Shown: in pieces, positions 1 through 24,458 of the stretch
Numbering within the stretch: position 1 is the first letter of the stretch
Layout of the letters: every line of letters starts with the position of its first letter
Virus record (IMG/VR): IMGVR_UViG_3300033145_002347
Location: 1 to 24,458 of that record
Source: a virus
DNA length: 24,458 nt
Reading direction: 5' to 3' (one strand)
The notes under the pieces: model-generated
The model's input: the letters and a program-made list of their open reading frames with translations, nothing else
Database searches by the model: none
Told to the model about the DNA's origin: nothing
Made by a program: the position numbers and the translations under genes

Positions 1-114
1 TTGAAAATTGCAAAAATGAATTATGGTTTAGATAGAAACAAATCCTTTGAAGTAAAAAAAGAATGTGTTGATGTTGCAAATCTTGCAATGATGATCTGGG
101 ACAATAGTGTATAA
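1..114 (+). CDS. C-terminal fragment of an upstream gene
   Basis: Frame 1 is open from the first base to the TAA at 112-114, giving 37 residues that end in MMIWDNSV. The start lies outside the window. The stretch ECVDVANLAMMIWDN resembles the C-terminal helix of MazG-like nucleotide pyrophosphohydrolases and related small phage proteins, which often read DVANFxMMI. That likeness comes from memory and is weak evidence. The stop overlaps an ATG (TAATG) that opens the duplicated element described separately. Confidence 0.5.
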   Translation: MKIAKMNYGLDRNKSFEVKKECVDVANLAMMIWDNSV

Positions 115-166
115 TGACAAGCACGCCACGAAGGAACTCATCTTGCGTTTACTTACTGTGGGTGCA
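111..166 (+). repeat. Duplicated structured element, copy 1
   Basis: Bases 111-146 are identical to 6523-6558, and the motif GTGGGTGCA (158-166) is conserved at 6569-6577, while the 11 bases between them differ. GCACGCCAC (121-129) can pair with GTGGGTGC (158-165) apart from one bulged G. CAAG (118-121) can pair with CTTG (142-145) inside that loop, an arrangement that would make an H-type pseudoknot. The copy sits between the end of the first gene and the zinc-ribbon gene at 194. A 21-codon reading frame (114-179) starts in it, but identity without synonymous change favours a nucleic-acid role. Confidence 0.7.
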
Positions 167-193
167 GTGTTATGTGTAAAGTAAGGAGGAAAA

Positions 194-457
194 GTGGATA
201 AATTAAAATGTTCTATTTGTAAAAATGAGATGAAACTTGTGGAAGGCACATGGGAATGTGAAATGTGTGGAGAGGTTAGGGAGTATATTGATAATATGTT
301 GCCTAAAAATAAAAGTAGAATTGAGGAAATATCTGAATTGGTTTATGATATATTAGCTAAATATGGAGAAAAAAAATATGATATATCTGGTATTGAAGAT
401 AAACAGGATATTGCTTGGGACATTGCAACAGAAATTTATAATAAATATAAAAAATAA
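194..457 (+). CDS. Small zinc-ribbon protein
   Basis: This 87-aa protein starts at a GTG, chosen because AAGGAGGA lies at 183-190 and no ATG sits at that spacing. The N-terminus has two CxxC knuckles, C6/C9 and C22/C25, typical of a rubredoxin-like zinc ribbon that binds one zinc ion. The rest is a charged helix-rich tail with no recognised domain. It could bind nucleic acid or a host protein, but the sequence does not decide this. A 10-bp inverted repeat, TTATGTGTAA at 170-179 and TTACACATAA at 459-468, flanks the gene closely. Confidence 0.75.
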   Translation: MDKLKCSICKNEMKLVEGTWECEMCGEVREYIDNMLPKNKSRIEEISELVYDILAKYGEKKYDISGIEDKQDIAWDIATEIYNKYKK

Positions 458-474
458 GTTACACATAATGGGTC

Positions 475-502
475 GCTACTGCGACGCAGGGCGTAGAGTA
501 GC
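475..502 (+). other. Intercistronic hairpin with a competing fold
   Basis: GCTACT (475-480) pairs with AGTAGC (497-502), and inside it ACGC (484-487) pairs with GCGT (491-494) around an AGG loop. A mutually exclusive hairpin also exists: GTCGC (472-476) with GCGAC (481-485) around TACT. There is no T-tract, so this is not an intrinsic terminator. It lies in the 101-bp gap before the gene at 559. Confidence 0.5.
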
Positions 503-558
503 TTGTTATCCGTCGTCTTTTGTGGTGACAGGCTGAAAAAAAAATAAAGGAGAAACAG

Positions 559-780
559 ATGGAGATTGAAAGAATAACAATAAAAGTTGAACACGATTTT
601 AGAAACGAAATGAGTATTTGTTTCAGAACAGAAGTGGATACTTGGAATAAGCATTTCACAGGTGAAATAATAGTTTCACAAGATGATTTTAAGAGCAACT
701 TTGATATGCTTTTTGATTCTATGAAAGAAACTATTAGAAAGGAAATACTAAAGTCTGACACCGCAAAAGATGTCGGATAA
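559..780 (+). CDS. Hypothetical small acidic protein
   Basis: A 73-aa protein beginning MEIERITIKVEHDF, with a good ribosome-binding site (AAGGAG, 547-552) at normal spacing. The first 40 residues look like alternating beta strands and the last 30 like a charged amphipathic helix. There are no cysteine clusters, membrane segments or signal peptide. I do not recognise a family. It is one of a run of small genes each set off by an RNA hairpin, as in phage accessory or early regions. Confidence 0.6.
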   Translation: MEIERITIKVEHDFRNEMSICFRTEVDTWNKHFTGEIIVSQDDFKSNFDMLFDSMKETIRKEILKSDTAKDVG

Positions 781-820
781 CTGCCGTTACGCTTTTCCGA
801 AGGGAAAGGTTGGCTGTTAT
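777..820 (+). other. Intercistronic hairpin
   Basis: ATAACTGCC (777-785) pairs with GGCTGTTAT (812-820) except for one T-T mismatch. Inside it CTTTTCC and GGGAAAG form a 7-bp stem, with one G-T pair, capped by GAA. The structure starts within the last codons of the 559-780 gene and ends 23 bases before the AGGAGG of the next gene. No T-tract follows, so processing, mRNA stability or translation control is more likely than termination. Confidence 0.55.
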
Positions 821-853
821 GAGATATTAATATTGAAATTACTAGGAGGCATA

Positions 854-1111
854 ATGTTTTTAAAATTAAGATGGGTATTACGTGGAAGACCTACTATATC
901 ATATCCGGGATATAATTGTGGACTTTGCGGTGTTTGGATAGCTGAACCCTTTATAGTCAATGGCTATAATCTTAAACAGAGTGTTGTTTATGGGCAGGGA
1001 GACAGTCTTGGCATTGAAACATGGGGACATACTTGGGGACTATGCCAGAGATGTATTGATGATGAAAAAAGGAGAATAATTGTAAAGAAAGCAAGACAAT
1101 TGGGGAGATAA
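854..1111 (+). CDS. Small protein with two CxxC knuckles
   Basis: An 85-aa protein. The ATG at 854 is chosen over an in-frame ATG at 770 because AGGAGG (844-849) lies just upstream and because 770-853 contains a strong hairpin. Two knuckles, C22/C25 (NCGLC) and C64/C67 (GLCQRC), sit about 40 residues apart with aromatic and glycine residues between, as in a split zinc-binding domain. The C-terminus is basic (RRIIVKKARQ) and could contact nucleic acid. I do not recognise the family. Confidence 0.65.
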   Translation: MFLKLRWVLRGRPTISYPGYNCGLCGVWIAEPFIVNGYNLKQSVVYGQGDSLGIETWGHTWGLCQRCIDDEKRRIIVKKARQLGR

Positions 1112-1112
1112 A

Positions 1113-1284
1113 TTGAATAGAGTAAAAGTATGGTTGGATCAAGATGTTGTCCACACCAATAAGGGATTCCTTATTCTCATTATACGAGGAAGACGCGTAT
1201 ATCTTTGACAAAAAATATATTAAGGGGATGATAGACAAATCAGATATTAAAGACTCTTTATTGGTTATCAATAAAAGGCTGTGA
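1113..1284 (+). pseudogene. Small gene apparently split by a frameshift
   Basis: A TTG at 1113 has a ribosome-binding site (GGGGAGA, about 1102-1108) and opens a frame (LNRVKVWLDQDVV) that stops at 1208. A second frame starts at an ATG at 1144 without a clear ribosome-binding site and runs to TGA 1282-1284, giving 46 residues of credible protein (for example EEDAYIFDKKYIKG). Removing one base near 1146-1149 joins them into one protein of about 56 residues. The likely causes are a real frameshift, an assembly error or programmed frameshifting. If the gene is intact, the CDS is 1144-1284. No family is recognised. Confidence 0.45.
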
Positions 1285-1304
1285 TAAATAAAAGAGGAGA
1301 TTAT

Positions 1305-1784
1305 ATGAAAGAAATAAAAAAAATTTTAGTGAAAGTTGAAAAATTGATGAATAAAGTAGGAAGATTACTAGAAGAAATTGATTTGAAGATTAGTATAGAT
1401 CCTGACAAATATGTAGATGACAATGTCTTGAAAATAGCAGTCGATGGCGAGAGCAATACTTTATTAATTGGATATTTTATCGGTAAAGTGTGGATGGATA
1501 TTGGGGTGATAACAAAAACAGGCGAATGCCATATTATAAATACTTATGATCGTGTTCAACATTATAATAAATGGATGGATACAAATAAAGATCATTATCA
1601 TGATTCCCAAACATGGAGAGGTGGAGAATATCAATTAATAACAGGTAATAATTTTTGTTCTCTTATAAGAATGGATATCCAAGATGGGTATATTTATGAT
1701 TTTGGATTATGTGTGGCCGTGAATGGCTGCCTTGATGATAACATTAAAAGGATACCGGGGCTTGACAAGCCCATATTATTCTAA
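1305..1784 (+). CDS. Hypothetical protein
   Basis: A 159-aa protein. I start it at ATG 1305 because AGAGGAG (1293-1299) is placed for this ATG. The in-frame GTG at 1281 overlaps the previous stop and has no ribosome-binding site. The first 30 residues form a lysine- and glutamate-rich amphipathic helix (MKEIKKILVKVEKLMNKVG). The remainder looks like a beta-rich globular domain with two late cysteines and no recognisable motif. The last codons contain a short perfect hairpin (GGGCT/AGCCC, 1758-1772). Confidence 0.6.
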   Translation: MKEIKKILVKVEKLMNKVGRLLEEIDLKISIDPDKYVDDNVLKIAVDGESNTLLIGYFIGKVWMDIGVITKTGECHIINTYDRVQHYNKWMDTNKDHYHDSQTWRGGEYQLITGNNFCSLIRMDIQDGYIYDFGLCVAVNGCLDDNIKRIPGLDKPILF

Positions 1785-1794
1785 TGAATATATT

Positions 1795-1846
1795 GTGCGT
1801 GGGGATGTTCCGAGCCTATTACTCCTCTATAGGCTTTCCCGCGCAC
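1795..1846 (+). promoter_or_regulatory. Long structured 5' leader, possible translational switch
   Basis: GTGCGTGGGGA (1795-1805) pairs along its whole length with TTCCCGCGCAC (1836-1846), using two G-U pairs. A second 7-bp stem, AGCCTAT (1813-1819) with ATAGGCT (1829-1835), stacks on it behind a 7-base one-sided bulge. The loop TCCTCT (1823-1828) can pair with AGGGGA (1861-1866), the ribosome-binding site of the gene at 1874, with one G-U pair. There is no T-tract, so it is not a terminator. A role in controlling translation of the next gene is an inference. Confidence 0.6.
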
Positions 1847-1873
1847 CACATTATACTCAAAGGGGATTGATTG

Positions 1874-2077
1874 ATGAAGAAGAAACAAAGGAAGCTACGC
1901 AAAAAACTTATAAAAGCTTTTCAGAAAACAGTTGCAACAAGATGTTATTTTAATGTGAGAAAGGAAATACCTATGTGGGACAGTCGTTATATGAGAAGAA
2001 CAACAAAGAAAAATAGACTTACATTGTTAAAGAAATATAACGCATGCCGTAAAGAGGAAAGAACCAAAAAGTTATAG
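1874..2077 (+). CDS. Small, highly basic protein
   Basis: A 67-aa protein very rich in lysine and arginine (MKKKQRKLRKKLIKAFQK at the start, RKEERTKKL at the end). ATG 1874 is preferred over TTG 1871 because AGGGGA (1861-1866) is seven bases upstream. The composition suggests binding to nucleic acid or another polyanion, but no fold is recognised. It is the last gene of the left arm: an intrinsic terminator follows 7 bases after the stop, and a structured leader precedes it. Confidence 0.6.
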   Translation: MKKKQRKLRKKLIKAFQKTVATRCYFNVRKEIPMWDSRYMRRTTKKNRLTLLKKYNACRKEERTKKL

Positions 2078-2083
2078 TTTAAT

Positions 2084-2112
2084 GGTCAGCCGGAAGGCTG
2101 GCCGCCTTTTTT
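2084..2112 (+). terminator. Rho-independent terminator
   Basis: GGTCAGCC (2084-2091) pairs with GGCTGGCC (2096-2103), an 8-bp stem including one G-T pair, closed by a GGAA loop. GCC and six T residues (2107-2112) follow. It separates the small-gene arm from the structural genes. Confidence 0.85.
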
Positions 2113-2138
2113 AGCTATCAGCCAAACTTTAAAATATC

Positions 2139-2177
2139 TTGACAAGGATAGATGATATAATTGTCTTTGTTTATAAA
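2139..2177 (+). promoter_or_regulatory. Candidate promoter region with TTGACA box
   Basis: TTGACA at 2139-2144 is followed by TATAAT (2156-2161, an 11-bp gap that is too short for a classical promoter) and TATAAA (2172-2177). It lies between the terminator at 2084-2112 and the gene at 2203, so a promoter is expected here. The same TTGACA box recurs in four other gaps of this window. Confidence 0.4.
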
Positions 2178-2202
2178 TATTAGAAGGTGGTTAGGGTAAT
2201 TT

Positions 2203-2577
2203 ATGAAATGTCCTAAATTAATAATTAAAACAGCCAGATTAAACATAGAAGACATAGAAGAGTATCTTCATCAGAACCTAACCGGTAATAAAGAAAAAGA
2301 AATCCAGAAGATGATTCGAGGTAAGGTGGATGATAGTTTTAGATTAACGCATCCAATTATCACTTTAGGGATAGGGCAAAATAGTGCAAAGAATACAGCA
2401 ATTAAGAATATATCCGACCATATGATCGATAAGCATCCAGGAATAAAGAAAAAGTTTAGGGAGAGATCCTTGGAGGAAAAGCTTTTGATAAAGGCTATAA
2501 GCAAAATCATTAGAGAAGAGAAGAAAGGCGATAGGGCTACTCAATTGGCAGTCGGAGTAATAAAAGCAATAGCATAA
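2203..2577 (+). CDS. Tagged small helical basic protein
   Basis: A 124-aa protein whose first residues, MKCPKLIIKTA, are the tag shared by several unrelated proteins in this window. After the tag the sequence is charged, basic and largely helical (residues 15-124), with no membrane segment and no family I recognise. It is the first gene after the terminator and has its own TTGACA-containing upstream region, with GGTGG acting as ribosome-binding site around 2187. If the tag directs proteins into the capsid, this would be an internal, perhaps DNA-associated, virion protein. That role is inferred from the tag only. Confidence 0.6.
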   Translation: MKCPKLIIKTARLNIEDIEEYLHQNLTGNKEKEIQKMIRGKVDDSFRLTHPIITLGIGQNSAKNTAIKNISDHMIDKHPGIKKKFRERSLEEKLLIKAISKIIREEKKGDRATQLAVGVIKAIA

Positions 2578-2614
2578 TAATTTATTTAATATAGACCACA
2601 TATTTTTATTTAAC

Positions 2615-2658
2615 TTGACAATATATTTCATTGATTCGACAAGTGATGTGTATTTAAT
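2615..2658 (+). promoter_or_regulatory. Candidate phage promoter
   Basis: TTGACA (2615-2620) is followed 22 bases later by GTGATGTGTATTTAAT (2643-2658), which matches 6095-6110 at 15 of 16 positions in the same setting. GGAGG follows, then ATG 2672. The shared 16-mer may be an extended -10 element, with TGTGTAT as the TGn-type part. The spacing from TTGACA is longer than sigma-70 uses. Confidence 0.45.
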
Positions 2659-2671
2659 TCTTGGAGGATTT

Positions 2672-3319
2672 ATGAGCAATTTAACAAACCTTATTTTTAA
2701 CTGTTCTGATGATATTATCAACCCATTAAAGAAAGTATTTAGGAAGAAGGGATATGTGTTCTTTAATGGTCCGTTTAACGTAAATTTAATAGGGATAAGA
2801 GCTAAAGAGAGAGATATAAGAAAGATGTCTGATAGATTCTTATTAGTTTACGAAGATCACCTCTGTAATTGGCATGCGGAGATTCTGGTAGGCACTACTG
2901 TCCCAGGAGAATTCTACCATTATAATTATACTAATCCGGACGGGTTAGGTATAATAGTACCTGGACAGTACAGGGGTGCGTTCAGGAAAGGGAAGCATAA
3001 GGGCAGGGATGCATTAATACAAAACACTACATTTAAAGTATATCGTGATAGTAATAAAGATGGTGTGATTGATAAGAATGTTATTAAAGATGCTCCGCCT
3101 TCTTGTAGATTTAACTTTCATCATGCAAAATCATCGATTCACCCACATAAAATATTCATTAAAAACATAGGAAGATTCTCGGAGGGGTGTCAAGTCCCCG
3201 CGAATTGGGTTAAGTATAAAATGTGTTTTGATATTATCTCATATTCTATGAAGTTATATAATAGTAAATCAATAACTTATACATTATTAGACGAAGATGA
3301 TTTAAAGATGGGAGAGTAA
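2672..3319 (+). CDS. L,D-transpeptidase-like cell-wall-active protein
   Basis: A 215-aa protein. ATG 2672 is chosen because TTGGAGG lies at 2661-2667. The in-frame ATG at 2615 would start inside the promoter-like TTGACA region. It resembles a protein common beside phage tail and lysin genes: GQYRGAFRKGKHKG (98-111), FKVYRDSNKDG (121-131), FNFHHA (147-152) and FSEGCQV (169-175). The histidine followed by S-x-G-C fits the catalytic H...SxGC of YkuD-type L,D-transpeptidases, with C173 as likely nucleophile. The probable role is to act on peptidoglycan during entry or lysis. It sits two genes upstream of the spike. The exact reaction is unproven. Confidence 0.65.
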   Translation: MSNLTNLIFNCSDDIINPLKKVFRKKGYVFFNGPFNVNLIGIRAKERDIRKMSDRFLLVYEDHLCNWHAEILVGTTVPGEFYHYNYTNPDGLGIIVPGQYRGAFRKGKHKGRDALIQNTTFKVYRDSNKDGVIDKNVIKDAPPSCRFNFHHAKSSIHPHKIFIKNIGRFSEGCQVPANWVKYKMCFDIISYSMKLYNSKSITYTLLDEDDLKMGE

Positions 3320-3538
3320 ATGCCTATTCCATGTTTAGCTCGTGGGCCAAATGGTGAGTGCCTTATTGAGAAAGATTCTGAAGAGATGAAAGAAGGTGAA
3401 TACAGCGGTTGGGATGATGATGGTAAGTGTAGATATAAAGAAAAAGGACAGATAAATTGGCAAGTCTGTAGTTATTATATGGAGGATCCATACATTAAAA
3501 TATTATGCATTAAAAAACATAAACAAAAAAGGGAATAA
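3320..3538 (+). CDS. Small cysteine-containing protein
   Basis: A 72-aa protein whose ATG directly follows the previous TAA, with GGGAGAG just upstream, so the two are translationally coupled. It has five scattered cysteines (at about residues 5, 14, 37, 50 and 62), an acidic middle and a basic tail (KKHKQKRE). The spacing does not match a classical zinc ribbon. No family is recognised. It lies between the transpeptidase-like gene and the spike, so it may be a partner or chaperone of one of them. Confidence 0.55.
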   Translation: MPIPCLARGPNGECLIEKDSEEMKEGEYSGWDDDGKCRYKEKGQINWQVCSYYMEDPYIKILCIKKHKQKRE

Positions 3539-3540
3539 AT

Positions 3541-4677
3541 ATGGAAATTATAAGAGGGTTTATTGAAGGGATGGACGATAAGGGCAGGTATACCGTGTCG
3601 ATGCTCGGGAAAAGAGAGGATAAGTTTTCTTGGATCGAGAATGTCAAACCTATCTATCAGTCTGCGAATATAACGTCTGGGAGAAAAGTTGGCAAGTCCT
3701 GCATTGTGTTAAAGATGCCTTTAGATAATTTTCTGCTTGGAGTATATACGCCTAATGAGGATATCACATCTAAGGTTATTAACGCAGGTACGGGGCAGGA
3801 ATTGTTTTGGGCTGGTAAAGATAGGGTATTAGCACTAGAATCTAATGGAGATATTGGTATTTATAGAGTATCAAGGAAAGATAATGGTGACCTTGAGATG
3901 CCGGCTGATCCCATATTGGGTTATGATAGAGAAAATGATAGAGTTGTTGTTAGTAGTGAAAACATTATGATGAATATGCTCGGAGCTGGGACAAGGGGTA
4001 ATTTAATATTTGAGCAGGACGATGTTACAGGTAATTTTGCATATCTTTTTGAAGGTAAACTATCATTATCAGATCTTTCACCTAGGTTTAGAGTTAGATT
4101 TTCTAATCCTATACTGCCTTCTACCATAAAGGGATCTCCTTTATCAAAAGATGGCATATTCGAATTAACAGTAGATAATTTAATGAGTCCAACCAGAGTA
4201 GTGCCAACAGATTTTACGGCATTAGACTCTATATCTATAAAAATGGGAGCACAAAATAATACTTTATCTGGAGTATCTTTAAGTGTAGGAGAATTTTGTG
4301 ATGTTATGATGGGACCAATGGTATCTGATCCTACTCATATGGTGTCTATTAAAACTAAATTCGGTAGTAAAATAGGGATGAAAACCGACGGTAGTATTGA
4401 ACTAAGCACATTGGAGCATAAATCTTCTGTAAAACTTAATCCTAATGGAAAGATATCAATTATTAATAATGGTATATCTCTTATTGAAATAGCACCAAAT
4501 GGACAAGTGAATATTGTCACCGCAAAAGGAATAGAACTAAAGGCATCTGCTATTGATATTAAGGGAAGTAAAATTAATATCCATACAATAGACGGCACAC
4601 CTGGGTTTAATTTAATACCAATTTGCCCATTTACGGGTGCAAAACATGTCACAAGTAAGGTGAACTCGATTGCATGA
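3541..4677 (+). CDS. Baseplate spike / gp5-VgrG-like protein
   Basis: A 378-aa protein. The N-terminal 85 residues (starting MEIIRGFIEGMDDKGRYTV) look like an OB-type beta barrel, as in gp5, gpV and VgrG spikes. Residues 235-360 are short repeating strands (FGSKIGMKTDGSIEL, VKLNPNGKISIINNG, IEIAPNGQVNIVT, GIELKASAIDIKGSKI) typical of the triple-stranded beta-helix of membrane-piercing spikes. The C-terminus ends CPFTGAKH, a tail seen on some spike and VgrG-like proteins. No lysozyme domain is visible; the transpeptidase-like protein upstream could supply wall activity. A contractile tail is likely but not proven. Confidence 0.7.
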   Translation: MEIIRGFIEGMDDKGRYTVSMLGKREDKFSWIENVKPIYQSANITSGRKVGKSCIVLKMPLDNFLLGVYTPNEDITSKVINAGTGQELFWAGKDRVLALESNGDIGIYRVSRKDNGDLEMPADPILGYDRENDRVVVSSENIMMNMLGAGTRGNLIFEQDDVTGNFAYLFEGKLSLSDLSPRFRVRFSNPILPSTIKGSPLSKDGIFELTVDNLMSPTRVVPTDFTALDSISIKMGAQNNTLSGVSLSVGEFCDVMMGPMVSDPTHMVSIKTKFGSKIGMKTDGSIELSTLEHKSSVKLNPNGKISIINNGISLIEIAPNGQVNIVTAKGIELKASAIDIKGSKINIHTIDGTPGFNLIPICPFTGAKHVTSKVNSIA

Positions 4678-4927
4678 ATTACTTAAGATGGGGAGTTATA
4701 AAAAAATAATTATAGATTTATGTAGATTAACTGAATATCATGGTATTGATGTATCAATGAGGTATATAGATATGGTGAGAGATATTTATGGTTTATGTAA
4801 AGTAGCTGATAAAAGAGCGAATACTGTAATGTTAACATTAAATAGGAAAGGGATAGTTAAAAGAGTAAGACGGTCATATTATATATCTAAGCTCTGGAAA
4901 CCCAAGGGAAGTAAGAAAAATGCTTAA
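4670..4927 (+). CDS. Small winged-helix-like protein
   Basis: An 85-aa protein. The TTG at 4670 has AAGGTG (4657-4662) in position and overlaps the spike gene by 8 bases. ATG 4688 is the alternative but has no ribosome-binding site. Residues 20-72 suggest a small winged-helix fold (VSMRYIDMVRDIYGL, then ANTVMLTLNRKGIVKRVRR and a YYIS wing). The basic C-terminus ends PKGSKKNA. It could bind DNA or be a small structural adaptor. It overlaps the next gene by 8 bases, so the group is one operon. Confidence 0.55.
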   Translation: MHELLKMGSYKKIIIDLCRLTEYHGIDVSMRYIDMVRDIYGLCKVADKRANTVMLTLNRKGIVKRVRRSYYISKLWKPKGSKKNA

Positions 4928-5447
4928 CGAAAACACTCTAAAAAATATCATTATTGATTCTACTGAAGGTAAGGAACCTGATGTTGTTTGGGAATCTATG
5001 ATTCAAGCAATAGAAGGTTACTTGAATGAGAATGCTAAGGTAAACATGGTGTTTTCCGGTACATTAGGGAATAGTCCTTCGCCATTAAACGGACCACATA
5101 CCTTTAATTTAATAACTTCTTTAGATGCAGACTATATCAAACAAACAACAAAAATAACAGGTGGCATGATCGGATTGCCTATTTCACTAACTGCTCAATT
5201 AATGATGTCAAGACCAGAGCATAATACAAGCAACACAATATCGATATTGGCACCATATCCTATACTAACATTAATGGTCGCCATCAACACATTTGGCTTA
5301 CAAAGAGACCAAGCAATGTTAGCGATTGCTACCGGTATAATAAATGGGCTAAGAAGCGCCGTAATGGTTCCGCCAATATTATCAGCCCCTGTTAATGTGG
5401 TTGCTGCTGGATCGGCAGGTGCGTTGACATTTGTGGGTATTATATAA
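4920..5447 (+). CDS. Probable virion or baseplate-associated protein
   Basis: A 175-aa protein. The first 35 residues are helical and acidic, followed by a central beta region (VNMVFSGTLGNSPSPLNGPH). A long glycine-, alanine- and proline-rich hydrophobic C-terminal half runs from about 80 to 175, ending AGSAGALTFVGII. The hydrophobic parts are broken by prolines, so burial in an assembly or membrane interaction are both possible. It overlaps the previous gene by 8 bases (ATG 4920) and closes the spike operon. I do not recognise a family; the role is inferred from its position. Confidence 0.55.
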   Translation: MLNENTLKNIIIDSTEGKEPDVVWESMIQAIEGYLNENAKVNMVFSGTLGNSPSPLNGPHTFNLITSLDADYIKQTTKITGGMIGLPISLTAQLMMSRPEHNTSNTISILAPYPILTLMVAINTFGLQRDQAMLAIATGIINGLRSAVMVPPILSAPVNVVAAGSAGALTFVGII

Positions 5448-5594
5448 GAGCTTGGAAGCGAAGTAATATAAATTGATAGATAATAGTCATTATGATGACG
5501 AATGAACAGCTAACGTAGGTAAATGTTGGTCATGTGAGATTGGGATATGTTATCTCAATGGGGTAAGATAAAAAACAGACAAGAGGATGAGACA
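5448..5594 (+). other. Intergenic region with small hairpins
   Basis: This 147-bp gap has no convincing gene. It contains GTCAT/ATGAC around TATG in the stretch GTCATTATGATGAC, and a 9-bp imperfect stem in ATTGGGATATGTTATCTCAAT around 5540-5560. A ribosome-binding site, AAGAGGA, lies at 5581-5587. I see no clear promoter or terminator. Confidence 0.4.
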
Positions 5595-5945
5595 ATGGAA
5601 TCTAAACAAATGAAATTAAAGCCTAGTTACTATTCAATTACGCCTGCAACTGTGAGATACGATGAAGATTTATGCCCAAATGCTAAGTGGTTATATAGTG
5701 AAATAACTGCCCTAAGCACTAAGGATGGATATTGTTGGGCAAAAAATAGATATTTTGCAGAACTATATCATGTAACTAAAACAACTATATCGAGATGGAT
5801 AAGGCAATTGAAAGAAAAAGGATATATTAAAGTAGAAATGATATACAAACATGATTCAAAAGAGATAGAACAAAGGAATATTTATATTATTGATGACCCT
5901 ATTAGCAAAATTGATAATACCCCCCTCTTTAGTCCAACCTCCTAA
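5595..5945 (+). CDS. Helix-turn-helix (replication-initiator-type) protein, truncated
   Basis: A 116-aa protein. ATG 5595 is preferred over ATG 5547 because AAGAGGA is eight bases upstream. It closely resembles the HTH_36 domain at the N-terminus of many phage and plasmid replisome-organiser proteins: YYSITPATVRYDEDL, then CWAKNRYFAELYHVTKTTIS as helix-turn-helix, then a wing ending KEKGYI. In that family the protein continues into a variable tail. Here the frame stops soon after SKIDNTPLFSPTS. Related tail-like sequence continues out of frame past the stop (see findings), so this looks like a truncated or decayed copy. It may still bind DNA as a small regulator. Confidence 0.65.
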   Translation: MESKQMKLKPSYYSITPATVRYDEDLCPNAKWLYSEITALSTKDGYCWAKNRYFAELYHVTKTTISRWIRQLKEKGYIKVEMIYKHDSKEIEQRNIYIIDDPISKIDNTPLFSPTS

Positions 5946-5950
5946 TAAAA

Positions 5951-5973
5951 TAGTCAATACCCCCTATTGACTA
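5951..5973. repeat. Perfect inverted repeat with a C5 loop
   Basis: TAGTCAATA (5951-5959) and TATTGACTA (5965-5973) form a perfect 9-bp stem around CCCCC. No T-tract follows on the + strand. On the - strand the stem is followed by TTTTATT, so it could stop leftward transcription, although no - strand gene is evident. It falls in the decayed tail of the HTH gene. Confidence 0.5.
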
Positions 5974-6064
5974 AAAGAGCAAGGATAATAATATAAACTT
6001 TTTAATAATACAAGATAACAAAGAAAAGAATAAAAGAAAGAGCCCTGCGTTCTTTTGGTAATTC

Positions 6065-6110
6065 TTGACAGAAAACTATTTAATATTTTATTTTGTGATG
6101 TGTATGTAAT
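6065..6110 (+). promoter_or_regulatory. Candidate phage promoter
   Basis: TTGACA (6065-6070) is followed 24 bases later by GTGATGTGTATGTAAT (6095-6110), a 15-of-16 match to the element at 2643-2658. The tagged gene at 6130 follows after AAGGAAGG. Recurrence of both parts in front of two unrelated genes is the evidence. Confidence 0.5.
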
Positions 6111-6129
6111 AAAATTAAGGAAGGTTAGT

Positions 6130-6492
6130 ATGAAATGTCCAAAAATGATAGTAAAGATAGCAGAAAGTCAACCTCAAGGGATGAAAGATTTAGCGGAGAT
6201 GGAAAAACGTATAGCAAAAAAAGAGCTTGGGACTATTGGGGTTTCAAGTGGTGCCGGAGTTGCTCTTGTTCCTCTTATTTTAGACGGCATGAAGAAAAGA
6301 TATCTTTCCCAAACAATGCCATTCGGACTTATTGGCGGCGTAACCACAGGAGCTATAATAAATTATCTTCTTAAGAAGAAAAGATTTAATACTGCTGCTG
6401 ATCAGTTAGGGTACGATGTACATAGGCAAAGGATTCCATTCGGAGGGGGCACAGAAGTTGAATTATTCAAAAGGGATATAAAAAGAAGCTAA
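6130..6492 (+). CDS. Tagged glycine-rich membrane-active protein
   Basis: A 120-aa protein. The start is ATG 6130, with AAGGAAGG upstream; an in-frame TTG or GTG at or before 6055 would run through the promoter-like region. It begins with the shared tag MKCPKMIVKIA. Two hydrophobic glycine-rich segments follow, at about 34-54 (GTIGVSSGAGVALVPLILDG) and 65-84 (FGLIGGVTTGAIINYLL). Each could span a membrane or pack as a glycine zipper, and a basic tail ends RDIKRS. The architecture matches the tagged proteins at 12573 and 12965. An internal virion protein that acts on the host membrane during DNA entry is a possible role, but this is inference. Confidence 0.6.
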   Translation: MKCPKMIVKIAESQPQGMKDLAEMEKRIAKKELGTIGVSSGAGVALVPLILDGMKKRYLSQTMPFGLIGGVTTGAIINYLLKKKRFNTAADQLGYDVHRQRIPFGGGTEVELFKRDIKRS

Positions 6493-6522
6493 GATAACCC
6501 CTTATAAGATATTATTGGGAGA

Positions 6523-6577
6523 ATAATGACAAGCACGCCACGAAGGAACTCATCTTGCTTTTCTGTCTGTGGGTGCA
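6523..6577 (+). repeat. Duplicated structured element, copy 2
   Basis: This copy matches the first at 111-146 exactly over 36 bases and again at GTGGGTGCA (6569-6577), and keeps the same stem and possible pseudoknot. It lies 73 bases upstream of the tnpB start. A second stem, AACGT/ACGTT, follows it in the stretch AACGTTGGACGACGTT. It may belong to the transposon left end or be an independent RNA element. The first copy has no transposase gene next to it. A 26-codon frame (6526-6606) starts at the ATG inside it. Confidence 0.7.
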
Positions 6578-6618
6578 ACGTTGGACGACGTTCATCCGAA
6601 AGTTAAAGAAAAAACTTG

Positions 6619-6633
6619 CTTTCTATAAGAAAG
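6619..6633 (+). repeat. Hairpin upstream of tnpB
   Basis: CTTTCT (6619-6624) and AGAAAG (6628-6633) form a perfect 6-bp stem around ATA. IS200/IS605 elements carry small subterminal hairpins recognised by TnpA as single-stranded DNA, so this may be a left-end hairpin. The exact left boundary cannot be set from this sequence. Confidence 0.35.
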
Positions 6634-6649
6634 GGATTAGGTTGTTTAT

Positions 6650-7813
6650 ATGAGTAATTTAAAATATTTCAGGTATCGGATTTATCCGAATAAAGAGCAG
6701 ACTGGCAAGATCAATCAAATGATCGGAAATGCTCGTTTTATCTATAATTGGGCTTTACAAGAAAGAATAAAAGCTTATGCGAAAGACAAGACAAGTGTTT
6801 CTGCTTTTACATTAATGAAGCAAGTTGTAGAACTCAAAAAACAACCTGAATATGAATGGTTACAATTATCGGTTGCTCAAAGTTTACAAAATTCTATTGT
6901 GAATATGGAAAAAGCATTTACGAGATTCTTTAAGCAAAAGGAAGGATTCCCTCGATTTAAAAGCAAGAAAAACAAAAGACAAACCGTGAGCTTCCCACAA
7001 AATACAAAGATTAATTTTGAGACTAATAGAATATGGATACAAAAGTTAAAATGGATTCCTGCAAGATTAAGTAGAATATTTGAAGGCAAAATCAAAACTT
7101 CTACAATAATTAAAACTTCAACTAATAAATATTTTGTGAGTATTCTTGTAGAATTACCTGAAATAAAAGTAAAGCAGAAACCAATTAGAAAGAAAACTGC
7201 TGTCGGAATTGATACAGGGATTAAAACGCTTTGCACTTTCTCTGATGGTAAAATTATAGAAAATCCAAAGCATTTAAAATCATCACTTGCAAAACTTAAA
7301 ATATTACAGAGACGAGCAAGCAAGAAAGTAAAAGGAAGTGAAAATAGAAGAAAGGCAAATCGGAAAACAGCATTACTTCACGAGCATATTGCAAATCAAA
7401 GACAAGACTTTCTACACAAACTCACAACTCAGATAGCAAATGAGTATGATACTGTTGTTGTAGAAGACTTGAATATTGCAGGAATGGTTAAAAATCATTG
7501 TCTCGCTCAGAGTATTGCAGATTTAGGACTTGGCAACTTCTGTAAACTTCTTGAATATAAACTTGCGGATCGAGGAAAGAATTATGTCAAAATAGGAAGA
7601 TTTTGTCCTTCCTCGAAATTATGCTCTGTTTGTGGATATATTAAGAAAGACTTAAAACTTTCTGATAGAGTTTGGACTTGTCCAGAGTGCAAGGTTAAAC
7701 ACGAAAGAGATCAAAATGCGTCTCAAAATATTTTAAACTTTGGATTAGAAAAACAAAATTTAATGAACAAAATACCGATGGGGCGTCGGAAATTAAAGCC
7801 TGTGGAGAAATGA
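6650..7813 (+). CDS. tnpB: TnpB, RNA-guided nuclease of the IS200/IS605 group
   Basis: A 387-aa protein of usual TnpB length and order. It has an N-terminal helical domain (YRIYPNKEQTGKINQ, ARFIYNWAL), a RuvC-like core with D188 in GIDTGIK, E272 in VVVEDLN and D354 in RDQNAS, and a zinc finger between them (C325, C328, C344, C347). All catalytic and zinc residues are present, so it could be active. TnpB cleaves DNA guided by an RNA from the 3' end of its own element and helps maintain it. No TnpA is present, so this is a non-autonomous or domesticated copy. The start at 6650 has AGGGATTAGG upstream. The stop overlaps the next ATG. Confidence 0.9.
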   Translation: MSNLKYFRYRIYPNKEQTGKINQMIGNARFIYNWALQERIKAYAKDKTSVSAFTLMKQVVELKKQPEYEWLQLSVAQSLQNSIVNMEKAFTRFFKQKEGFPRFKSKKNKRQTVSFPQNTKINFETNRIWIQKLKWIPARLSRIFEGKIKTSTIIKTSTNKYFVSILVELPEIKVKQKPIRKKTAVGIDTGIKTLCTFSDGKIIENPKHLKSSLAKLKILQRRASKKVKGSENRRKANRKTALLHEHIANQRQDFLHKLTTQIANEYDTVVVEDLNIAGMVKNHCLAQSIADLGLGNFCKLLEYKLADRGKNYVKIGRFCPSSKLCSVCGYIKKDLKLSDRVWTCPECKVKHERDQNASQNILNFGLEKQNLMNKIPMGRRKLKPVEK

Positions 7814-7866
7814 GAGATTTAGCTCATTCTGTGAAGCAGGAAGCATTCAAACGAATGTCGTCCAAT
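7790..7866 (+). ncRNA. Possible guide-RNA (omega/reRNA) 3' end and right end
   Basis: TnpB guide RNAs overlap the 3' end of the gene and finish at the element's right end. Here AATGAG and CTCATT form a 6-bp stem around 7810-7830. It is followed by GTGAAGCAGGAAGC, which resembles the conserved scaffold before the terminal hairpin in many IS605-type right ends. CATTC and GAATG follow (about 7846-7859). The usual longer terminal hairpin and GGTAGTTCA-like end are not seen, so the right end may be degenerate. The boundary is approximate. Confidence 0.35.
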
Positions 7867-7992
7867 GGGAAAGAATATTCATACAAAATGAATAAAATCT
7901 CCCATGATATTTTAGATAGAAGTGATATTAGCAAAGAAGAGAAGATCCGTTTGTTAATTAAAAAGGGATTAGTAAAAGGGGAAGAGCGATGA
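7810..7992 (+). CDS. Short ORF fused across the TnpB right end
   Basis: A 60-aa ORF whose ATG overlaps the tnpB stop (ATGA). Its first dozen residues, MRDLAHSVKQEA, resemble the ordinary C-terminal tail of TnpB-family proteins (often ending HSVKQEA), here read in another frame. The remaining 48 residues are charged and helical (DILDRSDISKEEKIRLL) and look like the end of a phage protein. I read this as the 3' remnant of a gene interrupted by the insertion, now starting in transposon sequence. Its stop overlaps the start of the pyrophosphatase-like gene, so its translation may still be coupled to that gene. Confidence 0.5.
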   Translation: MRDLAHSVKQEAFKRMSSNGKEYSYKMNKISHDILDRSDISKEEKIRLLIKKGLVKGEER

Positions 7993-8630
7993 ATTGTCCG
8001 AGAACAATCATAAAACAAGCTGGACTAAAGGCCGATATTGTCCAAGCCAGAAAAGATACCAACACTAATCCTTCTGAAGCACAGATAAAAGCAGAGAATT
8101 ATAAAAAAGGTGTATTCCGTTGGAATGAATTAGTTATAAAGATTGAAAATCCTAAGGGATCTACTCGCTCAGGTATCAGTCCTGATGGTAATAAATGGTC
8201 TATTAAGATGAAGTACGATTATGGATATATTTTTAATGGGCAGGATGGTAAAGATGGAGACAAAATCGATATCTTCATTGGCGATCATCCCGAAAGCGAA
8301 GTAGTTTATGTTATCGATCAGATGTTTAATGGTAAATTTGATGAACATAAATGTGTTATAGGTGCATTAACCGAGGAAGAAGCCAAGAAAACATATCTTG
8401 CTAACTATGAGAAGGGATGGAAGTGTGGACCTATTACCGCAATGACTGTCGATCACTTTAAGGAATGGGTAAAGAAGGGAAATACCGGCAAACCGGTCAG
8501 TAAACAGGAATTATTTAAAGTAGCTATAATGAAATGCCCAAGAATGATATATAAAACAGCTAAGATAGTTTCTGCATTAGAACGGTATCAAGGTCGTGCT
8601 GTAGAAAAGATTATGAAGAAAGTGACATAG
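7989..8630 (+). CDS. Inorganic-pyrophosphatase-like protein with two tags
   Basis: A 213-aa protein. Residues 1-11 are the shared tag MNCPRTIIKQA. Residues 41-168 match the InPase-type domain found in phage and plasmid polyvalent proteins: GVFRWNELVIKIENPKGSTR, WSIKMKYDYGYI, DGDKIDIFIGD (89-99), FDEHKCVIG, and the closing motif DHFKEWVKKGNTGKP. The DGDKID acidic cluster corresponds to the metal-binding signature of soluble pyrophosphatases. A second tag, MKCPRMIYKTA, occurs at 181-191 (8529-8561), so an internal start could also make a 33-aa peptide. Polyvalent proteins are thought to be injected with phage or plasmid DNA, which agrees with a packaging role for the tag. Activity is unproven. 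Confidence 0.75.
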   Translation: MNCPRTIIKQAGLKADIVQARKDTNTNPSEAQIKAENYKKGVFRWNELVIKIENPKGSTRSGISPDGNKWSIKMKYDYGYIFNGQDGKDGDKIDIFIGDHPESEVVYVIDQMFNGKFDEHKCVIGALTEEEAKKTYLANYEKGWKCGPITAMTVDHFKEWVKKGNTGKPVSKQELFKVAIMKCPRMIYKTAKIVSALERYQGRAVEKIMKKVT

Positions 8631-8641
8631 GAAGAGGAAAG

Positions 8642-9349
8642 ATGGCGAGAGATCTTAAAAAGGCAAGATATAGGTTTAAACAATTAACTGCCGATGAAAA
8701 GCATATTTACATTAATAACCTTGTTGAATTAGAACATAAACTCAATGGGTTAGGGTATGACGTATTCCTAACTTATGGTGGGTTATTGGCAGGAATTCGA
8801 GAAAAGAACTTAATCCTTCACGATAAAGATATCGATATTGCTATTGTCTCAAAAGCGGAGAACAATAACTATGAGACATTAAAAAAAGAAATAGATAGTG
8901 TGTATACTACTTTACCTAACCACAGAGAGATAACAATCCCAAAACCAAAAGATCAATGGGGGCGGTTACGATTTACTGTTTATGCCTCAATGCCACCGGA
9001 TGAATTTAAAAATATGTTTTATGATGTTTATTTATCATTTGAGGATCCAAGTAACCAAGAGCATCAATGCATATATAATTATTTCCCCAGGATGCATGTG
9101 ATTGGGGGAGATGCTGTAAAAAGGTGTTATACATCTTTACCTAAAGATTGGATATTCCCCTTAAAGCGTGAAGGGGAGTTAGGCGGGCATAAATTTTTAG
9201 TACCAAATAAATATGAACTTTGTTTAGAAACGTGGTATAATGATTGGAAGAGACCGGATGATCTATATTTTACTGATCTTAGAATAAAAGATATTATGTT
9301 GCATGAGAATAGTAGGATAGATAAGTTAAAAGCGAAGAACACATCATGA
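8642..9349 (+). CDS. LicD/fukutin-like nucleotidyltransferase
   Basis: A 235-aa protein with the hallmarks of the LicD family: LTYGGLLAGIREKNLILHDK (43-62) followed by DIDIAIV, where GG and the acidic DKDID cluster form the nucleotide- and metal-binding site. LicD-type enzymes transfer phosphocholine or other phospho-groups to sugars; fukutin-like relatives act on glycans. In a phage this would modify a glycan on the virion or the host surface. GAGGAAAG (8633-8640) is only one base from the ATG, so initiation may depend on coupling to the preceding gene. Its stop overlaps the start of the glycosyltransferase fusion (ATGA, 9346-9349). The donor and acceptor cannot be read from sequence. Confidence 0.75.
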   Translation: MARDLKKARYRFKQLTADEKHIYINNLVELEHKLNGLGYDVFLTYGGLLAGIREKNLILHDKDIDIAIVSKAENNNYETLKKEIDSVYTTLPNHREITIPKPKDQWGRLRFTVYASMPPDEFKNMFYDVYLSFEDPSNQEHQCIYNYFPRMHVIGGDAVKRCYTSLPKDWIFPLKREGELGGHKFLVPNKYELCLETWYNDWKRPDDLYFTDLRIKDIMLHENSRIDKLKAKNTS

Positions 9350-12300
9350 GAGAGTATAAATATAAGGTAGGTGAAAGCGAGATAGTTGTTTTAATAAGTG
9401 ATAATGAAATAACTGTTAAGGTCAAGGAGCATGAATATTATGCTCGGTATCCATTATATATTGGGGATATTTCGGAAGATTTAATAGAAGCCATGCTTTA
9501 TGTATTATTTTATGGATTAGAAGAAGTTAAAGAACCAACTGTGATACCTGAGTTGAGAGATCAACGTGAGAAGTATCAAGACATTATTGTGAGTTTCAGT
9601 GCCGGTGCAGATAGTACGGCAGCGGCATTATTAATGCCACCAGATCGTACTCATTGTATATTTTTAAAACGTGATTATGATGATGTTTATACAGGAAACC
9701 AATTAGAATTAGCTAAGATGATGGGTATGATAGTTCCCAATAACATGGAACAGATCCGCTGTCAATATGATAAACCCCATGGCTTCAATGTAGGTATGGG
9801 CTATGCGAGTTTATTAATACCGCTGGTTGATAAATTAAATGCAAAACATATTATTTTTGGAGCGATATTTGAAGATGTAAGTTTTTATTATAAAGATGAG
9901 TTGAAATATCACAAGAAGTTATCACATGCCCGAAGTCGGGATATTTTCGAAGTATTAGAAAGAATAGGAATTTATTGCAGTTATCCCTTGGCTGGGCTAA
10001 GTGAGATCTATACAAATTCAATTTCGAGAGATTCTGTATACGGCAACATTGTTTCTTCCTGTCATGTTGAGATGGAGGGCAAAGCCTGTTTAAAATGTTA
10101 TAAATGTTTACGCAAACAAGGAATGGCCGGGAATAGTTTAGATTTTAATGATCCGTTTATATTAAAGAGAATGAAAACTATAATGAGTAAAAAGCCTCTG
10201 AAAATGGCCGCAAGTACGGTCTATGGAATTCAAAAAAGTGGAAGTAATGCTCCAATGCTACAACGATATATGGATATCGATGTAAGTTTTTTGAAGCGTG
10301 TGAACGAACGCATAACGAAATTTTACTGCAAAGAAGAGATGCAGGGGATAATATTTACTAAATATAGAGAACTCGGGTTAGAGATGCAAACCGAGGATGA
10401 TGAATCAAAGATTGATGAATTCGTGAAGCGGATTAATGATGATACTTTATACGTAATTGAAACACAGCAAGCATTTAGTAGGGGACCTAAAAAAAATGTG
10501 AAGATAGTAATACTTAGCACAGCAGATTATGCCGGTTCAGGGAAAAGGATAAGAGATGCAATTAGAGAATATCACCCAGAGCACAAAATTAGATTAGTAA
10601 CATATAAGAAAGCCAAAAGAGGTTCAGATTATGTATTAACAGAGATGATACCAAAAAAGCTTATACGCAAATATAAAAATATGAGAAAAACGCATAGGTT
10701 TAGAAAGAATGAATTAGATAGAGATGAACGTATTTTAAAAAAATCTTGTAGTCGCATACAGAAATTAATTGATAACTGTGACATAGTGCATTTTAAAGGA
10801 GATGAACCACCTACTTATAAATGGGGAAAATATATAACCATTCCTAAAGATAAGAAAATTATCGTAACTGTTGGAGGTAGTGGGTTTAGAAGAGGGAAAG
10901 ATAAAACAGTACTTACTGAAGCTCGGTTTGGGTTTAAACATTACATGGAGGCAGACCTACGAACTGTATTAACATCAGAATTAAATTATGATGGATTTGA
11001 CGGGATATATACACAGCAAGCAATTGATTGCGGAAAAGAAGAAAACACATTTACTTCGCCCAATGGTCAAATAGTTATTGCCCATTCTCCATCTAATAGG
11101 ATTAAGAAGGGGACAGATAGCATTTTCCTTCCAGTAATGGAGAAACTGAGAAAAGATGGATATAATATAAAAGTCAATATTATACATGGAGTCCCTTTCG
11201 AAAGATGTGTGGAGATGAAGAAAAATGCACATATATTCTTTGACCAAACAGGCGCAGGATTTTATGGTAATTCTGCATTAGAGTCCATGCAATATGGTAT
11301 CCCTACGATTTGTCATGTAAGCAGGGAGGCAATGAGACAGTCTGGTGGCAAGATTAATAAACATCATCCTATGGAATTCTTCTATTCAAATAATCAGGCA
11401 TCATGCTATAGGGCATTTAAAAAATTATTAGATTCAGATTTAATGGAGGTATCCCGCAAGACTAAAGAATTTTGTGATAATTTTCATAGCTATAAAGTAG
11501 TAGCAGATATGTGGGATAATCTTTATCAAGGTTTATTTGCGGATAGACCAATTCCTGAAACTCCTGGCGATACAAAATTATTGCTATATCAATATAGACC
11601 AGCAATTAGGGTGTATAAATACGCAGAGACATTAATGGATATGGGTTATAATGTGACTATTGCCAATAGCGGTAGATTGATAGGCGGGCTTAATTTTCCA
11701 ATACCAATAAAGCATATAGATAATATTGATAAAAATAATTATGATCTATTTTTGAGTTTTAATACGAACATATTACCAAAGGGCATTAAAATCCCTGTAG
11801 TGCAATGTGTAGGAGATCTGAAAGGATATGAGTATAAAAATGATGCCGAAATTTGTAACTTACAGAACTGCATCTATGCTTTCTTCGTAAGCGATACTCA
11901 AAGGAAACAAGCAATAGATATAGTTCCCGAGATAGAGCATAAAAGCTCAGTAATAATTAATGGAATAGTTCATAGCTTAATGCCAAAAAAACTTGCTCCA
12001 AAATTATGGAAAAGTGGGAAGAGGACGGCTGTATGGAGCGGGACATTAAGTGCTATCCCAGGAACAAAAAGATATATGGTTCCTATATTTAATAAATATG
12101 CTGAAATTTATGATCTACATATTTACCCAAGTTTTATTCCGGTAGATTTGACAAACTATAACGGGAATTATACAATTCATAAATCAATAGAACCACAGAA
12201 ACTAATTTATGAGCTGAGTCAATATGATATTGGGCTTCTTGTATGGAATAAAATAACCTATGAGCTAAGTTGTAGTTTGCCAAATAAACTTTATGAATAT

Positions 12301-12501
12301 CATGCTGCTGGGTTGTCTATAGTGCACAATTATCATGAAGGCTGTGAATTTGTAGAACAGAAAGCTATTTCTACTCAAGGTAAAAAACATCAAAAGCCGT
12401 TATATTATTCTGATCAGAATTCCATTCTTGAGGATGGTTTAAATAGAGCATTAGGTAAAAATATTGATGAGAAAAATGATTTAGAAGAGATAACTCATTG
12501 A
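9346..12501 (+). CDS. QueC-like PP-loop ATPase fused to two glycosyltransferase-like regions
   Basis: A 1051-aa protein. Residues about 75-270 resemble QueC/ExsB PP-loop enzymes: SFSAGADST at 83-91 stands for SGGxDS, and C239-x8-C248-x2-C251-x2-C254 has the spacing of the QueC zinc site. Residues about 385-740 look like a GT-B glycosyltransferase (start KKNVKIVILSTADYAGSGKR; donor-site-like GFYGNSALESMQYGIP). Residues about 755-1030 look like a second GT-B unit (YNVTIANSGR; RTAVWSGTLS; LPNKLYEYHAAGLSIVHNYH). The first half may activate a base or other acid with ATP, and the rest may transfer sugars. Substrates are unknown. It is coupled to the LicD-like gene, and both may modify DNA or virion proteins. 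Confidence 0.7.
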   Translation: MREYKYKVGESEIVVLISDNEITVKVKEHEYYARYPLYIGDISEDLIEAMLYVLFYGLEEVKEPTVIPELRDQREKYQDIIVSFSAGADSTAAALLMPPDRTHCIFLKRDYDDVYTGNQLELAKMMGMIVPNNMEQIRCQYDKPHGFNVGMGYASLLIPLVDKLNAKHIIFGAIFEDVSFYYKDELKYHKKLSHARSRDIFEVLERIGIYCSYPLAGLSEIYTNSISRDSVYGNIVSSCHVEMEGKACLKCYKCLRKQGMAGNSLDFNDPFILKRMKTIMSKKPLKMAASTVYGIQKSGSNAPMLQRYMDIDVSFLKRVNERITKFYCKEEMQGIIFTKYRELGLEMQTEDDESKIDEFVKRINDDTLYVIETQQAFSRGPKKNVKIVILSTADYAGSGKRIRDAIREYHPEHKIRLVTYKKAKRGSDYVLTEMIPKKLIRKYKNMRKTHRFRKNELDRDERILKKSCSRIQKLIDNCDIVHFKGDEPPTYKWGKYITIPKDKKIIVTVGGSGFRRGKDKTVLTEARFGFKHYMEADLRTVLTSELNYDGFDGIYTQQAIDCGKEENTFTSPNGQIVIAHSPSNRIKKGTDSIFLPVMEKLRKDGYNIKVNIIHGVPFERCVEMKKNAHIFFDQTGAGFYGNSALESMQYGIPTICHVSREAMRQSGGKINKHHPMEFFYSNNQASCYRAFKKLLDSDLMEVSRKTKEFCDNFHSYKVVADMWDNLYQGLFADRPIPETPGDTKLLLYQYRPAIRVYKYAETLMDMGYNVTIANSGRLIGGLNFPIPIKHIDNIDKNNYDLFLSFNTNILPKGIKIPVVQCVGDLKGYEYKNDAEICNLQNCIYAFFVSDTQRKQAIDIVPEIEHKSSVIINGIVHSLMPKKLAPKLWKSGKRTAVWSGTLSAIPGTKRYMVPIFNKYAEIYDLHIYPSFIPVDLTNYNGNYTIHKSIEPQKLIYELSQYDIGLLVWNKITYELSCSLPNKLYEYHAAGLSIVHNYHEGCEFVEQKAISTQGKKHQKPLYYSDQNSILEDGLNRALGKNIDEKNDLEEITH

Positions 12502-12530
12502 CAAAAGATATTATAAATTATTAATATCTT
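12498..12530 (+). promoter_or_regulatory. TTGACA box with overlapping inverted repeat
   Basis: TTGACA (12498-12503) overlaps the end of the fusion gene. AAGATATTA (12505-12513) and TAATATCTT (12522-12530) form a perfect 9-bp inverted repeat right after it. TAATAT (12522-12527) at an 18-bp gap could be a -10 box. The repeat would then overlap the promoter as an operator, or act as a weak AT-rich terminator for the gene upstream. Confidence 0.45.
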
Positions 12531-12572
12531 GTTGTTAAAAATATAGTGTGGATTTATAAAAGGAGAAAACCT

Positions 12573-12947
12573 ATGCAGTGTCCAAGATTAATCATAAAGA
12601 TAGCACAAGATGTTACGCTAACTCCAATGGAAGAAGATGATCTTAAAAAGAAGCAATTAAAGAAAGGATGGCCGTGGGCAATCCCTCATGCAGTTGGGTT
12701 AGGCGGCATATTAGAAGGTGGGAGGCGTATTCATGGGAACAATTATCCATTGACAAAATATGGACCTTACGCATTTAATACTTGGCAGAAGAAGCTTTTA
12801 CGAAGAGGAAGAATGGGAGGTGGTGTAATTGCGGGACTTGGAGTAGGTCTTGCTGCACTTTCTGCGTATGGTGCGCATCGTTCAGGTAAGAGAGTTAAAG
12901 ATGAGTTTTTGAAGGAAAAAGAAATAAATAGACTTATGGAAACATAA
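12573..12947 (+). CDS. Tagged glycine-rich membrane-active protein
   Basis: A 124-aa protein starting at ATG 12573 after AAAGGAG (12559-12565); earlier in-frame starts lack a ribosome-binding site. Its N-terminus is the shared tag MQCPRLIIKIA. An acidic/basic stretch follows (MEEDDLKKKQLKKG), then WAIPHAVGLGGILEGG and the hydrophobic GMGGGVIAGLGVGLAALSAY-type region around residues 84-104, then a charged tail. The hydrophobic part could insert in a membrane. It is adjacent to a second tagged glycine-zipper gene, and the pair is likely co-expressed. No database family is recognised. Confidence 0.6.
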   Translation: MQCPRLIIKIAQDVTLTPMEEDDLKKKQLKKGWPWAIPHAVGLGGILEGGRRIHGNNYPLTKYGPYAFNTWQKKLLRRGRMGGGVIAGLGVGLAALSAYGAHRSGKRVKDEFLKEKEINRLMET

Positions 12948-12964
12948 GAAAAAGGAGAGCGAGT

Positions 12965-13390
12965 ATGAGATGTCCAGAAATGGTTGTAAAAATTGCAGAG
13001 ATGGGGATAGCCCCATTTGATACATCAAAGGATGACTATCAGTCCTTTATGAATATTGTTAAAGAATATGCTAACAGGTTATTAGGCTCGACTACTTATG
13101 GAGTTGCTGGCGGTGGTGCTGGTGCTGGTCTTGGAGCAGGGATTGGTAGAATAATTGGTGGACGTGCAGGTACTGGACCGGGAGCAGTTGTAGGTGGTTA
13201 TTTGGGAGCTATCCCAGCGGCGCTTGCTGGTGATGTTACTTCTTTAAGGAAAACTGAAAAAGCTACAGGTGTGAAACCAACAGGGTTTGGACAGTATATG
13301 GGTAGGAACTTCCTTGGTAGTAGTTTTGGACCTATTGGTGACTGGGCTGCATCTAGAAAACTACAAAAACATCCAGAAGTAAAAGAATAA
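12965..13390 (+). CDS. Tagged glycine-zipper protein
   Basis: A 141-aa protein beginning with the shared tag MRCPEMVVKIA and preceded by AAAGGAG. Residues 41-80 are almost entirely glycine, alanine, valine and isoleucine with GxxxG spacing (GVAGGGAGAGLGAGIGRIIG, then GPGAVVGGYLGAIPAALAG). This is a clear glycine zipper of the kind that forms membrane-embedded oligomers. A soluble basic tail follows (GRNFLGSSFGPIGDWAASRK). Together with 6130 and 12573 it forms a set of tagged membrane-active proteins that could be internal virion proteins ejected to help DNA cross the envelope. That role is inferred. Confidence 0.6.
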   Translation: MRCPEMVVKIAEMGIAPFDTSKDDYQSFMNIVKEYANRLLGSTTYGVAGGGAGAGLGAGIGRIIGGRAGTGPGAVVGGYLGAIPAALAGDVTSLRKTEKATGVKPTGFGQYMGRNFLGSSFGPIGDWAASRKLQKHPEVKE

Positions 13391-13402
13391 ATAGGAGTAA
13401 TT

Positions 13403-13741
13403 ATGCCCTCAGTTAGTCTTTCGCAACAACGTGCCATGGGAATGGCGTATGCAACGAGAACAGGTAAGATGTCTGCCGGTAATCTAAGAGGTGCTGCAAA
13501 ACGCATTTATGAGAGTAATATGAGCACGGAAGCGATAAGAGATTATGCTAAAACAAAGACTTATAAATTGCCAAGAAAGATCAAAGAAGCAGCGATTGGT
13601 AAGGTTATGCTCAGTCTTGGTAAGAAAGTAATAAAGAATCCACTTAAGGTAGGGTTCGGGGCATTATATGCGAGTAGTTTAAAAAAGCCATTTGAGAAGT
13701 CATTAAAATCAATAGCGAGGAAGCCATTGAAAAAGCTGTAG
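13403..13741 (+). CDS. DUF3008-like small basic protein
   Basis: A 112-aa protein with a good ribosome-binding site (AGGAG). Its first 55 residues match the DUF3008 pattern, which usually reads S-x-x-Q-Q-R-x-M-G-M-A and then a helix and FAxTKHxGLP. Here it is SLSQQRAMGMAYATRTGKMS and, later, IRDYAKTKTYKLPRKI. The C-terminal half is strongly basic with GKKVIKNPLKVGFGALYASS and ends in KKL. Such proteins are common in phages but have no assigned function. Unlike its two upstream neighbours it has no CP-type tag. Confidence 0.6.
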   Translation: MPSVSLSQQRAMGMAYATRTGKMSAGNLRGAAKRIYESNMSTEAIRDYAKTKTYKLPRKIKEAAIGKVMLSLGKKVIKNPLKVGFGALYASSLKKPFEKSLKSIARKPLKKL

Positions 13742-13802
13742 CGGTAGATTAGAAAAAATAGAATTATTGCATAGAATTTAAACAAAATATTTAGGAGGAA
13801 GC

Positions 13803-15929
13803 ATGAGCAAGTTATTTAAGGTAGTAACGCCATTTGAAAATATTAAATTGGCGATGTTGAATGTTGAAGCAGAAGATGTAAGTAAATGGTCTGTGTTAGT
13901 AGATGAGTATTTAACAGATAAATATCCATCGTTATCATCCGGTATTAGACCTGTTAATTTCCAATCAAAAGATCCGGAAGTCGGTAACGCTATAGGCAGC
14001 GCAGAATATAACAATCTTGGTGTCTCTCTTACTATCCCTATTTTCATAGAAGAGTTTAAGCTAAAAGAGCCGGATATTGCGTTAAAAGGCAAAAAAGTTA
14101 TTCCATTAGATATAGGATTAATTAATAGCCTTAGCACAAAAGAACAAATGGAAGGCACGGTTGTAGAAAACCCGGAAGAAGATGATATCACTGATCAGAC
14201 GGAATTTCTTACAAGTTTATTCGAGACAACAGATACTGATCAAGATGGTAACCCTATGTATTATAAGGGTGCAAAAACGGTTTCCAAGAAAGTAGCGGAG
14301 GTATATGATTCTTTATTAGGTGCAGATAAATTATTTTCTGATCGGATAAAGAAGCATATTAAATGTGCAGATACGATTTATGAAAAGGTAGAGATTATAA
14401 AAGTTGCTTCATTAGAAGATGAGAATAATCCTTATCATTATAATTGTGTTGTGCTTAAAAAGATAGGTGGAGATTTGAAACATGAGTATCTTGAAGATAT
14501 ATCCGAGTCAGAGCTTAAGGTTCTTCAAGGTAAAATAAATAAAGAAGCGGAATGGGTATCCTTTGATCCCAAACAGATAGATCCACCAAAGATTAAAGTT
14601 ATAGAAGAAGCTGGAACTTATGATATATCATTTAAAAAGTCTATTGTAAATGTACCGGTATTCACAAAGATATTCACGATTGAAAGTACAGGGAGAAGAA
14701 ACATAAAACCACTTACTATAGTAGATACATACCCGGTAAAATGGCAAAATAATGGCGATGTAGATAATGAGACAAGCGGTAATAATATCGGACTGCCGGA
14801 GTCAGGAAAGGGAGTATTCAAAAAAAGTGATAAGATGACCGGTTGGATGTACGATAAAGTATATGGTGTTAGGAACGATAATAATGATCGTTTTCCTATG
14901 TCGGGAGGAGCAGAAAGCGGTACGCATATAGATTTGCGTAATATCACTGATATACAAGATTATGTTGGTGAACATATTACTTTCTATGCTGATGGTGGGA
15001 AAATATCTTCTCCGTATAAAGTTGTAAAAGCCATGAGTTATGCTCTTGGTGAAAAAAGAGAACAGATTATTATTATAGATGTAGAATCAATTGCTACTAA
15101 AAGTAAATTATCTTTATGGCTTGATTGTCAAGTAGATCGTCCTTTAAAAGGAAATATAAGGAAGATGCAACATAATAAATATAAGGCAGTTACAGACACG
15201 GCACATCCACTATGGCTTATTCCCACTCAATATAGGGTGATGTTGTTACCTGGTAAACGAGAAGTACCGGTTAAACCAAGGGATTATTATGGTAATTATT
15301 TTAAAGATGAGTTTGGTAAGTATGATAAAGAACTTATCCTGACTACAAGTAATTATAATCCTACGAAAGTAGATATTAAAATTACTGAAGATGAGAAAGA
15401 TCCTGTTGTTGTCTCTGAAGTTGGCAAAATCGCTGCTGATATGTATATCCAGCATTTTATGGGAAGGGATGATGTGACTATTAATATGTTACAAAAGGAT
15501 AAGGGATACCTTATTGCGAAAACAGCAGAAGAGCCACCTATGAAAACTATCAGCAAAGTGGCTTTATTTAAAGATTATAGAGGTGAGTGGTTAAAGCTTG
15601 CGTATGTAATATTGAATAATGAAGATATCTCTAAATATTCAAAAGCAATTGCAAAAGATCCAACAAAATATCGTAGCGTTGCTAAAGTGGCTGAAATGGA
15701 GTCGTTAGTTGATGATCTTGTAGGTTTAGAATATGTTGATAACGATAATATCGGAGATACTAATGATGTTGAATACGGTATCGAAAATATTATGGATAAA
15801 ATAGGACAATTATTAATGTTATCTAGAATGGGCAAGAATAATATACCTGAAAATATATTAATGAGGGCTATGAAGGCATTAACAAAGTTATTGAATGAAA
15901 TAAGAGGAAACGAACCTGAGGTAGGATAA
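13803..15929 (+). CDS. Large virion structural protein candidate
   Basis: A 708-aa protein with TTTAGGAGG upstream. It is mostly beta-rich with short helices and has no enzyme motif I recognise. The last 150 residues are helical (residues about 570-700). The tripeptide K-[VITL]-A occurs eight times by hand count (for example IKLAML, SKKVAEV, IKVASL, AKTAEE, SKVALF, LKLAYV, AKVAEM), which suggests processing sites. Its length and place upstream of the terminase fit a head, neck or tail-sheath-like component, but I cannot say which. Nothing identifies the major capsid protein in this window. The next gene begins one base after its stop. Confidence 0.5.
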   Translation: MSKLFKVVTPFENIKLAMLNVEAEDVSKWSVLVDEYLTDKYPSLSSGIRPVNFQSKDPEVGNAIGSAEYNNLGVSLTIPIFIEEFKLKEPDIALKGKKVIPLDIGLINSLSTKEQMEGTVVENPEEDDITDQTEFLTSLFETTDTDQDGNPMYYKGAKTVSKKVAEVYDSLLGADKLFSDRIKKHIKCADTIYEKVEIIKVASLEDENNPYHYNCVVLKKIGGDLKHEYLEDISESELKVLQGKINKEAEWVSFDPKQIDPPKIKVIEEAGTYDISFKKSIVNVPVFTKIFTIESTGRRNIKPLTIVDTYPVKWQNNGDVDNETSGNNIGLPESGKGVFKKSDKMTGWMYDKVYGVRNDNNDRFPMSGGAESGTHIDLRNITDIQDYVGEHITFYADGGKISSPYKVVKAMSYALGEKREQIIIIDVESIATKSKLSLWLDCQVDRPLKGNIRKMQHNKYKAVTDTAHPLWLIPTQYRVMLLPGKREVPVKPRDYYGNYFKDEFGKYDKELILTTSNYNPTKVDIKITEDEKDPVVVSEVGKIAADMYIQHFMGRDDVTINMLQKDKGYLIAKTAEEPPMKTISKVALFKDYRGEWLKLAYVILNNEDISKYSKAIAKDPTKYRSVAKVAEMESLVDDLVGLEYVDNDNIGDTNDVEYGIENIMDKIGQLLMLSRMGKNNIPENILMRAMKALTKLLNEIRGNEPEVG

Positions 15930-15930
15930 T

Positions 15931-16953
15931 ATGCGAGATGTTGTACCATACAGGAATTATTTAAGAGCCCTGATATATTCGGGGCTCAGTGTTCCACAGA
16001 TAATAGTATATCTTAATAATTCAAATCTTAATGCACTACTTGATGAAGATTTAAAAAAAGAAATAAATAAATGTGTTAGCTTCCCTGATGGCAAGGATAT
16101 GAGAGAAGCAAATATGAAAGCAATAAAAAATAATACTCCATGGACAGCACATCAATCTGTAATAGATACGTTTTATCCTCACGAAGATGAGTTTATAGGC
16201 TTTGTAGATTTTTATGTTAATACAAGAGTACCTGATGGTTTTTTTGATCAAGTAGATAAAAGAGGTAGAAAAAGGATAGGCGTGGGCAGGAGAAGGAAAG
16301 TGCCGAAATCATTGGTGCAAAAGATAATGCAAATACCAGAGATATCGGAAGCTAAAAGATGGTTTGAATGTGGGCTAATGACGTCTGTACCACTACATAA
16401 AATACGTTTACTATGGAATAATAATCGTAGTTATCAAGAAAGATATGGATATGCAACATTAACTAAATATTTCTATTATTATTGGGATGTTTCAAAAAGC
16501 AGACAACGCGAAAAGGGATTTACCAAAGCGGATATAGCATCTTATTTATTATTAGATTCCACAAATGAATCTTACGCAGCGCATAGGTTTATGATAGACA
16601 AATCTTCGTCTCAAACAGTATATTTTCTTGGGTATATGAGTAAAGAAGAAATAGATTATATTAATAAACAAATACTCGGTATGTTAACAATAGAAATGGT
16701 CGGGGCATTTAAAAAATCAGGTAAATCTTTACCTCAATGGATATATCAATTGTGGAGCGACATTAATAATATGCTTAGAGAAGACGAACTGAGAGGTAAA
16801 GGACCACAAGAAGATATCGATGAGATGATGAGAATAATTCAAAGGATAGATGATGTTCATAGCAAACGCAGGACATTAGATGATATACGTAACGAAGAAA
16901 TTGATGGCAGAAAACATATCAAGGATACTGCGATAGATGTTACCAAAAGGTAG
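15931..16953 (+). CDS. Terminase-linked protein, role uncertain
   Basis: A 340-aa protein with GAGGTAGG upstream and only one base after the previous stop. It overlaps the terminase gene by 17 bases. It is mainly helical and charged, with a very basic patch (KRGRKRIGVGRRRKVPKS) around residues 109-126 that could bind DNA, and a charged C-terminal helix. Position next to the large subunit makes a small-terminase or packaging-accessory role possible, although it is long for a small terminase. There is no clear helix-turn-helix. This is inference from context. Confidence 0.45.
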   Translation: MRDVVPYRNYLRALIYSGLSVPQIIVYLNNSNLNALLDEDLKKEINKCVSFPDGKDMREANMKAIKNNTPWTAHQSVIDTFYPHEDEFIGFVDFYVNTRVPDGFFDQVDKRGRKRIGVGRRRKVPKSLVQKIMQIPEISEAKRWFECGLMTSVPLHKIRLLWNNNRSYQERYGYATLTKYFYYYWDVSKSRQREKGFTKADIASYLLLDSTNESYAAHRFMIDKSSSQTVYFLGYMSKEEIDYINKQILGMLTIEMVGAFKKSGKSLPQWIYQLWSDINNMLREDELRGKGPQEDIDEMMRIIQRIDDVHSKRRTLDDIRNEEIDGRKHIKDTAIDVTKR

Positions 16954-18613
16954 TTTCTCAAAACAATACGGCTTAGCCGATAAGGCTCAATCGCTGCTTA
17001 TGTTCAAGGATGAGCCGTATTCATTGGATTCATTCCCTTTTTGGAGAGTTATCTTTGATGATGTAAGATTATCTCATAAAGTAGATCAAGTAGATAGAAA
17101 GTTAGCATTCAAATGCTCGCGGCAGGTGGGAAAATCTGTATCTATTGGTGCTCTTGGTTGTATATCTAGTATGATGTATCGTAATTTTACAACTATAATA
17201 TGCCAACCTACCGATAAACAGATAAGTCAATTTTCTGTAGATATTATGAAAAGATTTATGGGAGAATCCTTAATAACAGAGAAATGGCTATATGACTATA
17301 AAAAAACAGAGCGTCAAGTAAAGAAAATGTCCTTAACTACTGGTTCGAGAGTTGTATTAGCGAATATTTATGCTTCAGTATTGTCAGTCAGAGGTACAGC
17401 ATCAGATTTTTGTTTGTTCGATGAGTATGCAGATATTCCACCTGAAAATGCAGTTATTGTTTTAAACTCATCTAGACGGTCTCCGCATAAATTTGTTGTA
17501 TATTCAGGAACACCTAAAGCACCTGATAACCCATTAGAACAAGTATGGCAAGAAAGCTCAATGAACGAATGGATGGTTAGATGCACTCATTGTAATTTTT
17601 GGAATGGCCCGCTCGGTGGTGATGGAACTGATAAAAGAATATATAATATAGGCAAAAAGGGGCTTATATGCAAAAAATGCGGTAGTAGGATATATGCAAG
17701 AGATGGTGAATGGATCGAAACTTTTCCAGATCGTCATATTGGAGGATATCATATAAACGAGCTTATGGTTGATCCTTCTGCCCCCGGGTCCACATCATGG
17801 AAAGAAATATTATATAGGATGAAACATGACCCTATTGTCACTGTATATAATGAAATATTGGGTGTTTCATATGCAGACAACACTCATCCACTTACAAATA
17901 AGATTATAGCATCTATGTGTAATCCCAATAGAAATTATGTTAATACAATAGAAGAGATGAAAGAGGTGAGGGTTTCTCATTGGCCGGCATTTGCTGGATT
18001 AGACTGGGCGATGGAAACGGCACCAAGGGGTGGTAGTACTGTAACGATAAAGTCTTATACGATGCTAACAATTACACAATTAAATATGATAACTAATAGG
18101 TTAGAGGTGTTGTTCCGTAGAAAATATTATGATATGGCCGGATTTGATGCTGATGATCCGGATGCAGTAGTTAATGATATAGCAAAATGGTGTAATGCAG
18201 CAAAAGTAAAGGTATTAGGATGTGATTATGGTGCAGGGCATAAAGAAAATCAAAGATTAAAAGCTATTCTCGGTAATGATAGAGTTATGGAAATTCAATA
18301 TCTTGGCGATATGGGCGATAAATATATATTTAGTTCTGAAGGAGATAAATGGCTTGCTCCGAGAACAGTTGCCATGAACGAATGCATAGACGCAATACGT
18401 AATGGTGAATATGAATTCGCTAAATTTTCTGGAGAAACCTCCGAATATGTGAAAGACCTTACTACAATATATAGATATAATGATCCAGTGAGGCGGACAT
18501 TGCGTTTTGGGAAGACGTTGCCGGATGATTGGTTCCAAAATCTTACATATAATTTACTTGCAAAGCTATGGTTTCAAGGTGAATTTGATAGATTCCCATG
18601 GGATAAAAAATAA
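16937..18613 (+). CDS. Terminase large subunit
   Basis: A 558-aa DNA-packaging motor. The ATPase has a Walker A-like SRQVGKS (61-67), Walker B DFCLFDEY (157-164) and the coupling motif SGTP (190-193). A zinc-binding insertion follows, C216-x2-C219 and C245-x2-C248, as in GpA-type terminases. The nuclease half shows candidate metal ligands D356 (FAGLDWAME), D430 (LGCDYGAG) and D530/D531 (PDDWF). It cuts concatemeric DNA and pumps it through the portal. The start overlaps the 340-aa gene; with this start the N-terminus MLPKGSFSKQYGLADKAQSL is reasonable. Confidence 0.9.
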   Translation: MLPKGSFSKQYGLADKAQSLLMFKDEPYSLDSFPFWRVIFDDVRLSHKVDQVDRKLAFKCSRQVGKSVSIGALGCISSMMYRNFTTIICQPTDKQISQFSVDIMKRFMGESLITEKWLYDYKKTERQVKKMSLTTGSRVVLANIYASVLSVRGTASDFCLFDEYADIPPENAVIVLNSSRRSPHKFVVYSGTPKAPDNPLEQVWQESSMNEWMVRCTHCNFWNGPLGGDGTDKRIYNIGKKGLICKKCGSRIYARDGEWIETFPDRHIGGYHINELMVDPSAPGSTSWKEILYRMKHDPIVTVYNEILGVSYADNTHPLTNKIIASMCNPNRNYVNTIEEMKEVRVSHWPAFAGLDWAMETAPRGGSTVTIKSYTMLTITQLNMITNRLEVLFRRKYYDMAGFDADDPDAVVNDIAKWCNAAKVKVLGCDYGAGHKENQRLKAILGNDRVMEIQYLGDMGDKYIFSSEGDKWLAPRTVAMNECIDAIRNGEYEFAKFSGETSEYVKDLTTIYRYNDPVRRTLRFGKTLPDDWFQNLTYNLLAKLWFQGEFDRFPWDKK

Positions 18614-18618
18614 AAATG

Positions 18619-18658
18619 TTGACAAAAAGGATAGAAAAATACTTTTCTAATATAGAAA
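18619..18658 (+). promoter_or_regulatory. TTGACA box with repeated TAGAAA half-sites
   Basis: TTGACA (18619-18624) lies just after the terminase stop. TAGAAAA (18632-18638) and TTTTCTA (18643-18649) form a 7-bp inverted repeat around ATAC, and a third half-site TAGAAA follows at 18653-18658. This could be a promoter with an operator ahead of the genes at 18708 onward. AGGAGGG at 18696-18702 is the ribosome-binding site of the next gene. Confidence 0.4.
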
Positions 18659-18707
18659 GTAATGTAGTGGATAAATTAAAATTAAATAACCCAATAGGAG
18701 GGCAAAG

Positions 18708-19070
18708 ATGGAATTAGTAAAAATTAGAGAATTGAGTAAGGTTGCTAGTGAAAACATAGCAAAAGAGGCAATAGAGGATGAATTAATTGGGCAGGTAGCT
18801 ATCGAGAGTATGAACAGATCTCTTGGAAGCGGCGAAACCAAGGTTGCAGAGGAAGCTTTGCAAAGGTATAATGATCTAGTGGGAGATGGTGAGGGTAATG
18901 TGAAGGTTGCCAAAATAGGTGATTTTCTTAAGCTTCTAAAAACTAATCCTAAAAGCAATGAACTTGATAAGGCTTTTAAATTATATGAAAAGGATACTGG
19001 TAAGAGTAAAAATGACATGACAAATATAGATATTGATAGTTATGTTAAGAAAATAAGAAAAATATCATAG
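18708..19070 (+). CDS. Small KxA-rich head-region protein
   Basis: A 120-aa acidic, helical protein. K-V-A occurs three times in 120 residues (LSKVASE, TKVAEEA, VKVAKIG). It lies between the terminase and the portal-like gene, in a group led by its own TTGACA box. The helical charged composition, small size and position agree with a scaffold or core component, but no family match is recognised. If K-x-A is a cleavage site, this protein would be cut near residues 13, 46 and 69. Confidence 0.5.
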   Translation: MELVKIRELSKVASENIAKEAIEDELIGQVAIESMNRSLGSGETKVAEEALQRYNDLVGDGEGNVKVAKIGDFLKLLKTNPKSNELDKAFKLYEKDTGKSKNDMTNIDIDSYVKKIRKIS

Positions 19071-19086
19071 TAAAAGGAGTTAGGGG

Positions 19087-20454
19087 ATGTTTGGGGATAA
19101 CGAAAAATCAATGCAAATGGAAGGATTGGCAAAAGAGGCCTTAGCTTATGCTCATGCTACCCCTTGTGATCTAACAAGTGCTCTTGTGAAGGTGGCTGAG
19201 GACAACATGCTTAATCCTAATGAGATCGAGGCTGTATGCCATAAGATGAATCATATGGAGTGGAAAGAGAAGCGGGCAGATGATAAAATGTCCACCTTTG
19301 ATGCTGCTAAACATGCTGATGCATCTGAAATTGCTCATGGTAGCCTTAAACAAAAAGAAAAGGTTGCTACTATAGAAGCAGATATAGAGATACTGCTACG
19401 TGGTAATTATTTATCTGACGATAAATACGAAAAAACAGCGAATGAGATAGGGAAAGAATATCTTAATAATAAATCACACGAAAGAGGTTTATTAACTAGT
19501 GCTGCCCACAAGAATATTGATACACTTAATGATCTAAATGAGAAACAAGAAGATACTTATACTGAAATATATAATACAATTAAAGTATTAATCCAAGAAG
19601 GTGAAAGTTTAGATGATGTATACGAAGTATTAAGTAAAACGTGGGGAGAGTCCAATAAGGATATCCTCGACGAAGATTTTCCAAGGATTGTAGAACGGCT
19701 TAAAGATGAGGGAGTTATAAAACAAGAAGCCGAATTTAATGATCCTGGTGAATTCCCTGAACGTGAAGTTGCTGATACTAAACTTGCCAAACAGGCAGAA
19801 GCAATGATGGATATTAACTTTGAAGTAATTAAAACTGCTTATATCCATGAAAAATTAATGGCTATGCTAAAAGAAGCTAATGGTGAATATCTTATAGATA
19901 ACCTAAGAAGCAGAGTAAAGATATCATCGATACAACATCTTCGCAATATATCTGAGAAAATAGCGGTTAGCCCAAGAGGTCTCGGATTTAGGGGCGGGAG
20001 ACAGAGTTTTATTAATGCAGGCAAAGGATTTGCATCTGCGGCTTCATCTGCGTCAAAAGGTGGGAAATCTTTATGGAAAGAAATAGTAAAACCTGTATTA
20101 AAGAAATCAATAATTCCATTAGCGTTACTCGGTACAACTTATGCTGCGACGGTAGCAGGAGAAAGTCTATCTAAGCAATCTGCAAAGAAAAACTTACTTC
20201 AAAATTATCCGGAATTGGCGGATATGGATAAAGAAACATTTAATAAAATGTTTAATGATATTCTTAATATAGACCCTAGTTTAACAAAAACTCCTTATTA
20301 TTTAGCACAGATCATGCTTAAACATAAAGAGTGGGGCACAATGGATGCTTCAACCGTTGGAGAACTTCTTAAAGCTAAGAAGCTTAAACAGGATAGCAGC
20401 CATATGGGTAAGGCCATGAAAGTAATGGATATTGTTGGTAAATTAAATAAGTAA
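19087..20454 (+). CDS. KxA-rich head-region protein with a hydrophobic segment
   Basis: A 455-aa protein with AAAGGAG upstream. Residues 1-280 are helical and acidic with coiled-coil-like stretches. K-[VITL]-A occurs six times in this half (VKVAED, EKVATI, EKTANE, TKLAKQ, IKTAYI, EKIAVS). Residues 285-330 are glycine-, alanine- and serine-rich, followed by one hydrophobic segment (IIPLALLGTTYAATVAG, about 342-358) and a helical tail. The shape could suit a processed head-core or ejected internal protein. It is directly upstream of the portal-like gene. No family is recognised. Confidence 0.5.
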   Translation: MFGDNEKSMQMEGLAKEALAYAHATPCDLTSALVKVAEDNMLNPNEIEAVCHKMNHMEWKEKRADDKMSTFDAAKHADASEIAHGSLKQKEKVATIEADIEILLRGNYLSDDKYEKTANEIGKEYLNNKSHERGLLTSAAHKNIDTLNDLNEKQEDTYTEIYNTIKVLIQEGESLDDVYEVLSKTWGESNKDILDEDFPRIVERLKDEGVIKQEAEFNDPGEFPEREVADTKLAKQAEAMMDINFEVIKTAYIHEKLMAMLKEANGEYLIDNLRSRVKISSIQHLRNISEKIAVSPRGLGFRGGRQSFINAGKGFASAASSASKGGKSLWKEIVKPVLKKSIIPLALLGTTYAATVAGESLSKQSAKKNLLQNYPELADMDKETFNKMFNDILNIDPSLTKTPYYLAQIMLKHKEWGTMDASTVGELLKAKKLKQDSSHMGKAMKVMDIVGKLNK

Positions 20455-20486
20455 TAAATATTAATTCTTATACATGAGGAGATAGT

Positions 20487-23282
20487 TTGAGTAATAATTT
20501 AGTCATTAATGCCGGATCTAAATTATTTTTAGATGGGATAACCGATGTAAATCAGTTGTTAAATTATAAAGTAGAAAAAGATGATATACAAAAGATATAT
20601 CGTTTATGCGAATATTTTTATACTTTTACGATAGTAGGTACAGCCATAGATAAATTAGCAGAATTCCCATTAGCGGGGATATATGTTGTCGCCAAATCTG
20701 CTAAAACAAGAAAAAAAGTAAATAAATACTTAAGAAGTATGGAAGTAACGCAAAAAATAAAAAGTGCGAATATTAATAGCTTGAAATACGGACTATCTGT
20801 GATATCGGTGATGTTGCCTTCTCAAAAAGTGATTATTTGCAATAAATGTGGTACAGCATATCAATTAAAAGATCTTGCCGAAAATGGTGAGGCTAAATAT
20901 AAGTATGTAAATGGTAAGTTTAAGTATAAATGCACTAACGAAGAATGTGAGAATAAGGGAATGCTGCGTGAGTTTGCGTCTTCGGATAAAAGAAATGGGA
21001 AAGGCGATAAGCTAAGAATAAATGTACGTTCACCATATCAAATAACAAATGTAACAAATGAAATAACCGGTGAAAAACAGTGGTATTTCCAAATACCTCC
21101 ATCAACAAAAAAACTTATTCTACAGGGTAATCACTTTGTTCTATGCACAACTCCAGAGATGTTTTTAAAAGCAGGAACAAGCAGTAAAGCTATGAAAATA
21201 CTTCTAGATGAAAATAGTACTTTTATATTTGAAACTAATGAAAATTATATACATGGGATGCCAATACCTCCAATGGCTAGAGCGTTAAGGACACTTATGA
21301 GGAGAGAAAAGTTCCATAAAGCAAATTCTGTAATCGCCGAAGAAATGTTGGTCCCATTAAGAATGATGTTCCCAATAGATAGAAGTGGTGGAACAAACAT
21401 GCCAACTACACAGAGCAGGGTATTATCTCTTTCGGGACATTCTGATAATGTCAGAACAGAGATTGAAAAATGGAGAGCAGATAAAAGCTATATCCCTATA
21501 ATGCCAATAGAGGTTGGGTCGAAGGATTTTTGGGGTAACGGCAAGATGTTAGCTTTAGAACCTTTACTTGATATGACAACAAAGGATTTATTAGCTGAAT
21601 TAGGTATACAGATAGAGTTTATATATGGTGGAGCAACATGGTCCAGACAAAATGTCTCTGCCATTGTATTGGAAAATACTATCGCTAATATGACCGCAAG
21701 ATCTCAACAACTATTAGATTATATTAGTGAAAAATTACAGGAAGTAATAGGTAAAGACGAAACTATAAGTATCCAAGTTAAAACACCGAGAATTGTTGAA
21801 GGGCTTGCAGAGTTAAGCTTTCTTAAAGAAGGTAAAGATAATCGTGAGATTACTGAACATACATATTGGGGTAAACTTGGGATTGATGCAGATGCACAAC
21901 AGGAAATGCTCCCGGAAGAAGATTCTGTAGTTAAAGATAGAACAATAGATGCCGCTAAAAGGATAACTGAGGCAGAGATAGAAAGTGCTAGAATAAAACT
22001 GATATTCAGAAAGGAACAATCTGAAATAGAACGAAAAGAAGCGCTTAAGGATAGTATAGCTATGGGAGCTATTAAAGCTGACGAAATGGCCTCCGAGATT
22101 AAAGCTAAGAAGGAAATGCTGAGAGATGATATTGCGGCTCAGGAATATCTCGCTGGATTGAACCATGAACAGCAGAAAGATATGTTAAGTAAGCAGGATG
22201 CTATGCAGGTGGATCAAATGTCTCGTAGTATTGATGATAATATTAGGATGATGTCAGAGCAAATGAAAATTCAGACAGAAGGCATGAAACAACAAGCCAG
22301 AGCACAGGTAGAAATAGATGAGGAGATGGCTGCAAAAGAGCAGGAAGCTCAAGAGAGTAGTTATATTGATAAAGCTATGAATACCATAGAACCCGAAGAG
22401 AAAAAACTATTAGAGGGCATGAGTGAAGAAGAACAAAAGGATATGTTGTTACAAAAGGGACAGAAAATAGAATTAGATGAATATTTTGAATCTTTATCTG
22501 AATCACAAAAGGGAGAATTTGCTAATCTTTCTGAAGAAGAAAAGTACTCACACTTATCTCAAATGATGCAATCCGAGAGTGAAACCGCGGCATTAGAACA
22601 AGAAAACCCAGCGGCGGCAGCCAAGCGTAAAGAAGTTGAGGACGAGAAGTTAACAGAAGAAGAAGAAATTTATAATCTTGCTGAAGCGATGAGAGGAATG
22701 ATCGATCCCCAAGAGAGACAGATGTTTGAAGCAGAGTTAATGAATGAAGATGCTACGAAATATAGTAAAGTCAAGAATCAGATTAAACAGCAAAATATTA
22801 ATGTATACGTTGAACGTATATTATCCTCAAAGCCAGGAGAAGAGACTAATGTTATCACGGCATTAAAACAAAATAACCCTTCTATAGCCGATGAAGTTAT
22901 AAATACGGTAAAACAACAGTTAGCAATGCAGGAACAGGCTAAATTATATGCACATAGACTATATCAATATAAAGATGCTCCCGAAGATCAACAGAAGCTT
23001 ATTCAGGAATTGAATGATGGATCTCCGGAAATATTCAGGGCTCAAGTCATGGCTTTTTATGAGAGGTATATGCAACAAGATGTTACTGATATACACCTTA
23101 AGGCAGCAATGATGAAATCACGAGAAAAGATAGCTGATTATCATAAACTTAGAGTATTGGAAATATCAAGTAAATTAAAATCGATGAATGAAGATGAGAG
23201 AAAATCTCATCTTGAAATATATAAAGTGGAAGATCCGGATATGTATAAAGAATTGCTTTCTAAATTAGGAACTTCAGAATAG
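20487..23282 (+). CDS. Portal-like protein with zinc ribbon and long helical tail
   Basis: A 931-aa protein. The TTG at 20487 is used because GAGGAG lies at 20476-20481. Residues about 1-450 have the look of a large phage portal: early helices and strands, the central LGIQIEFIYGGATWSRQN-type stem/wing region, and a clip followed by long helices. A zinc-ribbon insertion is visible at C118-x2-C121 and C149-x4-C154. Residues about 480-931 are highly charged, rich in E, K, Q and M, and helical, like a scaffold or crown extension. Portals form the dodecameric gate for DNA packaging. Assignment rests on context and general features, not a diagnostic motif. Confidence 0.6.
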   Translation: MSNNLVINAGSKLFLDGITDVNQLLNYKVEKDDIQKIYRLCEYFYTFTIVGTAIDKLAEFPLAGIYVVAKSAKTRKKVNKYLRSMEVTQKIKSANINSLKYGLSVISVMLPSQKVIICNKCGTAYQLKDLAENGEAKYKYVNGKFKYKCTNEECENKGMLREFASSDKRNGKGDKLRINVRSPYQITNVTNEITGEKQWYFQIPPSTKKLILQGNHFVLCTTPEMFLKAGTSSKAMKILLDENSTFIFETNENYIHGMPIPPMARALRTLMRREKFHKANSVIAEEMLVPLRMMFPIDRSGGTNMPTTQSRVLSLSGHSDNVRTEIEKWRADKSYIPIMPIEVGSKDFWGNGKMLALEPLLDMTTKDLLAELGIQIEFIYGGATWSRQNVSAIVLENTIANMTARSQQLLDYISEKLQEVIGKDETISIQVKTPRIVEGLAELSFLKEGKDNREITEHTYWGKLGIDADAQQEMLPEEDSVVKDRTIDAAKRITEAEIESARIKLIFRKEQSEIERKEALKDSIAMGAIKADEMASEIKAKKEMLRDDIAAQEYLAGLNHEQQKDMLSKQDAMQVDQMSRSIDDNIRMMSEQMKIQTEGMKQQARAQVEIDEEMAAKEQEAQESSYIDKAMNTIEPEEKKLLEGMSEEEQKDMLLQKGQKIELDEYFESLSESQKGEFANLSEEEKYSHLSQMMQSESETAALEQENPAAAAKRKEVEDEKLTEEEEIYNLAEAMRGMIDPQERQMFEAELMNEDATKYSKVKNQIKQQNINVYVERILSSKPGEETNVITALKQNNPSIADEVINTVKQQLAMQEQAKLYAHRLYQYKDAPEDQQKLIQELNDGSPEIFRAQVMAFYERYMQQDVTDIHLKAAMMKSREKIADYHKLRVLEISSKLKSMNEDERKSHLEIYKVEDPDMYKELLSKLGTSE

Positions 23283-23298
23283 TAAGAAGGAAAATAAA

Positions 23299-23334
23299 AT
23301 GAAAGTTGTAAGAAAATTATTAGGGGGAATGTAA
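23299..23334 (+). CDS. Possible 11-aa leader peptide
   Basis: ATG 23299 follows AGAAGGA and encodes MKVVRKLLGGM. Its TAA overlaps the ATG of the next gene (TAATG). The GGGGGA inside it doubles as the ribosome-binding site for that gene. It could be a translated leader that couples to the downstream gene, or chance. Confidence 0.3.
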   Translation: MKVVRKLLGGM

Positions 23335-23642
23335 TGATTGTATGGGATAAACTTAAGTCTTATTTAAGACAAAATCAAAAAGTAGCAATGAATTTACCGG
23401 CTTATAGTAAAGATGTTCATGATTATGACGGAGACGACTTTCCGGAGCCTAGCCGAGGGTTTAAATGTAATGTAGATGGATGGTACAGTATATATTATTC
23501 GGGGATGGTAGGTGAAACTCCCGAGTATGTGCCGGAATATTGTGTTGCAGGTGTAGATTATGCAGGGTATATTATTAATATAAAGACAGATGCTGGTACT
23601 CCAGCAGTGATAGCCGAGAAAACAATTACAGTGAAGTGGTGA
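23334..23642 (+). CDS. Small beta-rich virion protein candidate
   Basis: A 102-aa protein with GGGGGAA upstream of ATG 23334. After a short helix (IVWDKLKSYLRQNQKVAMNL) it is mostly beta strand, with aromatic and glycine residues (DGWYSIYYSGMVG, VDYAGYIINIKTDAG, EKTITVKW), like tail, neck or fibre-associated phage proteins. Two cysteines, at about 45 and 70, are present. It stands 3 bases before the fibre-like gene, so a shared role in adsorption or head-tail joining is possible. No family is recognised. Confidence 0.5.
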   Translation: MIVWDKLKSYLRQNQKVAMNLPAYSKDVHDYDGDDFPEPSRGFKCNVDGWYSIYYSGMVGETPEYVPEYCVAGVDYAGYIINIKTDAGTPAVIAEKTITVKW

Positions 23643-23645
23643 TCT

Positions 23646-24458
23646 ATGAGGTTTGTTAATGGATGGGGATGGGGGAAATCAAAAGGGGTACAAGGATATC
23701 CATTCCCTAACTCATTGTCTCAAGTGCTGATAGGGTCACCTGTTCCTTCTTCTGGATTAATTCCTGATAAATTTGGCAACTACTCAGCTCAACTGACAAA
23801 ACAACCAGCAGGACTTAGTGGTGGCACTGGGAGGATAGCTTTTACATCATTAAACGGTGTAACAATTGTTTCATATAGTACAGACGTTGGGGACCCGCCC
23901 TTTATTGGCACCAATAATGTCGTATTTCCTTCCATAGGAAATTTTTGGGACATAGTACTTTCCGATGGAACACGTATCCCAGATCCATTTACTGGTTACG
24001 ACATCTCTGGTAACGGTAATCACGGAGTTCCTGCTAATTTTACATCTGGCACACAGGATGATTATTTCTATTTTCAGCAGTATGGATTTGATAGATATAC
24101 TCTAAAAACAACTCCATTCACAGTACATAATATTCCCAAAACAATTGCCGGAGAAACAATTGATGTGAGTGCAACATATCCAGCATTAACTTATGATCAT
24201 GTGAGTTATCTTCCTATTGGAATATTACCTTTAGGTGCTATAGATTTTAACTACGCAGATGAAACTCCAACGCCTGAAATTTTGAGATTATTTGATAGAG
24301 ATAATATAATTGGAAATACTTATGAGTATTGGAAAGAAGAGATACTATTAATAGCAAGCTATGACGGAGGTGTCCCGTGTAGCCACTCACTTACTGAATT
24401 CACAAACGGAGATTATATCCGTGTGTTTGGTACTCAGTTATTGATACAAAGGTTATTC
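23646..24458 (+). CDS. Fibre or receptor-binding-like protein, 3' truncated
   Basis: The frame opens at ATG 23646, 3 bases after the previous stop, and stays open to the window end (271 residues seen). It is rich in G, S, T, N and aromatic residues and has few lysines, unlike its neighbours. It contains DISGNGNHGVP at about residues 119-129. D-x-SGNGNHG is a familiar motif of LamG/concanavalin-like domains in phage fibres and surface adhesins. A short N-terminal stretch MRFVNGWGWGK may anchor it to the particle. No ribosome-binding site is obvious, so translation is probably coupled to the gene before it. Confidence 0.6.
   Translation, partial: MRFVNGWGWGKSKGVQGYPFPNSLSQVLIGSPVPSSGLIPDKFGNYSAQLTKQPAGLSGGTGRIAFTSLNGVTIVSYSTDVGDPPFIGTNNVVFPSIGNFWDIVLSDGTRIPDPFTGYDISGNGNHGVPANFTSGTQDDYFYFQQYGFDRYTLKTTPFTVHNIPKTIAGETIDVSATYPALTYDHVSYLPIGILPLGAIDFNYADETPTPEILRLFDRDNIIGNTYEYWKEEILLIASYDGGVPCSHSLTEFTNGDYIRVFGTQLLIQRLF

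Follow-up and report, generated by a model that had tools for sequence, protein, structure and literature searches.

The 11-residue pattern MxCPxx[IV][IV]KxA, carried by unrelated proteins in a stretch of viral DNA (24,458 nt; "the window" denotes this whole analysed stretch), is very probably a capsid-targeting propeptide which resembles the capsid-targeting sequence (CTS) of phage T4 and has a new cleavage specificity and a lineage-specific address. This reading is built on the tag itself, its spread and conservation in relatives, the family of a head maturation protease, the conservation and enrichment of K-x-A and a link between tags and protease, all of which were observed.

The tag and its spread among relatives

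The pattern MxCPxx[IV][IVY]KxA occurred in exactly six copies in the window, all on the + strand, and its DNA form gave six matches in the window versus none in 100 dinucleotide-preserving shuffles, which ruled out a chance origin of the copies. An earlier note on this DNA had reported the six copies and described the proteins behind them as unrelated; all six were recovered where it had placed them, five N-terminal and one internal. The copies at 2203, 6130, 7989, 12573 and 12965 coincide with ATG codons that start ORFs (gene starts were called mechanically), with clear GGA-type ribosome-binding sites for the ORFs at 6130, 12573 and 12965 and weaker, G-rich ones for those at 2203 and 7989. 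The copy at 8529 lies inside the ORF starting at 7989, and the window therefore encodes five tagged proteins, not six. The tags and the elements around them are:

2203..2235, + strand: tag copy 1, MKCPKLIIKTA, N-terminus of ORF 2203-2577 (124 aa, basic, helical)
6130..6162, + strand: tag copy 2, MKCPKMIVKIA, N-terminus of ORF 6130-6492 (120 aa, glycine-rich)
7989..8021, + strand: tag copy 3, MNCPRTIIKQA, N-terminus of ORF 7989-8630 (pyrophosphatase)
8076..8474, + strand: polyvalent-type inorganic pyrophosphatase (InPase) domain, residues 30-162 of ORF 7989-8630 (PF18823, E=1.1e-47)
8517..8525, + strand: K-V-A directly before the internal tag (LFKVA-I-MKCPRMIYKTA); in the relative G001, KQA and KTA similarly stand before the internal tags
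8529..8561, + strand: tag copy 4, MKCPRMIYKTA, internal; it separates the pyrophosphatase from a C-terminal tail of 22 residues
12573..12605, + strand: tag copy 5, MQCPRLIIKIA, N-terminus of ORF 12573-12947 (124 aa, glycine-rich)
12965..12997, + strand: tag copy 6, MRCPEMVVKIA, N-terminus of ORF 12965-13390 (141 aa, glycine-zipper-like)

After removal of the tags, blastp grouped no two of the five window proteins, which bears out the claim of unrelated bodies. Their descriptions stood as well: small, helical and basic for 2203, glycine-rich for 6130, 12573 and 12965, and an InPase (PF18823) for 7989, in which this is the single known domain.

Relatives of the window were three virus contigs collected via the terminase gene (80-84% identical) and two more collected via the tag pattern plus the pyrophosphatase. 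The same 11-residue tag was present in G001/G002, G003 and G005; in G004 it was mostly one residue shorter (M[KN]CPx[IV][IV]KxA). Over five contigs (the window and four relatives), ~32 tagged ORFs with ~20 unrelated body families were counted (37 regex hits minus five false ones discarded by inspection). The earlier note had held that homologues without the tag would refute its idea. The tag recurred in four related contigs, and relatives of the 2203 protein (in G003 at 23987 and G005 at 6211), the 12573 protein (in G001 at 5012) and the 12965 protein (in G003 at 7024) all keep it; the idea was thus not refuted. No homologue of the 6130 protein was found in the four relatives. At the same junction, the pyrophosphatase homologues carry the tag in G001, G003 and G005 and a bare K-x-A in G004.

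The glycine-rich segments common to several tagged proteins raise the question of common descent, under which these proteins would be diverged paralogues that have kept the tag best. We found this hardly credible, as the bodies do not cluster, enzymes and small unrelated proteins alike carry the tag, the pyrophosphatase unit has it N-terminally, internally or as a bare K-x-A, and the design recurs with different tags in other lineages (below).

Across 25 tag copies from four genomes, the Met, Lys9 and [IV]7 were invariant, and Cys3, Pro4 and Ala11 were each kept in 24 of the 25. The invariant Lys9 was encoded by AAA in 12 copies and AAG in 13, the conserved Ala by all four of its codons, and the 20 bases upstream of the copies had a Shine-Dalgarno-like stretch alone in common. 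The constraint on the tag acts at the protein level, because codons vary at invariant residues and no upstream sequence is shared beyond the ribosome site. For these same reasons a DNA or RNA element was rejected. A repeated translation-start or recombination cassette in which the coding is incidental could explain why copies are found at start codons and in genes that are mosaic and swapped, yet it has next to no chance of being right given the synonymous variation, the upstream DNA common only at the ribosome site, and the in-frame internal copies.

The window had no DNA match to known phages, the closest known phages by protein were only 20-30% identical, and no cultured member of the CP-tag lineage was found. 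No CP tag was seen in the head-module loci of other carriers of the protease described below, and the one-residue-shorter CP pattern gave six stretches in viral contigs, with no convincing tagged ORF. In cellular genomes, a scan with the CP pattern returned 69 contigs with one match each, mostly in short, often antisense-looking frames and in some TusA-like proteins. The CP part is, by these comparisons, specific to a small lineage, and K-x-A is general.

The head maturation protease and its apparent motif

The relatives encode a protein of 660-670 aa beside scaffold-like and major capsid genes, with a domain at residues 34-300 whose model has a pLDDT of 90.6. Aligned by VIA-align, this model reached Z 9.4 with the VZV protease and Z 9.3 with T4 gp21, versus 6.9 or less for unrelated MCE-domain rows. 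Foldseek gave no significant match of the domain to the PDB, and a PDB sequence search with the protease profile gave none; the predicted fold is thus based on VIA-align and the whole family. Among 50 homologues, 43 matched PHROG 18299 (head maturation protease; E<=1e-3), the match of the G001/G002 protease alone was weak (E=0.018), and Pfam S78 was matched by one family member only. H102 and S153 were invariant in the 50 homologues and form a putative catalytic pair, the catalytic role being inferred. Gene order in G001, G003, G004 and Salmonella phage Arash placed the protease in a head module with scaffold and major capsid protein (MCP) genes. The protease is encoded in G001-G004, and both the window and G005 stop short of that region; for the CP lineage it is therefore known from four relatives only, not from the window. 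It is widespread in virus contigs.

K-x-A recurs throughout this module. In nearly all of 59 distinct protease homologues the domain is closely flanked by [FLM][EVT]KxA on its N-terminal side and KVA[S/A] on its C-terminal side, the MCP has a K-x-A just upstream of a conserved AFxRxKLRE segment in 45/46 genomes (the exception is G004), and K-x-A-[SA] occurs many times over in the scaffold-like proteins of Arash and Vibrio phage D69. No Pfam family was matched by the MCP, the scaffold-like proteins or the 708-aa protein listed below. The paired sites were absent from the proteases of Mycobacterium phage I3 and Gordonia phage Stormageddon; they were present in gp19 of Bacillus phage G, whose head module was not clearly enriched in K.A. 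Herpesvirus assemblins cut between Ala and Ser, and in the protease loci Ser often follows the Ala of K-x-A. The assemblins are further alike in the protease fold (VZV, Z 9.4) and in a motif at the protease's own C-terminal edge; on the other hand, the structural similarity is only distant, and both the conserved motif Lys and the cargo tags belong to the phages.

The motif was also enriched in a manner specific to the head. In the first 16 residues of 234 ORFs, K.A was observed 62 times versus 18.1 expected. It was raised in head-module proteins (118 vs 64 expected, z 7.1) and in the tagged/inner protein set (166 vs 100 expected, z 8.1), with no enrichment in tail ORFs (z 0.4) or early/non-virion ORFs (z -0.7), and control motifs were flat across the same protein classes. 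Within 4 kb of the protease in 50 diverse loci, K.A ranked top of 400 X.Z motifs (2164 vs 1081 expected), while beyond 4 kb it was at background (733 vs 704 expected); the z of ~41 near the protease counts related proteins repeatedly, and the twofold effect is the safer figure. The context near the protease was [LMF]-[EVQT]-K-x-A-[SEA]. The L/I-x-E cleavage consensus was not met: the tag motif is K-x-A, and I.E and L.E were barely raised near the protease.

Further K-x-A sites in the window are:

13568..13591, + strand: internal LPRKIKEA in ORF 13403-13741; the G003 homologue begins there with the tag MNCPKVILKQA (from side-by-side sequences)
13845..13853, + strand: conserved K-L-A close to the N-terminus of the probable head protein 13803-15929 (708 aa); the column holds KxA in 5/5 genomes
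18738..18746, + strand: K-V-A near the N-terminus of ORF 18708-19070 (inner/head-like protein), whose homologues also have an N-terminal KxA
19189..19197, + strand: conserved K-V-A in ORF 19087-20454, which probably encodes an inner head protein and has several KxA; the column holds KxA in 5/5 genomes

The 708-aa protein has seven shared K-x-A columns and the 455-aa inner protein family of ORF 19087-20454 has five; no shared column was found in the terminase or the 340-aa neighbour.

K-x-A is thus the apparent recognition motif of a gp21/herpes-assemblin-like head maturation protease. A possible cut after K-x-A, put forward in the earlier note, gained good support from independent sequence evidence: i) the signature in the head module; ii) the sites at the protease edges; iii) the site, at one place, near the MCP N-terminus; and iv) the lack of signal in tail and non-virion proteins. 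Actual cutting after the Ala remains an inference.

An uncleaved docking peptide, which binds the scaffold or the inner capsid wall and stays on the cargo with K-x-A as part of the docking surface, keeps an outside chance. C and P (positions 3-4) are more strongly conserved than a K-x-A cut requires, and targeting is separable from cutting in T4, where residues 4 and 7 serve targeting and residues 8 and 10 processing (PMC9026906). However, K-x-A recurs without CP in the scaffold, the MCP, the protease, inner proteins and the edges of the protease domain, and a second K-x-A precedes the internal tags, which excision suits better.

A sorting signal for a place other than the head, be it the membrane, the cell surface or a compartment of the phage, was judged very unlikely, as was a regulatory N-terminus (a degron, or a metal/thiol Cys-Pro). 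Several tagged bodies are glycine-rich and membrane-like, and the pattern is like the CPxP motif of TusA-like sulfur carriers, frames of which came up in the cellular scan; but the tag has no hydrophobic segment, is found inside proteins as well, and has the head-specific K-x-A at its end, and in related lineages other residues stand in place of CP while K-x-A is kept. TusA-like sulfur carriers as such were rejected, with no TusA Pfam match in the tagged proteins and the second Pro of CPxP missing from the tag.

Virion data were available for Arash. Its virion mass spectrometry lists the RNA polymerase beta subunit and gp100 as particle proteins (PMC10585845), and both have a very early KxA (MPKSA-SE and MEKQA-SF, respectively), which fits very short propeptides. 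The same list also holds metabolic enzymes, and its table is without N-termini (PMC10585845). Over all virion-annotated proteins of Arash, plain K.A was just slightly up (151 vs 137); a clear excess was confined to the contextual motif (60 vs 38) and to the head proteins.

Other tags and candidate polyproteins

Further shared N-termini at the protease loci have the forms MxNxYLEK[IV]A and Mx(x)xIEK[LIV]A; one contig carries the second form on seven unrelated bodies. A scan for MxNxYLEK[IV]A found 74 copies in 39 contigs (22 with at least two copies), on 38 body clusters. These contigs were picked by the YLEK tag alone, and 33 of the 39 encode the protease (E below 1e-71) versus 0 of 23 controls; the controls were chance hits of the CP patterns and were shorter overall than the YLEK-tag contigs, with several of at least 50 kb.

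Tags and K-x-A also lie between domains. A 460-aa ORF of G001 consists, in order, of a domain, KQA, MDYPKTIIKEA, a domain, KTA, MKCPRAIIKTA and the pyrophosphatase. In a 615-aa ORF of G004, a tag, an N-terminal domain without a known family, K-I-A, the pyrophosphatase, a tag-like MNCPSILQKKS and a zincin-like stretch follow one another, and the InPase and a weak zincin-like M91 stretch are what was recognized in this protein. Longer InPase ORFs occur in G001 and G005, and J-domain stretches occur in K-x-A-bearing proteins of G004. Depending on the genome, the pyrophosphatase unit thus has an N-terminal tag, an internal tag or a bare K-x-A. Window copy 8529 (KVA-I-MKCPRMIYKTA after the pyrophosphatase) fits this polyprotein layout of the relatives, and a cut at both the K-V-A at 8517..8525 and the KxA of copy 4 would free the tag. 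From its placement, the tag or K-x-A is predicted to serve also as a spacer between domains, and the layout suggests, by inference, that polyvalent proteins are cut apart inside the head.

Known systems and a possible packaging code

The T4 CTS comprises 10 residues, one half for targeting and the other for processing, and the cut by gp21 falls after L/I-x-E (PMC9026906). The present tag resembles that of IPI/IPII/IPIII and Alt in three respects: i) it is, by inference, an N-terminal propeptide of ~10 residues on unrelated small, often basic, mosaic proteins; ii) a presumed targeting half is followed by a short apparent protease motif, with a gp21-type protease in the head module; iii) the scaffold and MCP carry the same motif as the propeptide. 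It differs in that the motif is [hydrophobic]-x-K-x-A rather than L/I-x-E, in a CP address without T4 counterpart, and in tags which also separate domains inside multidomain cargo. It was not filed as a T4 CTS, though it most likely works like one, since the test for L/I-x-E failed. The targeting role of the CP part is drawn by analogy with T4.

The SPN3US protease gp245 cuts after A-x-E (PMC10052503) and the phiKZ protease also cuts after Glu (PMC9026906). These systems have in common with the present one a motif of three residues, a large load of inner proteins and, as inferred here, propeptides at the N-termini of several inner head proteins; no description of a short shared address in phiKZ/SPN3US was found. 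In P1, an N-terminal signal of DarB suffices to bring a reporter into the head, and no common consensus was found among the N-termini of the Dar proteins (PMC9024508); DarB is alike in that the cargo is a polyvalent-type protein. Polyvalent proteins are phage-encoded, hold several domains in one polypeptide and are presumed to be packaged, then injected (Iyer et al. 2017, PMC5512222). The combination of InPase, zincin-like and other early-phase domains in one polypeptide may be shared with them, whereas tags or K-x-A delimit the units in the present genomes, which suggests cutting apart in the head.

We propose that the M-x-C-P address probably binds the phage scaffold core, an inferred step, and that small cargo proteins would thereby be built into the prohead. 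The [IV]-K-x-A part would then be recognized by the serine protease of T4 gp21/herpes-assemblin type and cut after the Ala, and the same K-x-A signal would direct the processing of the scaffold, the MCP, the protease itself and inner head proteins. In multidomain polyvalent proteins, tags or bare K-x-A would let the chain be cut into separate enzymes in the head, before an inferred injection. Loading into heads is likewise inferred: it has support from analogy and linkage, which is not proof, and presence in virions is unmeasured for this lineage.

Beyond the CP lineage, we lean, with modest conviction, towards a packaging code in a large phage clade which consists of a general K-x-A and exchangeable addresses (MxCP, MxNxYLE, MxxIE). 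The local address would make any gene head cargo, polyvalent proteins would be polyproteins cut in the capsid, and addresses would co-evolve with their scaffold receptor.

The predicted head-protease specificity, with Lys at P3 and Ala at P1, differs from that of the T4, phiKZ and SPN3US proteases, which cut after Glu; we found no report of it, or of K-x-A named as a head-protease motif, in the open-access subset of the literature that was searched. If the proposal is true, there would be a simple route from polyvalent proteins to separate effectors, and head cargo, hence candidate injected effectors, could be read from sequence in widespread, mostly uncultured large phages. The short tags moreover offer a testable means for loading proteins into phage heads.

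Genes of the proposed cargo region

Among the tagged genes lies a transposon-type gene, an IS200/605-type TnpB (OrfB) at window 6650-7813 (PF01385, E=1.2e-32; Cas12f1-like TNB domain), with a tagged gene on either side. At window 9346-12501, an ORF of 1051 aa combines an N-terminal part resembling QueC/DUF6395 with glycosyltransferase-like parts, the latter being separate genes in the related contigs G001 and G003. Since a LicD-like protein (window 8642-9349; weak match, E=1.9e-4) adjoins these sugar genes, the sequence suggests a surface-modifying cassette within the cargo region.

Short and J-domain-bearing proteins, and a possible further tag

On both related contigs G001 and G002, the tag MKCPRMIVKEA starts an ORF that ends after 31 residues (L002 19286 and L003 10541), which may be a cargo gene that has been disrupted, or may encode cargo that is itself only a very short peptide. 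DnaJ-like segments were located in K-x-A-bearing proteins of the related contig G004:

L047 12418-13299, strand -, J-domain (DnaJ-like) segment
L048 3457-4341, strand -, J-domain (DnaJ-like) segment

An HPD motif was also seen, by eye, in a tagged 429-aa protein of G005. Moreover, several proteins (on sequences L060, L062, L066, L080 and L086) carry M(x)[DS]KAxxxFxKLA, possibly one more lineage tag.

K-x-A in named phages

In Salmonella phage Arash, the RNA polymerase beta subunit (L137 1094-5671), which is abundant in the virion, begins with MPKSASE, on sequence grounds a possible five-residue K-x-A propeptide. The paired sites of the protease homologues recur in gp19 of Bacillus phage G (L158 8841-9743; GLVKTA ... 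ILEKVAS); thus phage G may be a further carrier of the putative K-x-A protease.

Follow-up and report, generated by a model that had tools for sequence, protein, structure and literature searches.

QueC (PF06508), the 7-cyano-7-deazaguanine synthase, carries a PP-loop followed by a C-terminal C-x8/9-C-x2-C-x2-C motif, and its canonical substrate and catalytic signatures are YxQxHxxE, VPxRN, YPDC and a Tyr after the first zinc-site Cys (PMC13329287). Sugars of the Wbp-type pathway, in which WbpB produces 3-keto-GlcNAcA (PMC10622841), are amidated by WbpS (PMC7468200) or amidinated by WbpG (PMC10607449). The N-acetyl sugar amidotransferases (NASATs) WbpG/WbuX (TIGR03573) carry out an ammonia-dependent sugar modification with a PP-loop and a tetracysteine zinc site, in a surface-sugar cluster context (PMC10607449), while the uronamide synthases WbpS/WbqG use ATP to turn an amino-uronic carboxylate into an amide (PMC7468200). 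Phage virions can themselves be naturally glycosylated, as in mycobacteriophages (Freeman et al. 2023, as cited in PMC12691614). A 2026 survey of the QueC superfamily covers WbpG-like sugar amidotransferases without mention of Pfam family DUF6395 (PMC13329287), and we found neither literature on DUF6395 nor any member with an established reaction.

We analyzed a stretch of viral DNA of 24,458 nt (hereafter the window), in which a single unbroken frame (ATG at 9346, stop ending at 12501) encodes a DUF6395 domain fused to two glycosyltransferase-like units (Table 1). The stop of a LicD-like gene overlaps the start of this fusion by 4 nt (ATGA). We propose that the two genes form a phage glycan cassette with sugar amidation, whichever surface is the target, a reading to which we give slightly less than an even chance. 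A role of the fusion in glycan synthesis as such is very probable.

Table 1. Features of the cassette and its borders in the window
Feature	Position	Strand	Basis
InPase-like phage protein, left flank in common with L054	7989..8630	+	PF18823
LicD-like phosphotransferase gene, 235 aa	8642..9349	+	PF04991, NF045866, L054 orthologue
1051-aa fusion, DUF6395 PP-loop domain + GT4 + second GT-B-like domain	9346..12501	+	family matches
DUF6395/QueC-like PP-loop domain, aa 1-369	9346..10452	+	PF19932; same end as stand-alone phage proteins
PP-loop SAGADS, aa 85-90, ATP alpha-hydrolase motif	9598..9615	+	reads SFSAGADST
Presumed zinc site C239-x8-C248-x2-C251-x2-C254	10060..10107	+	Cys invariance, profile alignment
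Linker 1, aa 370-383 (VIETQQAFSRGPKK region)	10453..10494	+	alignment to free proteins
GT1, GT4-type GT-B glycosyltransferase, aa 384-733	10495..11544	+	L054 free gene, PDB GT4 matches
Linker 2, aa 734-743	11545..11574	+	between free L054 GT1 end and free L054 GT2' start (alignment)
GT2', probable GT-B glycosyltransferase, aa 744-1051	11575..12501	+	L054/L057 relatives, weak TuaH matches
Right cassette border	12490..12540	+	86% DNA identity to block directly 3' of GT1 in L054

The N-terminal domain had been described in the first-pass annotation as a QueC-like PP-loop domain bearing a zinc-type cysteine site, and both motifs are borne out. Their combination is not a chance occurrence, since none of 20,000 shuffles of the 1051-aa chain contained both, and the Cys pattern alone arose in 1 of 20,000. 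By its profile matches, the domain is a member of DUF6395, a QueC-like family, rather than QueC itself: it matches PF19932 at 47.2-50.5 bits (Pfam gathering cut-off 25) over profile positions 3-121 of 174, and the QueC profile at 16-26 bits (cut-off 22). In an alignment of 26 DUF6395 sequences that includes the window, S85, G87, D89 and S90 of the PP-loop and all four Cys are invariant, as are R109, S219-E220, K253, K257 and P284, all present here. Every member has the relaxed PP-loop S[GA]GxDS (the strict SGGxDS is found in 18 of 26) and a Cys motif with a first spacing of 7-11. The same note had taken the Cys spacing to be that of the QueC zinc site; the pattern is there, but an exact C-x8 does not identify a QueC: 20 of 26 DUF6395 sequences have it, against 2 of the 26 QueCs sampled. 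DUF6395 and QueC, with their Cys motifs, are collinear in a 189-column profile alignment, at a profile probability of only 18-44%. DUF6395 differs from QueC in its gene neighbors, in a stretch of about 100 aa beyond the Cys motif, and in its signatures, each of the four canonical QueC motifs being found in 25-26 of 26 true QueCs and in none of the 26 DUF6395 members. The domain is thus QueC-like, as first described, yet outside canonical QueC.

The other two units are glycosyltransferase-like, as had been noticed, and the call is firmer for GT1. GT1 (aa ~384-733) is assigned to the GT4/GT-B glycosyltransferases on PDB profile matches to PglA, MshA and BshA-type enzymes (best E 4e-8), and also matches phrog_2170 (E 7e-4); its PF00534 match falls below the family cut-off. 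GT2' (aa ~744-1036), with an LPNK..EY..AG.P motif, is probably a GT-B glycosyltransferase as well; this assignment is weaker because no PDB sequence match to it was found, and its TuaH matches are far below cut-off (E 0.028 for the window, 4.6e-4 for the L054 relative). The LicD-like protein matches PF04991 (LicD, E 2e-4) and NF045866 (cholinephosphotransferase Mf1, E 8e-8).

All three parts of the fusion occur as separate genes in relatives. The close relative L054 carries LicD and both glycosyltransferases as free genes and lacks the PP-loop domain. Its LicD-like orthologue, upstream of the free glycosyltransferase genes, is 67-69% identical, and its GT1 and GT2' are 71% and 31-33% identical to those of the window. 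GT1 and LicD are under purifying selection (dN 0.20 and dS 1.54 for GT1; dN 0.21 with saturated dS for the LicD-like gene). The free phage PP-loop proteins end before linker 1, and the free L054 GT1 (MVKIVILS...) starts after it. To the left of the cassette, the PF18823 protein is 76% identical to its L054 counterpart over aa 1-180, and the right border contains a promoter-like TTGACA-N18-TAATAT. L054 shows a swap of modules in the cassette. A further phage relative, L057, encodes a 939-aa protein composed of GT-A, GT1 and GT2', with a GT1-GT2' tail 37% identical to that of the window and in the same order (GT2' alone, 38%); in place of the PP-loop domain it has a GT-A-like domain, as read from sequence alone.

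Stand-alone DUF6395 proteins of about 361-363 aa, free of any glycosyltransferase fusion, are found in three other phages (L008, L009 and L031). They are 33-36% identical to the window over the whole ~365-aa domain and form one clade with it (support 100/100). According to Pfam, glycosyltransferase genes are adjacent to or near the stand-alone members of L009 and L010, and in L031 a WbpB gene (E 2e-87) begins 27 bp after the DUF6395 gene. Neither WbpB nor another recognized sugar-making gene was found in the window fragment. Relatives in viral contigs were recovered with alignment-based searches; scans of these contigs with single sequences (the full-length protein, its N-terminal third, each GT region) returned none, nor did tblastn against phage records or an initial scan of genome contigs, and a final scan for additional phage members yielded nothing new.

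In cells, DUF6395 genes lie in polysaccharide and nucleotide-sugar clusters. The 104 neighbors of 20 cellular members are mostly sugar epimerases, GT4/GT2 glycosyltransferases, NDP-sugar dehydrogenases and ABC-2 exporters. Of the 20 loci, 12 have a TviC-like epimerase no more than 0.7 kb away and 15 have a conserved PseG/GT-B-like gene; many of these loci come from related marine archaea. One member, on a Priestia plasmid, has GalU, GT-D and pyruvyl transferase genes in its vicinity. The nearest relative of cellular origin (L011), which groups in one clade with the phage members (support 100/97), has the order GT4-GT2-NDP-sugar dehydrogenase-DUF6395-Gfo/Idh-hexapeptide acyltransferase-DegT-GT4-WecB, and neither NASAT nor QueC was detected in its genome. 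Its Gfo/Idh and acyltransferase score below curated cut-offs and could instead belong to a GnnA/GnnB-like route, that is, a 3-amino-sugar route. The fusion to sugar-transfer units had been thought new, and it is indeed uncommon; it is not unprecedented, because glycosyltransferase fusions arose separately in marine Euryarchaeota, where DUF6395 is joined to GT2 domains in a ~1210-aa chain (L012, L019). These are independent of the phage fusion, since their glycosyltransferases are GT-A rather than GT-B, the order is reversed and the DUF6395 domain belongs to a different clade.

We suggest that the DUF6395 domain, as a PP-loop ATP pyrophosphatase, probably activates a sugar group with ATP, releasing AMP and PPi, and that ammonia or another amine would then displace the activated group to give an amide or amidine, with uronic or 3-amino sugars as likely substrates. 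The two GT domains would add the sugars, and the LicD-like protein would probably add a phospho-substituent. Sugar amidation is proposed by analogy to PP-loop chemistry and from the gene neighbors; granted a glycan role, it has about an even chance. The SAGADS form of the loop, in place of SGGxDS, counts against it, although 8 of 26 members lack the strict form. Such a domain would do what WbpG and WbpS achieve by means of a different fold or a different arrangement of Cys residues. WbpS is AsnB-like, with a glutaminase and a synthetase, an architecture absent from the fusion. NASAT membership was rejected: no TIGR03573 match was found in the window, the CxxC...CxxC pairs of NASATs precede the PP-loop whereas the Cys site follows it here, and the NASAT profile alignment to DUF6395 covers the Rossmann part only. 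The broadest form of the proposal, in which DUF6395 is an unrecognized class of sugar-amidating PP-loop enzymes with a QueC-type zinc site, performing the WbpG/WbpS job in archaea, bacteria and phages and here fused to glycosyltransferases that place the sugar on the capsid, is tentative and on balance rather unlikely.

The same chemistry could instead be directed at a polysaccharide on the host surface, so as to mask receptors or exclude superinfecting phages, an explanation that overlaps with the preferred one and that we also regard as fairly unlikely. Cell-surface polymers are the usual targets of LicD-like proteins, the cellular DUF6395 contexts examined are polysaccharide or nucleotide-sugar clusters, and GT1 homologues occur in LPS/EPS clusters, including those of Agrobacterium and Priestia. 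Hydropathy, however, found no membrane segment in the fusion or the LicD-like protein, and the window has no recognized membrane gene of the flippase, O-antigen polymerase or GtrABC-like type. Relatives of GT1 directly follow the major head gene in the phage L059 and come one gene later in the phage L056; in other cases, terminase or tail genes are nearby. We therefore lean modestly towards the virion, rather than the host, as the place of the finished glycan. It is also somewhat unlikely, though worth weighing, that the PP-loop domain performs another ATP-dependent glycan step, such as amino acid-uronate ligation or thiolation, or has a non-catalytic role in a glycosyltransferase complex. PP-loop enzymes are chemically diverse, as LarE and GMPS illustrate (PMC13329287), amino acids can occur on Wbp/Vim sugars (PMC7468200), and both the additional C-terminal part of the domain and its SAGADS version of the PP-loop would fit such a step. 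Against this, no sulfur-transfer partner was recognized, and the invariance of the PP-loop and Cys residues argues against a dead domain in the family.

Two suggestions of the first-pass annotation fared poorly. The deazaguanine pathway is used by phages, and the arrangement of the Cys residues, which resembles that of QueC, and the weak match to the QueC profile would suit a domain that makes a 7-deazaguanine base for the glycosyltransferases to glycosylate in DNA. The loss of the QueC signatures speaks against this, as do the glycan-cluster neighborhoods and the separate QueC beside DUF6395 in five of seven cellular genomes (none was detected in the other two). FolE and QueD, which the annotation had named for a check of the rest of the genome, were not found, nor was TGT, in the window and ten related phage records (11 virus records, possibly fragments), and we rejected this pathway as very improbable. 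Attachment of a nucleobase to a protein as by Cap9/QatC, or an anti-defense role based on such conjugation, is equally improbable. Accounts of protein deazaguanylation do describe recruitment of the QueC fold (PMC13329287; PMC12424860, PMC11996544), but DUF6395 lacks the QueC signature, whereas Cap9 has retained most of it. No PADLOC defense model matched at E up to 1, a defense system was rejected, and no QatB or CD-NTase neighbor was recognized among the glycan genes.

With the proposed cassette, DUF6395 acquires a specific function that can be tested, the modification of sugars with ATP. To our knowledge, no PP-loop enzyme takes part in mycobacteriophage virion glycosylation systems. A sugar-modifying DUF6395 would add another, separate role of the QueC scaffold in glycan chemistry, and the exchange seen here indicates that phages build glycosylation cassettes out of interchangeable modules. 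Should virions carry the sugar, this would be relevant to the ways in which phages evade or attach to their hosts.

The 1051-residue fusion protein is read from an uninterrupted frame in an IMG/VR virus record of 24,458 bases, possibly a fragment. Its PP-loop (SAGADS) and cysteine site (C-x8-C-x2-C-x2-C) occurred together in none of 20,000 shuffles of the chain, and they are joined to a GT4-type glycosyltransferase (GT1) and a second unit (GT2') that is probably GT-B, on weaker evidence. The first-pass description of a QueC-like PP-loop, cysteine site and two transferase units in one chain is thus upheld by motifs, intact frame and family matches. The N-terminal domain is DUF6395 and not QueC itself: DUF6395 outscores QueC in Pfam (47-50 bits, cut-off 25, against 16-26 bits, cut-off 22), and the profile link to QueC is remote.

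Across this domain, 26 DUF6395 members from phages, marine Euryarchaeota, one alphaproteobacterium and one deltaproteobacterium could be aligned, with the PP-loop residues and four cysteines invariant. We compared them with 26 QueC proteins chosen on family score, PP-loop and cysteine motif, independently of the four QueC signature motifs (YxQxHxxE, VPxRN, YPDC and Cys-Tyr). Each of these four was present in 25-26 of the 26 QueC proteins and in no DUF6395 member. The profiles were collinear from PP-loop to cysteine motif over 189 columns, with a probability of only 18%; the phage subset reached 44% over a shorter stretch. This suggests that DUF6395 is a remote relative of QueC, although a profile match alone is no proof of common descent. 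N-acetyl sugar amidotransferase (NASAT) has its cysteine pairs ahead of the PP-loop instead of behind it, its profile match to DUF6395 is restricted to the Rossmann part, and none was found in the window. Separately, QueC homologues L063-L067, from marine Euryarchaeota and deltaproteobacterium genomes, keep the YGQKH, VPNRN and YPDC motifs and carry SYNPD..G.SSG..G where the zinc cysteines would be; they are apparently zinc-less QueC.

The first-pass annotation had also raised a glycosylated deazaguanine-type DNA base, with FolE, QueD and QueE as genes to look for. Searches of the window and of ten further virus records gave no PTPS/QueD, FolE or TGT; since all may be fragments, their absence is supporting rather than conclusive. 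A separate QueC accompanies DUF6395 in five of seven cellular genomes (not seen in the other two), which also argues against this reading. No PADLOC defence model matched.

DUF6395 is a member of glycan gene clusters. Among 104 proteins around 20 cellular members, six are additional DUF6395 copies, and the families met most often are NAD-dependent sugar epimerases/dehydratases, GT4, GT2, NDP-sugar dehydrogenases and ABC-2 exporters. A TviC-like epimerase lies at most 0.7 kb away at 12/20 loci and a PseG/GT-B-like gene nearby at 15/20, mostly at most 0.6 kb away, counts that are non-independent because many loci are related marine archaea. On a Priestia plasmid, the surroundings of DUF6395 include genes for GalU, GT-D, a galactosyltransferase and a pyruvyl transferase. 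The tree places the window in one group with phages L008, L009 and L031 (support 100/100), and this group joins phage L032 and the alphaproteobacterial locus L011 (100/97). Phage L032 carries a tandem pair of DUF6395 paralogues, then an alanine dehydrogenase-like gene. The order at L011 is GT4, GT2, NDP-sugar dehydrogenase, DUF6395, Gfo/Idh oxidoreductase, hexapeptide acyltransferase, DegT aminotransferase, GT4 and WecB epimerase, the same enzyme classes as the Wbp pathway (WbpA, B, D, E, I; PMC10622841). The Gfo/Idh and acyltransferase matches fall under curated cut-offs, and the cluster could possibly encode a GnnA/GnnB-like 3-amino-sugar route instead. Neither NASAT nor QueC was found in the L011 genome, possibly incomplete. 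WbpB is encoded 27 bp downstream of DUF6395 in phage L031 (E 2e-87 against solved WbpB) and two genes after GT1 in phage L055.

In Wbp-type pathways, WbpS turns a sugar into a uronamide (PMC7468200) and WbpG turns one into an acetamidine (PMC10607449). Given these amidations, the Wbp-type neighbours and PP-loop chemistry, we propose that the DUF6395 domain may amidate a sugar.

The fusion is an assembly of modules. A close phage relative, L054, shares the window's backbone (InPase-like gene 76%, LicD 69%, structural-region genes 58-67% identical). Its cassette comprises a radical SAM gene, a possible GT gene without Pfam match, LicD, and free GT2' and GT1 (31-33% and 71% identical to the fusion); DUF6395 was not detected in L054. 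GT1 (dN 0.20, dS 1.54) and LicD (dN 0.21, dS saturated) are under purifying selection between the two. The first linker of the window begins at the point where free phage PP-loop proteins stop, and it ends at the point where free GT1 starts. In phage L057, a single 939-aa chain carries a GT-A-like domain, GT1 and GT2'; the PP-loop therefore stands in the GT-A position in the window. Marine Euryarchaeota L012 and L019 join GT2 domains to DUF6395 in reversed order and within another DUF6395 clade, and thus fused independently. The small radical SAM protein of L054, without counterpart in the window, has its best NCBIfam match in the viperin family, at E 5e-10 and 39 bits where the cut-off is 180.

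The cassette could act on the virion or on the host envelope. GT1 homologues lie immediately after the major head gene in phage L059, and one gene further in L056; those of L055 and L060 have terminase or tail genes nearby. Hydropathy gave no membrane segment in the fusion or the LicD-like protein. Together these favour virion glycosylation, without being decisive; a precedent in mycobacteriophages is cited in PMC12691614.

Several other features were recorded. The leader M-x-C-P-x-x-[IV]-x-K-x-A opens at least five ORFs without other kinship, its DNA about 90% identical across unrelated genes; by analogy with T4, this leader may serve in capsid targeting or sorting. The 51-bp block holding the promoter-like site is 86% identical in L054, and such sites are no more frequent in the region than in shuffles. 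Among the PHROG families matched by the PF18823 protein are head proteins, endolysins and DarB-like antirestriction proteins.

Coordinates of features in the window and in related phages
Feature	Genome	Position	Remark
Fusion ORF	window	9346-12501	
PP-loop	fusion	aa 85-90	
Cysteine site	fusion	aa 239-254	
Terminase large subunit	window	16937-18613	
IS605 OrfB/TnpB-type gene, complete	window	6650-7813	PF01385, PF07282, PF12323
PF18823 'inorganic pyrophosphatase' domain protein	window	7989-8630	E 1e-47; just upstream of cassette
Promoter-like TTGACA-N18-TAATAT	window	12498-12527	overlaps fusion stop
Leader sites	window	2203, 6130, 7989, 12573, 12965	also in frame at 8529
Leader sites	L054	7024, 7846	
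Radical SAM gene	L054	1043-1750	
Tandem DUF6395 paralogues	L032	4329-6725	followed by alanine dehydrogenase-like gene

Altogether, the window carries a phage glycosylation cassette built from modules, among them a PP-loop enzyme that is still uncharacterised. The glycan role is well supported; sugar amidation and the virion as target are inferred. The fusion architecture is uncommon and is composed of known types of part.
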